Positions 1 to 64,000 of a stretch of DNA of 64,000 bases are shown piece by piece. The notes beneath the pieces are model-generated. The model made no database searches. It saw only the letters and a program-made list of their open reading frames with translations, and was not told the origin of the DNA. The position numbers and the translations under genes were made by a program. The first letter of the stretch is position 1, and every line of letters starts with the position of its first letter. Origin of the DNA: Brasilonema sp. CT11 (GTDB lineage Bacteria; Cyanobacteriota; Cyanobacteriia; Cyanobacteriales; Nostocaceae); NCBI RefSeq assembly GCF_017982655.1, contig NZ_JABXYX010000021.1, forward strand, positions 1 through 64,000, written 5' to 3'.

Positions 1-2
1 CT

Positions 3-2735
3 TTGAGTCAACAAGTGGGCGACAAAGCTCTTGAAGCAACAACCCTCACCAATATTGGCGGTGTCTACTCCAAATTAGGAGACAAACAAAGTGCGCTCAA
101 ATACTACAACTCTGCTCTGCCTTTGAGTCAACAAGTGGGCGACAAAGCTCTTGAAGCAACAACCCTCAACAATATTGGCAGTGTCTACTCCGAATTAGGA
201 GACAAACAAAATGCCCTCAAATACTACAACGATTCTCTGCCTTTGAGTAAACAAGTCGGCGACAAAGCACGAGAAGCAACAACCCTTAGCAATATTGGCT
301 TAGTCTACTCCGATTTAGGAGATAAACAAAGTGCCCTCAAATACTACAACTCTGCTCTGGCTTTGAGTAAACAAGTCGGCGACAAAGCAGGAGAAGCAAC
401 AACCCTCAACAATATTGGCAAAGTCTACTTCGATTTAGGAGATAAACAAACTGCCCTCAAATACTACAACCAATCTCTGCCTTTGATCAAACAAGTGGGC
501 GACAAAGCAGGAGAAGCAGCAACCCTCAACAATATTGGCGCTGTCTACTCCGCTGTAGGAGATAAACAAAGTGCCCTCAAATACTACAACGATTCTCTGC
601 CTTTGATCAAACAAGTGGGCGACAAAGCAGGAGAAGCAACAACCCTCAACAATATTGGCGCTGTTTACTCCGATTTAGGAGACAAACAAACTGCCCTCAA
701 ATACTACAACGATTCTCTGGCTTTGAGAAAAGAAGTCGGCGACAAAGCAGGAGAAGCTACTACCCTCAACAATATTGGCTTTGTCTACTCCGAATTAGGA
801 GACAAACAAACTGCCCTCAAATACTTCAACGATTCTCTGGCTTTGAAAAAACAAGTGGGCGACAAAGCAGGAGAAGCAAAAACCCTCAACAATATTGGCT
901 TTGTCTACTTCGATTTAGGAGATAAACAAAATGCCCTCAAATACTTCAACGATTCTCTGCCTTTGAGAAAACAAGTCGGCGACAAAGCAGGAGAAGCTGC
1001 TACCCGAAACAATATTGGCTTAGTCTACGGCTCATTAGGAGATAAACAAACTGCCCTCAAATACTTCAACTCTTCTCTGCCTTTGAGTAAACAAGTGGGC
1101 AACAAAGCAGGAGAAGCAGCAACCCTTGGTAACATCGCTCTCCTAGAACGCAGTCGCGGCAACCTGCAAGCAGCCCGCACTAACCAAGAAGCCGCAATCA
1201 AAATTATCGAAGAATTACGCACCAAAATCGACAGGCAAGAACTCCGCACTTCCTACTTTGCCACAGTTCAGGCTTACTATAAACTCTACATCGACCTGCT
1301 GATGCAACTGCACAAAAAAGAGCCATCCCAAGGATACGATGCATTAGCCCTACATATCAGCGAACGCTCCCGCGCCAGAAGCTTGATAGAACTATTAACA
1401 CAAGCAAATGCCAAAATTCTCAAAGGCGCAAACCCACAACTCATACAACAAGAACGCAGCTTACTACAGCAAATTGATGCAACAGAGACACTGCGGCAAA
1501 ATTTAGCAAATTCACCAAATAAAAACGACTCCACCAAAGCATCTATTCAAAAACTCACCACACAAATCGAAAATCTCTTCAGCCAACACCAGGAAGTACA
1601 AGCCAAAATCCGTACGACTAGCCCAGAATATGCAAAACTGACAAACCCAAACCCGGAAAAGGACATTCTCAAATTACCGCAAATCCAACAACAACTTGAT
1701 AAAGACACTCTGCTATTGCAATATTCTTTGGGAGAAGAACACAGTTATTTGTGGGCAGTCACTCCCACCCAAATGCAAGTTTACACACTCCCCGGACAAA
1801 AGGAAATAGAAAAAGTCGCAGAGCGATTCGGTACAGATTTGCCGCAAGTAACAGCTACTGACTTAGCGATCCAGAGCGCAAAACAACTCACTCAACTGAT
1901 TCTCGCACCTGTTGCTGATAAATTAACAGCAAAGCGTTTGGTGATTGTTGCTGATTTAGGGCTACAAACCATTCCCTTTGGGGCATTAGCTGATATCACT
2001 TCAAATAAATACCAACCACTGATGATAAACCATGAAATTATCAATTTACCCTCAGCCTCTACCATTGCCATCCAACGCCAAAAACTTGCCAACCGCCAAA
2101 GCGCACCCAAAGCCATAGCCGTACTTGCCGATCCGGTATACAGTGCTACCGACACACGAGTCACAGGTAAACCGGAAAATACTCAACTCGGTTCCGAAAT
2201 CGAATTTGAACGCTCTGCTCTTGCCCGTTCCGCCAGAAGCCTGAAACGCAATGGTTGGAACAGGCTAGCCAACACAGCAGAAGAAGCAAAAGGAATTTTA
2301 AAACTGATACCAGCAGCAACTAGCCTAGAGGCATTGAGTTTTGATGCTAATTACGACTGGGCAACAAGCAAAACTCTCAATCAATTCCGTATCTTGCATT
2401 TTGCCACTCACGGCTTCGTCAATCAAGAGCAACCAGAGTTATCCGGAATTGTACTGTCATTGGTTGATAAAAAAGGCAAGCCAATCAGAGGACACTTGCG
2501 CTTGGGAGATTTGTTTAATCAAGACTACCCAGCAGAGTTAATCGTCTTGAGTGCCTGCGAAACCGGACTTGGTAAAAATGTCAACGGTGAAGGTTTAGTG
2601 GGGTTGACACGCGGGTTAATGTATGCGGGAGCGGCGCGGGTTATGCTGTCGCTGTGGCAGGTTAGCGATGAAGGCACATCTGTATTGATGCAAGAATTTT
2701 ACACAGTTTTGTTGCAGCAAAAGAAAACTCCATAA
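3..2735 (+). CDS. TPR-CHAT protein (caspase-like peptidase), 5' end outside window, 3' end cut by an in-frame stop
   Basis: The frame is open from the window edge, so the true start lies upstream; the TTG at position 3 is only the first possible start codon. The first ~370 residues are at least nine near-identical 40-residue tetratricopeptide repeats (core NNIGxVYxxLGDKQxALKYY), also visible as a 120-bp period in the DNA. A helical linker follows, then a C-terminal CHAT domain. The caspase-like dyad is visible as His803 in HFATHG and Cys852 in LSACETG. CHAT proteins are caspase-fold cysteine peptidases, and the TPR array is presumably the sensor or partner-binding part. The reading frame stops at TAA 2733-2735, but the next 32 codons still encode the normal CHAT end, so the gene probably suffered a nonsense mutation. 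The dyad lies before the stop. A secreted trypsin-like protease gene follows on the same strand. Confidence 0.9.
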   Translation: MSQQVGDKALEATTLTNIGGVYSKLGDKQSALKYYNSALPLSQQVGDKALEATTLNNIGSVYSELGDKQNALKYYNDSLPLSKQVGDKAREATTLSNIGLVYSDLGDKQSALKYYNSALALSKQVGDKAGEATTLNNIGKVYFDLGDKQTALKYYNQSLPLIKQVGDKAGEAATLNNIGAVYSAVGDKQSALKYYNDSLPLIKQVGDKAGEATTLNNIGAVYSDLGDKQTALKYYNDSLALRKEVGDKAGEATTLNNIGFVYSELGDKQTALKYFNDSLALKKQVGDKAGEAKTLNNIGFVYFDLGDKQNALKYFNDSLPLRKQVGDKAGEAATRNNIGLVYGSLGDKQTALKYFNSSLPLSKQVGNKAGEAATLGNIALLERSRGNLQAARTNQEAAIKIIEELRTKIDRQELRTSYFATVQAYYKLYIDLLMQLHKKEPSQGYDALALHISERSRARSLIELLTQANAKILKGANPQLIQQERSLLQQIDATETLRQNLANSPNKNDSTKASIQKLTTQIENLFSQHQEVQAKIRTTSPEYAKLTNPNPEKDILKLPQIQQQLDKDTLLLQYSLGEEHSYLWAVTPTQMQVYTLPGQKEIEKVAERFGTDLPQVTATDLAIQSAKQLTQLILAPVADKLTAKRLVIVADLGLQTIPFGALADITSNKYQPLMINHEIINLPSASTIAIQRQKLANRQSAPKAIAVLADPVYSATDTRVTGKPENTQLGSEIEFERSALARSARSLKRNGWNRLANTAEEAKGILKLIPAATSLEALSFDANYDWATSKTLNQFRILHFATHGFVNQEQPELSGIVLSLVDKKGKPIRGHLRLGDLFNQDYPAELIVLSACETGLGKNVNGEGLVGLTRGLMYAGAARVMLSLWQVSDEGTSVLMQEFYTVLLQQKKTP

Positions 2736-2834
2736 CTTGCGTTACGTGCAGCACAACGCAAGTTATGGGAAAACTCAAAATGGCATAGTCCCTATTACTG
2801 GGCGGGTTTCACTGTTCAGGGAGAGTGGCGTTAG
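2736..2834 (+). pseudogene. Orphaned C-terminal tail of the TPR-CHAT gene
   Basis: Read in the same frame beyond TAA 2733-2735, the sequence encodes LALRAAQRKLWENS and then WHSPYYWAGFTVQGEWR, ending at TAG 2832-2834. The pattern RAAQ..L..........PYYWAGF...GEW is how CHAT domains normally end; the second TPR-CHAT protein of this window ends with LRRAQLAI...PYYWAAYVLIGNW. One base change (TAT or TAC to TAA) explains the stop. Confidence 0.8.
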
Positions 2835-3173
2835 ATACCTCACCCCAGCCCTCTCCTTATAAAGGAGAGGGAGAAAGAAAAAACTCTTCTTACCCTCTCC
2901 TTGATAAGGAGAGGGTGCCGCAGGCGGGTGAGGTTTCTTCGCCTGGAACAGACGATATGCAAAAACTACACTACCAACACAACAATACCCCAGCCCTGTG
3001 GTTAGAAACGACACGGAGATACCTCACCCCAGCCCTCTCCTTATAAAGGAGAGGGAGAAAGAAAAAACTCTTCTTACCCTCTCCTTTATAAGGAGAGGGT
3101 GCCGTAGGCGGGTGAGGTTTCTTCGCTTGGAACAGACGACAGACAAAAACTATCAGACCAACACAAAATACCC
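2835..3173. repeat. Tandem copy pair of a ~155-bp segment containing a palindromic repeat
   Basis: The stretch between the CHAT gene and the protease gene consists mostly of two near-identical copies, about 2835-2989 and 3019-3172. Each holds a 98-bp palindromic element (2837-2934 and 3021-3118) bounded by ACCTCACCCC and GGGTGAGGT. Inside it are two short hairpins built on CCCTCTCCTTATAAGGAGAGGG-type arms (about 10-bp stems). The second copy runs up to the ATG of the protease gene, so the protease leader appears to have been duplicated together with the repeat. I see no gene here. Confidence 0.8.
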
Positions 3174-4148
3174 ATGAAAAACAAACTCATCAGCAAACAA
3201 TCAATCGCATTATTTATCGCAGCAACTATCAGCGGAATTACGTTAAATACCTGGTGGAATGCAAACGCCCAAACCACGCCAGCAAAAACAACTCCACCCA
3301 AATATACCAAATTGCAAGATGTGAAGAACTTCAGTATCAAAGGAAACGGTAAAGCTTTTCAACCTGGTAATTTGCAACAGACGAATAAACCAGATAAAGC
3401 TGATGATGAAGAATTTAAACGCAGGGCAATCATTGGTTGGGATGACCGAGTTCCTATGTTAAGCCGACAATATCCTTGGTCAGCAATTGGTAGAGTACAG
3501 GGATTAACCACTAAAGGCGAGGAATATCATTGCACAGGTACATTAATTAGTGAAGATGTCGTTTTAACCAATTCACACTGCGTGATTGATCCTGAAACAC
3601 ACCAAGCTAGTCAAAAAATCTTGTTTCTCCCAAATCTTATCAATGGCAAAGTCGCGGATGAATCGGATATTGCCCAAGTTCAAAATGTCATTTATGGCAC
3701 TGATTTCACTAAAACTAAGTTAGAAAATCAAACTGACGACTGGGCGCTTTTGAAACTCAATAAACCTATTGGCTTAAAATACGGATATCTCGGTTGGAAA
3801 TCTTTACCCTCATCAACTCTCACCAAAAACCGCAATAAATATATTTTCGTTGGTTATTCTGGTGATTTCCCTAACACAAACAAAGAAAAGTATCGATTTT
3901 TTACCGCAGGTAAGGGATGGACAGCAAGCGTGCAACAAGGTTGCAGCATCGTGGGTGAAGAAGGCAATGTGTTGTTACACGACTGTGATACCACTGGTGG
4001 TTCTTCCGGGGGAGCGATTATTGGTGTGATAGGTAATCAACCGTACATAATTGGTCTTAATAATGCGGAAATCAAAACTCGTGATGGAAGAGGGATAATT
4101 AACCTGGGTGTGAAGATTGATTTTTTAGATAAATTGACAGGAAAATAA
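3174..4148 (+). CDS. Secreted trypsin-like serine protease
   Basis: This 324-residue protein begins with a signal peptide (KNK, then a hydrophobic stretch to about residue 30, cleavage likely after ANAQ). A chymotrypsin-fold domain follows. The triad is visible: His135 in TNSHC, Asp188 or Asp189 in TDDWALL, and Ser278 in TGGSSGG. The fold and the S in place of the usual D before the catalytic Ser resemble the V8/glutamyl-endopeptidase-like peptidases (family S1B) common in cyanobacteria. It probably acts in the periplasm or outside the cell. It lies on the same strand as the TPR-CHAT gene, but the gap is 339 bp of repeats, so a shared transcript is uncertain. No clear Shine-Dalgarno sequence precedes the ATG; the start is chosen because the signal peptide begins there. 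Confidence 0.85.
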   Translation: MKNKLISKQSIALFIAATISGITLNTWWNANAQTTPAKTTPPKYTKLQDVKNFSIKGNGKAFQPGNLQQTNKPDKADDEEFKRRAIIGWDDRVPMLSRQYPWSAIGRVQGLTTKGEEYHCTGTLISEDVVLTNSHCVIDPETHQASQKILFLPNLINGKVADESDIAQVQNVIYGTDFTKTKLENQTDDWALLKLNKPIGLKYGYLGWKSLPSSTLTKNRNKYIFVGYSGDFPNTNKEKYRFFTAGKGWTASVQQGCSIVGEEGNVLLHDCDTTGGSSGGAIIGVIGNQPYIIGLNNAEIKTRDGRGIINLGVKIDFLDKLTGK

Positions 4149-4163
4149 GTAGACCCTCGATAT

Positions 4164-4263
4164 CTCGTTCCCAGGCTGAGCCTGGGAACGAGGGTTGGGA
4201 GGCTCAGCCTCCCGATTATTGAGAATGGTGCAAGGTAAGTAGAGTGGGCATTGCAATGCCCAC
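4164..4263. repeat. Three stacked palindromes between convergent genes
   Basis: Three perfect palindromes lie in 100 bp: 4164-4192 (14-bp arms CTCGTTCCCAGGCT around one G), 4197-4213 (GGGAGGCT around C) and 4244-4263 (GTGGGCATTG and its complement). They lie between two genes that converge and could act as a bidirectional terminator, but the sequences look like dispersed repeats. A decayed relative of the third one is at 36611-36634. Confidence 0.75.
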
Positions 4264-4330
4264 CCTACACCTACTACTTTATGCATCTCTTGCTCTGGGC
4301 GATCGCACTGTATCACTTGCGTAAGTCTTA

Positions 4331-5332
4331 TCAAACTAAAGGTAAAGTATGACGCTCAAAAAAGTCCCAAATCGTCTGAGTTGAGTCTAAACCGAGGTCT
4401 TTATTGAACTCATTAACATCTTTATCAGTAGAACTACCACCGTACCAGAGATGTCCGCCGTTGACTACAGCTAATTCTACAACCTCGGAACCAGCGCTAC
4501 AACCGGAGTAGGAATAGGTTTTAAGTTTTGAGGGATCGCGCCTTGCGCGGCTCCCTGCTGGAGCATCGCTCTGATTGCCAGCAATAAATGATACATTATT
4601 GGCAGTATATTCAGGACATTGGTTGTGAGTACGCCAAAACTCTACAGCTTCTGGAATAGAAACGAGCGATCCTTTTTGAGTTTTCTTATCACCCTCATAA
4701 TGTACAGATTGGTCGTTTGTGCCGTTAATCATCAACATAGATACAGGCATTTGTGGTTGGCAATTTGGTTTTAGTCGCCTTGGCAAAGAACCAGCGACTG
4801 AAGCAAAAGCTGCTATTTTATCAGATAGTTGACAACTCAAAGCTTGGGTTAGTATTCCGCCTCTAGAAAAGCCACTAGCGTATATTCTACGGCTATCAAT
4901 ATTTCTAACTTCTTCTATATGATTAATTAAATTCTTTACAAAAGAAACATCATCAAAATTTCTTTCCTTTTTCTTTCTTATGCTCCATCTCTGGTTAATG
5001 CCATCAGGATAAACGACAATAAACCCTTTTTCTTCTGCTAATTTATTAAATTGAGATACATTACTAATTGAGCGTCCACTGCCTTCGTCTCCATGAAATA
5101 CCATAACTAATGGCATAGCACGACTAGGAGAATAAGACTTTGGCGTGTAAATATCGTAAGTGCGGGCGTAACCTTGGTCAGCTAATTCGCCATTACTCTG
5201 ACCATAAACAACGTTATTCTCTCGTATAGTTATTTGCTGCGCTTGCATTGATTCGCAGCCTGCGATTAAACTAATTGAGAGTAAACAAGTAAAGACTCGT
5301 TTGAGGAATTGAGAACTGATATTAACATTCAC
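4331..5332 (-). CDS. Lipoprotein esterase, PHB-depolymerase/feruloyl-esterase (LpqC-like) family
   Basis: A 333-residue alpha/beta hydrolase with a lipoprotein signal peptide: lipobox LIAGC with Cys26. The nucleophile elbow is GFSRGG with Ser156, the acid is probably Asp207 in NGTNDQ, and the base is His294 in NGGHLWYGG, the usual ending of COG3509 esterases. An early FHG motif (residues 79-81) forms the oxyanion region. The family cleaves esters such as short polyhydroxyalkanoates or feruloyl groups; the substrate here is unknown. Residues of about 256-268 (DAPAGSRARRDPS) are Arg-rich and come from a GC-rich, repeat-like DNA segment (about 4530-4565), which looks like an in-frame repeat insertion in a loop. 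It converges with the protease gene upstream in the window. Confidence 0.85.
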   Translation of the reverse strand: MNVNISSQFLKRVFTCLLSISLIAGCESMQAQQITIRENNVVYGQSNGELADQGYARTYDIYTPKSYSPSRAMPLVMVFHGDEGSGRSISNVSQFNKLAEEKGFIVVYPDGINQRWSIRKKKERNFDDVSFVKNLINHIEEVRNIDSRRIYASGFSRGGILTQALSCQLSDKIAAFASVAGSLPRRLKPNCQPQMPVSMLMINGTNDQSVHYEGDKKTQKGSLVSIPEAVEFWRTHNQCPEYTANNVSFIAGNQSDAPAGSRARRDPSKLKTYSYSGCSAGSEVVELAVVNGGHLWYGGSSTDKDVNEFNKDLGLDSTQTIWDFFERHTLPLV

Positions 5333-5910
5333 GATTAATCCTATTAGGTAAAATTATAAGCATATTTTTAATGTGTTATTAGTTCTAAAATACTTTTATT
5401 GGCTCATGTTTACCTCATACAAATGGGTGAATCTGTTTAATTGACAAGCAGTCAAACTATAACTACAGATAGAAAAAGTCTCTTTCCGCACAAAATTAGT
5501 ATTTTTTGTGTGTAGGCAAAACTTTCAATAAATACAGGGAACGCTTAACAGGGAACAGGGAGCAGGGAACAGGGAGCAGGGAACAGGGAGCAGGGAGCAC
5601 CGGAGCAGGGAGCACCGGAGTAGGGAGCAGGGAGCACCGGAGCAGGGGACAAAATAAATTGTATGAAATGTAACAAAAAAAGTTCTGGTTAATTTTTCGT
5701 ATCATACTTGTAAGTTTTCCCGCCCACCAGCTTGAAAAAGCAAGGGAGCAGGGAGCACCGGAGTAGGGAGAGGACTACTTCACGTGAACTAATTTCCCCC
5801 AGCACCCTGCACCCAAGCGTTCGCGTAGCGTGTCCAAAGGACTCAGCGTGCTCCCTACTTCTTCCCCCTTACACCCTTACACCCTTACACCCTTAGTTGT
5901 TGACAGCTAC
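5333..5910. repeat. Repeat-rich gap: GGGAGCA(GG) runs and ACACCCTT tandem repeats
   Basis: The segment 5535-5660 is a run of degenerate units of the type GGGAACAGGGAGCA with CACCGGAG spacers, reappearing at 5740-5770. Positions 5868-5896 hold an octamer tandem repeat (ACACCCTT, about four copies). Around 5815-5850 is a GCGTTCGCGTAGCGTG segment seen in many cyanobacterial repeats. The first 150 bp upstream of the esterase gene are AT-rich and probably hold its promoter. I see no credible coding sequence. Confidence 0.7.
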
Positions 5911-7662
5911 TTACTTCGCTTTACGAACAGAAGATTGCGAATTAAAAACAGCAGAGTGCTGTTGGATTGGACTCAAGGCAGAATTTTTCAAAGTGAGAAA
6001 CTGTACCAAACTCAATCGTAAGGGTTCTTGACTGATAGCGTTGACGTAATTGGCACTCAAGTAGCGACGGTAACTTGGTTGATTAGCAACGTAGGTTTCA
6101 AAGAAGGGAAGACTCAAAGCCCTGACATATCGCTGTGCTAATGCAGGACTCGGACCAATCACTTGTTCGGGAACGGGTACACCAGAACTTTGTGATTCTC
6201 CAATTGTTGAGAAGTGGGTAGCACCATTAATTAAGACTAAATATTTATTTAGGGTGGTTAACCAGGTGAAAGGTTGAATTTGTTCTGGAAATGCTGGAGC
6301 TATTGTATCGGCACTGCCAGCCATAATCATTATAGGAATTTTAATTTGGCTGATGCTGTCTTGCCCCATAATACTGCTGTCAATCGGGTTAATGGCGATC
6401 GCCGCTTTGACTCGTGAATCAGATAAGTTATATGTACTAGATTGTGGTAAACTCACAGCCAAGCACTGAAGTAACAGTGAAAGATTAGCCTTATCTGGTG
6501 AACTTGGGCAGTTTTTTTCTAGTTGCTTAAAATTAATTGGTGCTCCTGCTAATGCTAAAGCTGTGTAACCACCAAAGGATTGACCGATTACGCCGACTTG
6601 TTCCAAATTCAAGCGCCCTTTGTATGCAGGGTCGGTTTGAGATAGGCTAGTCAGTTGATTCAACAAATACTTTACATCCAAAGGGCGGTCAATAAATTCT
6701 CTTGGACCTGTGACTTCCGCCGCCCTACCTGATAATAAAGCTTGCAACTGTTTGGCATCACTACCGGGATGTTCTGGAACAGCAACGACAAAGCCATAAG
6801 AAGCAAGGTTTTCAGCAAGGTAAGCATAACTGGTACGATCAGAACCAAGTCCGTGGGAGATGACAATAACTGGACGAAAGCCAGATACATCTGGTAGATA
6901 AATGTCAGCAGGAAAAGTGCGACTACGAGATGTGTCGTTGAGCGTAATACTCCGCTTCTGCCAACGATATTTTCCTGATCGTGGCAGATCTGTGAGTGAA
7001 ATCTTATCTGAAGTAGAGGCATTTGCTGTATCCAACGACTGCTTGTTGATGAGTGCGATCGCCTGTTGAGTCTGATTAACTATATTTTGGAATGCCTGTG
7101 CGATTTCCAAACTGCGAGCTAAATTTATCGAAATCGTTCTTGAGGGAAACTTGCGTAGTATATTTAATAAAGTGAAATTTTGTGGATCGGCTGCTGCAAG
7201 AATCAGTGCTCCTCGAATTGCATAGAACCCGTTAATGTGAGATTCTTGCTGTACGACTTCTCCAAAATCTGCTAACACTCTTTCGCCGATCGGCGTATAA
7301 AGAAACTGCGAAACCTGTACAGCATTTAGCGGAATGGGAGTCAGCAACAATTGCGGCAGTTGCTTTAGTTGCTCTTTACCTGCATACTCAACATATGCAG
7401 CTAGGTCATCATCTATTTTACCTGTCTTGGCATAGGTTTCTAGAGAATCAATCGAAATAGAGCGAGACACAGCACCATAGGAAAGAGTCAACCGCTCTGC
7501 ACTTAAGCTAGGACGAGCGGTTAAAGTAGGAATTAACCCAATACTAAGAATCCCCAAGGCGATTTGTCGCAAAATTGATTGCTTGCTGATAAAACGAGTA
7601 TGAGGACGCAACCGGGTAACTTTGGGGATAGGAGGCGAAATCGGCGAGCAATTCATGAACAT
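5911..7662 (-). CDS. Alpha/beta hydrolase with N-terminal DUF1400 domain
   Basis: The protein has about 583 residues from the ATG at 7662; an upstream in-frame TTG (7683) and a second ATG (7656) are alternatives. A hydrophobic signal segment (ILSIGLIPTLTARPSLSA) precedes the cyanobacterial DUF1400 domain (LSYGAVSRSISIDSLETYAKTG and following ~110 residues). A dienelactone-hydrolase-like alpha/beta hydrolase domain follows: SHGLGSD for the oxyanion region, GQSFGG with the nucleophile Ser at about 362, SADTIAP with the acid and NGATHF with the His. Proteins of this layout are annotated as secreted lipase- or platelet-activating-factor-acetylhydrolase-like enzymes; the substrate is unknown. It is transcribed divergently from the dehydrogenase gene across about 200 bp. 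Confidence 0.85.
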   Translation of the reverse strand: MFMNCSPISPPIPKVTRLRPHTRFISKQSILRQIALGILSIGLIPTLTARPSLSAERLTLSYGAVSRSISIDSLETYAKTGKIDDDLAAYVEYAGKEQLKQLPQLLLTPIPLNAVQVSQFLYTPIGERVLADFGEVVQQESHINGFYAIRGALILAAADPQNFTLLNILRKFPSRTISINLARSLEIAQAFQNIVNQTQQAIALINKQSLDTANASTSDKISLTDLPRSGKYRWQKRSITLNDTSRSRTFPADIYLPDVSGFRPVIVISHGLGSDRTSYAYLAENLASYGFVVAVPEHPGSDAKQLQALLSGRAAEVTGPREFIDRPLDVKYLLNQLTSLSQTDPAYKGRLNLEQVGVIGQSFGGYTALALAGAPINFKQLEKNCPSSPDKANLSLLLQCLAVSLPQSSTYNLSDSRVKAAIAINPIDSSIMGQDSISQIKIPIMIMAGSADTIAPAFPEQIQPFTWLTTLNKYLVLINGATHFSTIGESQSSGVPVPEQVIGPSPALAQRYVRALSLPFFETYVANQPSYRRYLSANYVNAISQEPLRLSLVQFLTLKNSALSPIQQHSAVFNSQSSVRKAK

Positions 7663-7860
7663 CACTAAGCGCTTCTTTAGCAATTTTACTAAATTAAGCT
7701 GATGCTGCTTATGAATACTATCGCTGGGAATATTCTTTTGTTAATCTCAAAGTTCTGTTTTCAAAGAAAATTTCAGCACAGACAAGATTTTGATAAAGTT
7801 TGGGAATAAATGTTTGAAAGTGCATCATCTATTTACTAAAAATCAAGATTCAAAAAAACA

Positions 7861-8631
7861 ATGGACAATAACCGCTGGACACTTACAGGAAAAAAAGCTT
7901 TGATTACGGGAGCAACCAAAGGAATTGGAGGAGCGATCGCCCAAGAATTCTTGTCTCTCGGTGCTGAAATTATGATTGTTGCCAGAGATGCACAAGCAAT
8001 AAACCAGCAGCTTGAAAACTGGCGATCGCAAGGATGGAAAGCTTATGGAATTGCTGCAGATGTTGCCACATCTGATGGTCGTCAGGCAATAATTGAACAA
8101 GTCAATCAAACTTTAGGAGGATTAGATATCCTCGTCAACAACGTTGGCACTAATATTCGCAAAAAAGCGCTGGAATATACAGAACAAGAGTATGAGCGCA
8201 TATTTCAAACTAACTTAACCTCTACATTTGAAATGTGCCGACTCGCTTATCCTTTGCTGAAAGCTGGAGACAACAGCAGCATCGTCAACATTGGTTCTGT
8301 TGCTGGGTTAACCGGAGTTCGCACAGGCGCACCCTATGGAATGACAAAAGCAGCACTTGTACAACTGACTCGTTCTTTGGCTGTAGAATGGGCAGAAAAC
8401 CAAATTCGTGTAAATACTGTTGCTCCTTGGTTTATTCTCACTCCTTTAACTGAATCTTTCTTGAGCAATTCAGATGTGTTAAGCTCCGTGTTATCGCGTA
8501 CTCCAATGGGGCGAGTTGGCACACCAGAGGAAGTTGCAGGTTTAGTAGCCTTTCTGTGTATGCCAACAGCCACTTACATTACTGGACAGTGTATTGCAGT
8601 TGATGGTGGTTTTGTAGGCTTTGGTTTGTGA
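7861..8631 (+). CDS. Short-chain dehydrogenase/reductase, tropinone-reductase-like
   Basis: This 256-residue protein is a classical SDR. It shows TGATKGIG (residues 16-23) for the dinucleotide, NNVGTN for the central sheet, catalytic Ser146, Tyr159 and Lys163 (YGMTK), and the C-terminal [11 protein letters not shown]. The length is normal. The closest named group I can suggest from the sequence is the tropinone-reductase-like SDRs ([18 protein letters not shown] opening); the physiological substrate cannot be read from sequence. The stop codon lies directly at the right end of the tnpB element, which therefore inserted just behind this gene without damaging it. Confidence 0.9.
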
Positions 8632-8684
8632 CATCCTCCCATCACTGACTCGGAGTACCGAGTACAGTGGGGGCTTGCCAAGAA
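8632..8684 (-). other. Right end of the tnpB element with imperfect hairpin
   Basis: Immediately after the tnpB stop, the minus strand carries an imperfect hairpin built on CCCCCACTGTACTCGG and CCGAGTCAGTGATGGG. Right ends of IS200/IS605 elements carry such a structure, and in TnpB systems this region is the 3' end of the guide (omega/re) RNA. The RNA itself is inferred from the family. A guide would begin just past the element end, in the last bases of the dehydrogenase gene. Confidence 0.5.
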
Positions 8685-9947
8685 TCACTTCCTGGTTCTT
8701 CCTGCTTCACGGGTCGCGCCTAGACTTTCGTCCCCGGACAACGATACCTCCACAGGCAGCTTGACTGCGAGTCCCGCAGCTGCAAGACCCCTCTGTTCCA
8801 CCACTATAGCGGCAGCAACATCGCGGTCTGTTATGTATCCACATTCATGACAGGTATGGACACGCTCAGACAGTTTCTTTTTCCCGGTATGAGTTCCACA
8901 TTGAGGACAGGTTTGACTAGTTCCGTTGGGATTTACGCGGGCGTTGTACACTCCGCGCTTCCAACAAACCCAAGAAAGGATTTCAAGGAAACTACCCCAA
9001 GCGGCATCCAAGCAATGCTTTGCCAACATCCCTCGACTTGTTGCCTTGAGGTTCAAATCCTCGACAAAGACCATACCAACGCCGTCACACAAAGAGTGTG
9101 CTGTGTTGATGTGAAACTGTTTGCGCGTGTCATAAATGCGTTCATGCAATCTGCGTATCTTGCGCTGCGCTTTCCGGTAATTAGTAGAGCCTTTGGTCTT
9201 GTTTCTCAACTTGCGTTGCAGCCATCTAAGCTCGCGTTGCAAAGAATTGAAAAACCGGGGTCTTTCTACCAACCGACCATCACAAACAGCCAAAAACTTT
9301 TCCAACCCAACATCAATACCTATGGAATTACCGTTCGGCATGATATCAGGCACGGAAACACCAGATTCCAAAATCAATTGAGCGTACCATCCCGATGCTT
9401 TGCTGATAACCCTAACCTGCTTGACTACAAACCCGTCTGGAACTGGACGATGCAAGTTGATTGGTATCATCCCAATCTTAGGCAGTTTAATTCGGCAGTG
9501 CGTTGGGGAGCCTGTCCCGTGCGGGGGTTCCCCCCGTTGAGGGATCTGGCGTCGGCTATGCCGACTTGTAGCACCTGCCGTCTGAAAACCCGTAACAGGA
9601 TTAGATTTGAACTGCGGAAACACAAACGAACGATACTGACCAAATTTCTTGAATCTGGGGAAACCAAAACCACGTTCTGCCATAAACTTGAACGCTCGAT
9701 CAAGTCGTTTCAATGCGTCTTGCAACACCTGAGACTGAACGTCTTGAAGTTCTGGGCTTTCTTTCTTGACTGGTGTCAGCGCGTTTTGTTGTTTGTAGTA
9801 GTCAGGGTATGGCGTGTCAACCGGAATAATATATTCGGAGCGAATAGAGCAAGCGTTGACAGCACATTTGCGCGAAGCAATCCAATCTTTGCGTTCCCGC
9901 AATGCGTAGTTATACACTTTGCGACACGTTTCCATCCAAGCAAGCAT
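8685..9947 (-). CDS. tnpB: TnpB, RNA-guided nuclease of an IS200/IS605-type element (N-terminus damaged, repeat inserted)
   Basis: The RuvC-like catalytic residues are in place: Asp212 (GIDVG), Glu296 (FVEDL) and Asp376 (DRDVAA). A C-terminal zinc ribbon (CPQC...CHEC) lies between the last two. Two defects are visible. The family-typical opening RIYPDIVQEKR is encoded just upstream (9948-9980) but is preceded by an in-frame TAA (9987-9989), so the normal first ~10 residues are missing or shifted. Residues 118-149 or so, between FKSNPVTGF and RIKLPKIG, are foreign to the family and come from a GC-rich palindromic repeat (about 9500-9595), inserted without breaking the frame. The protein may still be made from the internal ATG. 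No intact tnpA partner is present. Confidence 0.85.
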   Translation of the reverse strand: MLAWMETCRKVYNYALRERKDWIASRKCAVNACSIRSEYIIPVDTPYPDYYKQQNALTPVKKESPELQDVQSQVLQDALKRLDRAFKFMAERGFGFPRFKKFGQYRSFVFPQFKSNPVTGFQTAGATSRHSRRQIPQRGEPPHGTGSPTHCRIKLPKIGMIPINLHRPVPDGFVVKQVRVISKASGWYAQLILESGVSVPDIMPNGNSIGIDVGLEKFLAVCDGRLVERPRFFNSLQRELRWLQRKLRNKTKGSTNYRKAQRKIRRLHERIYDTRKQFHINTAHSLCDGVGMVFVEDLNLKATSRGMLAKHCLDAAWGSFLEILSWVCWKRGVYNARVNPNGTSQTCPQCGTHTGKKKLSERVHTCHECGYITDRDVAAAIVVEQRGLAAAGLAVKLPVEVSLSGDESLGATREAGRTRK

Positions 9948-10094
9948 TCTCTTTTCTTGAACAATGTCTGGATAAATTCGGTTCTGTTAGAAGCTCCTGG
10001 AGAGTGGAAACTTCAAGAGCCACCCCACTCCTTTAATGACCAAAGGTCATTGTCCGTCGGAGATGTCTATGCCTTCGGCACGCTTCGCGAACAA

Positions 10095-10253
10095 TGCGTA
10101 AAGTTTGAAGTTATATTTGTCCAAACCTTTTTTGATTGCATACAACAAGACTTCCCGGCATTCCCGCCGCGCTAGGTTGAATTCGCGGTTATTGCAGCGA
10201 GTGGTGACGTGGTAGGAAAATCCGGTTTGTAAGTTTCTTTTTTGTCGAGTCAT
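10095..10253 (-). pseudogene. 5' fragment of a REP-associated (Y1, IS200-like) transposase
   Basis: From the ATG at 10253 the first ~53 codons read MTRQKRNLQTGFSYHVTTRC and later ECREVLLYAIKK...YNFKLYAL. This is the start of REP-associated tyrosine transposases (RAYTs). The His-hydrophobic-His motif that should follow (SNHVHYL) is absent: after KLYAL the frame runs into GCTTCGCGAAGCGTGCCGAA-type repeat sequence and stops at 10047. The fragment lies upstream of tnpB on the same strand and was probably cut by the arrival of the tnpB element or a repeat. Confidence 0.7.
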
Positions 10254-10375
10254 TGATATATAATGTATCGGCTTGCATTTTAAGTGCAGTAGTGGCTTTT
10301 AACCCTCTTTAACCCCCTTTTTAAGGGGGTCGCCGCAGGCGGGGGGATCTTAACCGTATTGCCCCACAAGAGCCT
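10254..10375. repeat. Short gap with CCCCCTTTTTAAGGGGG palindrome
   Basis: Positions 10312-10330 form the palindrome ACCCCCTT-TTT-AAGGGGGT, followed by CGCCGCAGGCGGGGGGATC. The same kind of palindrome is found at about 28116-28138. It lies at the 3' end of dapF (minus strand) and could serve as its terminator. Confidence 0.55.
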
Positions 10376-11224
10376 TTAATCAATCTTTCCAGTAAAAACC
10401 CGCTCTGCTGGTCCTGTCATATAAAGCCGTTGGTCGATTTGGGACCATTCTATCAGCAATGGTCCTCCTGGAAGTTCCACTGTAGCTTTGCGATCGCATC
10501 TCTGTGTCAACACACCCGCCACAAGCGACGCACACGCGCCAGTTCCACAAGCTAAAGTTATACCAGCCCCTCGTTCCCACACACGCATTTTCACGTAGTC
10601 AGGACGCACAACTTGGATAAATTCAGTATTGATTCGTTGAGGGAAAACTGGGTGATGCTCAAACTGAGGACCAATAATTTCTAGAGGAATTGTTGCAACA
10701 TCTTCTACAAAGGTGATGCAGTGAGGATTTCCCATACTCACACACGTGACATCCCAAGTTTTGCCTGCGACTTCTAGCGGTTGATTGACAACTTTTTCGT
10801 TAGCTGGGTTGATAGTCGTGGGAATTTCACCAGCAAGTAGCCTGGGGATACCCATATCCACTTTAACTTGACCATCTGGCATGAGTTGGGGTGTCATCAC
10901 ACCACCTAGAGTATGAATGCGATATTGGTCGCTTTTTTTGGCGCTGCCTTCCAAATCAGCTAAAAAAGCACCGAGACAGCGAATACCGTTACCACACATT
11001 TCTGGTTCTGAACCATCAGAATTAAAAATCCGCATGGTGTAGTCAGTACCGTTGTCTCCAGGTAAGGCAAAAATAACACCGTCTGCACCGATACCAAAGT
11101 GGCGATCGCACAACTTAACCGCTTGTTCTGGAGTGATTACAGGCTCTGATGACGAGCGATTGTCAATCAATATGAAGTCATTGCCCAGACCGTGATACTT
11201 AGTAAATTCTATTGCCATTGCCAA
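10376..11224 (-). CDS. dapF: Diaminopimelate epimerase
   Basis: This 282-residue cytoplasmic enzyme interconverts LL- and meso-diaminopimelate in the lysine/peptidoglycan pathway. Both catalytic cysteines are visible: Cys77 in EMCGNGIRC and Cys226 in ACGTGACAS. The opening [11 protein letters not shown] is diagnostic and the length is normal. The second codons allow a start at ATG 11224 or 11218. It is divergent from hfq across a 100-bp gap, so the two share a promoter region. Confidence 0.96.
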
Positions 11225-11325
11225 AGTCGATCAATTATATTTGAGTTTTTACATCATAGTGTAATGTGTTTTGTCAGTTGTTCGTTATGACTGACTGATA
11301 ACTGATAACTGATGACTCATAACTG

Positions 11326-11544
11326 ATGACAATTATGGGACTTGACACCTCACTGCCTAGCATTCGGCAAGTACAAAATTTGATACAGCAAGCAGTCACA
11401 ATTGAGATCAAACTGCTTACTGGCGACATATTGATTGGCAGAATCATATGGCAGGATTCTCAATGTATGTGTCTTATGAATGAAAACAGTCAACAGATGA
11501 CTGTTTGGAAGCAAGCCATTGCATATATTAAGGCAAAAGAATAG
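11326..11544 (+). CDS. hfq: Cyanobacterial Hfq-like protein
   Basis: This 72-residue Sm-fold protein shows the cyanobacterial Hfq layout: LPSIRQVQNLI, then VEIKLLTGD-type Sm1 (here VTIEIKLLTGDILIGRIIWQD), then Sm2 ending in IAYIKA. It lacks the C-terminal tail of proteobacterial Hfq. In Synechocystis the homologue binds the pilus ATPase PilB1 and is required for motility, with weak RNA binding; that role is taken from the family. The start may be ATG 11326 or ATG 11335 (MGLDTSLPS). The upstream 40 bp contain TGATAACTGATAACTG repeat units close to the start. Confidence 0.9.
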   Translation: MTIMGLDTSLPSIRQVQNLIQQAVTIEIKLLTGDILIGRIIWQDSQCMCLMNENSQQMTVWKQAIAYIKAKE

Positions 11545-11632
11545 TCATTTGTCCTTTGCTCATGAGCTATTGGTTGCACACTCCCTTAACCCACAACATA
11601 GCGGTTCGGGAGTAATGACTAATGACTAATGA

Positions 11633-13972
11633 CTAATCCAACAAACTATCTCTTGGTAAAAACTCTTTGAGTGCTTCTGCTTCGCCTGCTTTCCCGATTG
11701 GGATAGATAGCGGTATTTTGCTTTCTGGGACAAGCAATTGTACAACTTGATTCAGAGAAAGCAAATTTCCACACAATAAAACTTGGTCGTGGACTTGCAA
11801 GTCCTTATTTTCATCGGGAAAGCGGATAAATTTGCCGTCTCGTCGCATTGCTTGCACCATAACCGCATATTTGTTGCGGGTATCCAAATCTGCAAGGGTT
11901 TTCCCAACAGCTGGACTATCAGTATTGAGAGTAACCCACTGACAAGCGCTGCTTTCTCCAGGGACGATAGCTTGACCTTTGGCGAATTCATCCAAAGCCG
12001 CTAATTCATTATCAGAACCAACAACTAAGAGGCGATCGCCTTCTTCTAAGTTGGTCTGGAGTGAAGGATAATCTATTTCCTCACCTCCTTCACGACGAAT
12101 AGCCATCAAACTCACGCCTGTTAAGTAGCGCATATCTGCTTCTTCTAAAGTCATACCAATCAGGGGTGAACCAGATGGTAAAGAATACCAACGTTTATTC
12201 AGGTCTTGAGTTGCTAGTTGTAAATCACGAGAAACCTCAGACGCGGATTGTTCAGGGCGCAGATCCAAATAATGACGATTGCGAATTTCCTGCATTTCTC
12301 GTTGCACCACACTAGATGATAAGCCCAAATCAGTTAAGATGTAACTCACCATTTCTAAACTAGCCTCAAACTCTGGCTGCACAACTTCCCGTGCCCCGAG
12401 TTGATAAAGTACCTCAATACTTTTGTCGTTTGTGGCGCGAACAACGATATCTAGATCAGGAGACACTTCCAAAGCGCGTTTGACGCAAAGACGGGTACTC
12501 ATGGGGTCAGGAAGTGCTATCGCCATTCCTCGTGCTGTGTTAACTCCAGCAGTTTCTAAAACGTGAAAACTCACACAATTACCATAAACATAAGGAACTT
12601 CAGCTTCACGCAACTGCTGAATTCGACTTTCTGACTGATCAATCACCACAATAGGTAAATTGTGCTGCTGAAGCAACTTCACCAAATTTCGTCCCACTCG
12701 CCCATAGCCGCAGACAACTACATGGTCTTTGATTGGCAGTTCTTCAGCAACTCCCAACGGCTGATCTTCCCCGCTTAAATAGGGCTTCAGCCAAGGTATT
12801 GATTCTACCCAGTCAAATACAATTGGAACCAAACGCAGCACAAAAGGAGTCAGCACCAATGTTACTGCTGTTGTTCCCAAAATCAATAAATATACTTTTC
12901 GTGAAACCAGCCCCAGCGCCTGTCCTTCGCTTGCCAGAACAAAAGAAAACTCCCCAATTTGAGCCAGTCCCAACCCAACGATTAACGCTGTTTTCAACGG
13001 ATAGCGGAACAACTTTACAAGTGGCGTAATAATTAAACATTTACCAATAAATACCAGTGTCACTAATCCCAGAATCAATTCCAGATTGTTCCACAAAAAC
13101 ACTGGATCGATTAACATCCCAATCGAGGCAAAAAATAAGCTGGCAAAAATATCTCGCAATGGCTCAACATACGTAAGGGTTTGATCAGCGTATTCCACTT
13201 CCGAAATCATCAAGCCAGCAACAAATGCCCCCATTTCAATAGAAAGCCCCAAAGACTCTGTGAGTAAGGCAATACCCAAACACAGTGCTACGACACCTAA
13301 TAAAAATAACTCTCGGCTTTCAGTACGGGCTAGCAGTCGCAACAAAGGAGGAATGAGCCAAATCCCCGCAACAACTGCACCAGCAGCAAATAAACCAATC
13401 CGCAACAGTGCCAACAAAACTGCGACAACAAGCGTTTCTCCAGGTTCGTGAAGGGCTGGCAAGACTGCGATCATCAGTCCTAGTGCTAAATCTTGAACAA
13501 CCAAAATTCCCAGCATCACCTGTCCGTGGGGCGTTTCCGTCTCATTACGTTCCATCAAACACTTGAGAACAACTGCTGTGGAAGACAAAGACAAAATTGC
13601 CCCTAAAAATATGCCTTTAGCTGGTAGATATGACCAAGCCCCTGTTACTCCACAGACTAAGACTGTGATGAGAACTGTTAGGGCAATTTGTAGTCCTCCT
13701 CCCCCAAGAGCGATCGCCTGGACTTTTTTCAGTTCCGTAAAGGAAAACTCAACACCCAAGGCAAATAGTAAAAAAGCGACTCCAAACTGAGCCAACGTTT
13801 CTACTTGAATCAATTCTTTAATCAGTCCCAGTCCGGATGGCCCAACGACCATTCCACCAATAAGATACCCTAGTAGAACGGGTTGTCTTAAGAGCGCCGC
13901 CAAGAGTCCGCCACAAGCAGCAACGGCAAAAACTGAAACTAAATCAACTATGAGTCTAAAATCTTCCTGCAC
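11633..13972 (-). CDS. Kef-type cation:proton antiporter with TrkA-N and TrkA-C domains
   Basis: The 779-residue membrane protein has an N-terminal CPA2 antiporter domain of about 12 transmembrane segments (residues ~8-390, opening with LLGYLIGGMVVGPSGLG). A cytosolic TrkA-N (RCK) domain starts at about 415 with the dinucleotide motif VCGYGRVGRNL, followed by two TrkA-C segments (about 560-640 and 660-745). This is the layout of KefB/KefC-like K+ efflux or Na+/K+:H+ antiporters gated by ligand binding at the RCK domain. The ion specificity is not evident. It stands alone, converging with hfq. Confidence 0.92.
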   Translation of the reverse strand: MQEDFRLIVDLVSVFAVAACGGLLAALLRQPVLLGYLIGGMVVGPSGLGLIKELIQVETLAQFGVAFLLFALGVEFSFTELKKVQAIALGGGGLQIALTVLITVLVCGVTGAWSYLPAKGIFLGAILSLSSTAVVLKCLMERNETETPHGQVMLGILVVQDLALGLMIAVLPALHEPGETLVVAVLLALLRIGLFAAGAVVAGIWLIPPLLRLLARTESRELFLLGVVALCLGIALLTESLGLSIEMGAFVAGLMISEVEYADQTLTYVEPLRDIFASLFFASIGMLIDPVFLWNNLELILGLVTLVFIGKCLIITPLVKLFRYPLKTALIVGLGLAQIGEFSFVLASEGQALGLVSRKVYLLILGTTAVTLVLTPFVLRLVPIVFDWVESIPWLKPYLSGEDQPLGVAEELPIKDHVVVCGYGRVGRNLVKLLQQHNLPIVVIDQSESRIQQLREAEVPYVYGNCVSFHVLETAGVNTARGMAIALPDPMSTRLCVKRALEVSPDLDIVVRATNDKSIEVLYQLGAREVVQPEFEASLEMVSYILTDLGLSSSVVQREMQEIRNRHYLDLRPEQSASEVSRDLQLATQDLNKRWYSLPSGSPLIGMTLEEADMRYLTGVSLMAIRREGGEEIDYPSLQTNLEEGDRLLVVGSDNELAALDEFAKGQAIVPGESSACQWVTLNTDSPAVGKTLADLDTRNKYAVMVQAMRRDGKFIRFPDENKDLQVHDQVLLCGNLLSLNQVVQLLVPESKIPLSIPIGKAGEAEALKEFLPRDSLLD

Positions 13973-14312
13973 AAGCTTATAAAAGAATTGTTAAAACCTA
14001 TTAACATCAGGATACAAAGTTTTTTCTCTTTAAAGTATCAAATTTGTTTTTTATTTATAGTACTCATATTTGTTTTTGTGAAACTAAGTGCATTTGATGT
14101 TCCCCCTTCTGGTACTAAGCGTTAAGCGCGATGCACTGAGCGTGGTCGTTGTGTTCCCTCTATTCACGAGTCAGTTCATAAATCAAACCGAATTCCTATA
14201 GCTATTTTAAAGTATGCCCTGTAGCTGGGGCTAAACTGATAACTGTTAAAACTACAATTCAAAAGCTAGACTAGAACAACAAGGTAGCAAGGTTAACAAT
14301 CAAAGGGAAATT
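13973..14312. promoter_or_regulatory. Leader region of the VWA operon; divergent from the antiporter
   Basis: This 340-bp gap separates divergent genes, so it must hold promoters for both, though I cannot point to certain boxes. Around 14125-14160 is a GCGATGCACTGAGC-type repeat that reappears at about 61290-61320. A good ribosome-binding site AAAGGGAAA lies 3-4 bases before the first VWA start codon. Confidence 0.4.
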
Positions 14313-14918
14313 ATGATGAGCGATCGCGATTACACATTAATTATTGATAAGAGCGGTAGCATGTCCACTCCTGACCAAGTTGGTGGCAGAAGTCGCTGGG
14401 AAATGGCTCAAGAATCTACACTTGCACTGGCAAGGAAGTGTGAGCAATTTGACCCTGACGGCATCACAATTTATGTATTTGCCGGTAAATTGAAACGTTA
14501 CGATGATGTCACTTCAGCGAAAGTAGCACAAATTTTTCTAGAAAATGATCCTGGTGGCACGACAAATTTGGCAGGTGTACTCAAAGATGCAACCAATCAC
14601 TACTTTCAGCGCAAAGCTGCAGGTCAAGCCAAGCCCAATGGCGAAACAATTCTAGTGATCACCGATGGTGAACCAGATGACCGTAAAGCAGTCTTTGAGG
14701 TGATAATTAATGCATCGCGTCAGATGGAACGTGATGAAGAATTGGGAATTTCTTTAATTCAAATAGGCTCAGATCCTCAAGCAACCAAGTTTCTCAAAGC
14801 TTTGGATGACCAAATGCAAGATATTGGTGCTAAATTTGACATCTGCGACACAATCACCTTGGATGATTTGGAAGATATGAGTCTTGCTGATGTGTTAATG
14901 AATGCGGTGACTGATTAA
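14313..14918 (+). CDS. VWA-domain protein 1 (TerY-like)
   Basis: This 201-residue protein is a single von Willebrand A domain. The metal-ion-dependent adhesion site is complete: DKSGS (Asp12, Ser14, Ser16), the Thr of GGTTNLAG and the Asp of TDGEPDD. No signal peptide or membrane segment is present, so it is cytosolic. The start ATG 14313 has AAAGGGAAA upstream and aligns with the paralogue that follows. The two copies share most residues and lie 146 bp apart. Cytosolic VWA proteins of this type occur in stress-related complexes (TerY in tellurite/stress clusters) or chaperone-type complexes; the partner is unknown here. Confidence 0.85.
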   Translation: MMSDRDYTLIIDKSGSMSTPDQVGGRSRWEMAQESTLALARKCEQFDPDGITIYVFAGKLKRYDDVTSAKVAQIFLENDPGGTTNLAGVLKDATNHYFQRKAAGQAKPNGETILVITDGEPDDRKAVFEVIINASRQMERDEELGISLIQIGSDPQATKFLKALDDQMQDIGAKFDICDTITLDDLEDMSLADVLMNAVTD

Positions 14919-15064
14919 TCAGTTTTTTGTCATTTGTTCGTTATTAATAACTGATGAGTGATAAGGGAAGAGGGAACAGGGAACAGAAAGTGTACCTAGC
15001 TTCGTTAAAAATCAAATATGAGTCCTATAACTGATAACTGATAACTGATAGGGAGAATTGAAAA

Positions 15065-15670
15065 ATGCTAGATAATCGTGACTATACTTTAATTATCGAC
15101 AAAAGTGGCAGTATGGCAACCCAAGACCAAAAAGGTGGTAGAAGCAGATGGGTTGCTGCACAAGAATCTACTTTTGCCTTGGCGAGTAAATGCGAGCAAC
15201 TTGACCCTGATGGTATCACTGTTTATCTGTTTTCTGGACGCTTCAAGCGCTATGAAAATGTGACATCAAGCAAAGTATTGCAAATTTTCCAAGAAAATGA
15301 TCCTTCTGGTACAACTGATTTGGCAGGTGTGCTGAAACACGCAACTGATAACTATTTTCAACGCAAAGCTGCGGGTGAAACTCAGCCAAATGGTGAAACT
15401 ATTTTAGTGGTGACTGATGGTGAACCAGATGATCGCAAAGCAGTTATGAAAGTAATTATTGAAGCTTCTCGCCACATGGATCGCGATGAAGAACTTGCTA
15501 TTTCTTTTATTCAAGTAGGTACAGATGCTCAAGCGACTCGCTTTCTCAAAGTATTAGATGATGAACTGCAAGGGGCTGGTGCAAAGTTCGATATCTGCGA
15601 CACAATCACCATAGAAGATATGGAAGACATGAGTTTATCAGAAGTACTGCTCAACGCTATTAATGATTAA
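15065..15670 (+). CDS. VWA-domain protein 2, tandem paralogue
   Basis: It also has 201 residues and is colinear with the preceding VWA protein: DKSGS at 12-16, GTTDLAG and TDGEPDD complete the metal site, and both end in a DxxDMSL.(D/E)VL.NA motif. AGGGAGAATTGAAAA precedes the ATG and includes a ribosome-binding site. The gap between the paralogues contains TGATAAC repeats, as does the leader of hfq. The retention of the metal site in both copies suggests that both are functional. Confidence 0.85.
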   Translation: MLDNRDYTLIIDKSGSMATQDQKGGRSRWVAAQESTFALASKCEQLDPDGITVYLFSGRFKRYENVTSSKVLQIFQENDPSGTTDLAGVLKHATDNYFQRKAAGETQPNGETILVVTDGEPDDRKAVMKVIIEASRHMDRDEELAISFIQVGTDAQATRFLKVLDDELQGAGAKFDICDTITIEDMEDMSLSEVLLNAIND

Positions 15671-15741
15671 GCATTTGTGGTGAATTTTCATGGAATAGAG
15701 GAGCAAACTAAATTTGGAGTAGTTACGGAGGATTTCAGAAC

Positions 15742-16134
15742 ATGGATTCTCTTGATAAACTTTTAGCTGAACTGAAAGCTGAATATGAACAACAAAAACC
15801 CCAACAGCATCAGCTAAAAGCAAATTTAATCAAACCAGTCAGCAAAATGGAAGAGAAATCAAATTTCTTGATAGATAAACTTTTAGCCGAAGTCAAAGCT
15901 GATTTTGAGCAAAAAGATACTGCTGAGAAATTGCAGAAACAGCAAGAACAAGAACAAGAACGAATAAAACAAGAACAACTTCAGGCTAAAAAATTAGAGG
16001 AGTTGAAAAAGCAAGCCGAAGATTGGTTAGCTAAATTAGATCGCTTTTCCTCAGAAGGGCTTTGGTTTGAAAAGTTTGCTGAAGGATATCCGTCAAAAGT
16101 AGAGGCTGCGATTGAATATTTACAATTGGAGTGA
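15742..16134 (+). CDS. Coiled-coil protein resembling the Slr1339 salt-stress family
   Basis: The 130-residue protein starts with MDSLDKLLAELKAEYEQ and repeats that unit at residues 45-57 (IDKLLAEVKADFEQ). A charged Gln/Glu/Lys coiled coil (about 58-95) and a C-terminal LDRFSSEGLWFEKFAEGYPSK-type segment follow. The LDKLLAE opening and WFE.FA..Y.SK..AAI.YL ending are those of cyanobacterial proteins annotated as salt-stress protein Slr1339-like; I rely on memory for this. It follows the second VWA gene by 71 bp, with GGAGG upstream, and is likely in its operon. Confidence 0.7.
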   Translation: MDSLDKLLAELKAEYEQQKPQQHQLKANLIKPVSKMEEKSNFLIDKLLAEVKADFEQKDTAEKLQKQQEQEQERIKQEQLQAKKLEELKKQAEDWLAKLDRFSSEGLWFEKFAEGYPSKVEAAIEYLQLE

Positions 16135-16195
16135 AGAAATTTTTTAGTCTTTTGTGCCTTACCATTATTAGGAATTAATTAACAAAGTCCACTGA

Positions 16196-16549
16196 TCAAA
16201 TATTTTGCTTCTTATTATTTATTTCAGATAAATGCTTGACGCCCCACTCATGCATTGCATAGAGAATTGGTTTAAGACTTTCCCCTAAAGGTGTTAAAGA
16301 ATACTCTACTTTTGGAGGAATTTGCGGGTAAACTTTGCGATCAATAACCCCATCTTCCTCCATCTCCCTGAGTTGTTGAGTTAGCATTTTTTGAGTAACT
16401 CCATCTAAAGCTCGCTGTAATTCACCAAAGCGTTTCACACCATCCATTAATTCTCTAATAATCAAAACCTTCCAGCGTCCACCAATGACTTTGAGTGTGG
16501 TTTCGACTTCACAAGTTAGTCGGTTATGGTTTTGTGCTTCAGCTTTCAT
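16196..16549 (-). CDS. HxlR-family winged-helix transcriptional regulator
   Basis: The 117-residue protein is an MarR-like winged helix of the HxlR type: CEVETTLKVIGGRWKVLIIRE, then FGELQRAL.GVTQKMLTQQLREME and the wing VEYSLTPLGESL. The N-terminal Cys13 is the position used for redox or electrophile sensing in several family members (for example HypR, QorR). The gene stands alone; no obvious target gene is divergent from it, as the upstream 400 bp are repeats. Confidence 0.9.
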   Translation of the reverse strand: MKAEAQNHNRLTCEVETTLKVIGGRWKVLIIRELMDGVKRFGELQRALDGVTQKMLTQQLREMEEDGVIDRKVYPQIPPKVEYSLTPLGESLKPILYAMHEWGVKHLSEINNKKQNI

Positions 16550-16962
16550 AGTCTGTTTTGGGTAACTACCTTATTGGAGTTTAGACTAAAAGCGATTTGA
16601 GGGAACGGGGCAGGGAGTAGGAGTAGCTTTCAAGAGTAGGTATTAAAAAAAGGTGCAGAAAAGTAGCTAAAATACTTATCGGATGGGAGTCAGCAGAAAT
16701 AATAGTAGATGGGTTTGGGGCGTTTCGGGGGGCGATGATCTGCAAAGGAGCGCAGAGTGCGTAAGCGCAAGCGCACGCAAGCGAGGGCGTTCGCCGTAAG
16801 GCGTGCCGTTAGGCATACAAAGCAGCGTCTCGTAGAGAAGCTATAGCCCAAAAAACCAAAAACCCCCACAGCCACACCAGGATGCAGGGGATTACAACGG
16901 ACGGACTACGGACTATGGCTAGGGCGAATGGAGCGTGACTTCCCTACTTTATAGCCGTCTTA
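16550..16962. repeat. Repeat-derived gap
   Basis: The part 16720-16850 is GC-rich and made of short overlapping repeats (GCGTAAGCGCAAGCGCACGC, GTTCGCCGTAAGGCGTGCCG, CGTCTCGTAGAGAAGC) like those scattered in this genome. I see no coding sequence or RNA gene. The promoter of the HxlR gene should lie in 16550-16650. Confidence 0.55.
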
Positions 16963-17262
16963 TTATTCTGATTCACGATGGTGGTGGCGATGATGGGGAG
17001 GATTTTCAAACACCTCTTCGATACCTTCGATACGCCGATTAACTCTTTCATTGATTGCATTATCAAGCATTAAATCAGCTTCTGTTTCAATCATAGGCTC
17101 AATTGCCCGACCGCCTGGAATATGGGACAGAACGCCATCAATCATCCTATTAGCAATGTTATTTGCTGCTGTATCAATTCCAGCATCAACTATAAACTCA
17201 CCGGCTCCCTCAGGGTTACCATGTGTATGGTGATTATGTTCATGGTGATTATGTTCTGACAT
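16963..17262 (-). CDS. Small His-rich protein, paralogue A
   Basis: From ATG 17262 (AGAGGA seven bases upstream) this is a 99-residue protein. It starts with SEHNHHEHNHHTHG and ends with ENPPHHRHHHRESE; between them is a non-repetitive body (GEF.VDAG.DTAANN..NR.I.G...HIPGGRAIEPM.ETE.DLMLDN.INE.V..RIEG.E). The body is shared with the next gene while the termini differ. The His clusters at both ends suggest binding of Ni, Zn, Cu or Co. No signal peptide. I do not recognise the family. Confidence 0.75.
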   Translation of the reverse strand: MSEHNHHEHNHHTHGNPEGAGEFIVDAGIDTAANNIANRMIDGVLSHIPGGRAIEPMIETEADLMLDNAINERVNRRIEGIEEVFENPPHHRHHHRESE

Positions 17263-17344
17263 CACAAAGTCCTCTATTACTAATAACACGATGCCTAGAC
17301 TATCATGATAGCGCGGCTTCAAGAAATTGATTACGTCTAGATCA

Positions 17345-17626
17345 CTAACGGTTTGAAAACCTGTCTTCAACACCTTCTATACGCTCATTAACTTCCTCAT
17401 TGATTCTGTTATCAAGCATTAAATCAACTTCTGTTTCAAGCATAGGCTCAATTGCCCGACCACCTGGAATATGCTCGGCTATCCCTTCAATCACCCTATT
17501 AACAACGTTATTTGCTGCTGTATCAACTCCAGCATCAACAGCAAACTCCCCAACTCCTTCAGGGTTATTATGTTCACGGTCGTTATATTCACGGTCGTTA
17601 TATTCAGGGTTGTTATATTCTGACAT
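17345..17626 (-). CDS. Small Asn/Glu-rich protein, paralogue B
   Basis: From the second ATG (17626), which has AGAGGA at the same seven-base spacing as in paralogue A, this is a 93-residue protein. The body is nearly colinear with paralogue A (VDAG.DTAANNVVNRVIEGIAEHIPGGRAIEPM), but the N-terminus is a short repeat of EYNDR/EHNNPE units instead of His clusters, and the C-terminus lacks His. The two genes are 82 bp apart, so a tandem duplication with divergence of the ends is likely. Function unknown. Confidence 0.75.
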   Translation of the reverse strand: MSEYNNPEYNDREYNDREHNNPEGVGEFAVDAGVDTAANNVVNRVIEGIAEHIPGGRAIEPMLETEVDLMLDNRINEEVNERIEGVEDRFSNR

Positions 17627-17998
17627 CATTAATTCCTCTATTATTAATAAAAGTCTATTGGTTAGACAGTACTTTTGTTTCCGTCTCCAGTCTGATTAAT
17701 TGTGTGGATTTTTTATAACTAAAGACTGTGACTCAATGATAAGTGCAAATATCATATGTTTTTATCTATCCGACATTCTGCAGGTAAGCGATCGCTCACC
17801 TGCAGCGCGGAGCGCAGATCGCTTAAATGGATTTTCACTCGTTTGAGTCAAAAGACGTTGGGCGAACCCAAACAATTGAGAATGCTGTCAACAATTTGGG
17901 AAAAAAGAAAACTCAACACTGAACGCCGATATCCTTTGTCCATTCAAACAGTGAACAGTGAAAAGTACCAAAAATATTTGGGAAGAAAACAAAACCTC
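17627..17998. repeat. Gap with a HIP1-centred palindrome
   Basis: Positions 17778-17805 form a 28-base near-perfect palindrome (CTGCAGGTAAGCGA and TCGCTCACCTGCAG, one mismatch) centred on the HIP1 core. The rest is AT-rich. Open frames here show no family signature. The region lies behind the TPR-CHAT gene and upstream of paralogue B. Confidence 0.5.
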
Positions 17999-20707
17999 TC
18001 ACGTCCAGTTACCAATCAGCACATACGCCGCCCAGTAATAGGGTTGTTGTCGATAGTTGGGATCTTTAAGAATTGCAAGTTGGGCACGACGGAGGGCTTC
18101 TGCTTTGGAGATACCTGTTTTACTGATTTGCGCCAATTGATCATAAAATTGACCGATGAGCGTTGCTGAAGCTTCATCGTTGACGCGCCACAACGTAGCT
18201 ACGGTACTGCGTGCGCCGGAACGCACTGCAACCCCCGCTAATCCTAATGCCGAACGAGTATCGCCAGCTGCTGTTTCACATGCACTCAGCACAAGGAGTT
18301 CAAGCGAATTGTTCCGCGACAGTTCGACTGTTTTGAGGACGCTACTGAGTTGATTGACTTTGATTTTGCCATCCCAAGTGAGAATAAAAGTATCATCTGC
18401 TGTAGAGCCAAATTGACCGTGTGTTGCTAAATGAACAATCGGTGACGAAACAGCAGATACCCTATTTTGAAAGGCGGTATTTGTAAACTTTTGGTTAAAC
18501 AGGATTTGGGTTGGAATCTCGGATTTAATTTTATTTACCTCAGTCTCGACATAAGGTAGTGACGGAAACGCTGGAGGACGTGCGGCATTAAGTCCAGCAA
18601 CCAATGCACCTAGTTGTTCTTGTTTGAGCGATCGCGGCGACAAAAGTTGCAATCCAGGTGTCAAAGCAATACTATATTGTTCTACAAGGAACTTTTGACC
18701 ATCGTGCAGTGCCGCCATCGGAATATTTCGCAAAACACCATCTAAAACAAAGACCAAGGTTTCGACTTTGCTCGCGGCAAGTTCTGCGGCTACCGGACGG
18801 ATAAGCCAATTATATAATTTTTGGAGTTGCGGCAATGCCAAGTTTCCGGTTGTGTTTTGCTGAAGATCTTGGCGCAGCACCGATACGAGATTTTCCACCT
18901 GTTTGCTGCTGACATCGGTTTTGTAGTAGCGTAAATTGCGAGGTTGCTTGGTTTGGTTTTGGCTCGCGGATAACGGTAAACTCGTGATGATGGCAAGCTG
19001 GTCTTCTAAAAGGATGGGGTAAATCACAGCTGCACGTTGATCCACCTGATCAATCAGTGCTGGATTTCCATTCAGACATGCTTCCCGGAAGAAGTTATCG
19101 AGTTCGACCAATTGTAATGCTTCAATAACATCCCGCGCCACCTTCAAGTCATCGGGTTTATTCGAGTTCACCAAGAGTCCGACGAGTTGACGGTGAATTG
19201 GCTCAACAGCATAGCGGAAAGAAAACTGTAAATCTGGACTCGCCGCCGCTAAATCTGTTCGCAGAGATTTGATTGTGGCGACTGCTTGCTTATAAGCTGC
19301 GATCGCACCTGTGTTTTTACCTTGAGCCTTCAGCACCCGTCCCAGCTGCCACTGCCAAAGATAAATGCTATCATCTGCGTTACTTTGTTGCGCTAACTGG
19401 AGTGCTTCTGAGGTTAATTTTTCTGCCTCATCCCACTTCTGCGTTTTTTCGTAAACATTGCCTAGGCTACCCAGCGCGTAGGCAAGGGTGTGTGAATCTC
19501 CTAAATCTTTGGCTTGTTGTACCGCCTTTGTCAGAAGAGCTTCAAGCAACGAAGATGTTCCTTTTTTTTGGCTTTCCATCCGCATCATCGACTGGGCAAG
19601 ATTCACCCGTGCCTCAATTGCGGTGCGACTCGGAGGTAATGCCTCGATTTGTTGTTGAACCTGTGGCAGGAAGGTTTGAGCCGCAGACTGTTGATTGCTA
19701 TCGACGAGTAAACTGAATTGATTGACTTGTGCTTGTACCCGTAAATGAGGAGAAACCGTAGAAGCTGCTTGTTGATAGAACTTCAAGGCAGCTTGGGCAG
19801 CTTGGGGATCAATTGGAGTTTCGTCAGTTTTATCCAGGCTGAGTTGAGCACGGGCAGTGTTACCGAGGCCCAGTTGAGCTAATGTGATGATGTCGGGTAG
19901 TTGCAACTTGGTGGCGATCGCCAGACTACGCTCTAAAACCAGGCGTGCTTGAGTCAAATTACCAGTCACCCGCAGCGAATCTCCTAAAGTACGAAGCGCG
20001 GTTGCAGTTTCTGGGGAGGCAGAAATTCCTTGCAGTTGACTTTCTAGAGTTTTGAGTTGAACAGCGTTGGTTATTGTTTCAGTATTCGTCGTTGAACGCT
20101 GTGGTAACTTTAAGGCGGTTTGGAGTAAGGCGATCGCCCGTCGATATAATCCTAAGTTTTGTAAAGCTTGTGCCTGGTTAACTTGGCTCATGAGTGCCTT
20201 CTCAGGCTTGCCTAGCTGAGTGTAAACAAGTGTGGCGCTTTCCCAGGATTTCAGCGCGTCTTCGGTTTTTCCACGTGCCAGGAATAAACCGCCTTGGATG
20301 TCGAGGACTTGTGCCAGCGTCAGTGATTTCTCTGAGGAGTTTGGTATAGTTGCTTCTATAAGTGCAAGACTGTCAGCGATCGCTTTACTAGCATCATTCC
20401 ACTGTCCCAGTTGTTGATAGCAAAGCGATAAATTGCTAAGACTGAGAGCTTGACGGATCGGGTTTCCAGCAGCTTTATAAGCAAGGGCGGCTTGTTGAAA
20501 AAGCGTTGCTGCTTCTGTAAATTGATTGGTGCTGTAGTGCGATCGCGCCTGCTGTTCGAGAGTTGATCCAGATTGGCTTTGGGCTATCAATGTGGAAGTT
20601 ACTGGAGTTTGAGCAAGTATAGGTGATGTAATACACAAGAAGGAAGTTATCACCATTGGGATAACAAAACGAATAAATCGCTTATGGTGTCGTTTAGTAG
20701 ATTTCAT
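17999..20707 (-). CDS. TPR-CHAT protein 2, secreted or membrane-anchored
   Basis: From ATG 20707 the protein has 902 residues; a GTG nine bases upstream is the alternative. A signal peptide (IPMVITSFLCITSPILAQ) precedes several TPR-type helical repeats (about residues 45-520) and a C-terminal CHAT domain. The caspase-like dyad is His763 (HLATHG) and Cys810 (LSACETA), and the end PYYWAAYVLIGNW is complete. The signal peptide suggests the peptidase acts outside the cytoplasm. It is the last gene of a minus-strand cluster with the exoprotein, DUF928, CHAT-CHASE2, DUF1822 and sigma-like genes, although higBA lies on the opposite strand between it and the exoprotein gene. Confidence 0.9.
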   Translation of the reverse strand: MKSTKRHHKRFIRFVIPMVITSFLCITSPILAQTPVTSTLIAQSQSGSTLEQQARSHYSTNQFTEAATLFQQAALAYKAAGNPIRQALSLSNLSLCYQQLGQWNDASKAIADSLALIEATIPNSSEKSLTLAQVLDIQGGLFLARGKTEDALKSWESATLVYTQLGKPEKALMSQVNQAQALQNLGLYRRAIALLQTALKLPQRSTTNTETITNAVQLKTLESQLQGISASPETATALRTLGDSLRVTGNLTQARLVLERSLAIATKLQLPDIITLAQLGLGNTARAQLSLDKTDETPIDPQAAQAALKFYQQAASTVSPHLRVQAQVNQFSLLVDSNQQSAAQTFLPQVQQQIEALPPSRTAIEARVNLAQSMMRMESQKKGTSSLLEALLTKAVQQAKDLGDSHTLAYALGSLGNVYEKTQKWDEAEKLTSEALQLAQQSNADDSIYLWQWQLGRVLKAQGKNTGAIAAYKQAVATIKSLRTDLAAASPDLQFSFRYAVEPIHRQLVGLLVNSNKPDDLKVARDVIEALQLVELDNFFREACLNGNPALIDQVDQRAAVIYPILLEDQLAIITSLPLSASQNQTKQPRNLRYYKTDVSSKQVENLVSVLRQDLQQNTTGNLALPQLQKLYNWLIRPVAAELAASKVETLVFVLDGVLRNIPMAALHDGQKFLVEQYSIALTPGLQLLSPRSLKQEQLGALVAGLNAARPPAFPSLPYVETEVNKIKSEIPTQILFNQKFTNTAFQNRVSAVSSPIVHLATHGQFGSTADDTFILTWDGKIKVNQLSSVLKTVELSRNNSLELLVLSACETAAGDTRSALGLAGVAVRSGARSTVATLWRVNDEASATLIGQFYDQLAQISKTGISKAEALRRAQLAILKDPNYRQQPYYWAAYVLIGNWT

Positions 20708-20788
20708 AGGAAGCACTTCTCATTGCTAATTATTGTCTCACTGGATGGACACGCGCTTGCCCACTTCTGATACTCAACAATTAACCAG

Positions 20789-20951
20789 TTATACCAATTC
20801 TCCATGAGGATGCACTTAATGTTTATTAAACGAACCGCCAAGACGAGCCAGCGCTGCAGGAGGGTTTCCCTCCGTAGGCGACTGGCGTCGCCAAGAACGC
20901 CAAGAATGAAAGAGTAAGTATTAAGTGCAAGTTTACAGAGAATTGGTATAA
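20789..20951. mobile_element. 163-bp MITE-like insertion with inverted terminal repeats
   Basis: The ends TTATACCAATTCTC (20789-20802) and GAGAATTGGTATAA (20938-20951) are perfect inverted repeats, followed inwards by a second pair, TGCACTTAAT (20811-20820) and ATTAAGTGCA (20920-20929). The centre is a GC-rich palindromic repeat. TA at both outer ends fits the target-site preference of IS630/Tc1-type transposases. It has no coding capacity. It borders directly on the remaining part of higB. Confidence 0.75.
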
Positions 20952-20953
20952 GT

Positions 20954-21103
20954 CCTATTAATTTTACGGTTTTCAATATTAAAGGAAATAAATAGCGATT
21001 AATCGTGAGCATAGATTATGAAGGGCAATTAATTTATATTAAATATATCCTCACTCATGCAGAATACGATAAGGAAGAATGGAAAAATGACCCTTACTTT
21101 TAA
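20954..21103 (+). pseudogene. higB: 3' remnant of higB toxin
   Basis: In one frame the strand reads INFTVFNIKGNK, stop (TAG 20993-20995), RLIVSIDYEGQLIYIKYILT and HAEYDKEEWKNDPYF, stop 21101-21103. This is the conserved C-terminal half of HigB mRNA interferases (TVFNI.GNKYRLI...ILTHAEYDK). The N-terminal half is gone, replaced at the left by the MITE-like element, and a Tyr codon has become TAG. It overlaps the higA start by 17 bp, the normal higBA arrangement. Confidence 0.85.
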
Positions 21104-21491
21104 TCCAGAGAAATATAAAGAATTATTAATTACTTATATTCCTAAAATTATCAGGACTGAAGCAGAAAATAAACAAGCTTTAGCCATTGTAGAAGATTTA
21201 ATGCACCGGGAACGTACTCCTGAAGAAAATGAACTATATCAGTTATTAATTACTTTAATTGAAAAATTTGAACAAGAATATTATCAGCCTGATCAGCAGA
21301 TGAATCCTCCCTCTATGCTCTTGTTCCTTTTAGAACAATCTGACAAAACTAGAGAAGATTTGCAGGTGATTTTAGGATCAGAAAATTTGATTGCTGATAT
21401 TTTAGATGGACAACAAAAGATAACTCCAGAACAAGCGCGAAAGCTGGGAGAATTTTTTCATGTTGAGTCGAGCTTATTTACTGTTATTTAG
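21087..21491 (+). CDS. higA: HigA-type antitoxin
   Basis: From ATG 21087 the protein has 134 residues: an N-terminal helical part (TLTFNPEKYKELL...) and a C-terminal XRE-type helix-turn-helix (about 85-125, LEQSDKTREDLQVILG, then LDGQQKITPEQARKLGEFF). This is the layout of HigA antitoxins that pair with HigB; an in-frame ATG at 21057 is less likely because it would lie deep in higB. The toxin upstream is a pseudogene, so this is an orphan antitoxin that may persist as a repressor or as protection against related toxins. Its stop overlaps the exoprotein gene end by 8 bp. Confidence 0.85.
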   Translation: MTLTFNPEKYKELLITYIPKIIRTEAENKQALAIVEDLMHRERTPEENELYQLLITLIEKFEQEYYQPDQQMNPPSMLLFLLEQSDKTREDLQVILGSENLIADILDGQQKITPEQARKLGEFFHVESSLFTVI

Positions 21492-24400
21492 AAACAGGAC
21501 ATACCGTTGCTGCAGGACGACTAGATGGCGTCGCTTGAGGTGCAAAAGCAACTAATGTAATGTTGCCATCGCGATCTTTAACCCAGCCTTGCGCTTCAAC
21601 AATTGCAGGTGCAGTGGGCGTAACGGCTATTGATGGCGATGTTTGCGGTACGTTAGCAGAGTTTTGTGAGTCCAAAGTTGCCAACTCACTCAAGTTAGGT
21701 GTACCTGCCAAAGGTTCTAGAGGATTTGGTTGTAAACTGCCGCGTCCGGTAATGATAAATTCGCCTAAAGGTTTGGCATTGGGGCTTCTGGGGCAGATTT
21801 GGGCAATTTGGGTAGTGGCATCAACGACTTGAGTGGGTAGTTCAATCAGTCCAGAGGTGCGTTCGACTTCTGGTTGTGTAATGAAGATTTGTCCTTGGAC
21901 GCCGAGTTGGGAACTGGCGGTGATGTCGCTTTGTGGGGGGGGGAAGGAAGCCCGAACAATGCCGAACACTCCCTGAGTGTTGATGGTGATGTTACCGCCA
22001 CGTCCTTGAAAGGCGTTGGCAAATATGTCACTGTTTTCTTTGGGAACTGCGACGATGAATTTGCCATTGATTGTGATGTTACCGCCGTTACCGCCTTGTG
22101 CTGCAGTGGCAGAAATCAGGCTATTTCGACGTAATAAAAGTAGATTTGCGTTCTTAATGCTGATGTTGCCACCATCTTGAGATGCTGTTTCAGCGACAAT
22201 ATTAGCGCGATCGCTCAGTCGTACCGTGTTGGCATTAATGTTGATATCGCCTGCAACTGCACTGCCTTGACTATCAACAGAGATAAGAGCGCGATCGCTG
22301 ATATTCAACTGACGAGCGTGAACGCCTATAGTGCCACCTTTACCAGAGGAATCCTTTGTAGTGGTTGCATACAATCCACTGGTATCACTTTCATTAGTAA
22401 CAGTCGATCTGCCAAACTCGGCAAGTCGTTGGGCATAGGTGGAATCAACCCCAGCAAGATTAATGCGATCAGCGTTGAGGGCGATCGTACCACCTGAGCC
22501 ACTACTGCTTGTTGAGGTGAGAATTTGGCCACCGTTCGTGAGATCAATGGTATTGGCGTTAATGGTGACGTTGCCGCCACTGAAAGCGTTATCTGTAGTA
22601 GCGCGGATTGTAGCTCCTTGGTTCAAGTTAAAGGTATTTGTATTGAGGGTAATGTCCCCGCTAGCTTTTGTTGCCGTTGCCGTGCTTCTGGCGCTGATGT
22701 AACTGGATGATCCGCTCTGGATACCACCATCTAGCGTGATGTTGTCGCTGGCATCGATGCGTATATCACCTGCGCGTCCTTTTCCGGCAGTGCGGCTGCT
22801 GATGCCTGCTCCATCACGGATAGTGAGGCGATCTGTAGTAATGTTGAGATTACCGCCATTACCGTTGGCTCCTTCTTCAACCGCTGAGGATAAATAGCTG
22901 TTTACACCACCAAGTGCAATGTCATTTGCCCGAATGGTTAAGTTACCTGCACTTCCATTGCCGGAGCTGCTGGACGATATATATGCTCCATCTTGTAAAT
23001 TTAATCGTTGAGTGTTAAGACGGATATCGCCTGCATTGCCAGTTGATCCTTCAGACTGAGCTAATATCGCAGTAGATTTTCCACGCAAATCAATTAGGTT
23101 CGCATTAATCAAAACATTCCCAGCATTGCCTTGAGCGAAGGTTTCAGCAGAGATTTGTCCTCCATTACTCAGGCTCAAGCGTTTTGTTTCGACGTTGATG
23201 CTACCACCAGAACCGATCCCTCCAGTTTGCACTTGAGCAAATAAACCAGAGCCTAATGGTATACCATCGCCGTTTGAAGGACCTACCCCAGAAATGTCAA
23301 TTGAGTCACTAGCTCGAACCACCAAATTACCAGCTTGTCCTCGTCCATCTATTACTGATGTGTTCAACCTCGCGCCATTGCTGAGTCGCAACCGTTCTGT
23401 ATCAATGGTCAACGTTCCACCCTTGACATCCGTTTCAGGCAGTGAAACCTGGGTGCTTATACCGCTTCGAGAGAAACCAACATTGGGTACTGTCACAAAC
23501 CCGTCAAGTTCAACATCCTTAGCACGGATAGTGACGCTTCCAGCATTGCCCTCACTTTGTATGGATGAGGTACTTACCGTTCCTCCTTGGCTCAGGCTGA
23601 ATCTCGGTGTTTCAATTGTAATGTTGCCACCGTTACCAGTTGCTCTTGAAGTCTCACTACCTCCAGTATCACTTGATATGTAACTATAAGACCCAGGCAC
23701 GGATGGTGAGACACCATCAATTTTTACAGAGTCACTGGCTCGAATGACGATGAAGATTTGTCCTTGGACTCCGAGTTCGGAACTGGCGGTGATGTCGCTT
23801 TGTGGGGGGGGGAAGGAAGCCCGAACGATGCCGAACACTCCTTGAGTGTTGATGGTAATGTTACCGCCGCGTCCTTGAAAGGCGTTGGCGGTGATGTCAC
23901 TGTTTTCTTTGGGAACTGCGACGATGAATTTGCTATTGATTGTGATATTGCCACCGTTGCCAGCATCTTGTAAAAGACCTGCAGTTGCAGAAATGTTACC
24001 ACCGCGCCGCAGCAGGAGTAGCTCCGAGTTAAGAGTGATGTCACCTCCATCGACTGCGTTGGACTGAGCATTAATCGTGCCTTGGTTATCGAGTGTCAGG
24101 CGGGGCGTATTCACGATGATATTGCCAGCAGGACCTGTTGCACTAGAGCGAACCGAGAGACTGCTATTGGGTGAAATTTGAACAACACGGCGAGGAAACT
24201 GGCTTAAACGGCTGGAGTAAGTTGGATCGCTACCTGCAATATCGACTTTATTTTTTGCATTAATTGTAATTGTGCCAGCAGAACCGCTGCTTTCGCTGGT
24301 GCTGAAAATCTGTCCGCCATTTAGTAGTTGTAAACTGTCAAGGGTAATATTGATATTCCCTCCGGGCTTATCGTTGAAAGTGCGAGCATCTATGACAGCA

Positions 24401-26892
24401 CCATCGCGAACTGTTAGCTGTGGTGCTGTAATTGTGATATTGCCACCTTTCCCTTTACCAACAATTGTCGGTCCGGTTCCAGCAATAGCAGGATTATCCC
24501 CTGTGGTCGAGAAAATAGCACTGGAGCCTTTTGTCTCCTGACTGATACCTGCGACTGTGATAGGCTGCGTCGCAACAATGGTTATATTACCTGCATCTCC
24601 GTCACCAAAAGTACTAGCATCGATTTGTGAACCATTTATTTGTTCTAAGGAACTTGTTGTGATAAATATATCTCCGCCCTTTCCGACTGCATTTTGATTA
24701 ACCCTGCTTTGAATGTCGCCAGAGTCAAGAACAATGCGATCACGGGCGTTGATGATAACATTGCCTGCATTGCCCTTTCCCTGTGTGCCGGCAATCACCG
24801 CCGCGCCATCTCCTCTCATAAATAAAGATCCAGTTGTAATCTCGACGTTGCCACTATTGCCGACTGCACCTGGTCGCACTAGGCTGACAGCACCACCTTG
24901 TTCGTCGTTGAAAATCCCTGTAAATTCAACGTGATCGCGTGCATTGATCACGACATTACCTGCATTTCCTCGTCCGAAAGTTTCTGTTTGCAGTACTCCC
25001 AAATTAGTACCTGTTAGCGTCCCCGTACTGACATGAATATCTCCCCCCTTACCGCTACCGCTCTTATCGACTTGGTTAATGATAGCTGCACGATTATTTA
25101 AGGCAATTTGATCGCGAGCGTTGATGATAATATTGCCTGCATTGCCCTGACCAAAAGTAATTGCACCCAGTTGGGCACCATTATCAAGCAATAGCGATCC
25201 AGTGGCGATCGCGATGTTGCCCCCCTGACCTGTTGCGCCAGAAGCTACTTGGCTAAAGGCTCCACTGCTTCTCCCCTCAAAAGAGACGTGATCGCGGGCA
25301 TCAATTGTAATATTCCCTCCTTTACCTTGTCCGAACGTGGTGGTTCTCAGTTCAGCACCACCAACAATCGATAATAGTCCCGTGTCAATCACAATGTTGC
25401 CACCGTTACCGCGTTCCACAAAAGTCTGGATGCTTGCATTGGTATTGAGAGAAACTTGTTCGCGGGCGTTAATAAGAATATCCCCTACATTCCCTTGTCC
25501 AAAGGTAAAAGTAATTATGGCAGCGCTATCAGCAATGGATAACGATCTTGTATTAAAGCGAATCTTACCCCCAGTCCCAATCGCGTTATTTTGCACACCG
25601 TTGAGAATACGCACATCTTTGTCCAAAGAAACGCGATCGCGAGCATCAATGAGAATATCCCCTGTATTGCCCTGTCCATAAATATTAGCTGATATTCCAG
25701 CACCATTCGTCATAGAAAGCGATCCTGTGCTAATGCGGATATTCCCTGCATTGCCTTTGCCAGTTTTTTCGACATTACCAAAGATAATCGCACCGTTATC
25801 TAAGACAACTTGATCGCGTGCATTAATAATGACACTACCCGCATTGCCCTGCCCAAAGACACTAGCACTGAGCCGAGCTTTATCATTGAGAAGTAACGAG
25901 TCAGCCGTAATCCGAATATCACTACTATTGCCCGATTGATTTTCAAATACGTTATTTGCAATTTGACTGCCTTCTCTGATTTGGATTGTGCCTGTCGCAT
26001 TCAAGGTAATATCGCCAGTTTGACTATTTCTTGGTTCACCTGTTCCGATACCTGAAGCAATGTAGCTGTTGCCGGAAATATCTAAGTTGCGAGCATTAAT
26101 TGCAATACTGCCACCATTACCAGCCACCACGAACATTTCAGTACCAAACAGTGAGATATCTGCCCGTGGTAAATCGGTTGGAATGCGAAGACTATAATCT
26201 GGATTTAGCTCAACTGTCCCCGTCCCCGCAATTGCTGCGAGTTCAATCCGCCCACCGAGAACACCCATAATGCCTGTGTTGAAACTGATATCACCTCCTG
26301 CTAGAACAAGGCTTCGTCCTGAGCGTGCTGTCAATATTCCCTGGTTGGCGATCGCCCCCGGATTCAGTTGATTAAAAAACAACGCAGAGGGATTCACTGT
26401 CAACAATGGCGGCGCTTGAGGATTCGTAGCACTAAACTCACCCTGCTCCCCAAAGCGAAAAGCACTCGCACTCGTCCCCACAAACGATCCACCGATATCC
26501 AACTGGGCATTGGGACCAAACAAAATGCCATTGGGATTGAGCAAAAACAAATTCGCGCTACCGTTAACGCCCAACGTTCCCAAAATATTTGAGGCTTCCT
26601 TACCTGTCACCCGCGTCAGAATATTTTGTATTCCTGCTGGGTTGACAAAATACACTCGTTGCCCATTACTCACATTGAACTGAGTAAAACTGTGGAAAAG
26701 GTTGCTTCCGCGTTGAGCACCGCCAGAAATGCTGTCAGCTGCTGCACCCTTGATTTGGACATTGGGTGTGAGGCGCGAACTTTCTGCCCCAAGGGTGTTA
26801 TCTGGAGTAATTTGAGCGTGAGCAACCTTGCTGGTAAGCAGGATGAGGCTGCATAGCAGGGAGTATTGAAGCCAAGTGTGTTTCTGATTCAT
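21484..26892 (-). CDS. Giant filamentous-haemagglutinin-type exoprotein (TPS secretion domain)
   Basis: The 1,802-residue protein starts with a signal peptide (LLCSLILLTSKVAHAQ) and a TPS/haemagglutination-activity domain (about 27-190: FHSFTQFNV, VNPAGIQNILTRVTG and the NLFLLNPNGILFG motif). About 1,500 residues of right-handed beta-helix repeats follow (units with GNAG.I.I.A.D.V.L and GG.I.I.T). The C-terminus is Pro/Ser-rich. Such proteins leave the cell by two-partner secretion through a TpsB/FhaC-type pore, not seen in this window. A ~60-residue block (GKFIVAVPKENSD... SDITASS.LGVQGQIFI) occurs twice, about residues 980-1050 and 1600-1670, nearly identical in DNA (23750-23950 and 21885-22075). 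Likely role: surface or matrix protein. Confidence 0.9.
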   Translation of the reverse strand: MNQKHTWLQYSLLCSLILLTSKVAHAQITPDNTLGAESSRLTPNVQIKGAAADSISGGAQRGSNLFHSFTQFNVSNGQRVYFVNPAGIQNILTRVTGKEASNILGTLGVNGSANLFLLNPNGILFGPNAQLDIGGSFVGTSASAFRFGEQGEFSATNPQAPPLLTVNPSALFFNQLNPGAIANQGILTARSGRSLVLAGGDISFNTGIMGVLGGRIELAAIAGTGTVELNPDYSLRIPTDLPRADISLFGTEMFVVAGNGGSIAINARNLDISGNSYIASGIGTGEPRNSQTGDITLNATGTIQIREGSQIANNVFENQSGNSSDIRITADSLLLNDKARLSASVFGQGNAGSVIINARDQVVLDNGAIIFGNVEKTGKGNAGNIRISTGSLSMTNGAGISANIYGQGNTGDILIDARDRVSLDKDVRILNGVQNNAIGTGGKIRFNTRSLSIADSAAIITFTFGQGNVGDILINAREQVSLNTNASIQTFVERGNGGNIVIDTGLLSIVGGAELRTTTFGQGKGGNITIDARDHVSFEGRSSGAFSQVASGATGQGGNIAIATGSLLLDNGAQLGAITFGQGNAGNIIINARDQIALNNRAAIINQVDKSGSGKGGDIHVSTGTLTGTNLGVLQTETFGRGNAGNVVINARDHVEFTGIFNDEQGGAVSLVRPGAVGNSGNVEITTGSLFMRGDGAAVIAGTQGKGNAGNVIINARDRIVLDSGDIQSRVNQNAVGKGGDIFITTSSLEQINGSQIDASTFGDGDAGNITIVATQPITVAGISQETKGSSAIFSTTGDNPAIAGTGPTIVGKGKGGNITITAPQLTVRDGAVIDARTFNDKPGGNINITLDSLQLLNGGQIFSTSESSGSAGTITINAKNKVDIAGSDPTYSSRLSQFPRRVVQISPNSSLSVRSSATGPAGNIIVNTPRLTLDNQGTINAQSNAVDGGDITLNSELLLLRRGGNISATAGLLQDAGNGGNITINSKFIVAVPKENSDITANAFQGRGGNITINTQGVFGIVRASFPPPQSDITASSELGVQGQIFIVIRASDSVKIDGVSPSVPGSYSYISSDTGGSETSRATGNGGNITIETPRFSLSQGGTVSTSSIQSEGNAGSVTIRAKDVELDGFVTVPNVGFSRSGISTQVSLPETDVKGGTLTIDTERLRLSNGARLNTSVIDGRGQAGNLVVRASDSIDISGVGPSNGDGIPLGSGLFAQVQTGGIGSGGSINVETKRLSLSNGGQISAETFAQGNAGNVLINANLIDLRGKSTAILAQSEGSTGNAGDIRLNTQRLNLQDGAYISSSSSGNGSAGNLTIRANDIALGGVNSYLSSAVEEGANGNGGNLNITTDRLTIRDGAGISSRTAGKGRAGDIRIDASDNITLDGGIQSGSSSYISARSTATATKASGDITLNTNTFNLNQGATIRATTDNAFSGGNVTINANTIDLTNGGQILTSTSSSGSGGTIALNADRINLAGVDSTYAQRLAEFGRSTVTNESDTSGLYATTTKDSSGKGGTIGVHARQLNISDRALISVDSQGSAVAGDININANTVRLSDRANIVAETASQDGGNISIKNANLLLLRRNSLISATAAQGGNGGNITINGKFIVAVPKENSDIFANAFQGRGGNITINTQGVFGIVRASFPPPQSDITASSQLGVQGQIFITQPEVERTSGLIELPTQVVDATTQIAQICPRSPNAKPLGEFIITGRGSLQPNPLEPLAGTPNLSELATLDSQNSANVPQTSPSIAVTPTAPAIVEAQGWVKDRDGNITLVAFAPQATPSSRPAATVCPVSK

Positions 26893-27337
26893 TAGGAACT
26901 ATGTGTAGTAATGGTAGGTGTGTGGCTGGAAACTATATTTCTGACTATTTCTGGCTATGCTCCACATATGCAGCACTCGTCGGGCGACTAAGCGAACGTA
27001 GCTTCGAGCGCTTGGGCAACAAAAGCAATCTTACCATCAGTGGAATTGTTGGATGCGTTTAAGAAATATGCCTCAACAATCACCTCATAGCAACTGAAAT
27101 CTTGCACGATTCTCAAGCTTGCATTCTCGTCCACCTGGGATTTAAATCCCAGGCTCATAGGAAAAGTCTACTTTAGTAGACTGCATGAGCTTTTCAGTCT
27201 ACTAAAGTAGACTTGGGCTGATCGCCTCGGAATTGATTCCGAGGCGATCAAAATGGGCTAATTGAAAGTGATGCAAAAAGTCAATTTAACGGACTTGGCT
27301 TATAAGCCTAGGACTGTAAGTCCTAGGCGTACTCCGG
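26893..27337. repeat. Gap with four stacked palindromes
   Basis: Palindromes lie at 27134-27153 (CCTGGGATTT and complement), 27165-27182 (AGTCTACT-TT-AGTAGACT), 27196-27213 (AGTCTACT-AA-AGTAGACT) and 27220-27249 (GATCGCCTCGGAAT-TG-ATTCCGAGGCGATC). The last has 14-bp arms and could terminate the DUF928 transcript. A further copy of the motif CCTAGGACTGTAAGTCCTAGG is at 27308-27328. A relative of this array is at about 35589-35645. The exoprotein promoter should lie close to 26893-26960. Confidence 0.7.
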
Positions 27338-28324
27338 TTAATTTGCTTGTGTTGTTGTCGTTTGCTGAGTACACAAATTTGCGACATATGTTTGCCGTTG
27401 CTCAACAAAAGACGGAGACGGATTCTCAACATCGTAGAGGGTTTGCACAGCATCTGACCAAGCTTTGGCATCTCCGTTTTTATCATTCTCCTGTTTAATT
27501 TTGTAGTTGGTAAAGTAATCTGCTTTTATCACTGCAATATCTTCTTGGGAAGCTTTCGTTGCTCGTAGTTTCTGCTCTAAGGTTTGCAAATCTGCTTGGA
27601 TTTTATCGCGATCGCCTGCAGCCATAATCTGAAATGTTGTCCATAGGTTACGATCAGAACTTGAGGACTCAGCTCCTAACAGTTGCCATTGATAAAGTTT
27701 ACCTGGTTGCAAGGGTTCTTTCCCGTTGTAGGCGATTTTTTTATCTGTGGGGTTGAGAGATTGTGTCCACAGTACGGTTTGAGTTTCGCGATCGCGCACG
27801 GTAATCTGAGCAGCTCTACCTTGCCAGAGAAACAACGGGCGATCGCGCCAAATAACGTATGTTTCCAGCAAACCAGGTGAAATGGCGCAAATACCACTGC
27901 GTGCGCCTAAACGATGACGGGGACGCCGCTGCCAAAATGCGCTAAGCCTAGCTGTAAATCCTTGCTGGACAACCGGTTGAGGAGATTTAGGAACTGGGGC
28001 AGTCTGGGCGTTGCTGATCGCAGTGGTACTGACGAATAAGGGGATAATTGCATAGATAAACAAAAACTTGCGGTGTTGAAGATTAAATTGAATCGGGCTT
28101 ACGCTGAAGAGATCCCCCAACCCCCTTAAAAAGGGGGCTTTTAAGATTCTCTCGTTTTTAAGGCTATCGTGTACACACATCTCGTTTTTTACCTCACCCT
28201 CGCTTTTCGCTGCGCTAAAATCTTTCCCTCTCCTTGCTAAGGAGAGGGATGCCCGACAGGGCAGGGTGAGGTTCCGAGGAGGTTTCGGGTTTTGAGTGCG
28301 TAAGTCCTGTTGAATATTAAACAT
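27338..28324 (-). CDS. DUF928 protein with a repeat-derived N-terminal extension
   Basis: The frame gives 328 residues and overlaps the CHAT-CHASE2 stop by 8 bp. The recognisable protein starts late: a signal peptide at about residues 84-106 (FLFIYAIIPLFVSTTAISNAQ) followed by the DUF928 domain (PRHRLGARSG.C, W.DRPLF.W.G.A, QWQL, and a C-terminal helical part with Q.YVANLC). The preceding ~70 residues translate a palindromic repeat (28191-28272) and a CCCCCTT/AAGGGGG palindrome, so an insertion has separated an original start (MFNIQQD) from the signal peptide, or translation starts internally at a non-ATG codon. DUF928 genes often neighbour CHAT and haemagglutinin-type genes in cyanobacteria. 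Probably periplasmic. Confidence 0.8.
   Translation of the reverse strand: MFNIQQDLRTQNPKPPRNLTLPCRASLSLARRGKDFSAAKSEGEVKNEMCVHDSLKNERILKAPFLRGLGDLFSVSPIQFNLQHRKFLFIYAIIPLFVSTTAISNAQTAPVPKSPQPVVQQGFTARLSAFWQRRPRHRLGARSGICAISPGLLETYVIWRDRPLFLWQGRAAQITVRDRETQTVLWTQSLNPTDKKIAYNGKEPLQPGKLYQWQLLGAESSSSDRNLWTTFQIMAAGDRDKIQADLQTLEQKLRATKASQEDIAVIKADYFTNYKIKQENDKNGDAKAWSDAVQTLYDVENPSPSFVEQRQTYVANLCTQQTTTTQAN
28191..28272. repeat. Palindromic repeat (ACCTCACCC/GGGTGAGGT family) inside the DUF928 frame
   Basis: The ends ACCTCACCC and GGGTGAGGT and the inner CCCTCTCCTT...AAGGAGAGGG hairpin match the elements at 2837-2934, 3021-3118 and 30770-30828. It lies within the open frame of the DUF928 gene. Confidence 0.8.
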
Positions 28325-30737
28325 CTTTCTCTCTCCTTGTAGCAGGTAAAACGTAAGCCAAAAACACTAACGAAGGTAAAAGCCAGGGGAGCAAAACCGA
28401 AGCCCAAATATAAAGCTGTAGCCCAATGACGCCATAAACTGCTGTTGCTCCTATCGCAGCAGTCCTGATTTGTAAGCGACGGGTTGGACTCATTGAAAAC
28501 TGCTGGCGTTTGAGGAGTAATACGGTGATTTTGCCGAGGATGACAGCAACACCAATCACCCAGAAATCAGGGATAGGAATCACAAAGTGTCGCCGGAGAA
28601 AATGGTGAGTCATGTACGCCAAAGATTCACCCCCTGTCAGCTGAGATTGTTGCGTCCAATATCTCATCGCCGCAGGTGCATCAAAGCGATCCGCTTTTCC
28701 AGGTGCGATTCCTAAGCGTTCGTCGCTTCCCACCGCAATCAGCACAACCTGCGAAAGTAGTGGAGATTTGTTAATTTCGGGATCTTCAAGCAATTTCCAA
28801 GCGGGAATTCGCTGATAAACGCGATCAGGGGGAAGGGAGAAATCGACTATAGGTTGTAAACCAAAGGGCGGATACCAGTTTAAAGGAGGAGGTAAATCGC
28901 GGATTTTGGGAGCTATCTGCTCAATTGCACTCAGCAATTGAGTGCGTAAGCTGATCTTACTTGTATCGAGCCTTGGTAAGTCAAGGATTGAGGAGCGAGA
29001 TGTGTGCACAAGTGACATTAAATAAGCCATTGGGCAAGCTTGGCGACAATCTTGATCTGGAAGCGGGATTTCAACAAAGTGGGGATCAACCACATCTATA
29101 TATCCTTGCACTGTCCAATTTTCACTTGCAATAGCAGTAGCTTTACTGATGCTCAACTCACGACCCGATTCCAAAATCCCAGCAATTATTAACCACGTAT
29201 TTTGGTCAACTGCTTGCTGTACGGCTTTTGCTAAATCTTGATCTCCAGATGGGGGGTCTTTTTGCGGTGTATCAAGCACCACATCTAACCCAACGACGGA
29301 AGCATTTAATTTTTGTAGGCGTTCGATTAACTTTGCTAAATAGCTACGATTAATCGGATTGAGTTGGGAAATGCGACCATGAGAAATCGATTCGGTATCA
29401 ATCTCCACGAGTGCAACTGGGGGATCTTCCTCAGACGGGACTTGAACGGTTGCGTCGCGGTAAATTGACTGGACGAATGTGCGCCCGTTCAATAGTTGCC
29501 CTGCAACGGGGGGAATGCAACTGAGGACAATACTGGTGCATAGTGCGATCGCCTCAATCGGTTTTGGTAATAAATCATATAATTTTTTTGGCAATTTTCC
29601 TCGGTTTATACGGAATAAAGCAGAGCCTGGATAGCAAAACAACGAAGGCACCAAAGAAGCAGAGGGATAAGTATGACTCTTTTCCATCCGCAGAAATTGA
29701 CGCGCCGCCATCATCGACTCGTACACATCCAAGTGTTTCGCCAACCCTTGCAGAAATCGTACCAAAAATTCCTGCGCCACACAATTGTGGATCGGTTCGC
29801 GCATCACCACAACTTGACTAAAACCAATATCAATCAACGCATCTGCAAGACTTAGTCCACTACAGGAGTTGAAAATAGCAACCTGTAGACCGAGTTTTTT
29901 TGCAGCTATCAATTGTGATCTAATTTCGCTGATCGAAATTGACATACCAGGAGCAATTCCTAACTCGCCCCCTGTCATCTGAGTTTCGTTGCTGTGTCCG
30001 GCAAAAAATAGTATATCCCACCCTTGCTGGTCTGTTATTGCCTTAGTAATTTGTTGGATGGCTTGCTGTGGTGTTTGCTTTGGTTGCCAACCAACAAACT
30101 GGATATCTGCAATGCGGGAGAGCGATCGCACAGCCTGCCGATCTGCTTCAAAATTTAACCCAGTATCATCACCCAAAATCGCCAGAATACGCGCACGTCG
30201 CCGTTGTGGTCTTGTGTACTGGCTTGGGCTTTCTGTGGCAATATTTAAAGGAGCGCGAATAATCCGAATTGTTCCTGTGGTTGCGAACTCTGTGCCAAAT
30301 TCCCAAGCTTCCCAAGGAAAACGGGCTAACTCAAGGGGTGCACAGGTGAGAAAAAGTTGCACAGTCTCAGTTGTTTGTGGATTCGCCTTGACAAATTCTT
30401 GACTTAGTTTGGCAATCTGTGCGCGAATTTCGTACAGTTCGGCACTGCGTAACCAGCGATGAAACTCAAACATAAACTTTGTTTCCGCTTTAACAAGTTC
30501 CGCGTGCCAGTCCACTTTTATAGTTGCAATTCCACCACTAATCGCCCGTCCCCGCATTTGTTCCGACTGATAAAAGTTGAGATATGCCCGCCGCCATTCC
30601 TCATAAAGCGAAGATAAGACAGTTGGATAATTGATTTGCACACTTAGATTTTGTCCTTGTCCCCAAGACAACGCAAACAAGCAAATTTTCTCAACTTTTT
30701 GAACTTTCAGGTGAAGAAAATGGGAATTAAATTTCAT
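28317..30737 (-). CDS. CHAT-CHASE2 membrane protein
   Basis: The 806-residue protein has an N-terminal region ending in a CHAT peptidase-like domain (about 130-365). The presumed dyad is His248 in FFAGHS and Cys292 in FNSCSG. A transmembrane segment follows (about 385-410), then a CHASE2 sensory domain (about 425-690: VALVEIDTESI, then ...VVGLDVVLD...). Three closing transmembrane segments span about 705-800. The CHASE2 part should be extracytoplasmic and the CHAT part cytosolic, so the protein can couple an outside signal to an inside peptidase. It follows the DUF1822 gene by 109 bp and overlaps the DUF928 gene start. Ligand and target are unknown. Confidence 0.88.
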   Translation of the reverse strand: MKFNSHFLHLKVQKVEKICLFALSWGQGQNLSVQINYPTVLSSLYEEWRRAYLNFYQSEQMRGRAISGGIATIKVDWHAELVKAETKFMFEFHRWLRSAELYEIRAQIAKLSQEFVKANPQTTETVQLFLTCAPLELARFPWEAWEFGTEFATTGTIRIIRAPLNIATESPSQYTRPQRRRARILAILGDDTGLNFEADRQAVRSLSRIADIQFVGWQPKQTPQQAIQQITKAITDQQGWDILFFAGHSNETQMTGGELGIAPGMSISISEIRSQLIAAKKLGLQVAIFNSCSGLSLADALIDIGFSQVVVMREPIHNCVAQEFLVRFLQGLAKHLDVYESMMAARQFLRMEKSHTYPSASLVPSLFCYPGSALFRINRGKLPKKLYDLLPKPIEAIALCTSIVLSCIPPVAGQLLNGRTFVQSIYRDATVQVPSEEDPPVALVEIDTESISHGRISQLNPINRSYLAKLIERLQKLNASVVGLDVVLDTPQKDPPSGDQDLAKAVQQAVDQNTWLIIAGILESGRELSISKATAIASENWTVQGYIDVVDPHFVEIPLPDQDCRQACPMAYLMSLVHTSRSSILDLPRLDTSKISLRTQLLSAIEQIAPKIRDLPPPLNWYPPFGLQPIVDFSLPPDRVYQRIPAWKLLEDPEINKSPLLSQVVLIAVGSDERLGIAPGKADRFDAPAAMRYWTQQSQLTGGESLAYMTHHFLRRHFVIPIPDFWVIGVAVILGKITVLLLKRQQFSMSPTRRLQIRTAAIGATAVYGVIGLQLYIWASVLLPWLLPSLVFLAYVLPATRREKDV

Positions 30738-30769
30738 ATAGGAGTTTTGTTAGTAGTTGAGGGCGTTAT

Positions 30770-30828
30770 ACCTCACCCCTTCCCCTCTCCTTATCAAGGA
30801 GAGGGGTACCCCAAGGACGGGGTGAGGT
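30770..30828. repeat. Short member of the ACCTCACCCC/GGGGTGAGGT palindromic family
   Basis: A 59-bp palindromic element between the DUF1822 and CHAT-CHASE2 genes with ends ACCTCACCCC and GGGGTGAGGT and an inner CCCCTCTCCTT/AAGGAGAGGGG hairpin. In an mRNA it would form a strong stem loop and could set the relative expression of the two genes. Confidence 0.75.
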
Positions 30829-30846
30829 TTGGATACGAAACGGATT

Positions 30847-32139
30847 TCATATTATTTCCAACTCAAAACCAAAAGGTGGAATTTCAAAAACAGCATGATC
30901 AGCGCTCACCGTCACCCAAAATCGTTCGCCCCAATTACCAATAACTTGAGCATAGAGTATATCCTGATTTGTGTTCTCCTGAGACTGTTCAAAGAGTAGC
31001 TGTGTTTCATCTTTAATTTCCAGCTTGAGGTGCATTGATAGCTGCGTCGGCTGTTGTGGACTTAAAGCAATCAGTAACATCCATTCCGGAGAATCTAATT
31101 CTTGCGATACTACCCACGTCACCGCGTAGAGTCGCAAACTTCCCTGTTCCCAACGCAAGTCGCGGTAAGCGCCTCGCGCTGTTGCAGGAATTTGAACGCC
31201 TTGCTGTTCCAAAGCTGTGCGAATCTTATAAAAGTCTTCTTCCAATGATCGTAGCCCAGACAATGTTAGCGATGGCATAAGCATCCATCCCAATTCCTGA
31301 GCCACCGTATCAAGCTGGTTGCGTAACCACAAACCAACGTTGATCAGGGGTTGAGAACGCGCTTGAGCGGAAACTTCGTACACCCAGTTAACGAGTTCAG
31401 GGTTTTGCAACAATGTCTTACCTTCTTCGACTGTTAGCAATTCCCAAACGGGCTTAGTTACAAGTTGAGATTGTAGTGTTGTCAGTTTTTGCCGCAGTAC
31501 TGTATCACTCTCCTGTTGTGCAGATGAAGTTGTGGGTAGAACGATCGCATCTGGTTCTAAGCAACGCAGATTCAGCAGTAGCGCGTTGGGATCAGAATTA
31601 AACCAGGTTATAGGTAGTGTATACGTCCAATCTTGTTCAAGTTGAAGTGATGCAGATGCTTGATATCGACAGTACTGTTCGTAGTTTAAAAAACCAGAGA
31701 CTGCAACCTGTTGTTCCTCTTCCTCCACCTGGATTTGTACATAGAAATGAGCCGCAAAATCAGGGATGTCAAAAACTGCACTTGGGAAGCTGACTTGGTT
31801 TTCATCTAGATTGCTAGAAGCTACGATGCAGAGTTTGAAGGAATCAACTTGAACGTTACACACCGCCGCTATCAAATTTGCATACGCTGGTTGCCAAATT
31901 GAGGCATCTGTGCTAGTCATTCTCAAATCTGGGGCGCGATCGCTCAGCCATTGCTCAAATCCTAGTGCAGCCAACGCAGCTAGATAAACTTGCCAGCGTT
32001 GATCTGGCAAATGAATTGATTGACTCAGACGCGCAGCTGTTTGTAATTGGTCTGATGATAGCTCGGTTTGTGAATCATTAAGCGATCGCCAATCGAGTAA
32101 ATCTGTCAAATCTGGCATTGATGCAGGTTGATCAATCAT
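30847..32139 (-). CDS. DUF1822 protein
   Basis: This 430-residue, probably soluble protein matches the DUF1822 layout: an N-terminal segment (FDAPQWLSDRAPDL-type region here FEQWLSDRAPDLR), a middle beta-rich part and a long C-terminal part with LTVEEGKTLL and VNVGLWLRNQLDTVAQELGW. Its start codon overlaps the stop of the sigma-like gene (ATGA at 32136-32139), so the two are translationally coupled. DUF1822 proteins regularly accompany CHAT-CHASE2 genes in filamentous cyanobacteria, but no activity is known to me. Confidence 0.85.
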   Translation of the reverse strand: MIDQPASMPDLTDLLDWRSLNDSQTELSSDQLQTAARLSQSIHLPDQRWQVYLAALAALGFEQWLSDRAPDLRMTSTDASIWQPAYANLIAAVCNVQVDSFKLCIVASSNLDENQVSFPSAVFDIPDFAAHFYVQIQVEEEEQQVAVSGFLNYEQYCRYQASASLQLEQDWTYTLPITWFNSDPNALLLNLRCLEPDAIVLPTTSSAQQESDTVLRQKLTTLQSQLVTKPVWELLTVEEGKTLLQNPELVNWVYEVSAQARSQPLINVGLWLRNQLDTVAQELGWMLMPSLTLSGLRSLEEDFYKIRTALEQQGVQIPATARGAYRDLRWEQGSLRLYAVTWVVSQELDSPEWMLLIALSPQQPTQLSMHLKLEIKDETQLLFEQSQENTNQDILYAQVIGNWGERFWVTVSADHAVFEIPPFGFELEII

Positions 32140-33515
32140 GATGTAGGAATCCTTGAATCGAGATAACGACAGATGCGACGTGCCAAGAGACTGGGTAGGG
32201 ATTGATTGCGAACCGGATTTTTTGCCTCGGATTCTGCTTCCTGGATGATGCCCGTAATTTGTTCATCTAGAATCACTTCTACCTGTTGATCTAAGCTTTG
32301 TAAACGTTCGGAGTTAGTATACATCTTGGCGTAATCAACAATGCGCGATTGCAACATCACGAGTAATCGCTGACGGATATCAGCACGTAAATCGTTAAGT
32401 TTTAATAAACGAGTCACTTCATATTGTTTTTTTAATCCAATTTGCGGCGCGATTTGACTCATAGATTGACCTTGGCAATGGAAAAGATGTAGAGCATTGA
32501 TAAATAATTGCTTTACCGATGAACGTTTGCGTTGCAGCTGAGAAATCCAATCGCCAATGACTTGAGAAATCGCCTGATCTAAACATTGAATAAATTGATT
32601 TTGATAATATTTAAGAAATTCAACAATTTCATGATCATCTTGAACGACCTCTGAGCGATCTACAAACGGTTGAATCTCTGTTTGATCGAAAGAAACGCCA
32701 GGAACCATTCCTCCTTGTGCCGAAATCCGAGATTGCCGGATTTTGGATGCGATCGCATTTAACTGTCGCAAGACTGCTTCAGGCGTGAGTCTGCGAATAC
32801 TGCGAACTTTCAAGTCATCAGCGATACGAATTAACTGCTGAGGCGTTGGTGGCTGACAGGGTTGTTTCGTCCCAGTAATGCGCTGTTGCAGGCGGTCTTC
32901 ACGATAGACTGCATGAAAGCTTTGTAAAAGTTCACAATTTTGCTGAATTTCAATTTGTGTTAACTGATACACATCCGCAAGAATTTGCTGTAATCGCTTC
33001 GAGGTTGTATCGTTCAGCAATGCCCAATCGCTGATTATATAAACACCATGCTGTAACAAAAACCGCTTTAGTTCTGGATGTTGCCGAACATAACGTGTTA
33101 CCCATGTGTTGAGCGTTCCCTTTGCTGGATCGAAACTTTGCAAAATAGTCGTCGCCAGAGAACGATAGGGAACACTTTCAGGCGAGTTTGATGAAACCCG
33201 CCCCTGATCATCTAAAACAAAAGGCAATAAATCTTGATAAGTAAAACCGTGGCGACTGCCAAACTTAACTGCCAAACCCAGACAAGCTTGATTGATTTGG
33301 TGTGAGATATAGCAGCGTAAACAACTCTGGGCCATTTTTTCATTCTGCCGCATTTGCAGCCAAAGTTGGCGCACAATCGTTGTATCAGGGACGTTATTCG
33401 TCCATTCAGGAAATTGGTTTTGGAAATACGTCTTAACAGCAATCATTGTTTCCACCCGACGCGAGCCAGTTGAATCTAACTTGACAAGTTGCCAGTATTT
33501 TGATGCAGATACCAC
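32136..33515 (-). CDS. Sigma-70-like regulatory protein
   Basis: This 459-residue protein begins with GTG at 33515 (YWQLVKLDSTGSRRVETMIAVKTYF). Two parts recall sigma factors. At about residues 125-160, FDPAKGTLNTWVTRYVRQHPELKRFL looks like region 2 (compare FDP.KG...TW). At about 335-385, KRSSVKQLFINALHL and SMSQIAPQIGLKKQYEVTRLL resemble a region-4 helix-turn-helix. The long middle and the ~60-residue tail are unlike standard sigma factors. It heads the cluster and is coupled by ATGA overlap to DUF1822, so it may direct transcription of the cluster. Sigma activity is inference; an RNA-polymerase-independent role is possible. Confidence 0.65.
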   Translation of the reverse strand: MVSASKYWQLVKLDSTGSRRVETMIAVKTYFQNQFPEWTNNVPDTTIVRQLWLQMRQNEKMAQSCLRCYISHQINQACLGLAVKFGSRHGFTYQDLLPFVLDDQGRVSSNSPESVPYRSLATTILQSFDPAKGTLNTWVTRYVRQHPELKRFLLQHGVYIISDWALLNDTTSKRLQQILADVYQLTQIEIQQNCELLQSFHAVYREDRLQQRITGTKQPCQPPTPQQLIRIADDLKVRSIRRLTPEAVLRQLNAIASKIRQSRISAQGGMVPGVSFDQTEIQPFVDRSEVVQDDHEIVEFLKYYQNQFIQCLDQAISQVIGDWISQLQRKRSSVKQLFINALHLFHCQGQSMSQIAPQIGLKKQYEVTRLLKLNDLRADIRQRLLVMLQSRIVDYAKMYTNSERLQSLDQQVEVILDEQITGIIQEAESEAKNPVRNQSLPSLLARRICRYLDSRIPTS

Positions 33516-34027
33516 AGTGTTTTACTTATCCAAAGCCAGTCACTCTCAATTTTTTCACCTCCTCAATTTAAAGTCACTATTTTTTCGGGCGTGTTACTCA
33601 TACTTCTCTCTAGTTCTGGCTGAGTCAACTCATGCAAAAAACTCCTTTGCCACTGGGAAACACCGATTTCTCTTGCAATGTAGAGACGTTGCCCTATGGC
33701 TGACGCCACGCCTTACGGCTATCGGGTTCGGCAGTTGCTACCCTGCGGGAAGCCCTCCGGGTTCGGGGGTTCGCAATCGACGGGAACCGCCAAGACTGCG
33801 ACCCCCTCACCGCCCTCCGGCGTCTACAAGTCGGGGAACCCGGACACCAGATACCTACGGAGGGAGACCCTCCTGCAGTACTGGCTCCCCAACGCACTGC
33901 CTCACATGCAACGTCTCTACACGTACCGTACTATTCTCTAGCGTGAAAAGTGCCCACCCTAAGGTTTTCGGTCATTTCACAACAGGAAGAAAGTACTGGC
34001 AAAAGATGAAAAAATTGCCAAATCTCA
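33516..34027. repeat. Repeat gap containing a 243-bp MITE
   Basis: The first 160 bp are probably the promoter region of the sigma-like gene. The rest is dominated by the element at 33679-33921 described separately. No gene is visible. Confidence 0.6.
33679..33921. mobile_element. MITE with TGTAGAGACGTTGC inverted ends
   Basis: The ends TGTAGAGACGTTGC (33679-33692) and GCAACGTCTCTACA (33908-33921) are perfect inverted repeats. The 243-bp interior is a mosaic of short palindromes, including CGGAGGGAGACCCTCC followed by TGCAGTACTGGCTCCC, also found at about 61013-61045 and, inverted, near 36838-36860. A decayed relative of the ends is at 59521-59550. Without coding capacity, it would need a transposase in trans. 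Confidence 0.7.
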
Positions 34028-35455
34028 TCAAGCCAAACTGGATTGCGCAATAATTTGACGCACTTGATTAGGAGTCAAATTCGGATTGGCACTCAGCATC
34101 AATGCCGCTACACCTGAAACATAAGGTGTAGCCATCGAAGTGCCATCTTTATAGTCATACTTATTATTAGGAACTGTGGAATAAATATCAACACCAGGAG
34201 CAACCACATAGTCTATTTTATTGTTGGAACCTGCCTTGTTTGAGAAATTAGGTACGTAATTATATTGATCAATCGCACCCACTGCGATTCCCCAATCAGT
34301 TGCTAATGCCGCTGGATATATGGGTTTATCAGTACCATCATTCCCTGCAGCCATGACAACAATTGCACCCCGTTGCGTTGCATACTGGATAGCCAGTGCA
34401 TCTTCAGCTGAATAATTTCCACCCAAGCTAAGATTAATCACATCTGCCCCATTATTAGCTGCATAGATAATTCCCTGTGCAATACTCTTAGAAGTACCCG
34501 CGCCCTGATTATCTAGTACTTTGATTGGCATAATTTGAGAATTGTAGGCAACACCTGTTGTCCCAAATCCATTGTTTTCAGCAGCAATGATTCCAGCAAC
34601 ATGAGTTCCATGACTGTTATCATCCATCGGATTGTTGTTGTTGCCTACAAAATTCCATCCAATGACATCATCAACGTATCCATTGTGATCATCATCAATA
34701 CCATTACCAGGAATTTCGCCTCGATTCCTCCAAATATTATTATCTAAATCTGTGTGCGTATAGTCCACTCCACTATCAACCACAGCCACAACAACATTTT
34801 TACCTGTATAGCCTTTTGCCCACACTTCCGGTGCCTGAATCCTATCCAGTCCCCAATTGTATCCACCTACATTAGAAACATCAGCAAAAGGTGACTTTCC
34901 AATTGCTCCTGCTACGGCTGCGGCTGCATTCACAAGTCCGTAGCCATACACTTTACTAAATGTATTTGATTGTGCAGTTAAAGACTGTGACGTTGAGAGC
35001 GTTTGTCCACTCAACTCATCTGTCTTTGTTGCAGTTGCAAAATAGTTTGCCTGCGTTGTATCGCCATTATTTGCCAGAAAAGAGAGTGGAATTTGAGTAT
35101 CAATACCAAATCCACTGTTATTATTAGCAAGAACTTGACCCGTGATGTCATCAATGACTTGTCGAGAAGTATCGAACTGGAAGGAATTAGAATTGTAGTC
35201 AAAATCACCTGCAATCAAATTCAGCGAATCATCATTTGTGTAGACATATTGGCTGGACTTGCCATCATCTGTGATGTCTAGGTAGTCAGAAAGACTGTAT
35301 ATTTCAGGAGAAATAGATTGTGCTTTTAAATTAGAGTTATTGCGGAAATTCATGAGAAGACTATTAGAATCGAATGAATCCGCTGTAGGTGTTGTTAAAA
35401 TTCCAGACGAATTTTCTAAAAATGCACCGCTGGTATCAATTGGAGTGTTAAGCAT
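34028..35455 (-). CDS. Subtilisin-like serine protease (S8)
   Basis: This 475-residue protein has the full subtilase triad: Asp227 (VVDSGVD), His282 (SHGTHVAG), Ser440 (GTSMATP), plus the oxyanion Asn371 (AAGND). The first ~190 residues are a low-complexity Ser/Asn/Asp-rich region without an obvious signal peptide. They contain YGYGLVNAAAAV (170-181), a motif that in many subtilases lies after the catalytic Ser. The protein ends only 35 residues after Ser440, so this piece seems to stand at the front of the domain. Asp/Asn-rich loops (NGIDDDHNGYVDDVIG) are typical calcium-binding parts. Related cyanobacterial enzymes are exported or calcium-dependent proteases. Confidence 0.88.
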   Translation of the reverse strand: MLNTPIDTSGAFLENSSGILTTPTADSFDSNSLLMNFRNNSNLKAQSISPEIYSLSDYLDITDDGKSSQYVYTNDDSLNLIAGDFDYNSNSFQFDTSRQVIDDITGQVLANNNSGFGIDTQIPLSFLANNGDTTQANYFATATKTDELSGQTLSTSQSLTAQSNTFSKVYGYGLVNAAAAVAGAIGKSPFADVSNVGGYNWGLDRIQAPEVWAKGYTGKNVVVAVVDSGVDYTHTDLDNNIWRNRGEIPGNGIDDDHNGYVDDVIGWNFVGNNNNPMDDNSHGTHVAGIIAAENNGFGTTGVAYNSQIMPIKVLDNQGAGTSKSIAQGIIYAANNGADVINLSLGGNYSAEDALAIQYATQRGAIVVMAAGNDGTDKPIYPAALATDWGIAVGAIDQYNYVPNFSNKAGSNNKIDYVVAPGVDIYSTVPNNKYDYKDGTSMATPYVSGVAALMLSANPNLTPNQVRQIIAQSSLA

Positions 35456-35975
35456 AGCCTTGGTACTTCATGTTTTTTTGAGCTATGTTATTTACTAGTG
35501 CTCAACCCAAGAGACTTATGCATTTTTATGAAAATTTACACTGATTTCTTGTTCTTTGCCTCTGGTAAGGAACAAGAATCCGTTCTCGTCCGCCTAGGAC
35601 TGTAAGTCCCAGGCTAATAGGCGAAGTCCATTTTAATGGACTCAGGCTGGAATTTTTTTGAGTATATTGAAACACTAAATTATATAAAACTTAGTGGTTT
35701 ACTCGTAATTGTGCAAGATCTGAGCCTCTCACGCTTCTCCCTTCTCCCTGCTCAGGTGCTCCCTTCTCCCTTCTCCCTTCTCCCTTCTCCCTGTGTTTCT
35801 TCAGAAGTACCTTACTTTTAAGTGCCTACTTCTCATTTTAACTTGACATAGTTTACAGTTAGTACGGATAAAAAGTTGAACCACAAATAAGGACTGGTTC
35901 GTAGTTGCGTTTCTGCGTAATCAACGAACTCAGTCACCAATCCCAAATCTACTGTTTGCTATTGGAAATTGATTA
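35456..35975. repeat. Gap with CCTAGGACTGTAAGTCC array and CTTCTCC tandem repeat
   Basis: Around 35589-35645 is a palindromic array, CCTAGGACTGTAAGTCCCAGG, then AGTCCATT-TT-AATGGACT, related to that at 27134-27213. Positions 35733-35793 hold a pyrimidine-rich repeat of CTTCTCC units, the complement of the GGGAGCA/GGGAGAA repeats elsewhere. No gene is visible; the azoreductase promoter should lie in the last 130 bp. Confidence 0.6.
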
Positions 35976-36599
35976 ATGGCACATATCTTACATATTGACT
36001 CTAGTCCTCGTGGAGAACGTTCTTTCTCCCGCAAGTTCTCTGGTGAATTTATCAAAGCTTGGAAAAATGCCCATCCCGGAGATAAAGTCACCTACCGGGA
36101 TATTGGTCATAATACAATTCCTCATGTAGACGAGCCGTGGATCGCTGCTGCTTTTACACCACCAGATACTCACACACCTGAGCTAGCTAAGGCAATTGAA
36201 TTGTCAAACACCTTAGTTGATGAATTTTTTGCGGCTGACCGCTACGTCTTCGGTGTGCCGATGTATAATTTCAATGTCCCCTCTACGTTTAAAGCTTACA
36301 TTGACCAGATTGTTCGCATTGGTCGCACCGTCGCTGTAACCGAGCAAGGTGGCTTTAAAGGGCTGGTTGAAGGTAAAAAGATGCTGATTCTCACGGCTCG
36401 TGGTGGTGACTTTTCTCCAGGAAGCTTCGCTGCACCCTACAATTATCAGGAACCCTATCTCAGCGCGATTTTTGGGTTTATTGGAATTACAGACATTACA
36501 TACATCAATGTGGAAAACCTCAGTGGAGGTGATGAAGTTCGCCAGCAGTCTTTTGCAAAAGCACATGAAGCCATAGCGCAAGCTGTGGCTGGTTGGTAA
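35976..36599 (+). CDS. azoR: FMN-dependent NADH-azoreductase (AzoR/AcpD family)
   Basis: The 207-residue flavodoxin-like protein has the FMN-phosphate loop IDSSPRGERSFSR (8-20), the PMYNFNVPSTFKAYIDQIVR.G signature (about 95-115) and the TARGGDFSPGS loop (about 138-148) of AzoR. It reduces quinones and azo compounds by two-electron transfer from NADH in the cytosol. Length is normal. It stands alone between two repeat gaps. Confidence 0.9.
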   Translation: MAHILHIDSSPRGERSFSRKFSGEFIKAWKNAHPGDKVTYRDIGHNTIPHVDEPWIAAAFTPPDTHTPELAKAIELSNTLVDEFFAADRYVFGVPMYNFNVPSTFKAYIDQIVRIGRTVAVTEQGGFKGLVEGKKMLILTARGGDFSPGSFAAPYNYQEPYLSAIFGFIGITDITYINVENLSGGDEVRQQSFAKAHEAIAQAVAGW

Positions 36600-37124
36600 T
36601 CTCTCAAGTAGTGTGGGCGTTGTAATGCCCACTCTGACTTGAAAAAGCAGGGGGCAGGGAGCAGGGAGCACCTGAGCAGGGAGAGATTAAATAAATTTTT
36701 CATCCGTCCTGGTGAGGCAGTGCTCGGCTATGGTTTCCCGACTTGTAGACGCCCTCCGGGCGGCTTCCCGATAGCCCTCCGGGGAAGACCTCCGGTCTCG
36801 CTGCGCTAACGCCAGTCGCCTGCGGAGGAGCCAGTACTGAAGGAGGGTCTCCCTCCGTAGGTATCTGGCGTTGGAGACCCTCCCGCAGCGCGCTTACTCA
36901 CCGTAAGGCGTGGCGGAGCGCCATAGGGTAGCAACTGCCGTTAGCGCAGCGAGACCAGAGGTCTTCCCCGTTCGCCTTTGGCGTGCCGTAGGCATAGGGT
37001 GTACGCAGTTCATGATGACTACTATGGAAATCAGTGAAAGTCATATAACTATTCAGTTTCAAATCGCAGATGCACACAGATGTAGACACCCTTACACCCC
37101 CTACACCCCTACACCCCTACACCC
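36600..37124. repeat. Mosaic of dispersed repeats
   Basis: The gap begins with a decayed GTGGGC...GCCCAC palindrome (36611-36634) and a GGGAGCA run (36645-36683). From 36720 to 36985 there is a GC-rich mosaic of the repeats seen at 20850-20900, 33693-33900 and 62425-62870 (GTAGACGCCCTCCGGGCG, GGAGGGTCTCCCTCC, AAGGCGTGGCGGAGCGCC). An ACACCCCT octamer array lies at 37088-37132. No gene is visible. Confidence 0.65.
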
Positions 37125-38126
37125 TTACACCCTGCCCGTAGGGCTTTGACTTTTCCAAAATTTTTTAAAATGAACCGCAGAGGTACACAGAAAGCAGATG
37201 AGATAAATCCAGGAGGGAGAAACCAGACTCATTTCTGTTACAGGCTTATTAATAGAGGTGTTCCCCTGTATTTGCTGCCGCAGATACTGGATGATGTTGA
37301 TATGATTAGGTGCTGTCCCCGTGTCAGACTGAGAGACAGGCGATTCGTATATGACATCAGGCACATAAACGTACCAGGTACTCTTGGCTTGTCCCTGATT
37401 GGGTTGAAGTGGCTGCACGAATGTGACTTTCCAGTGATCGCCACCATATCTGGAGGCATTGCGATCAATAGATGAAACACGCAATTGCTGACCTGCTGTG
37501 GCTGCGTACTTATCTTGTGGTGCTAAATTTGATGATTGTTGCTGCCAGTCTTGCTTGAAAGTTGTACTTGTTCTGACTCTGAGGAAAGGTGAGGTTGATA
37601 CATTGCTGAATAATTGTACATCAGGTGCATAAACGTACCAAGTGCTCTTGGCTTGTCCCTGATTGGGTTGAAGTGGTTGCACGAATGTGACTTTCCAGTG
37701 ATCGCCACCATATCTGGAGGCATTGCGATCAATAGATGAAACACGCAATTGCTGACCTGCTTGAGCGAAATACTTGTCTTGTGGTGCTAAATTTGATGAT
37801 TGTTGCTGCCAGTCTTGCTTGAAAGTTGTACTTGTCCTTGTTCTTAGAGTGATTGAATTTGATGGAACACCTGATAATTCTTGTACATGAGGTGCATAAA
37901 CGTACCAAGTACTTTTAGCTGTACCTTGATTTGGCTGAAGTGGTTGCTCAAAAGTGACTAGCCAGTTGTCACCACCATATTTTTGAGTATTACGGTCAAT
38001 GGACGTAACGCGAAGTTGCTGACCTGCTTGAGCGAAATACTTGTCTTGTGGTGCTAAATTCGATGATTGTTGCTGCCAGTCCTGCTTGAAAGTCGTATTT
38101 GTCGTCACTCTTAAAATAATTGCCAT
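37125..38126 (-). CDS. Protein of three 88-residue repeats, C-terminus lost
   Basis: From ATG 38126 (AGGAG eight bases upstream) the frame has 333 residues. Residues about 1-265 are three copies of an ~88-residue unit, LRV.T.TTFKQDWQQQSSNLAPQDKY, then AGQQLRVSSIDRN..RYGGD, then W.VTF.QPLQPNQG.AKSTWYVY. Copies two and three are almost identical in DNA with a 264-bp offset. I do not recognise the unit by name; it looks like a small beta-barrel (SH3-like) binding module. After a linker the frame runs into typical non-coding repeat DNA (37125-37200), giving CTSAVHFKKFWKSQ at the end, so the original C-terminal domain has probably been lost. No signal peptide. Confidence 0.7.
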   Translation of the reverse strand: MAIILRVTTNTTFKQDWQQQSSNLAPQDKYFAQAGQQLRVTSIDRNTQKYGGDNWLVTFEQPLQPNQGTAKSTWYVYAPHVQELSGVPSNSITLRTRTSTTFKQDWQQQSSNLAPQDKYFAQAGQQLRVSSIDRNASRYGGDHWKVTFVQPLQPNQGQAKSTWYVYAPDVQLFSNVSTSPFLRVRTSTTFKQDWQQQSSNLAPQDKYAATAGQQLRVSSIDRNASRYGGDHWKVTFVQPLQPNQGQAKSTWYVYVPDVIYESPVSQSDTGTAPNHINIIQYLRQQIQGNTSINKPVTEMSLVSPSWIYLICFLCTSAVHFKKFWKSQSPTGRV

Positions 38127-38361
38127 TGATGCATCTCCTAGTAACACAGTTTGAAGCGTTGAAGCTTCTGTTGTTTGTTAATTTATTACTTCAAATCTTG
38201 CACCATAATTTTCGTCCGCCAATAAAGAAATTTCCGAACTTGAGTTCAAGGCAGGCGTACTATGGATGAGGTGCAAGATTTGAGTTACCCGAAATTATAA
38301 TAACCGATTTATAGTAAAAAAAAGAACAATTAAAATGATAAAAAAGCAGTGTATTTAACTA

Positions 38362-39873
38362 TTAAGTTCTCCAAAAGAGCTTCAACTTAGTAAAAAGACT
38401 CACAAGACAGGCGATCGCTAACGTATAAATGACACCTTTGAAAAAACCTGTCAAGGGGGTATTTGTAAACTCTAAAATCAACGGTTCAATATGAGTTAAT
38501 CTTAGAATAGGCAAGAGAAAATTGGCAAATGCTACATAGGCAATCATTGGATTTTGTCCATTGTCTATGAGCAACTGCAGAAGTTTTCGCTGTTTGAAGA
38601 TATCTAGGAGTATGGTGAAGGTAATCAGGAGAAAAAGTGCGATCGCCGTGGTGACAAAGTAGTAACTCAACGTTGAAGGGTCTTTCTTTATCCCATTCTC
38701 AAACGGTTCAAAAAGCAAGCCAAGCGCCAACCAATAAATTCCCCATTGGTAAAATGATTTCAGCAACCTTTCTGTGTCAGTTACTGGATTGACAAATAAA
38801 AAGCAACTTATTGAACAAAGAACAAAACTCAGTGATGTCGTTTGCCATAACCACCTAGCCTGCAAGCCAATGAGTAGTGCCAAACAAAGACTCGACATCA
38901 TCAGAATAATGCCAAAACAACGTAGCTTATTCCAAGAAAATTTAACTTCTTCATCTCCCTCATTTCTAGTTGGAGTTTGCAGCCAGTTTAGAATAAAATC
39001 TCCTATAATTGTTCCAGGAATAACAATAAACAAATACTGTAAATATTCAAATTGAAAAATCCAAGGAACTGGTGAAGCGTGCCAAAGTATAGCAATCCAA
39101 CTTTGTTTAACAGTAGCCGATAGCCGTAAAGCAATCAATAAGCCTAACAATCCTAAACGTAGCAACAAATTATTTCTGGTAATCAACCAAGCAAGTGAAC
39201 CAAAAACCGCCATGTTTGTCAGAACGATTAAGATAATATCACTTCTTGAAAGTGAGAATCCACGTCCATCTGGATATTGAAGAAAAGAGATAAAGATAAT
39301 TGCTGCGATTGAAGCACTCAGGGGAAGCCATTTTATATAGTGCCTCAAATGTTGGTTTACAGATAACCTAACAAATATCAAAAAGAGTATTAAAAAACCT
39401 AACAAAGCTATCCACCATATTTGTTCAGTTGGATTTGGGTTTATTGTATATGGTCTAAGATGTTGAAGTAGTATTGCAAAGATTCCTAAGAGAAATCCTC
39501 TTTTTATAATATATAAAACAACTTGTTTTGTAGTAAATTCTTTAGCAAGACGGCTCGACAGCGCCAAAGGAATAGCTGCTCCCAGACAAAACAAAAAAAT
39601 TGGAAATACAGTATCTACCCAAGTTAACCCAGGCAGATTAGGATTAAATGTATGGGTAGGTGGCGGCTCCTGAGCATGGTACATCCAAGCTGGCAAAATC
39701 TTATACCTTATAGTGCCTGATAAGACCATTGCCAAAATTGCAAATCCACGCAGTGCATCTAGGGCGTATGCGCGTTTTAGGTTGCTAACATTAATAGTCT
39801 TTTTCTGCATAGAAATCTCATCTTGAAAGTTCCTATTTAAGTAATGTTTCATTCCGTCTATTTCGCTTCGCAT
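38362..39873 (-). CDS. DUF5009/heparan-acetyltransferase-like membrane protein
   Basis: The frame has 503 residues and about 11 transmembrane segments. RAYALDALRGFAILAMVLSG (residues 33-52 of the longest form) and the following FPIFLFCLGAAIPLALS are the signatures of the DUF5009/COG4299 family, related to heparan-alpha-glucosaminide N-acetyltransferases. These move acetyl groups from cytosolic acetyl-CoA across the membrane to sugars. The start is uncertain among ATG 39873, 39852 and 39810; the longest form overlaps the deacetylase gene by 16 bp. Paired with a polysaccharide deacetylase, it suggests adjustment of glycan acetylation at the cell surface. Confidence 0.85.
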   Translation of the reverse strand: MRSEIDGMKHYLNRNFQDEISMQKKTINVSNLKRAYALDALRGFAILAMVLSGTIRYKILPAWMYHAQEPPPTHTFNPNLPGLTWVDTVFPIFLFCLGAAIPLALSSRLAKEFTTKQVVLYIIKRGFLLGIFAILLQHLRPYTINPNPTEQIWWIALLGFLILFLIFVRLSVNQHLRHYIKWLPLSASIAAIIFISFLQYPDGRGFSLSRSDIILIVLTNMAVFGSLAWLITRNNLLLRLGLLGLLIALRLSATVKQSWIAILWHASPVPWIFQFEYLQYLFIVIPGTIIGDFILNWLQTPTRNEGDEEVKFSWNKLRCFGIILMMSSLCLALLIGLQARWLWQTTSLSFVLCSISCFLFVNPVTDTERLLKSFYQWGIYWLALGLLFEPFENGIKKDPSTLSYYFVTTAIALFLLITFTILLDIFKQRKLLQLLIDNGQNPMIAYVAFANFLLPILRLTHIEPLILEFTNTPLTGFFKGVIYTLAIACLVSLFTKLKLFWRT

Positions 39874-40724
39874 TTTTGTAAACTCTTGTCTTGCTGAAAA
39901 CCTTCAGCTATTTCCAGCATTTGTTGAAATGTCATTTGTCGATTAACTGGAATACGAGGAATTTCATAGTAGTTTTGCTTGCAGTCGTAATCAAGTATTT
40001 TGTCATTGTAGAGATACGTTGATAAATAATATTTAGATGCATAGTATCGTACCTGTTTATTAGAGGCTCCGTAAGGATAAGCCAGATGAGACGCTACTTC
40101 CTGTTGTGGATCTAAATCTTGGGTACATTGTCTCAGTTTAATCTGGGCTTGCTGAAGTTCTTTAACTAACTCGCGACGAGTCAATGTCATTAAGTTTTTA
40201 TGATTCAAGCCATGAGATTGAATATCATAAAAACCTTTTTTCAAACCTTCTCGTAATTCCTGGCAGTCTAAGTGAGTAGAGGTACTTTCTTTTCGTTCCA
40301 TAATGCCTGGGTTGATAAACAAGACGACTTTTATTTTTTGACTGTATTTATTTTCAAGCTTAGACAAAATGGGTAGTAAGTTCGTGTGTACTGTCTTATA
40401 TCCGTCATCAAATGAAATCATTATTGGTTTTTGATTGGAATGCTCTTTTGGTACTTTTTTCTGTTTTTTGAGAAAATAATCATATAACTCTTGAGTGGTT
40501 AAAAACCAGTAGTTATTACTCACGAAATACTCTAAGATTTTCTCTAAATCTTTTTCAGGGTAGTGCATGTTTTGCAATTGAGAAGTAGGAGTATTAGCAG
40601 GAAGAATGCCATGAAAACCAAAAATAGGAATGACGGGCTTATTAACGAATAATTTTATGACAAAAAAAAGAATTAAAACTGCTAGAACTAAATGAAATGG
40701 GAAGCTTTGATTCTTTTGATTCAC
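39858..40724 (-). CDS. Membrane-anchored polysaccharide deacetylase
   Basis: The 288-residue protein has an N-terminal membrane anchor (about 11-28) and a NodB-type deacetylase domain. Motif 1 is SFDDGY with Asp106/Asp107. Motif 2 is SHGLNH with His171 and His175 as metal ligands. Motif 3 is AYPYG near residue 217. It should remove acetyl groups from surface or exopolysaccharide N-acetylhexosamines outside the cytoplasmic membrane, as PgaB/IcaB enzymes do. It is the first gene of a two-gene unit with the DUF5009 protein. Confidence 0.9.
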   Translation of the reverse strand: MNQKNQSFPFHLVLAVLILFFVIKLFVNKPVIPIFGFHGILPANTPTSQLQNMHYPEKDLEKILEYFVSNNYWFLTTQELYDYFLKKQKKVPKEHSNQKPIMISFDDGYKTVHTNLLPILSKLENKYSQKIKVVLFINPGIMERKESTSTHLDCQELREGLKKGFYDIQSHGLNHKNLMTLTRRELVKELQQAQIKLRQCTQDLDPQQEVASHLAYPYGASNKQVRYYASKYYLSTYLYNDKILDYDCKQNYYEIPRIPVNRQMTFQQMLEIAEGFQQDKSLQKCEAK

Positions 40725-41015
40725 TTTGAGTAATTTCGTTTTATTGTATGGTAGATGTAACTAGCTATCTGGATTTTTTTGAACCGCAGATAGACGCAGA
40801 TAAATACAGATAATTTATTTGTGTCTATCTGTGATTTTATGTTCCAAGAAATTGACTTTTGTAGGAGACTTCATCAGCTAAAGCTCACAAGGAAGAATAA
40901 AAGTAGATTTTTGAGGCAGGTCTATTGTATTACAGCATGACTCAAGTGTCGCACTTGGCAAACAGCATTTATCATAAGTCTAGGTTCTAAAAAACAGTCC
41001 CACCTCAAACCTCTC
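40725..41015. promoter_or_regulatory. Divergent intergenic region, no gene seen
   Basis: The 291-bp gap separates the deacetylase unit from the methyltransferase gene and should hold both promoters. It includes GAACCGCAGATAGACGCAGA, a repeat typical of cyanobacterial gaps (about 40781-40800). I cannot assign promoter boxes with confidence. Confidence 0.35.
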
Positions 41016-41870
41016 ATGGCTAAACAACTCAAGTTAGATGACTACAAGCAGCAGATAGCGGATGTGTATAATCGCAGAAGTCACAACTATGATGAAAGTG
41101 AATGGCATTTAAAGATTGCTCGTCGTCTGGTTGAATACGCACAAATCAGCCCTGGATATGACGTTTTGGATATTGCGACTGGAACAGGTCATGTTGCGAT
41201 TGAAGTTGCTCAAAGAGTTGGCTCCTCTGGTAAAATCGTCGGTGTGGATATTTCAACCCAGATGCTAACTCTTGCTAGGCGCAAGGTTGAGGCGTTAAGT
41301 CTAAGCAATATTGAACTTCAGCTTGCGGATGCTGAAGCACTAAATTTTCCAGCAAACAGTTTTGAGCGAATTTTGTGCGCGAATGCATTTCCGTTGATGA
41401 CAGATATGGAAGCCACATTACGCCAATGGATGCAATTTCTCAAACCTAATGGGTTAGTTGGTTTTCATGCGCTTGCAGATGCAGCTTTAGTTGGAGTTGT
41501 TATTTGGCAGAATATTTTTGAAAAGTATGGCGTTTTGCGAGAATTCAGCGAGCCAACAGCTACAACTGCAGATACAGCTGAAAAATGTCACAACCTGCTT
41601 GAGCGATCTGGTTTTGAAGCGATTGATATTAAAACCGAGCAGTATGGTAATTATATTAGTTTAGAGGAGGCAAAGCAAAGGTGGACTATAAATTCCTATC
41701 CAGCCCCCAAATTCTCTAACACTCTGTTCCAGCTTCCATCAGAGCAACTACAAGAAATCAAGGCTGAATTTGATGCTCAATTAGAAGCGTTAGTGACAGA
41801 GCAAGGTATTTGGAACGATGGTACCTCCTTTTTTGCATTCGGTCGTAAAGGAGGGAACAGTAAACAGTGA
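41016..41870 (+). CDS. Class I SAM-dependent methyltransferase, UbiE-like
   Basis: The 284-residue protein has a Rossmann methyltransferase core: motif I VLDIATGTG (50-58), the acidic VGVDIS after strand 2, ADAEALNFP (motif II) and LKPNGLVGFHAL (motif III). The C-terminal ~100 residues form a substrate-binding cap. It resembles UbiE/MenG-type enzymes, but the true UbiE signatures are not complete, so the substrate is unknown. Followed directly by TGATAAC heptamer repeats. Confidence 0.85.
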   Translation: MAKQLKLDDYKQQIADVYNRRSHNYDESEWHLKIARRLVEYAQISPGYDVLDIATGTGHVAIEVAQRVGSSGKIVGVDISTQMLTLARRKVEALSLSNIELQLADAEALNFPANSFERILCANAFPLMTDMEATLRQWMQFLKPNGLVGFHALADAALVGVVIWQNIFEKYGVLREFSEPTATTADTAEKCHNLLERSGFEAIDIKTEQYGNYISLEEAKQRWTINSYPAPKFSNTLFQLPSEQLQEIKAEFDAQLEALVTEQGIWNDGTSFFAFGRKGGNSKQ

Positions 41871-41871
41871 A

Positions 41872-41920
41872 CAGTTATCAATTGCTTGATAACTGATAAC
41901 TGATAACTGATAACTGTTTG
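41872..41920 (+). repeat. TGATAAC heptanucleotide tandem repeat
   Basis: Four consecutive TGATAAC units lie at about 41887-41914, preceded by an AACAGT motif. The same heptamer occurs at 11296-11316, 15030-15052, 43997-44060, 48590-48612 and 62862-62880. Short tandem heptamers are a known class (STRR) in heterocyst-forming cyanobacteria. Confidence 0.75.
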
Positions 41921-41954
41921 AATAACGGGTGATGTTTGCAATTGTGACTGGTGA

Positions 41955-42458
41955 CTAAATTCGCCACGCCTTGAGCCATTTACTCACGGCTGTGTTAAAG
42001 AATTTTGTCACCTGATGCTTGCGACGCCATCTTTGGAAAGCAAGTTCGTATTCTTCGCCTTTGATTTGGAAAGTATTCCAAGCATCAAGACCTACTGCAA
42101 ACACAGAGCAGAGTAAGATATATAGTGACCAGGAAAGACCACCACCACTAAGTAGATTCAGAGATAACAAAAAGACGTTAACAATTGCATACTTACCAAC
42201 ACGCTTTTTGAATCTACCTTGACGATGAGCGTTGAAAGCTCGTCGTTGTAGCATTTCTCCGTGTTGTTCTAGCCAGTCTTGTTCTGCTTGTTTAAGTGTG
42301 TCTATGGAGATTTCCAATTCTCCAGCTATTTCTAGCAGTTGCTCGTAGGAAAATTCTTTGTTGTTATCGTCAGCTTGACGAGCGATCGCCAGATGGAGAA
42401 TCTGCTGTATATCGTCTTGGCTATAGGTTCGAGTTACTTTCGTATCAAAAGTCGTCAT
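41955..42458 (-). CDS. 2TM-domain protein
   Basis: From ATG 42458 (TTFDTKVTRTYSQDDIQQIL) the protein has 167 residues; an upstream ATG at 42509 would add 17 basic residues that look like non-coding sequence. The N-terminal part is a soluble helical region with EQLLEIAGELEIS. The C-terminal part (about 83-167) is a 2TM domain: basic RFKKRVGKYAIVNVFLLSLNLL, loop, SWSLYILLCSVFAVGLDAW, then an amphipathic tail. 2TM domains are found with kinases and regulators, but no function can be read here. Confidence 0.75.
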   Translation of the reverse strand: MTTFDTKVTRTYSQDDIQQILHLAIARQADDNNKEFSYEQLLEIAGELEISIDTLKQAEQDWLEQHGEMLQRRAFNAHRQGRFKKRVGKYAIVNVFLLSLNLLSGGGLSWSLYILLCSVFAVGLDAWNTFQIKGEEYELAFQRWRRKHQVTKFFNTAVSKWLKAWRI

Positions 42459-42589
42459 AATGCGTGTTATTCTTTTCAATAATAAAGTTTTCTTTTGATG
42501 CCTTGCCACTAGTTTTAGACTAGCAAATATCGTTGGTGCTGTGGGTAGATGATATACACAAGAAAAATATAAAATTTTACTTAAAATTT

Positions 42590-43996
42590 TTACTGAAATT
42601 TACGTGGACGGCGGGACAGCCATTTCAATCGATAAATAGAACGAACACCTTCAAACGGAGTGAGATCAAAAGGCAATAGAATTGTAAAAGTGCTACCTTT
42701 GCCTAATTCGCTTTGCACATTCAAGTTGCCGTGGTGCGCTTGAACAATTGCTTGGGCGATCGCCAACCCTAATCCAGAACCGCCAGTGCTACGAGAGCGA
42801 TCGCTATTCACCCGATAGAAGCGATCAAAAATTCGCCCAAGCTCGGTTTGGGGAATACCAATTCCTGTATCTTCAACCTGAATAACAGCATAATGTTCAG
42901 TTCGGTCTAAGACAATAGTTATCTTCCCGCCTTTGGGTGTGTATTGAATCGCATTGATAATTAAGTTAGAAATCAGACGATAAAGCTGCTCAGAATGACC
43001 GATGATGTTTAGAGGTTGATCAACTCGTATAACAGATGTCAGCTTGAGGTGAGAAGCGATTGCGATCGCTGCAAATTCTTCTACTAAATCGCTGATCATC
43101 TCATCCAGACAACATTCGTGTCGTACTGGTATCGGTTGTCTATCTAAACGAGCTAACAGCAGTAAATCAGCAACCAAAGTTGTTAGTCGTAGATTCTGAC
43201 GTTGTATGGTTTGCAGAGTCTCTCGGACTTCTGTTTCATCCAGTTGCGGTATCATGAGCACTGATTCCACTGTTGCACCTGTTGCAGCCAAAGGTGTTCG
43301 TAACTCGTGTGCTGCATCTGCTGTAAACTGTTGAATTTGTCTGTAGGATTGGTAAATAGGTTGCATTGCTAATCCTGCCAACCACCAACTCGCGACACCA
43401 ACAATAACCATAGCCATAGGTAATCCCAAGGCTAAAATTAATTTCACAGCATCCAGATAACCAATGAAGTCTTCGAGACTACGCCCCACTTGTATGTAAC
43501 CCCAATTGCGATTGTCTTGGGTATGCAGCACAAAGGAAATTTGGTGGTAAAGCTTACCATCTCTATCTTTCAGGGTTTGCCAAAGTTGCTTTTTCAAAAC
43601 TGGGGAAAGTCCTTCTGGATGAGAACCAGCGATCGCAACTAGGCGTCCTGAATTATCAAAAAAACGCACGTAGTAGTAGCTTTGATTAATAGCACTGAGA
43701 GTATGACGTTTGGAGGGAGAGTGCTTTTGAATGCACTTATCTCCAACCATGCAGATATTAGGTAAAAACTCTTGGATAACAGGTTCCAAGCTTCCAGGTT
43801 GCTTCAGTTTTAATTCAATACTGTCGTGCAGCGTTCCCGCAATAGACTCTATTTCTCGATCCAAAGTTATCCAATGAGCATGAGATACTGCTTTGTAGAC
43901 GCCAAATCCGCATAAGCTTAAAATCAAAGCCATCACGAGTGCATAAGACAAAGCTAAACGTAGGCGGGTTCGCTGAAACAGTTTATTTTGATTCAT
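42590..43996 (-). CDS. rppB: RppB-like sensor histidine kinase
   Basis: The 468-residue membrane kinase has two transmembrane segments (about 13-34 and 190-212) around a periplasmic domain with a Cys pair (CMVGDKC, about 95-101). The HisKA phosphoacceptor is His230 in AAHELRTPL, followed by the HATPase: NAIQYTP (N box), DTGIGIP (G1), GGSGLGLAIAQ (G2). The periplasmic EIESIAGTLHDS opening is as in Synechocystis RppB (NrsS), implicated in redox and nickel sensing. It follows rppA by 75 bp of TGATAAC/ACTGTTT repeats. Confidence 0.8.
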   Translation of the reverse strand: MNQNKLFQRTRLRLALSYALVMALILSLCGFGVYKAVSHAHWITLDREIESIAGTLHDSIELKLKQPGSLEPVIQEFLPNICMVGDKCIQKHSPSKRHTLSAINQSYYYVRFFDNSGRLVAIAGSHPEGLSPVLKKQLWQTLKDRDGKLYHQISFVLHTQDNRNWGYIQVGRSLEDFIGYLDAVKLILALGLPMAMVIVGVASWWLAGLAMQPIYQSYRQIQQFTADAAHELRTPLAATGATVESVLMIPQLDETEVRETLQTIQRQNLRLTTLVADLLLLARLDRQPIPVRHECCLDEMISDLVEEFAAIAIASHLKLTSVIRVDQPLNIIGHSEQLYRLISNLIINAIQYTPKGGKITIVLDRTEHYAVIQVEDTGIGIPQTELGRIFDRFYRVNSDRSRSTGGSGLGLAIAQAIVQAHHGNLNVQSELGKGSTFTILLPFDLTPFEGVRSIYRLKWLSRRPRKFQ

Positions 43997-44071
43997 GATT
44001 AAACCAGTTATCAGTCATCAGTTATCAGTTATCAATGAACAATAATTTGATAACTGTTCACTGTTTACTGT

Positions 44072-44767
44072 TTACTGTTCACTGTTCAAACGATATCCCA
44101 AGCCATGCAAAGTTTCAATTGGATTTCCACAGCCACTCGACGCTAGCTTCCGGCGCAGCAAACGCATTTGAGCTGCTACCACGTTACTAATCGGTTCTGC
44201 ACACACCTCCCAAACCTGGTTGCGAACTTGTTCGGTGGTGACAATTTGGTTTGGATGCTTCATAAAATACTCCAGCAGTTGGAATTCTTTGTTCGTTAGG
44301 GAAATCTCTTGTTTGTCACCCTCAGCATCTTGGAAAACAACAGTAGAGTTTCCATAATCTAGAGTGAGATTACCAACAGTCAATTCTGAGGGTTGAAAAT
44401 GTGGAGAACGACGTTGCAAAGCACGTAACCGCGCCAATAATTCCTCCATACCAAATGGCTTTACCAAGTAATCATCTGCACCCGCATCTAACCCAATAAC
44501 TTTATCTTCCATGCTATCTTTTGCTGTCAGCATCAACACAGGCAAAGAATTTTTCTGAGAACGTAGCCGTTTGCATAACTCCAAACCTGATATTCCTGGT
44601 ATCATCCAATCGAAGATAGCTACAGTGTATTGCGTCCAGCTATTTTCTAGATATGCCCATGCATCAGTACCATTCAGTACCCAGTCAACTAAATACTTCT
44701 GCTGAGTAAGAACTCGTTTAATAGCAGCACCTAAATCTGGTTCATCCTCAACTAGCAGCACTCTCAT
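44072..44767 (-). CDS. rppA: RppA-like response regulator
   Basis: The 231-residue OmpR-family regulator has a receiver (VEDEPDLG acidic pair, phosphoacceptor Asp53 in AIFDWMIPG, Lys of YLVKPF) and a C-terminal winged helix (LTNKEFQLLEYF, then ISNVVAAQMRLLRRKL). The SNVVAAQMRL.RRKLA stretch and receiver details match Synechocystis RppA from memory. It is the first gene of the rppAB pair. Targets are unknown here; the ATGAAAT direct repeats near 48-56 kb are closer to the second two-component pair. Confidence 0.85.
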   Translation of the reverse strand: MRVLLVEDEPDLGAAIKRVLTQQKYLVDWVLNGTDAWAYLENSWTQYTVAIFDWMIPGISGLELCKRLRSQKNSLPVLMLTAKDSMEDKVIGLDAGADDYLVKPFGMEELLARLRALQRRSPHFQPSELTVGNLTLDYGNSTVVFQDAEGDKQEISLTNKEFQLLEYFMKHPNQIVTTEQVRNQVWEVCAEPISNVVAAQMRLLRRKLASSGCGNPIETLHGLGYRLNSEQ

Positions 44768-44839
44768 GAAGCTAACCTGTTATCGGCTACTTATAACAAA
44801 GGACAGCATACTGAGTAGCTGTCTAGTTAAATTTATAAC

Positions 44840-45895
44840 CTATGGCTGTTGAGCTTCTGATTGCTCTTGTTCAGCAGTTTTCGGAACTAGATCGTCTATG
44901 AGAGTCATCAACACTGCGGCTGCAGGAACCGCTATAATCAGACCGACAAATCCTAACAGTTTACCAAAACATAAAAAGGCTACAATAACTACCACTGGAT
45001 GTAGACCTACTCGGTTTCCCATGATCACTGGCTGGATAAGGTGAACATCTACTTGGTTCAAAATCAAGAAGAAGATTACGACAAGTAACGCCTTAATTGG
45101 GGAGATGGTAAGTGCTACCAGTGCTGGCAGAAGTGTACCAACAATTGAGCCAAAGTAAGGAATCACTTCTATAATTCCAGCTAGAATACCGAAAGACACA
45201 GCCAAGGGAATTTTGAGAATCCAAAGTCCGATTGTGGCTCCAACGCCAATGATCAGCATTCCCAATCCTGTACCTAACAGCCAACCCTCAAGCCTAACCT
45301 CTATATCTTGGAGTATTGTTTTAATCCTACCGTGTTCCCTACGTGGTGCTAGCCGCAACAGTCCTTGAATCAAAGAATTAGGGTTATAAGCCATGTAAAG
45401 GGCTAAAATTATTGTCGCTAATGTTTCAATAGATACTTCGACTGTATTTCGGAGTAGGAGCGGAAAGAAAGAAAGGACTTGGTTGAGTACACCTTTTAAC
45501 TGATCCAAACCACCAGACAGATCGGGGATAAAACTGAATTGAGTGTGAAGCCTAGCGGACAATGGTTTTAGAGAGTTTACATAATTAGGCAACGCATCAC
45601 TCAAAGTCTGAGCTTCTTCAAACAAGCTGGGAACCACTACTAAAGCAATGAATACCCCAAAAGCTATGACTACCCCAACCAGGATCGTGACTGCTATCCA
45701 AGGCACTCGAACAATTTTCTCAATCCATTTTAAAGTAGTACGAAAAATCAGAGCGACAAGTGCGGCAAGGGCTATCAACTCCAAGACTGGCAGTAGCATG
45801 TACATAATATAAAGTACAACTGCAACGAACACTGCCAAAGGAGCTCCATGACTGAGCCTTCCCCAACCACTATCTCTATCCCTAGAGCTTGACAT
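44840..45895 (-). CDS. AI-2E-family (PerM-like) permease
   Basis: From ATG 45895 (GGAGG 12-16 bases upstream) the protein has 351 residues; a GTG at 45943 would add 16 residues. About eight transmembrane segments follow the layout of the family: a first pair (AVFVAVVLYIMYMLLPVLELIALAALVALIF), a periplasmic amphipathic part (SLFEEAQTLSDALPNYVN) and the closing IEVIPYFGSIVGTLLPALVAL, then GFVGLIIAVPAAAV. Members transport diverse solutes, and the AI-2 label comes from E. coli TqsA. It stands just upstream of the rppAB pair on the same strand. Confidence 0.88.
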   Translation of the reverse strand: MSSSRDRDSGWGRLSHGAPLAVFVAVVLYIMYMLLPVLELIALAALVALIFRTTLKWIEKIVRVPWIAVTILVGVVIAFGVFIALVVVPSLFEEAQTLSDALPNYVNSLKPLSARLHTQFSFIPDLSGGLDQLKGVLNQVLSFFPLLLRNTVEVSIETLATIILALYMAYNPNSLIQGLLRLAPRREHGRIKTILQDIEVRLEGWLLGTGLGMLIIGVGATIGLWILKIPLAVSFGILAGIIEVIPYFGSIVGTLLPALVALTISPIKALLVVIFFLILNQVDVHLIQPVIMGNRVGLHPVVVIVAFLCFGKLLGFVGLIIAVPAAAVLMTLIDDLVPKTAEQEQSEAQQP

Positions 45896-46349
45896 GATAT
45901 TATTATTCTCCTCCGTAATTGACTGTTTTAGCTCTAAGAACACCGAATATTCAACTTTCTGAAATTTGTCGGTGAGGATTGACCACTACAAAATCATCTA
46001 TAGTTTATGAATGATTTATGATTGCTCTAACACTGAGAAAATTATACAGCTTGTAGCGGTGTAATTAATTAAAAAATGACTTCGGCTTTTGCATGTTGAA
46101 GCGGTAACTGTTCAGCGTGCTAGTTGCTGTATTAAAAATACTTTTTAAAATAGAAGATTAGCCGCAGCTTTAATTCGGTAAGCGCGGTTCCATAGAACGG
46201 GGTAAAATCGGTCAGCAAATTATAGTCTGCCCCCAGTAAGTCTCCAGACTATACGTTGAGTGGATGATTAAATTTTTCACACAACGGAATAATTACAGAA
46301 ATCTGCATCAATCGCGTTACGATTGATGCAGAAGGCGACAACTGGCTTG
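45896..46349. promoter_or_regulatory. AT-rich gap with an 11-bp-period direct repeat
   Basis: Upstream of the permease gene, TTTATGAATGATTTATGATTG (about 46004-46024) is a direct repeat with 11-bp period and might be a regulator site; evidence is weak. The remainder to 46349 shows no gene. Confidence 0.3.
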
Positions 46350-47126
46350 CTACAATCCAGGCGTCGTTTGTGCAAACAAAGCTACAAAATCTGTCGTCAC
46401 TACAGTACCAGGCGCGTCTTCTGGTTGAGAAATCAAGTCAAATGCCTTGTTTCTAGCGTTTGGTTCCAACAAAGCTTGCACGACCACTTCTGCCACATCT
46501 GCACGCGGAATCGAAGTGGGAATCCCATTTGGTGGATTAATCAGCATGGTGTCATTTTTACCAACCAGGAGTTCTCGTTTTCCTCCCGGTTGGTCTAATA
46601 GACCCCCAGCGCGAATAATTGTATAGTCAATACCAGAATCAATTAAATACTGTTCTGCCTTACGTTTCCAAATCAAAATGTTGCCATTACCAAGACTGTT
46701 AAGGGGATGATTTTCATTCGTGCCACCCATTGAACCCACCAGCACAATATGATTCACTCCAGATGCTTTTGCAGCATCAATTTGGTTAACCTGACCCTGG
46801 TAGTCAATGACTTGCGGTATTTCATCGTTAGGAAAGGTAAACTCAGGACGCATCCCCGGTTGTGGCATTCCTTTGATCTGGGGAATCGCACTGGTGAGAA
46901 TAACCAAGGTAGAACAACCTTCTAACGCTTTTATGAGAGTTTTTGGATCGCGGATATCGCCAAAGAAAAAGTTATCCTTTGTACCAAACAATTGCTGAAC
47001 TTTCTCACTATTACGGGCAAATCCCCGAAGAGTAAACTGCTGGGGATGTCGTTGCAATTTTTGGCAGACGAGTGAACCAGTACGTCCGGTTGCACCAGTG
47101 ACGAAAACTTGTAGAGGGGTAGTCAT
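46350..47126 (-). CDS. NAD(P)-binding atypical short-chain dehydrogenase
   Basis: The 258-residue protein is an extended/atypical SDR (NmrA/SDR_a5-like): TGATGRTG (10-17) for the nucleotide, the VNHIVLVGSMGGTN strand, YTIIRAGGLLDQPGG and the late ADVAEVVVQAL. The usual catalytic Tyr-x-x-x-Lys is replaced by W-K-R-K-A-E-Q-Y-L spacing (IWKRKAEQYL). It resembles plant and cyanobacterial proteins of the At5g02240 type. Substrate unknown. Confidence 0.85.
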   Translation of the reverse strand: MTTPLQVFVTGATGRTGSLVCQKLQRHPQQFTLRGFARNSEKVQQLFGTKDNFFFGDIRDPKTLIKALEGCSTLVILTSAIPQIKGMPQPGMRPEFTFPNDEIPQVIDYQGQVNQIDAAKASGVNHIVLVGSMGGTNENHPLNSLGNGNILIWKRKAEQYLIDSGIDYTIIRAGGLLDQPGGKRELLVGKNDTMLINPPNGIPTSIPRADVAEVVVQALLEPNARNKAFDLISQPEDAPGTVVTTDFVALFAQTTPGL

Positions 47127-47277
47127 CTAAAATTAATTACAAAATACAATTGCAAAGAACTATTGTCCCATTGAATAACAAATGCAGCATCTGTCTGGAT
47201 AAATCCAACTCTGCGACTTCGGGAATCAAAGGCACGGCTAGAACGGTCTGTTCCACCGAAAAAATGTTTAAGTCCCG

Positions 47278-47763
47278 TTAATACATGCGAAACCAAGCTA
47301 CACCTATGGGAATTTCTACATCACTACCAACAACTTTCTCAGAGAAGCTGTAGACAGGACCATTACCAAGAGTTGGTTGTTTTACATTTTTTATGTCAAT
47401 CTCTAGCTTAGTGTTAGGAGCAACTGGTTCAGGGAAAGTTAGTAGTATAGTTTTGCCACTGACAGAAATTTGAGTGTTAATTTTCTGATTGTTATCATCT
47501 GCAACATTAATATCTTTTAGATTGTTACTCCAACTTACAGTTGGTGGAACGCTAATACTTAACTGGGAAACAGGCTTACTATTTTTAGGAATGTGTACTC
47601 GAAAAGTATGTCTAACAAGCCGCCAGCGCGTAGGAGGAAACTGCACATTTCCATCAATATGGGTAATACTATCGTCATTTTGCTTAGCACTTACATATTG
47701 AGTAGGAATTGAGACTACAGTAGCCAGAGAAAATGTAGCAAGATATAGCAGTAGTTTTTTCAT
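47278..47763 (-). CDS. DUF2808 secreted protein 1
   Basis: The 161-residue protein has a signal peptide (LLYLATFSLATVVSIPTQYVSA) and a DUF2808 domain: FPPTRWRLVRHTFRVHIPKNS, SQLSISVP, TKLEIDIKNVKQP and the closing SEKVVGSDVEIPIGVAWF. It should reside in the periplasm or outer envelope. The second copy lies 255 bp upstream on the same strand, and an ATGAAAT direct repeat sits between them (48000-48017). Confidence 0.88.
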   Translation of the reverse strand: MKKLLLYLATFSLATVVSIPTQYVSAKQNDDSITHIDGNVQFPPTRWRLVRHTFRVHIPKNSKPVSQLSISVPPTVSWSNNLKDINVADDNNQKINTQISVSGKTILLTFPEPVAPNTKLEIDIKNVKQPTLGNGPVYSFSEKVVGSDVEIPIGVAWFRMY

Positions 47764-47999
47764 ATTTTATTTCCCATAAACCGATTATATTCGCTAAGTT
47801 TTGTGTTTATTTTAAAAAATAAACTTGTTATGAATGGATCAGCTAAAATTCTGTCAAGAAAAGCTCAAATAACCCCTCGATTTAGCTGTTAATGGAGGGC
47901 ATCGTTAAATAGGTGACTTTCTCTCAACTAGTTCAACTCGGCGATAATTTATTTACCGAGGATACAAACTTCCTCTATTTACTAGAATGACGGGTCAAG

Positions 48000-48017
48000 A
48001 TGAAATAGAGATGAAAT
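48000..48017 (-). promoter_or_regulatory. Direct repeat ATGAAAT-N4-ATGAAAT, site 1
   Basis: Plus-strand ATGAAAT-AGAG-ATGAAAT, that is ATTTCAT-N4-ATTTCAT on the strand of the DUF2808-1 gene. It lies 237 bp upstream of that gene and just behind the stop of DUF2808-2. The 11-bp spacing is what OmpR/PhoB-type regulators recognise. Confidence 0.5.
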
Positions 48018-48018
48018 T

Positions 48019-48513
48019 TCAGTGCTTATCATCAGAATCTATAGATGTAGGAAAACGAGCTAAACCTACAGGAATTTCTACGTCACTGCCAACGACTTTA
48101 GCCGAAAGACTGTAAACAGAAGCAGGACCAAGAATTGGTTGTTTTACTTTGTTAAATTCAATGAGGAGCTTGGTGTTATAAATAATTGACTTAGGAAAAT
48201 ATATGATAATTTTTCTATCATTTACAGAAACATTAATGTTTATTTTTTGGCCCTTATCATCCAACACATCAATATCATTACTTACAGCTACAGTTGATGG
48301 AACATCAATAACTAACTCGGAAAGAGCGTTGTTATTCTGGGGAAGGTGTAATTGAAAAGTATGTTTAACAATCCGCCATGCAGTAGAAGGAAATACCACA
48401 TTATTATCAACATTGGGAACCCTATCATCTGTCTTAGCACTTGAGTAGCCAGCAGAAATTAAAGTTGCGCTAGCCAGAGCAAAGGCTGTAGCGTAAACCA
48501 GTGTTTTATTCAT
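48019..48513 (-). CDS. DUF2808 secreted protein 2
   Basis: The 164-residue paralogue of the preceding protein has a signal peptide (ATAFALASATLISAGYSSA), VVFPSTAWRIVKHTFQLHLPQ, TKLLIEFNKVKQP and SAKVVGSDVEIPVGLARFP. The two align along their whole length. The C-terminal SIDSDDKH tail is extra. Tandem duplication is evident; what distinguishes the two functionally is not. Confidence 0.88.
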   Translation of the reverse strand: MNKTLVYATAFALASATLISAGYSSAKTDDRVPNVDNNVVFPSTAWRIVKHTFQLHLPQNNNALSELVIDVPSTVAVSNDIDVLDDKGQKININVSVNDRKIIIYFPKSIIYNTKLLIEFNKVKQPILGPASVYSLSAKVVGSDVEIPVGLARFPTSIDSDDKH

Positions 48514-48725
48514 CTCCTCACTCTAAGAAATTAACTCTGCCAAATAGGTTTCCAATTTATTTAGGTGCTTATCAATTAGCAGTGTTCAGTTATCAGTTAT
48601 CAGTTATCAGGTAATTCCCTAACTTTAGTTAGGGGATTGAAACAAGGAAATAATTTGTTAATCTCCACAAATTAATATGGAGATATTTTTCATGGTATAA
48701 AGTTTTCAAGTCCCACTAGACGTAA

Positions 48726-49208
48726 TTAGCGATTAAAACTAAAACGTCCGTTTAGCTTTTCACCTTTCACACCTGCAGTCATTTTCACCTGATATTGACC
48801 AGTTGCTTTTTCTGATAGTAAACCTGTGTAATGTTTATCTTTTGCATCATAAGTGAAAGGAACTGTTTTTTGTGTCCCATCAGGTAACTGAACTTGAGCC
48901 GTCACTTTTGCATCCGGTATAGCCTCATGGTTATCTCCTTTTAGCAAATAGAAATCTAGATGAGTTTTATTTGCTTCTTTTTCTGGAACAAACTCTAAAT
49001 GGTAAGTTCCTGTTTCTACAATTTGACCTCCATGAGATTCACCATGCTGTCCCTCGGTGTTAGCAGCAGGTGACGCTGAAGACTGAGTAGAGCTAGAAGT
49101 TGCTGGACTGGTTTCTGTATTTGCTGCTTGATTCCCGTTACTACAAGCTCCTAAAAAAAGTAGCCCCGCACTTGCTAAAATAATCAAGCGAGATTTAAAT
49201 GATTTCAT
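48726..49208 (-). CDS. Lipoprotein with FixH/YtkA-like domain, third gene of the efflux unit
   Basis: From ATG 49208 (AGGA eight bases before) the protein has 160 residues; ATGs further upstream would overlap the pump gene. The lipobox is LFLGAC. A Ser/Thr/Ala/Gln-rich linker and a His patch (GQHGESHGG) precede an immunoglobulin-like domain (LEFVPEKEANKTHLDFYL, DAKVTAQVQLPDG, YTGLLSEKATGQYQVKMTA) that resembles YtkA/FixH-type metal-related domains. It follows the RND pump gene by 60 bp, the place of copC in the Synechocystis copBAC operon; equivalence is inferred from position. Confidence 0.75.
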   Translation of the reverse strand: MKSFKSRLIILASAGLLFLGACSNGNQAANTETSPATSSSTQSSASPAANTEGQHGESHGGQIVETGTYHLEFVPEKEANKTHLDFYLLKGDNHEAIPDAKVTAQVQLPDGTQKTVPFTYDAKDKHYTGLLSEKATGQYQVKMTAGVKGEKLNGRFSFNR

Positions 49209-49267
49209 TGATTGATTCCTCATTTGCGATAATAAAGAATTCAGACAAAAGATGGATGAAAGTCGCT

Positions 49268-52200
49268 TCAACGTAACGCACTTTCTGCGATTTCAACGTT
49301 TTGCACATGTATAGATTTTTTGATAAACAAAAACCTACCAAACAGAGAATACAAAGCAGGGATAACTAACAACGTTAACGCTGTCGAGGTAAACAATCCT
49401 CCCAGAACTACTACTGCTAAGGGCTGCAAAATTTCCTTCCCAGCACCAGTCCCAATAACTAGCGGTACCATCCCCAAAGCTGATGAGAAAGCAGTCATCA
49501 AAATAGCAACTAATCGCTCCATAGAACCTTCAACTAAAACTTCACGTAAAGACATACCATTTGCTAATTTCTGGTTATAGTTATCAACTAATAACAAACC
49601 GTTGCGAGTAGCGACGCCGAATAGAGTAATAAATCCCACCATTGAAGCAACAGAAATCACTCCACCACTTAAGGCAACAGAAATCACTCCACCAACTAAT
49701 GCCAAGGGTAAATTAATCAGAATCATGACGGTGGCAGGAATAGATTTAACAGCAAAGTAAATTAAAAATGTTATGGCAATCAATGCTAAAAGACCAGCCA
49801 AAATTAAAGTTTGTGTGGCTTGCTCTTGTGCTTGAAATTGACCACCATATTGAATGTAATATCCAGACGGCAATTGTATTTTTTGCTTAACTTGATCCCG
49901 AATATTATTGATGACAGAACCTAAGTCTCGATTATTGACATTGGCAGAAACAACAATTAAGCGAGAAACGTTTTCGCGGTTGATGGTATTTGGTCCTGTA
50001 CCGTATTCAACTTTTGCTAAAGAAGCTAAGGGAATTTTCTGTCCGGTAGGAACGTCAATGAGTAAATTGCTGATAGTTTCTATATTGTTGCGCTCGCTTT
50101 CTTTTAACCAAACAACAAGGTCAAATACTTGTTGTTGTTCTAAGACTTGAGAGACGACTCGTCCATTGAGAGCAGTTTCAAGAATTTCTGCTAAATCACC
50201 CACAGCCAAACCATAACGAGAAGCAGCAGTTCGGTCAAACTTTATTGTTACTTTTGTGTTGGTTCTTGGGGTTTTTAGTGCAAATCGGACACCCCGGGAA
50301 TTATTGTTTGTGGCTGAGTGGTTTTGTGGACGGATGGGCGGGGGTTTTTTTAAGCGGGACCCAAAAATTTGGCCAGCGACCGCCCCCCTTACCCCCAACA
50401 CCCCCTCACCCATTCGAGGGAAAATAAAACCGCCAATGTTAGCAGCGACTCCTGGTAATTTGGCAAATTCCTGTCGTAGCTTCTCAATACTACCTTCTCG
50501 GTTTTTTATCCCCGACTCACTCAACTCAACATCCAATTCCCCAAAGTTGACACCACCAACATCGCTATCACCAGGGGCGCGTCCTGAGCGTAACTGTAGA
50601 GCTGCAAATCGTTTATCATTCTTAAGAGCATCTTGAATTGCCAAATTAGCTGTATTAGTCGCCTCTAAAGATTCCCCAGGATAAAGAGAAGTAGCAATCA
50701 CGAGTGACCTTTCTTGAAACTCTGGCAAAAATACCCGTCCCAACGATGGCAAAATCACCATTGAAGCTACAAGACTAGCGACAGCAGCAATTAAAATAAT
50801 CTGGGGACGACGAATAGAAAAAATCAAAGCTGGACGATATATTTTATGGAAAAATCGCGCTACCCAAGTTTCATCATTTGGTAAACGACGATTTACTAAT
50901 AACAAAGCACATAACGCCGGAGTTAATGTGAGCGCCACCAATGTTGAAGCCACAATTGATAGCAGATAAGATACACCCATCGGCGTAAAAATGCGACCTT
51001 CTACACCAGAAAGGGCAAAAATTGGTGCGAAGACAACAGCAATAATGACTGTTGAGAACAACACACTAACGCGCACCTCAACTGAACCATTAAATACAAT
51101 TTGCAACGGATTGATTGGTGTTCCTGCTAATTGCTTTTCTCGTAAGCGACGGTAGACATTTTCCATATCTACAATTGCATCATCTACCACAGAGCCAATA
51201 GCAACTGCTAATCCACCCAACGTCATAGTATTAATGCCTTGTCCTGTCCAATTTAAAATCATCATTCCTAGTAGCAAAGACAAGGGGAGAGCGCTTAAAC
51301 TGATGATGACTGTACGCCAATTCATCAGAAATAAAATCAGGACGACGGAAACAATAATGATGCCATCGCGTAGCGCGTCTTCAACATTCTTAAGCGAAGC
51401 TTCAATAAAATTTTCTTGACGGAAAGTAACACTCACCTTGACATCTTTAGGCAAACTGGCTTTAATTTCTTCCATCGCTGCTTCCACTGCGCGAGTCACA
51501 GTTGGTGTGTCAGCTTGTGGCTGTTTGTTAACTACCACAACAATCGCCTTTTTGCCATTGAAACTCGCATCACCGCGTTTTAATTGAGCACCAATTTTGA
51601 CATCAGCAACTTGACCTATCAGCACTGGTGTACCATTTCTAGCAGTAATCGCTGATTCCTTGAGTTCATTGATAGATTCAATCCGTCCGATTCCTCGAAC
51701 TAACAATTCTTGGTCTGGGTTAATTAAAAATCCTCCAGGAGCATTCACATTAGCTTTTTCAGTAGCTTCAGTAACTTCCTTTAAAGAAACATTAAATGCT
51801 TTCAATTTATCTGGATCAACGAGCACCATGAAGGAGCGCACATCTCCACCAAATACTACAATTTGAGTCACACCAGGAACAGCCAATAGGCGATTTTTAA
51901 CTTGCCAATCAACAATACGTCGCACCTCCATTAGAGGAGTGGTTTCGGAAGTGAAAGCGTATTTAATCACAGCCCCCAAAGGAGAATTGATCGGGGAAAT
52001 TTGCGGCGATTCTACTCCTTTTGGTAACTGGCTCGTTGCTTGTTGCAATCGCTCTGTCACCAATTGACGAGCGCGATAAATTTCTGTGTCCCAGCTAAAA
52101 ATAACTCTGACAACAGATATGCCTACCGCAGAGGAAGAACGTACTGTTTCCACTCCAGGAGTACCGTTGATAGCACTTTCTATCGGTCTTGTTACAAGAG

Positions 52201-52387
52201 ATTCGACTTCTTCTGGTGCAAGTCCTGGTGCTTCAGTTTGAATCTCCACTTGTGGGGGTGCAAAGCCTGGAAAAACGTCCAGTGGCATTTGTGTCAGGAC
52301 ACGAAATCCCCATAGCGTAATTATGATGGAGGCAATAACCACTAGCCACCGTTGAGCTATTGACCACTTGACTATAGAATTGAGCAT
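49268..52387 (-). CDS. Heavy-metal efflux RND pump (CusA/CzcA/CopA-like), with a corrupted internal stretch
   Basis: The 1,039-residue inner-membrane pump has the RND layout: first transmembrane helix (12-30), porter domain with VEIQTEAPGLAPEEVE and GVET.RS.S, helices 330-540 including GGLAVAIGSVVDDAIVDMENV, second porter half and helices 850-1020. It probably expels Cu+, Ag+ or a divalent cation in exchange for protons. The stretch at about residues 665-715 (50245-50405) does not read like the family: KIFGxDL is degraded to QIFGSRLKKPPPIRPQNHS, rich in homopolymer differences, although the frame stays open. Both flanks are perfect, so this is either a sequencing/assembly error or a cluster of compensating indels. 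Confidence 0.88.
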   Translation of the reverse strand: MLNSIVKWSIAQRWLVVIASIIITLWGFRVLTQMPLDVFPGFAPPQVEIQTEAPGLAPEEVESLVTRPIESAINGTPGVETVRSSSAVGISVVRVIFSWDTEIYRARQLVTERLQQATSQLPKGVESPQISPINSPLGAVIKYAFTSETTPLMEVRRIVDWQVKNRLLAVPGVTQIVVFGGDVRSFMVLVDPDKLKAFNVSLKEVTEATEKANVNAPGGFLINPDQELLVRGIGRIESINELKESAITARNGTPVLIGQVADVKIGAQLKRGDASFNGKKAIVVVVNKQPQADTPTVTRAVEAAMEEIKASLPKDVKVSVTFRQENFIEASLKNVEDALRDGIIIVSVVLILFLMNWRTVIISLSALPLSLLLGMMILNWTGQGINTMTLGGLAVAIGSVVDDAIVDMENVYRRLREKQLAGTPINPLQIVFNGSVEVRVSVLFSTVIIAVVFAPIFALSGVEGRIFTPMGVSYLLSIVASTLVALTLTPALCALLLVNRRLPNDETWVARFFHKIYRPALIFSIRRPQIILIAAVASLVASMVILPSLGRVFLPEFQERSLVIATSLYPGESLEATNTANLAIQDALKNDKRFAALQLRSGRAPGDSDVGGVNFGELDVELSESGIKNREGSIEKLRQEFAKLPGVAANIGGFIFPRMGEGVLGVRGAVAGQIFGSRLKKPPPIRPQNHSATNNNSRGVRFALKTPRTNTKVTIKFDRTAASRYGLAVGDLAEILETALNGRVVSQVLEQQQVFDLVVWLKESERNNIETISNLLIDVPTGQKIPLASLAKVEYGTGPNTINRENVSRLIVVSANVNNRDLGSVINNIRDQVKQKIQLPSGYYIQYGGQFQAQEQATQTLILAGLLALIAITFLIYFAVKSIPATVMILINLPLALVGGVISVALSGGVISVASMVGFITLFGVATRNGLLLVDNYNQKLANGMSLREVLVEGSMERLVAILMTAFSSALGMVPLVIGTGAGKEILQPLAVVVLGGLFTSTALTLLVIPALYSLFGRFLFIKKSIHVQNVEIAESALR

Positions 52388-52439
52388 TTATCAGATATTA
52401 GTCTTGACAACTCTCTTTTTAATAGTTAACAACAGAGAA

Positions 52440-52457
52440 ATGAAATCAGCATGAAAT
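52440..52457. promoter_or_regulatory. Direct repeat ATGAAAT-N4-ATGAAAT, site 2
   Basis: ATGAAAT-CAGC-ATGAAAT lies 53 bp upstream of the RND pump start (minus strand) and 23 bp upstream of the GUN4 ATG (plus strand). Such a short distance from GUN4 fits a site serving the pump gene. Confidence 0.6.
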
Positions 52458-52479
52458 TATAATCAGGCATAGAAAGATT

Positions 52480-53322
52480 ATGAATTGGCTTGCCATTAGC
52501 ATAAGTGTTGCAGTAGTCGTGACAGTAACAGTAGGAGTATTATTGTGGTCTAGATGGAAAAAGCGCCTCTTAACTCAACTCGAACAAGAAAAATGCCTGC
52601 GTCAAGAAACAGAACGTCGCTTACTAGCTCAACTTGAACAAGAAAAACACCAGCGTCAAGAAATAGAGCGTCACTTACTAGCTCAACTTGAACAAGAAAA
52701 ACACCTGTTAACTCAACTCGAACAAGAAAAATATCAACATCAAGAAACAGAACGTCGCTTACTAGCTCAACTTGAACAAGAAAAACACCAGCGTCAAGAA
52801 GCAAGAAAGCTCAAAGACTTGAGTCAAGAGCAGCTGAGTCTACAAAGGACACCAAAGTTAACTACAACATTGCGCGATCTCCTAATATCTGGAAGATGGA
52901 AAGAAGCTGATCAGGAAACACTCAGGATTATGCTCAATGTGACAAATCGAGAACAAGAAGGTTGGCTAAATGTACCATCCATCCACAACTTCCCACCAGA
53001 AGACCTCCGTGCTATCGACCAACTTTGGGTAGAATACTCCAATGGTCGCTTTGGATTTAGCGTTCAACAACGCATTTGGAAAAGCGTAGGAGGAAATCTC
53101 AAAGCAAACGATAAAATTTACGAAGCTTTTGGTAATTGTGTGGAATGGCGCGTGCATAAAAGTTGGTTGCAAATCAATGACCTGACCTTCAACTCCTCAG
53201 CTCCGACTGGACATCTACCTGCTGTTGGTGTGAGGTTGGGTGGGTTGAGTTGGGGTGTAGATGGGTTTTTGTGGGATAAGAGGGAAGCCTATGTGTTTCT
53301 TCTCTCTGAGAAAGACTGGTAG
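52480..53322 (+). CDS. GUN4-domain protein with membrane anchor and coiled coil
   Basis: The 280-residue protein starts with a transmembrane helix (about 4-23). A coiled coil of an 18-residue unit follows (LLAQLEQEKHQRQETERR, four full copies and one 10-residue copy, 54-bp DNA period, residues ~30-112), then a GUN4 domain (about 125-270: LRDLLISGRWKEADQET, NFPPEDLRAIDQLWVEYSNGRFGFSVQ, DLTFNSSAPTGHLPA). GUN4 binds porphyrins and stimulates Mg-chelatase; membrane-anchored multi-domain relatives often act in signalling. The last part (VGVRLGGLSWGVDGFLWDK) looks expanded by G/T-rich repeat DNA and overlaps the adaptor gene end by 134 bp on the opposite strand. Confidence 0.85.
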   Translation: MNWLAISISVAVVVTVTVGVLLWSRWKKRLLTQLEQEKCLRQETERRLLAQLEQEKHQRQEIERHLLAQLEQEKHLLTQLEQEKYQHQETERRLLAQLEQEKHQRQEARKLKDLSQEQLSLQRTPKLTTTLRDLLISGRWKEADQETLRIMLNVTNREQEGWLNVPSIHNFPPEDLRAIDQLWVEYSNGRFGFSVQQRIWKSVGGNLKANDKIYEAFGNCVEWRVHKSWLQINDLTFNSSAPTGHLPAVGVRLGGLSWGVDGFLWDKREAYVFLLSEKDW

Positions 53323-54901
53323 TTATAACATCCTCTTTGGATGCTGATATCATCTGAGGTTTGGTACGACGCCCTACCCAAAAAGCAACCGTTGCGATCG
53401 CACCCCCTCCCCCCACTACAACCCACCAAGGAAGTGCTGAATTTTCAGCTACATCTTTCTCCCCTGCTCCCCTGCTCCCTTTCTCCCCTGCTTCCTTGCT
53501 CCCATGCTCAAGAGCTTGTCCACCACCTCGCAAAGACTGAGCATAAAGTTGAGGCGATCGCTGAGTAACAATCATATCCCCTTCAAATAACCCAGTTTTC
53601 ACCTCAACCATATCCCCAGAAGTTTCACCCAAAGTCACTTCAACAGGCTGGTAGGCGTTACCATTTTGTACATAAACCAGTTTATTGCCATTCGCCTCAA
53701 CCACAGCCGAACTAGGAATAACCAAAGTAGCTGTTGATGTTTGGTCTGTCAAAACTTCTAGTTGAGCAAACATCCCTGGCTTAAGAACTCCTCCTAAATT
53801 ATCTATTTGGGCTTTCACAGGAACTACCCGCGTTTCGCCTTCTACCACTGAACCAATCACAGCAATTTGTCCTGTGAATGTGCGATTAGGCATAGAAGCA
53901 ACCTTCAAACTGACCCGTTGACCTCTCCTTACCTTGCCCAAATCTTTTTCATAGATATTTGCAGTAGCATAAACTCGACTGTCATTGACAATCGTCATCA
54001 GCTTACCACCTGCATCCTCAAACGATTGCCCTAAGGTGACTTCTCTATCCGCAACCCGACCAGAAATCGGGGCTGTTACCGTGACCAGTCCCTTAGCATT
54101 GGCGCTGTTTCCCAGTTGTTGCAACCGAGTTTGATAAGTAGCATTACTAAGTTGTATATGTTTTTTTGCTACTTCAACTGCTGCGATCGCGCGTTTGAGT
54201 TTATTTTCAGCATCAATCACGTCCCGACGGCTCGAAGCTTTGGTGAGTTCAGCTTTTGCCTCTGCTAGCTTAGTTTCGGATTCTAGAGCATCACGTCGTC
54301 GTAAAGCGCCAGAATCTGCTAACTGCTTGTCCTTGTCGTACTTTTCTTGAGCAAATCCAACTTGACTCTGTGCAGAGGCTATTTCTGCTGCAGCTATCTG
54401 CTGATATTTTTCGTAGTTTTGCCGAGCCAGCTGTAAATCAGCTTGCGCTTGCTGTAAATCAGCCTCACCTTCAGCAAGTTTTTCTTGGGAGTTCACCCGC
54501 AATTCTACCAAGTCAGGACTAGTGACAACAGCAACAGGTTGACCTTTTTTCACGACTGCACCGGGTTCCACCAACAACTCAACCACTTTTGCCTTGGAAA
54601 TTGGAGTATTGACTTCCGCTTTTTGACTGGGTAGAGTTTCAATCTGTCCAGTGGTTTTAATTCCAACAGCAAGCCGCTGGCGTTTTGCTGGCTCGACTTT
54701 TATTCCCAGCCGTTTAGCAGTTTGAGCATCCACCTTAATAGAACTAGCAGCACTACTTGCTTCACTTCCTCCTTGAAATTCATTTCCGTGTCCGCCGTGA
54801 GCTAAAACAGCTGCGGGACTTGCGAATAACAGCAGACTTGCGAGTGTGCCAGAAACACAACGAATTGCTGTGAGTGGTTGGGAACGCAGAGAGTTAGGCA
54901 T
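53189..54901 (-). CDS. RND efflux periplasmic adaptor (CusB/CopB-like)
   Basis: The 570-residue adaptor has a signal peptide (ASLLLFASPAAVLA) followed by the His-rich HGGHGNEF. Next come a barrel-sandwich/biotinyl-lipoyl part (KVVELLVEPGAVVKKGQPVAVVTSPDL), a long helical hairpin (about 130-270), the second lipoyl half (GLVTVTAPISGRVADREVTLGQSF) and the beta-barrel (VYATANIYEKDLGKV...). It joins the pump to an outer-membrane channel. Residues ~485-505 (HGSKEAGEKGSRGAGEKD) translate the GGGAGCA-type repeat common in gaps of this genome. A late transmembrane helix (VVVGGGGAIATVAFWVG, ~515-531) and a Ser/Thr/His tail overlapping GUN4 follow. Site 3 lies 85 bp upstream. Confidence 0.9.
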   Translation of the reverse strand: MPNSLRSQPLTAIRCVSGTLASLLLFASPAAVLAHGGHGNEFQGGSEASSAASSIKVDAQTAKRLGIKVEPAKRQRLAVGIKTTGQIETLPSQKAEVNTPISKAKVVELLVEPGAVVKKGQPVAVVTSPDLVELRVNSQEKLAEGEADLQQAQADLQLARQNYEKYQQIAAAEIASAQSQVGFAQEKYDKDKQLADSGALRRRDALESETKLAEAKAELTKASSRRDVIDAENKLKRAIAAVEVAKKHIQLSNATYQTRLQQLGNSANAKGLVTVTAPISGRVADREVTLGQSFEDAGGKLMTIVNDSRVYATANIYEKDLGKVRRGQRVSLKVASMPNRTFTGQIAVIGSVVEGETRVVPVKAQIDNLGGVLKPGMFAQLEVLTDQTSTATLVIPSSAVVEANGNKLVYVQNGNAYQPVEVTLGETSGDMVEVKTGLFEGDMIVTQRSPQLYAQSLRGGGQALEHGSKEAGEKGSRGAGEKDVAENSALPWWVVVGGGGAIATVAFWVGRRTKPQMISASKEDVITTSLSQREETHRLPSYPTKTHLHPNSTHPTSHQQQVDVQSELRS

Positions 54902-54985
54902 TGCGCTTCAAAAGTTTTTGAGTACTGGATTGCTTATTTGTGTGAGCGCTCTAGATACACACACCTTTTAGTTTTGCAGCCAGAA

Positions 54986-55003
54986 ATGAAATGAGGATGA
55001 AAT
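54986..55003 (-). promoter_or_regulatory. Direct repeat ATGAAAT-N4-ATGAAAT, site 3
   Basis: ATGAAAT-GAGG-ATGAAAT, in the context AGAAATGAAATGAGGATGAA, lies between the DUF305 gene and the adaptor gene, 85 bp upstream of the adaptor start. Including flanks it is identical over about 20 bases to site 4. Confidence 0.65.
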
Positions 55004-55023
55004 AGCGCTGTTTGTTGATCTTG

Positions 55024-55731
55024 TTACTGCTTATACCAAGCTTGTCGCCACTTCTTCATTTGTGCAATTTCTTGTTGTTGAGAAGTGATGATATTTTGAG
55101 CCAGTTTCTTGATTTCAGGGCGCTTGGACTTATTCAATGCATCTTGCGCCATTGTCACCGCTGCTTCATGATGTGGAATCATTGCATTGATGAAGCGCAA
55201 GTCAAAGTCGTTATCAGCCGCTCCCAAGTCCATGTCCATTCGCATAGCTTTAGATTGTTCAGGAGACATTTCCATCATGTGATTCATCTGAGCGTTCCAA
55301 GCCATTGGCGTGCTAGGTGCTTTGGGATACCAAGCTGTACGCCACTGTTTCAACTCAGCGATTTCTTTGTTTTGAGCTTTGATAATTTCCTGTGCCAGCT
55401 TTTTGATTTCAGGACGTTTTGATTTTTGCAGGGCAACTTTAGCCATCACCACAGCACCTTCATGGTGTGGAGTCATCGCATCAATGAACCGCAAATCGTA
55501 GTTCGCATCCGCTGAACCTAAATCCATGCTGTGATTCATGTCACTACTATGATTCATACCACCGTGGTTCATCTGCTGCTTATCGCTAGCCTCAGTTGCA
55601 GTGGTGTTTGGGGCTTGAGTTTGATTTTGAGAAGCAGTTGTAGAACAAGCGGTTAAGGATGCGAGTGCGATAAAAGTAACTGTAAAAAACCCAGTTTTCC
55701 AAGAAACACGTTGCATAGAATTTTTATCCAT
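55024..55731 (-). CDS. DUF305 lipoprotein with two copies of the domain (CopM-like)
   Basis: The 235-residue protein has a lipoprotein signal (FIALASLTAC) and a His/Met-rich stretch (MNHGGMNHSSDMNHSM, about 55-70). Two DUF305 repeats follow (ANYDLRFIDAMTPHHEGAVVMA and DNDFDLRFINAMIPHHEAAVTMA, each ending in RPEIKKLAQ.II..Q..EIA..K.WR..WY). DUF305 is a ferritin-like four-helix bundle; the Synechocystis member CopM is a periplasmic copper binder encoded with copRS. ATG 55731 has GAGGAAC about ten bases upstream. It is divergent from the response regulator gene and shares a region that holds site 4. Confidence 0.85.
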   Translation of the reverse strand: MDKNSMQRVSWKTGFFTVTFIALASLTACSTTASQNQTQAPNTTATEASDKQQMNHGGMNHSSDMNHSMDLGSADANYDLRFIDAMTPHHEGAVVMAKVALQKSKRPEIKKLAQEIIKAQNKEIAELKQWRTAWYPKAPSTPMAWNAQMNHMMEMSPEQSKAMRMDMDLGAADNDFDLRFINAMIPHHEAAVTMAQDALNKSKRPEIKKLAQNIITSQQQEIAQMKKWRQAWYKQ

Positions 55732-56200
55732 ATTATGGTTTGTTCCTCTATTCTGAAATCTCCAGTCAACTAGAGAGTCAACTATAATGTTTTCCTATAG
55801 TAGTTAACTGTTGGTGCAAGCTCCTATGCGCACCGAACACACCGCGAAGGAAGAAAGTCTTTGCTGTTCCACTCGCAATTCAGGACTTAGCCAGGACTTT
55901 CAGGTGAGAGATTTGTTTAACTTTACCTAATACTTAGTATTTCAAACAGAAATGAAATGAGGATGAAATGCCCAGCAATCATCCGAGAAAATCTATCAAC
56001 TCTTCTCAACTATAGAATTCCTATTTGATTTTTGCGAAGCTTCGTACACTTTAGATGTGGAATAGCTTAGTATCTCAGACGACGACAGCTAACTTCCGCG
56101 TTATCCCGCACGCCATTTCCGTTTTCTGTCCAAAGCCAGTACATTAAAGGAAAATTTTTATCTATAATTATAGATAAAATTAGTAAAAAAAGATACAAAA
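55732..56200. promoter_or_regulatory. Divergent control region of the DUF305 and response-regulator genes
   Basis: The 469-bp gap contains site 4 (55952-55969), a 12-bp-spaced direct repeat AGTCAACTA (55764 and 55776) close to the DUF305 start, and a copy of TTAGATGTGGAATAGCTTA (56051-56069) that recurs at the end of the IS630 fossil (59418-59436). No gene is seen. Confidence 0.5.
55952..55969. promoter_or_regulatory. Direct repeat ATGAAAT-N4-ATGAAAT, site 4
   Basis: ATGAAAT-GAGG-ATGAAAT lies 221 bp upstream of the DUF305 gene and 232 bp upstream of the regulator gene, which diverge. It is the candidate autoregulatory site of the two-component system. Confidence 0.65.
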
Positions 56201-56878
56201 GTGAAAATTCTGCTAGTAGAAGATGATGAGCGAATAGCAGAAGTTTTAGCAGAAGCTTTTGCTAAACAAAATTATGTAGTTGATATTGCGTTCGATGGCG
56301 AAATTGCATGGGATTATATTAAAATTTCGCCATATGACTTGATTGTACTAGATTTGATGTTACCAAAAATAGATGGTATTAGTCTTTGTCATCAGTTTAG
56401 AAACGAAGGTCATTCAATGCCTATCTTAATGCTAACAGCCAAAGATACTAGCACAGATAAAGTTATAGGATTGGATGCAGGAGCAGATGATTATGTTGTC
56501 AAACCTTTCAATTTACAAGAGCTAATGGCTCGTACTCGCGCGTTACTACGACGTGGGAATATTACTCTACCATCAATATTGGAATGGGAAAATTTACGTT
56601 TAAATTCAAGCATTTGTGAAGTCAAATACTCAGATAAATTATTACATTTTACACCAAAGGAATATAGAATTTTAGAGTTATTAATGCGTAATAGTCACCG
56701 TACTTTTAGCCGTAGCGAAATTGTTGAGCATTTATGGTCATTTGAAGAACTCCCAGGAGATGAGACAGTTAAAGTTCATATAAGAAGCTTACGTCAAAAA
56801 TTAAAATCATTAGGCGCCGCTCCTGATTTTATAGAAACAGTTTACGGCTTAGGTTATAGGCTAAAGCAAACTTTTTAA
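56201..56878 (+). CDS. OmpR-family response regulator (CopR-like)
   Basis: The 225-residue protein starts with GTG 56201 (KILLVEDDERIAEVL). The receiver has phosphoacceptor Asp51 (LIVLDLMLP), Thr/Ser of MLTAKD and Lys of YVVKPF. The C-terminal winged helix (LHFTPKEYRILELLM, then VKVHIRSLRQKLKSL) binds DNA as dimers on direct repeats with 11-bp period, matching the ATGAAAT sites around it. The kinase gene follows after four bases, so the two are co-transcribed. Copper sensing is inferred from neighbours. Confidence 0.9.
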   Translation: MKILLVEDDERIAEVLAEAFAKQNYVVDIAFDGEIAWDYIKISPYDLIVLDLMLPKIDGISLCHQFRNEGHSMPILMLTAKDTSTDKVIGLDAGADDYVVKPFNLQELMARTRALLRRGNITLPSILEWENLRLNSSICEVKYSDKLLHFTPKEYRILELLMRNSHRTFSRSEIVEHLWSFEELPGDETVKVHIRSLRQKLKSLGAAPDFIETVYGLGYRLKQTF

Positions 56879-56882
56879 ATTT

Positions 56883-58187
56883 ATGTTCCAGGCTTTACGT
56901 TGGCGATTACTATCATTTTATACAGGAATTATGGTAGCGATTATAGGAACATCAACCATAGCTGTGTATCAATTTGTCGCTTATAATCTTCACGAACAAA
57001 TAGACCGTGAATTAATAACTTTAGCTGATGCAGCAAGACATAATCTAGAACCAATAAAAAAAGACCCTAATGCAATTAACCGCAAACTAAAGATAAATTT
57101 TGATAATGATGGTGATTTAGATATTCCTTGGCAGGATTTGCGCGAAAGTAACCAAAGTATAGAATGGTTTGATGCAGATGGTAAATTAATTGGCAAAGCT
57201 GGAAAACAATTTAGTGTATTACCTTTTACTAAAAGTTTCCAAATAGTACAACAAGGTCAACTTCGTACTCTAACTATCCCTGTATACCCTTCAAAAGTAG
57301 ATCAACGAAATAAGCAGCGACTCCAAGGTTACGTTCGCGTTAGTGAATCTATAGATAGACTCTCAGCAGAGCTAAACAGACTTCTTCGGGGTTTAAGTTT
57401 AGGAGGAGTAATTTCTTTGATACTAACTGTTTTAGGTGGTTTATGGCTAACACGACAATCTTTGATGCCAATTGAGCAAAGTTTCCAGCGGTTAAAACAA
57501 TTTACAGCAGATGCTTCTCATGAATTGCGTAGTCCCTTGACAGTTATTAAAACTTCGGTTGAGGTAATGCAAGATTATCCAGATACTGTTCCTGCAAATA
57601 CCAAAAAGTTAGCACTTATAGCCTCAGCTACTAACCAAATGACTCGTTTAGTCGAAGATTTACTTTTGCTTGCCCGTACTGATGCTGCTTCACCAACTCC
57701 TGCAAGCGAATGGTTATCAATACCTTTAGACGAGCTTCTAGAAGATTTGGTTGATTTGTTGCAACAACAAGCAGAAGCGAAAGAAATCACTCTTAGGTTA
57801 GATGCATCTGATGAAGTATTTGTTGAAGGTGATGCGGCTCAGTTAAAACGCTTATTTTCTAACTTATTGGAGAACGCTCTACAATATACGCCTATTAAAG
57901 GAAATGTAAATGTTTCCATCGATAAGCAGGAACGCTTTGTATTTGTTAGGGTTCAAGATACTGGTATCGGCATAGCAAAAGAACATCTGAAGTTAGTTTT
58001 CCAGCGCTTTTGGCGCGCGGATCAAGCTAGAAGTAGGCGTGACGGTGGTTCTGGCTTAGGATTAGCGATTGCACAAGCGATTGCTCAAAGGCATGGGGGG
58101 GAAATTACTATTAGTAGTGAGGTTGGCTTTGGTAGCTGCTTCTATGTGCGTCTACCGATAGATAATTCATACTTTAGGCATATTTGA
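56883..58187 (+). CDS. Sensor histidine kinase (CopS-like), partner of the preceding regulator
   Basis: The 434-residue kinase has transmembrane segments at about 9-31 and 168-188, a ~135-residue periplasmic sensor, then a HAMP-like linker (SLMPIEQSFQRLKQF). HisKA has phosphoacceptor His213 (DASHELRSPL), and the HATPase shows NALQYTP, DTGIGIA and GGSGLGLAIAQ. The periplasmic domain is poor in His, Cys and Met, so a direct metal site is not obvious. Four bases separate it from the regulator gene. Confidence 0.9.
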   Translation: MFQALRWRLLSFYTGIMVAIIGTSTIAVYQFVAYNLHEQIDRELITLADAARHNLEPIKKDPNAINRKLKINFDNDGDLDIPWQDLRESNQSIEWFDADGKLIGKAGKQFSVLPFTKSFQIVQQGQLRTLTIPVYPSKVDQRNKQRLQGYVRVSESIDRLSAELNRLLRGLSLGGVISLILTVLGGLWLTRQSLMPIEQSFQRLKQFTADASHELRSPLTVIKTSVEVMQDYPDTVPANTKKLALIASATNQMTRLVEDLLLLARTDAASPTPASEWLSIPLDELLEDLVDLLQQQAEAKEITLRLDASDEVFVEGDAAQLKRLFSNLLENALQYTPIKGNVNVSIDKQERFVFVRVQDTGIGIAKEHLKLVFQRFWRADQARSRRDGGSGLGLAIAQAIAQRHGGEITISSEVGFGSCFYVRLPIDNSYFRHI

Positions 58188-58290
58188 GGAAAAACTTTTG
58201 TTCCTTTCCGAGTTCTTTACCTTTGGTAATTTAACCTTAAAAACGAACGGCTGCAAACTATCTGATATAAAAGGCAATTAAAGCACGGAT

Positions 58291-58986
58291 ATGCCACAAA
58301 CACCTCATACTGAGCAACATTTCACCGCTGGCGAGGTTGTTCGAGACATTGTAATAGGAGTAAGCGATGGGTTAACGGTTCCATTTGCGTTAGCAGCAGG
58401 GTTGTCTGGCGCCGTTAGTTCGACCCACATTGTTGTTACCGCTGGTCTAGCCGAAGTTGCGGCTGGTTCAATTGCTATGGGTTTAGGGGGCTATCTTGCA
58501 GCCAAAAGTGATGAAGAACATTATGCCTCAGAACTCAAGCGTGAGCAACGCGAACTCAGAGAAAAGCCTGGAGCAGAGATGAGTGAAGTAATGGAAATAT
58601 TTCAATCTTATGGCTTGCCACGAGAACAAAGTGAGCATTTTGCTCAAAGATTATTGCAAAACCCGCGTGCTTCAGTCGATTTTATGATGCGTTTCGAGTT
58701 AGGTTTAGAAAAACCTGCTCCCCAACGAGCTTTGAAAAGTGCGTTTACTATTGCTGGCTCTTATATTGCTGGAGGATTAATACCTCTGAGCCCTTATATT
58801 TTAATTAATAATGCTAAAACTGCACTTGTTATATCAGTAGTTATTACAAACGTTGCTTTAACAATATTTGGCTATATCAAAGGTCGCTTTACTGGTGCCA
58901 GACCTTTTCGCAGTGCATTTCAAACTGTTATAACTGGAGGACTTGCTGCTGCTGCCGCCTTTTTTATTGCTAAGTCGATTTCATAA
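58291..58986 (+). CDS. VIT/CCC1-family transporter
   Basis: The 231-residue membrane protein has the CCC1/VIT1 signature: VRDIVIGVSDGLTVPFALAAGLSGA in helix 1, AGSIAMGLGGYLAAKSDEEHY at helix 2, a soluble helical metal-binding domain (about 75-140, E-rich, ELKREQRELREKP...) and three closing helices. Family members move Fe2+ or Mn2+, usually out of the cytosol. It follows the kinase by 103 bp on the same strand and might share its transcript, extending the metal theme of the locus. Confidence 0.9.
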   Translation: MPQTPHTEQHFTAGEVVRDIVIGVSDGLTVPFALAAGLSGAVSSTHIVVTAGLAEVAAGSIAMGLGGYLAAKSDEEHYASELKREQRELREKPGAEMSEVMEIFQSYGLPREQSEHFAQRLLQNPRASVDFMMRFELGLEKPAPQRALKSAFTIAGSYIAGGLIPLSPYILINNAKTALVISVVITNVALTIFGYIKGRFTGARPFRSAFQTVITGGLAAAAAFFIAKSIS

Positions 58987-59049
58987 GTTTAAAAAAACAT
59001 GCTTCTTGCTTGCTTGCTTTAGACCTTACAACTAGCAAGGAACACAATC

Positions 59050-59421
59050 GTGAATAATATTAAAGCACCTCGCTTACCTAAAAACAAAGCTGCGCTCCGC
59101 GCAGATCGCAAAGAGAAACTTTAGTATCTGAGTTGAAAGAAAGCCACTCTGGGCAGTTAACGCAACGGATACTAATTTTATTATTGATGGATGATGAAAA
59201 GACGTACCAAGAGATTAGCGACTTTTTAGCCTGCATATAGCCCTGATTATAACCTAATTGAACTGGTATGGCATTCTACGAAGGAATACATAGCACACAG
59301 ATTATTTAAATCCATATCCGATTTACAAGTATTATTGGACAGACTGTTAAATCAGGGAGAGTTAATAATTAAATGGCAGAGAAAAATCAAAAACAAGGGT
59401 AATGCTGTTATTGCAAGTTAG
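59050..59421 (+). pseudogene. IS630-family transposase fossil with internal deletion
   Basis: The N-terminal helix-turn-helix is recognisable from 59062 (KAPRLPKNKAALRADRKEKL, stop) and in a second frame ELKESHSGQLTQRILILLLM, then DDEKTYQEISDFLAC up to 59234. It jumps directly to the C-terminal end from 59236 (YSPDYNLIELVWHSTKEYIA, then HRLFKSISDLQVLLDRLL and GELIIKWQRKIKNKG), stop 59419-59421. About 200 or more catalytic residues between them are deleted. The GCTGCGCTCCGCGCAGATCGC segment at 59089-59109 is a repeat insertion. TTAGATGTGGAACAGCTTA directly behind the stop may be the element end. Confidence 0.75.
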
Positions 59422-59554
59422 ATGTGGAACAGCTTACGTGGTGGTGTATGTGATTCAAATTAGAACCGCTATATTCCCTATTCTCTGTTCCCTTCATTCC
59501 TTCGCCAATTTATGAGTAGCGTAAAGACGTTGCACTACAACGTCTTCACAAATG

Positions 59555-60634
59555 TTAATCTCCTAAATAAATACCTAAACCACGAGCAGTTTTGACTAAA
59601 GTATCCTCTGGGTTGACAGCTCTATACTGAGCGATCGCCTCAGCAATGGGTACAGGAAAAACTCGACGATTTTGCCATGTTACCATGTGATCATATTTAC
59701 CTTCATCGATAAGGTTTACTGCTGCTACACCAAAGGCAGCAGCCACGAGTCGATCCAGTGGTGAAGCGGTTCCACCTCGTTGGATGTGTCCTAATACTGT
59801 GACTCGGGTTTCTGCACCAATGCGATCGCTAATTTGATCAGCTAAGTATTGACCAATACCACCATACCGAGATTGACCCAAGCGATTTGTCATTGTGATA
59901 CTTTCACCTTCTTGAGTACGAACTGCCTCGGAAACAATAATTAAACAATAGTTTTTGCCTTTTTCTTGGCGCTGTTTAATTTTGTGGCAAATGTGGTCAA
60001 TCGTGTAGAGAATTTCTGGAATTAAAATCACATCTGCGCCCCCAGCAATTCCCGCAGCAATGGCAATGTGTCCTGCATCACGACCCATGACTTCTAAAAT
60101 CATGACTCGACTGTGAGAAGCAGCTGTAAAATGTAACCTATCGAGTGCTTCTGTGGCAATATTAACTGCAGTATCAAAACCGATCGCATGTTCGGTAATC
60201 CCAATATCATTATCAATCGTTTTGGGAATACCTACTAAATTAATACCGCCTTGTTGTGCCAAGCGACGGAGAATAGCCAAGCTACCATCGCCACCAATCC
60301 CAATCAAAGCATCTAAACCGAGTTGATGGTAGCCTGCAATGATTTCTTCTGAGCGATCGCATACACTGCCATCAGCCATAGGAAAAGCAAAAGGATCACC
60401 TTTGTTGGTGGTTCCTAACATTGTCCCACCAGAAGTTAATAGCGGGTCAACTTGGTCGATTTCCAGTTTTGTGAATTGCGGTGGACGCGCCATTAATCCC
60501 ACAGTTGCTTGACGAATTCCCAGCACTTCCCAACCTTTTCCACAAGCACAATGAACAACAGCTCTGATCACTGCATTCAAACCAGAGCAATCTCCTCCAC
60601 TAGTAAGAATGCCAATACGTTTGTATTTTCCCAT
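59555..60634 (-). CDS. pfkA: 6-phosphofructokinase
   Basis: The 359-residue enzyme phosphorylates fructose 6-phosphate in glycolysis. It shows GGDCSGLN (13-20), GGDGS (114-118), PKTIDNDI (137-144), the fructose-6-phosphate helix FDTAV (about 153-157) and MGRDAGHIA (about 177-185). Gly117 at the position of E. coli Gly104 points to ATP as donor, whereas Lys138 (PKTIDND) at the position of Gly124 is the residue typical of PPi-dependent enzymes. This Gly/Lys combination occurs in the ATP-dependent actinobacterial enzymes, so ATP is more likely, but donor choice is not certain. Confidence 0.93.
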   Translation of the reverse strand: MGKYKRIGILTSGGDCSGLNAVIRAVVHCACGKGWEVLGIRQATVGLMARPPQFTKLEIDQVDPLLTSGGTMLGTTNKGDPFAFPMADGSVCDRSEEIIAGYHQLGLDALIGIGGDGSLAILRRLAQQGGINLVGIPKTIDNDIGITEHAIGFDTAVNIATEALDRLHFTAASHSRVMILEVMGRDAGHIAIAAGIAGGADVILIPEILYTIDHICHKIKQRQEKGKNYCLIIVSEAVRTQEGESITMTNRLGQSRYGGIGQYLADQISDRIGAETRVTVLGHIQRGGTASPLDRLVAAAFGVAAVNLIDEGKYDHMVTWQNRRVFPVPIAEAIAQYRAVNPEDTLVKTARGLGIYLGD

Positions 60635-61359
60635 ATGTTATTTAACATTTCAAACGTGAAATATATTTAGTAGTAGATTAAACGATTAGCAGCACTCAAT
60701 AACCAAAAATTTTCGGGTAATTTTATATTGGGTAATTTTATATATAGCAAATCTGCCCTAGTGTCAAGAACTAGGGGGTAAGGGTGTAAGGGGGTAAGGG
60801 TGTAAGGGGATAACTCTTAAGAAACACATTTTCAAACCCTTATCTAGCAAGGATTTCGAGACATTGTGTTTCTTCCATATGTAACGGGAGCGCTGCGCTT
60901 TGCGCAATCGCCGCGCCCGTAAGAGGCTCACATTTTGCACCAATAAAAATTGATGGTACTTAATCACTCGGTATTACGAATGGAAAAAATACTCTTTTCA
61001 CGCCAGAGACCTACGGAGGGAGACCCTCCTGCAGTACTGGCTCCCCTACACCCTTATCCCCTTACACCCTTACACCCCTACACCCCTATGTTTCTTAAGA
61101 GGTCTGTTTTAAACACAGGCTCCTTTTCTTTTTATACTTGTACAAACACCTTGCTTTGATCACGCTTGTGCTTTTTTATAGCAGTCGCCAGGTAGATTAG
61201 GACACGAACTAATGAGAAAACATGGTCACCAAGAGACTTTCAAGTCTGTTAAGCGTTCCCTGTTCCCTGTTAAGCGTTCCCTGTTTCCTGCGATGCACTG
61301 AGCTTGTCGAAGTGTTCCCTGCTATAAGTCTAAATTCCAGTACTTTAGGAAAGTTTTTT
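60635..61359. repeat. Long repeat-rich gap
   Basis: GGGGTAAGGGTGTAA tandem repeats lie at 60773-60812, GGGAGCGCTGCGCTTTGCGC at 60888-60907, CGGAGGGAGACCCTCC plus TGCAGTACTGGCTCCC at 61013-61045, an ACACCCTT/ACACCCCT array at 61047-61088, and GTTCCCTGTTAAGC units with GCGATGCACTGAGC at 61251-61320. No gene is convincing. An in-frame upstream ATG for the next gene (61222) lies in this repeat DNA and is not used in my reading. Confidence 0.65.
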
Positions 61360-62394
61360 ATGAAGATATCAGATGCAGATAAGGCAAAACAAATCGTATC
61401 TCCCTGGTGGCGCTGGCCTCTTGAAGCTTTTTTCCCGGATAAAAAATTTGATGGACAATTTCAAAATCCAGGTAACGAACAAGTTTTTGATTTCGACGCA
61501 GTGATGGAATCTTTTGATCCAATCACCATAATTACATCTGAGATTACTTATTACCCAGAAAATGATAAGCGTGAACTTTTTGCAGTATTTGTTTCTGGGC
61601 TGGGACAAAGTGAGTCAGAATCTTCAAAAAGGAGCCGTAGATATGCTGACACTCTTTTAACTGGCATCGCCAATATGAACAACTCCACTTTTCTTAAAAA
61701 ACGTCCAGTTATCGCTTGCATTAACCGACGCCTTGACTGGGCTAATGCAGTTCTTGACTATTTCGGTTTATCTGGTAGTCCAGTCATTGAAAATTTAGCA
61801 ACTTTGATAACTTATGCTGTAAACAATTCAATACCTCTCAATTTATCAGGCGATAGTCTTGGAACAATTTTTTTGGCTAGAGCTATTAAGCTTGCTAAAA
61901 CAAACTTTATTTGTGGACACGCTAGGGTGTTTGACTTTAAACAACGACGAATTCAAGAACAGATTTGGAAGCAACGCACTAGTCAACTCATCAATGTTTT
62001 CACCTTTGGAAATGGCTATCGAAAATGGGTAGCAGGTCCAAATTACATTATGGTTTTCATTCAAGGCGATCCATTATCAGAGAATTTTGGAATAACACCC
62101 CAAAGAGCTATTAAGCAAAAACGAAAGGATATAAAATTTTTGATATTTCCGCGTTTGTTTCCTCAAGGCAGCTTTGAAGCCCATAACATGATGTTTACAA
62201 TCGAACTTCTTAGCGAAACATTTGAAAAAAATCATATTGAAATTGGTGATTTTGTGGGCTTATATAACAAACTCCATTCCGGCACTCTAAAAATTGCCAC
62301 ACCTGATGAAGTAAGATGGCCAAGGGACATGAAAGATTACACATGGGATCAAAACAGCCTCAAGTCAATTCCATCTTTATCGCGACACGAATAA
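61360..62394 (+). CDS. Alpha/beta-hydrolase-like protein of unknown function
   Basis: From ATG 61360 (AGGAAAG about eight bases upstream) the protein has 344 residues. The 46 codons upstream are repeat translation (LSVPCSLLSVPC). A nucleophile-elbow-like motif LSGDSLGT has Ser166, preceded by a hydrophobic strand, and an early FVSGLGQ (77-83) could be the oxyanion turn. FIQGDP and EAHNMM further on might supply Asp and His. This suggests a lipase-like alpha/beta hydrolase, but I do not recognise the family and the assignment is tentative. No signal peptide. Confidence 0.7.
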   Translation: MKISDADKAKQIVSPWWRWPLEAFFPDKKFDGQFQNPGNEQVFDFDAVMESFDPITIITSEITYYPENDKRELFAVFVSGLGQSESESSKRSRRYADTLLTGIANMNNSTFLKKRPVIACINRRLDWANAVLDYFGLSGSPVIENLATLITYAVNNSIPLNLSGDSLGTIFLARAIKLAKTNFICGHARVFDFKQRRIQEQIWKQRTSQLINVFTFGNGYRKWVAGPNYIMVFIQGDPLSENFGITPQRAIKQKRKDIKFLIFPRLFPQGSFEAHNMMFTIELLSETFEKNHIEIGDFVGLYNKLHSGTLKIATPDEVRWPRDMKDYTWDQNSLKSIPSLSRHE

Positions 62395-62880
62395 AAATTT
62401 AAGCGTTGCTGACTTGACTGTTTACCCTATGGCTAACGCCACGCCTTACGGCTATCGGGGAAGACCTTCGGTCTCGCTACGCGCTCCGCCAGAGCCGGCA
62501 CGAGGGAAAACGCGCTTGTGCTACAACGGGACGCCACATGCTACAAGTCGGGTGTTGCCCGCCCAACGCAGTGGCTCGGGAACCCCAACGCCCTATGGCT
62601 AACGCCACGCCTTACGGCTATCGGGGAAGACCTCCGGTCTCGCTGCGCGCTCCGCCAGTCGCCTAGATAGGGAAACCCTCATCAAGCGCTGGATTCACCT
62701 CAACGCACTGGCTCCCCTACCAAGAGCGCGCTTACTCACCAGATGCCTCTGTGGGGAAAACGCCACATGCTAAGAAAGCGGGAAGCCGCCCTCCGGGCGT
62801 CTACAAGCCGGGAAACCCTAGTCGAGCAGTGGCTCCCCTCATCAAGCACGCTTACTCACTGTTAACTGATAACTGTTAGG
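62395..62880. repeat. GC-rich repeat mosaic with a ~67-bp direct repeat
   Basis: The segment starting CCCTATGGCTAACGCCACGC occurs at 62425 and again at 62591, in each case continuing through TTACGGCTATCGGGGAAGAC and CGGTCTCGCT to about 62491 and 62657. A third copy begins at 33693 and inverted parts lie near 36905-36925. The rest consists of other short units (CCCTCCGGGCGTCTACAAG, GTGGCTCCCC). TGATAACTG units close it at 62862-62880. Confidence 0.75.
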
Positions 62881-62913
62881 ATGGGAAACAGGAAATAGAT
62901 ATCTGCGTAATGA

Positions 62914-63081
62914 CTACGGCTCTATTCCTTGATCAATCCAAACATCAATTGCTGTTTTTACTTCTGATTCAGTCACGCTAGACCATTCTTTTTCGTTAAT
63001 GATTGTTTGAAATACCGCTCTTTTACCGTGACCAACTTTTTCTATTACGTGTCCGCGATACAAATTTTTAGGCTTAATCAT
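62914..63081 (-). CDS. Small protein of 55 residues, unknown
   Basis: A 168-bp frame from ATG 63081 to TAG 62914-62916 encodes MIKPKNLYRGHVIEKVGHGK, then RAVFQTIINEKEWSSVTESE and VKTAIDVWIDQGIEP. The composition is that of a folded small protein (no repeat DNA inside, normal hydrophobic pattern). It lies 15 bp behind the 92-residue gene on the same strand, and they probably form a unit. Family unknown to me. Confidence 0.6.
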   Translation of the reverse strand: MIKPKNLYRGHVIEKVGHGKRAVFQTIINEKEWSSVTESEVKTAIDVWIDQGIEP

Positions 63082-63096
63082 TTTTATATGTGCTCT

Positions 63097-63375
63097 TTAA
63101 CGGATCTGGGTTTTGGATTTTCGTGCCGACTTGGGCGGTGTTCGGTGTGCCCCAAAGTATTTCTCACTACGATAACGTAGCCACACGCGCAACACTTGCG
63201 GAATCTGTTCTTTTTGTTCCTTGCTTAAGGTATTGTAAAGGGCTAAGGCGCGATCGCGTTCCCCCCTACAAGCAGCATTGTTGTGGGCATCCCAATAACT
63301 GCGAGCAACCCGAATCCGCCGACAGACTTCTTTTATGAGTTCTTCCCCAGTAAGTGGAACTTCCTGCTTTGCCAT
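63097..63375 (-). CDS. Small cyanobacterial protein, 92 residues, unknown
   Basis: The protein is basic and helical (GEELIKEVCRRIRVARSYWD, AACRGERDRALALYNTLSKEQ, IPQVLRVWLRYRSEKYFG) with a basic C-terminal tail (TPPKSARKSKTQIR). The helical part resembles uncharacterised cyanobacterial proteins of similar size; no motif for a function is visible. It lies upstream of the 55-residue gene. Confidence 0.65.
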   Translation of the reverse strand: MAKQEVPLTGEELIKEVCRRIRVARSYWDAHNNAACRGERDRALALYNTLSKEQKEQIPQVLRVWLRYRSEKYFGAHRTPPKSARKSKTQIR

Positions 63376-63811
63376 ACAATTATGCTACAAATTTCTAATA
63401 CCATTGTAGCGAGTTAAGACCTAACTCAAGGAAGCATCCCAATTTTGCAAAAACGTGTTTGTCATTGCCAGTGTAACAGAGTGAAGCGAAGCAATGGCGT
63501 TTCTTCTGGGATTGCTTCACTGCGCTTCGCTCCGTTCGCAATGACAATTCATAACCTGGGTTTGATGTAATACCAAGTTGCAATTCCCCGGTATCACCTG
63601 TCATTGCGAGTGAAACGAAGTGGAACGAAGCAATCTCCCCTAAAGCGCTACTACAACAGAACGCAACTTGGTATAACTTACACATTTGGGATGCTCCCTA
63701 ACTCAAACTCGTCAAATCCTGACATCGATTTCAAGATTGTAAATGCGATCGCCCCAAAGCGATATCACTGCTAAACTTCTACATAAATCAAAAACGCGAT
63801 TGGATATCTAG
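63376..63811. repeat. Gap with GAAGCAATC repeats and a MITE-like element
   Basis: Two copies of TCATTGC.AGTG.AAC.GAG / GAAGCGAAGCAAT-type repeats lie at about 63462-63545 and 63600-63640. The second is inside a 105-bp element with ends ATACCAAGTTGC (63570-63581) and GCAACTTGGTAT (63663-63674). Confidence 0.6.
63570..63674. mobile_element. 105-bp MITE-like element with ATACCAAGTTGC ends
   Basis: Perfect 12-bp inverted ends flank a GAAGCAATC-type repeat. The TATACCAA outer part is shared with the element at 20789-20951, suggesting mobilisation by related transposases. Confidence 0.6.
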
Positions 63812-64000
63812 ATGACCAAGCAGATTGTGATTACAGGCGTGAGTCGCGGTCTAGGTTTAGCCATGACCGAACAGTTTATTGCACGAGGACATACGGTGAT
63901 TGGGTGTACTCGCTCAACCACAGCCGTGGAACAATTATGCCAGCGCTTTGCTGCTCCTCATGATTTCACCTCTGTCGATGTTGCGGACGAATCAACTGTG
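63812..64000 (+). CDS. Short-chain dehydrogenase, 5' part (runs off the window)
   Basis: ATG 63812 opens a frame that continues to the window end (63 codons): MTKQIVITGVSRGLGLAMTE with the nucleotide motif TGVSRGLG (residues 8-15), then GHTVIGCTRS and the Asp of SVDVAD that contacts the adenine. This is the start of a classical SDR. No Shine-Dalgarno sequence is evident before the ATG. Confidence 0.8.
   Translation, partial: MTKQIVITGVSRGLGLAMTEQFIARGHTVIGCTRSTTAVEQLCQRFAAPHDFTSVDVADESTV

What the first reader, a model, noticed from the sequence alone, without database searches (positions are those of the whole stretch)
17999..33515. Sigma-like / DUF1822 / CHAT-CHASE2 / DUF928 / giant exoprotein / TPR-CHAT cluster as one system
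Seen: six minus-strand genes, with ATGA coupling between the first two, an 8-bp overlap between the third and fourth, two caspase-like CHAT proteins (one with an extracytoplasmic CHASE2 sensor, one with a signal peptide) and a TPS-domain exoprotein. Known: CHAT domains are caspase-fold peptidases used in conflict and signalling systems. Inference: an outside signal read by CHASE2 could trigger proteolysis that controls the sigma-like factor or processes the surface protein, for kin recognition, adhesion or cell death.
Basis: partly seen in the sequence, partly recalled or inferred. Interest (0 to 1): 0.75.

Follow-up and report, generated by a model that had tools for sequence, protein, structure and literature searches.

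The report
Sigma–caspase operon controlling surface proteins
A cyanobacterial gene cluster appears to be a membrane-sensor and caspase-like protease operon with its own alternative sigma factor, and a newly found promoter signature links it to a giant surface protein, secreted proteases and related exported proteins.

Summary
The six genes are real, and the first four form an old operon: SIG, DUF1822, CHAT-CHASE2, DUF928. All four are in order in 40 of 61 named cyanobacterial loci, and 23 of 43 CHAT-CHASE2/DUF928 pairs share the exact 8-bp overlap. The first three genes match a published prediction, the EACC2-caspase systems with ECF sigma and DUF1822 (PMC8195603, passages read). The model of the 459-aa protein resembles sigma factors.

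New here is a bipartite promoter-like element, TGCATAAG-N11-CAGAAATA. In the window it precedes the sigma gene and the exoprotein gene; in relatives also some TPS exoprotein, CHAT and subtilase genes. It is denser in genomes carrying this sigma. A paralogous sigma clade keeps the -35 half (11 of 20 fresh upstream regions) but never the full element (0 of 20). I infer an autoregulated operon driving an exported-protein regulon, with the exoprotein a transcriptional target rather than a protease substrate.

Not shown: any cleavage, the signal, an anti-sigma role for DUF1822, or the purpose. TPR-CHAT lacks the element in this window and sits behind an opposite-strand ORF.

The parts
33609..33639 (-). 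Promoter-like element of the sigma operon: -35 TGCATGAG, -10 AGAACTA, spacing one base shorter than the family consensus
   Evidence: PWM score 27.0, 93 nt before the SIG start; upstream regions; own-genome pattern hit
32136..33515 (-). SIG: sigma-like factor, 459 aa
   Evidence: AF2 model pLDDT 86; 48 of 50 listed structure rows come from sigma or RNA polymerase initiation entries; region 2 and region 4 profile matches in order
30847..32139 (-). DUF1822 protein, 430 aa, 4-bp overlap with SIG
   Evidence: Pfam 4.6e-47; within 400 nt of SIG in 70 of 78 loci; model mixed alpha/beta
28317..30737 (-). EACC2-like N-terminus + CHAT caspase-like domain + membrane CHASE2 protein, 806 aa (His248, Cys292)
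27338..28324 (-). DUF928 protein with a hydrophobic export-like segment; 8-bp overlap with the previous gene; about 80 extra residues after the start, repeat-like by reading, not seen in other -8-overlap relatives
   Evidence: (profile match starts at residue 133, against about 50-70 in most relatives)
26944..26975 (-). Second promoter-like element, upstream of the exoprotein gene
   Evidence: PWM 21.9, 51 nt before the ATG; own-genome pattern hit
21484..26892 (-). TPS-domain exoprotein, 1802 aa
   Evidence: Pfam TPS 6.1e-47
17999..20716 (-). Secreted-type TPR-CHAT protein, 905 aa (His-Cys motifs HLATHG 762, SACET 811); membership in this window less certain
   Evidence: DNA aligned at 93-96% in a same-genus contig, L227; no element upstream here
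34028..35455 (-). S8 subtilase, 475 aa, possible regulon member
   Evidence: Pfam Peptidase_S8 1.2e-63; the 477-aa S8 gene before SIG in L130 has the element at 20.5 bits
35494..35525 (-). Weak promoter-like element before the subtilase (intact -35, decayed -10)
   Evidence: 14.4 bits, about 39 nt before the ATG

Best explanation
The cluster is an envelope-sensing, protease-gated sigma-factor operon. The outside CHASE2 part of the membrane protein, perhaps helped by exported DUF928, receives an outside or envelope signal (inferred). Its cytoplasmic CHAT domain is then activated and acts on the SIG-DUF1822 pair, with DUF1822 holding SIG in check (inferred; the likely substrate). Freed SIG directs RNA polymerase to promoters of the form TGCATAAG-N11-CAGAAATA: its own operon and genes for exported proteins such as the TPS exoprotein, secreted TPR-CHAT peptidases, subtilases and secreted TPR proteins. 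Shown: conserved operon, sigma-like fold, intact His-Cys pair, the shared promoter-like element and its co-occurrence with SIG. Inferred: that SIG reads the element, the cleavage step, DUF1822 as inhibitor, and the signal.
Against: No binding, transcription or cleavage data. At 18 bits 29 of 83 SIG genes and 11 of 17 TPS genes have no site. The 6 TPS sites come from five loci, two of them near-identical (window, L129). TPS genes close behind DUF928 could share the operon transcript, but L134, L143, the first TPS of L142 and the second of L138 have larger gaps and no site. In the own genome 8 of 13 pattern hits precede no gene of this kind. Two same-genus genomes with no full SIG of this clade (G001, which keeps a 192-codon fragment at 44% identity, and G004) keep a site before a TPR-like or CHAT gene. 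DUF1822 shows no clear anti-sigma fold. Against an ECF-only alignment the sigma profile match is weak (probability 20% for region 4, 4% for region 2). Part of the genome-level enrichment is the SIG promoter itself, and genomes were not weighted for relatedness; nor were loci.
Confidence: 0.62

Rival explanations
1. The element is read by a different regulator or sigma factor, and SIG is merely one of its targets.
For: Two same-genus genomes without a full SIG of this clade keep the element before a TPR-like or CHAT gene. Density in same-family genomes without this SIG is 0.48 per Mb against 0.20 for the reversed control.
Against: Density follows SIG presence; variants match within a locus; the paralogous SIG clade has the same -35 with another -10, as expected of related sigma factors.
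Confidence: 0.2
2. The CHAT domain acts directly on exported or surface proteins, and the sigma factor is a bystander of the operon.
For: TPS genes lie within 10 kb of 6 of 12 CHASE2 loci in this genome, five of them on contigs other than the window's (p = 2.5e-5).
Against: The CHAT domain precedes the first membrane-like segment and so is predicted cytoplasmic, while a TPS protein is exported; DUF1822 is the most constant neighbour of SIG.
Confidence: 0.12
3. The system is a conflict or programmed cell-death module, as proposed for EACC2 systems, and surface-protein control is secondary.
For: Relatives join the same N-terminal and CHAT module to nSTAND1, nSTAND1-WD40 or CHASE2, as in PMC8195603. 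One gene with the element, in L182, is a C14 caspase-domain protein.
Against: The targets I could identify are mainly exoproteins, CHAT and S8 peptidases and secreted TPR proteins, not obvious intracellular toxins; many unlabelled targets were not identified.
Confidence: 0.25
4. Exoprotein and TPR-CHAT are chance neighbours; only the four-gene core is a unit.
For: 26 TPS and 67 CHAT matches in the genome; TPR-CHAT lacks the element and lies behind an opposite-strand ORF in the window.
Against: The element stands before the window exoprotein gene and before several relatives' TPS and CHAT genes.
Confidence: 0.15

Closest known systems
EACC2-caspase systems with ECF sigma and DUF1822 (Kaur, Iyer, Burroughs, Aravind, eLife 2021, PMC8195603; abstract start and found passages seen)
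   Same: Constant N-terminal domain plus caspase-like domain, variable C-terminus including CHASE2, next to a sigma-like gene and DUF1822
   Different: DUF928 occurs 0 times in the main text; the passages seen mention no exoprotein and no promoter. DUF1822 is called a TPR protein there, while the window protein models as mixed alpha/beta.
Craspase / CASP, type III-E CRISPR (Csx29, Csx30, CASP-sigma; PMC10028731, passages seen)
   Same: A CHAT protease beside a sigma factor and a third protein; there the protease cleaves the sigma inhibitor, and the locus holds binding motifs for its own sigma
   Different: The sensor here is a membrane CHASE2 protein, not an RNA-guided complex. No homology of DUF1822 to Csx30 is shown. 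Works-like comparison only.
DegS-RseA-RpoE envelope stress pathway (as described in PMC10028731 passages)
   Same: Envelope signal, proteolysis, released sigma factor
   Different: Protease family and sensor differ; no RseA-like membrane anti-sigma identified
Two-partner secretion (TPS) exoproteins
   Same: TPS domain over the Pfam cut-off
   Different: No TpsB (ShlB) match on this contig; the six ShlB matches lie on five other contigs

Membership tests
EACC2-caspase system (PMC8195603) | Constant N-terminal module followed by a caspase-like domain | tested here: met
   CHAT 41 bits against cut-off 24; proteins of the second clade match the same N-terminal + CHAT profile from about position 13-21 on. 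Identity with the authors' own EACC2 alignment could not be checked.
EACC2-caspase system (PMC8195603) | Highly variable C-terminal part | tested here: met
   CHASE2 (window, L096), nSTAND1 (L091), nSTAND1-WD40 (L081, L087); in L079 a pentapeptide region precedes the module instead, and L089 shows CHAT only
EACC2-caspase system (PMC8195603) | Neighbouring ECF sigma and DUF1822 genes | tested here: met
   DUF1822 within 400 nt of SIG in 70 of 78 loci; CHAT-CHASE2 downstream in 53 of 61
EACC2-caspase system (PMC8195603) | Autopeptidase activation | not testable with these tools
   Needs biochemistry
Sigma-70 family | Region 2 and region 4 folds | tested here: met
   [not shown]
ECF sigma subgroup | Only regions 2 and 4, about 200 aa (recalled) | tested here: inconclusive
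   The protein is 459 aa with a large further helical part; the best matches are SigA and SigS entries, with a SigW entry also listed
CHAT (clan CD) peptidase | His-Cys catalytic pair | tested here: met
   His248 and Cys292 invariant in 21 of 21
Craspase (type III-E CRISPR) | Cas7-11 effector in the locus | not tested
   Not searched for; comparison is by mechanism only
Craspase (type III-E CRISPR) | Csx30-like sigma inhibitor | tested here: inconclusive
   No Csx30 row among the 50 listed for the DUF1822 model; absence from the list is not evidence
Two-partner secretion | TPS domain at the N-terminus | tested here: met
   PF05860 residues 26-232, 161 bits
Two-partner secretion | Adjacent TpsB transporter | tested here: not met
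   No ShlB match on contig C158; matches on C160, C131, C302, C211, C403

The most novel reading that the evidence does not exclude
A family of cyanobacterial caspase-gated sigma factors, each with its own promoter code: the -35 half (TGCATAAG) is held in common and the -10 half is private to each clade. A CHAT protease fused to a variable sensor releases the sigma by acting on DUF1822, as Csx29 acts on Csx30. The CHASE2 branch turns an envelope signal into expression of surface exoproteins and a battery of exported caspase-like and subtilisin proteases.
Probability: 0.35. Interest if true: 0.82.

Novelty: new variant of a known kind. Interest (0 to 1): 0.62.

Why it matters
The published EACC2-caspase systems are a prediction from gene neighbourhoods; which genes their sigma factor switches on was not stated in the passages I saw. 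A promoter element that predicts those genes makes the output testable in ordinary cyanobacterial strains. It also ties scattered adhesin-like exoproteins and secreted CHAT and subtilisin peptidases into one predicted regulon. If the protease step holds, it would be, to my knowledge, a second and non-CRISPR case of a CHAT protease controlling a sigma factor.

Tried and rejected
Rejected: my first thought (note) that the 8-bp overlap was an artefact of a repeat. The overlap is conserved; only the stretch after it in the window's DUF928 looks repeat-derived.

A SIG-DUF1822 fused ORF in L197 was not used as evidence: the SIG part there is split over two ORFs in a MAG contig with coverage 2.8 in its title.

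My first guess of the second-clade -10 (CTAT or TATAT) fitted 6 of 20 fresh regions; the word used was chosen after seeing them.

Literature (held library only): searches found no paper on this promoter element or on DUF928 or TPS exoproteins with this operon. One search listed one paper with DUF928 (PMC5587647, a WD40 study) and two papers holding TGCATAAG with 'promoter' and 'cyanobacteri'; I saw only listings and did not read them. (HetF and CHAT) was a listing only. Subscription journals are mostly not held.

Dropped rows: the PWM was trained at fixed spacing, which misses the window's own SIG site (found with spacing -1). Of 81 loci 76 had a usable SIG upstream region. skips ORFs with under 200 nt upstream and unlabelled ORFs under 200 aa. 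One search used the longest SIG per locus; its strict tests fail L130, L138, L160, L173, L178, L180, L182, L197 and L203 although one search shows CHASE2 and DUF928 there, probably because of ORF starts or gaps.
Full report
WHAT IS THERE. Domain calls hold: DUF1822, CHAT plus CHASE2, a TPS exoprotein and a TPR-CHAT protein with an N-terminal hydrophobic segment. DUF928 is supported through relatives: 20 of 28 aligned proteins hit PF06051 at E up to 1 (best 1.6e-6), though the window protein does not. The genome is a cyanobacterium of 8.8 Mb. The nearest named relative found is Brasilonema angustatum, 96% identical in SIG (the tool may leave out the genome's own record). A same-genus contig of the same length, L227, also aligns over TPR-CHAT.

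ONE OPERON. I compared 60 fetched regions (mostly unnamed relatives) and 80 named loci; many are the same genomes, so counts below use the named set. DUF1822 lies within 400 nt of SIG in 70 of 78 loci with enough DNA. Among 61 loci with at least 6 kb downstream, CHAT-CHASE2 follows in 53, DUF928 directly follows CHAT-CHASE2 in 43, and all four stand in order in 40. The CHAT-CHASE2/DUF928 junction is exactly -8 bp in 23 of those 43; the SIG/DUF1822 junction is -4 in 9 loci. SIG identity to the window goes down to 35% in this set, so the order is old. CHAT-domain genes are often inserted before CHAT-CHASE2 or placed after DUF928; TPS genes follow DUF928 mainly where SIG is at least 57% identical, plus L160 (45%). 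SIG homologs of both clades occur in 33 of 292 genomes sampled across the phylum at E 1e-10, four of them only distantly (E 1e-21 to 1e-24).

A PROMOTER-LIKE ELEMENT. Upstream of SIG in 76 of 81 loci with a usable region a bipartite word stood out: TGCA-N16-AGAA occurs in 29 of 76, while the commonest gapped pair in ten shuffles reached at most 11. A position weight matrix (TGCATAAG, then about 11 bases, then CAGAAATA) finds 53 of 76 at fixed spacing; scanning 20 shuffled copies with it found 0 to 3. A matrix re-trained on shuffles from the same seed finds 10 to 25 sites, so the training count alone overstates the signal; the tests below do not have that flaw. With spacing allowed to vary by one, the window has two sites above 18 bits: 33609-33639, 93 nt before SIG, and 26944-26975, 51 nt before the exoprotein ATG. 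A weaker one (14.4 bits) precedes the S8 subtilase upstream; the S8 gene in the same place in L130 scores 20.5.

WHAT ELSE CARRIES IT. In the 80 named loci plus the window (18 bits or more, 300 nt upstream to 90 nt inside the longest ORF): SIG 54 of 83, TPS 6 of 17, CHAT genes other than the core 15 of 43, S8 4 of 11; against CHAT-CHASE2 1 of 72, DUF928 0 of 58, DUF1822 5 of 80, other ORFs of at least 200 aa 23 of 368, shuffled pieces 0 of 810, and unshuffled random pieces of the same loci 16 of 810. Of the 23 others, the few I checked include secreted-type TPR proteins and one C14 caspase protein. The matrix was trained on SIG upstream regions only. In the own genome the strict pattern gives 13 hits against 1 for the reversed pattern. 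Five precede SIG, the window exoprotein, two genes that read as exported TPR proteins (cut at contig ends, 239-241 nt away) and one exported-looking 268-aa protein (203 nt away); two precede other ORFs and six no ORF found in the stretch. In genome G009, 17 pattern matches are listed; I looked at eight that I chose for their TGCATAAG form besides the SIG one. They precede four TPS genes, two CHAT proteins, a histidine-kinase-like ORF and a C39-type ABC transporter-like ORF; the last two labels are my reading.

DOES IT GO WITH SIG? Over 119 genomes, matches per Mb are 1.29 in 12 genomes with SIG at 54% identity or more, 0.68 in 21 at 35-46%, and 0.39 in the other 86; the reversed control is 0.30, 0.13 and 0.17. 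Within the same family the difference is p = 3.5e-7 and the control p = 0.53 (grouped by the best E-value; relatedness not modelled). Subtracting one match per SIG genome for its own promoter leaves about 1.17 per Mb in the first group. Against: two same-genus genomes without a full SIG of this clade still keep a site before a TPR-like or CHAT gene; one of them, G001, has a 192-codon SIG fragment at 44% identity. Within loci, SIG and other sites resemble each other more than across loci (0.757 against 0.687, sd 0.011, 0 of 5000 permutations, 30 loci), though related loci were not down-weighted.

A SECOND CLADE AS A TEST. The genomes also hold a paralogous SIG clade whose CHAT proteins are built differently. 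In a first set of 19 upstream regions, 9 hold TGCAT[AC]AG but none the full first-clade form (seen first). I then fetched 20 further regions; some are orthologs of the first set. There 11 of 20 hold the -35 word (shuffled mean 0.36, maximum 2) and 0 of 20 the first-clade form. A second-clade form with -10 CAT[CT]TA fits 9 of 20 (shuffled mean 0.01), 4 of 19 of the first set and 0 of 76 first-clade regions. That -10 word was chosen after seeing the fresh set; my earlier guess fitted 6 of 20. So the -35 result is the clean out-of-sample test. A shared -35 with a clade-specific -10 is what related, diverged sigma factors would produce.

MECHANISM. Shown: operon, sigma-like fold, intact catalytic pair, hydropathy consistent with a cytoplasmic CHAT and an outside CHASE2, shared element. 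Inferred: that SIG reads it, that CHAT is activated through CHASE2, that DUF1822 restrains SIG and is cut. The idea is modelled on Csx29-Csx30-CASP-sigma, where a CHAT protease cleaves a sigma inhibitor (PMC10028731, passages seen). One detail fits: in 16 second-clade loci the best stretch of DUF1822 covers only the N-terminal half of the first-clade profile (positions about 2-234), as if one half served the constant partner. One does not: in L072, L074 and L075 only the C-terminal half matches. The DUF1822 model (pLDDT 81) has an N-terminal domain with a tentative nuclease-like fold and a C-terminal beta-sandwich; it shows no TPR array, unlike the label in PMC8195603.

EXOPROTEIN AND TPR-CHAT. 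The exoprotein is best read as a target gene. TPS genes 9-134 nt behind DUF928 (L138, L136, L135) lack their own element and may share the transcript. With larger gaps some have one (window 445, L129 443, L130, the second TPS of L142), others not (L134, L143, the first TPS of L142, the second of L138). TPR-CHAT in this window has no element and lies behind a plus-strand ORF, so I include it with reserve. In this genome TPS genes lie within 10 kb of 6 of 12 CHASE2 loci (p = 2.5e-5) and of 8 of 20 strong CHAT genes (p = 8e-6), so the association also exists apart from this SIG (assumes genes spread evenly, contig ends and clustering not modelled).

KNOWN OR NEW. The sigma, DUF1822 and caspase-CHASE2 trio is published as a prediction (PMC8195603, passages seen; supplements not available). 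I found no paper in the held library on the promoter element or on the DUF928 and exoprotein extension. I call it a new variant of a known kind: the system class is known, its predicted output and promoter code are new and untested.

Noticed in passing
window 21057-21491 (+): 144-aa ORF with a weak HTH_3 match (E 0.058) on the opposite strand between the exoprotein gene and TPR-CHAT; an ORF of the same length stands in the same place in L129. It reads like an antitoxin.
   Followed up: partly
window about 28080-28320 and 30760-30850: By reading, a palindrome-like, repeat-like stretch inside the N-terminal part of the DUF928 ORF and a similar one in the DUF1822/CHAT-CHASE2 gap. The same 328-aa DUF928 ORF occurs in L129.
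   Followed up: partly
window 21484-26892: The exoprotein ORF is 1802 aa here and 1223 aa in the B. angustatum contig (L129), apparently through internal repeats gained or lost.
   Followed up: partly
window 14313-15670 (+): Two tandem 201-aa paralogs with a von Willebrand A-like start (DKSGSM), next to the cluster; label from reading, not from a call.
   Followed up: no
window 16963-17629 (-): Two overlapping small paralogs, one very histidine-rich.
   Followed up: no
window 1875-2822 (+): Another CHAT gene with an internal TAA stop.
   Followed up: no
G201, G253, G330 (1.7 Mb genomes): Distant SIG-like proteins (E 1e-21 to 1e-22) in very small cyanobacterial genomes.
   Followed up: no
L197:1179-3814: SIG split over two ORFs, the second fused to DUF1822, in a low-coverage MAG contig.
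   Followed up: partly
[not shown]
   Followed up: partly
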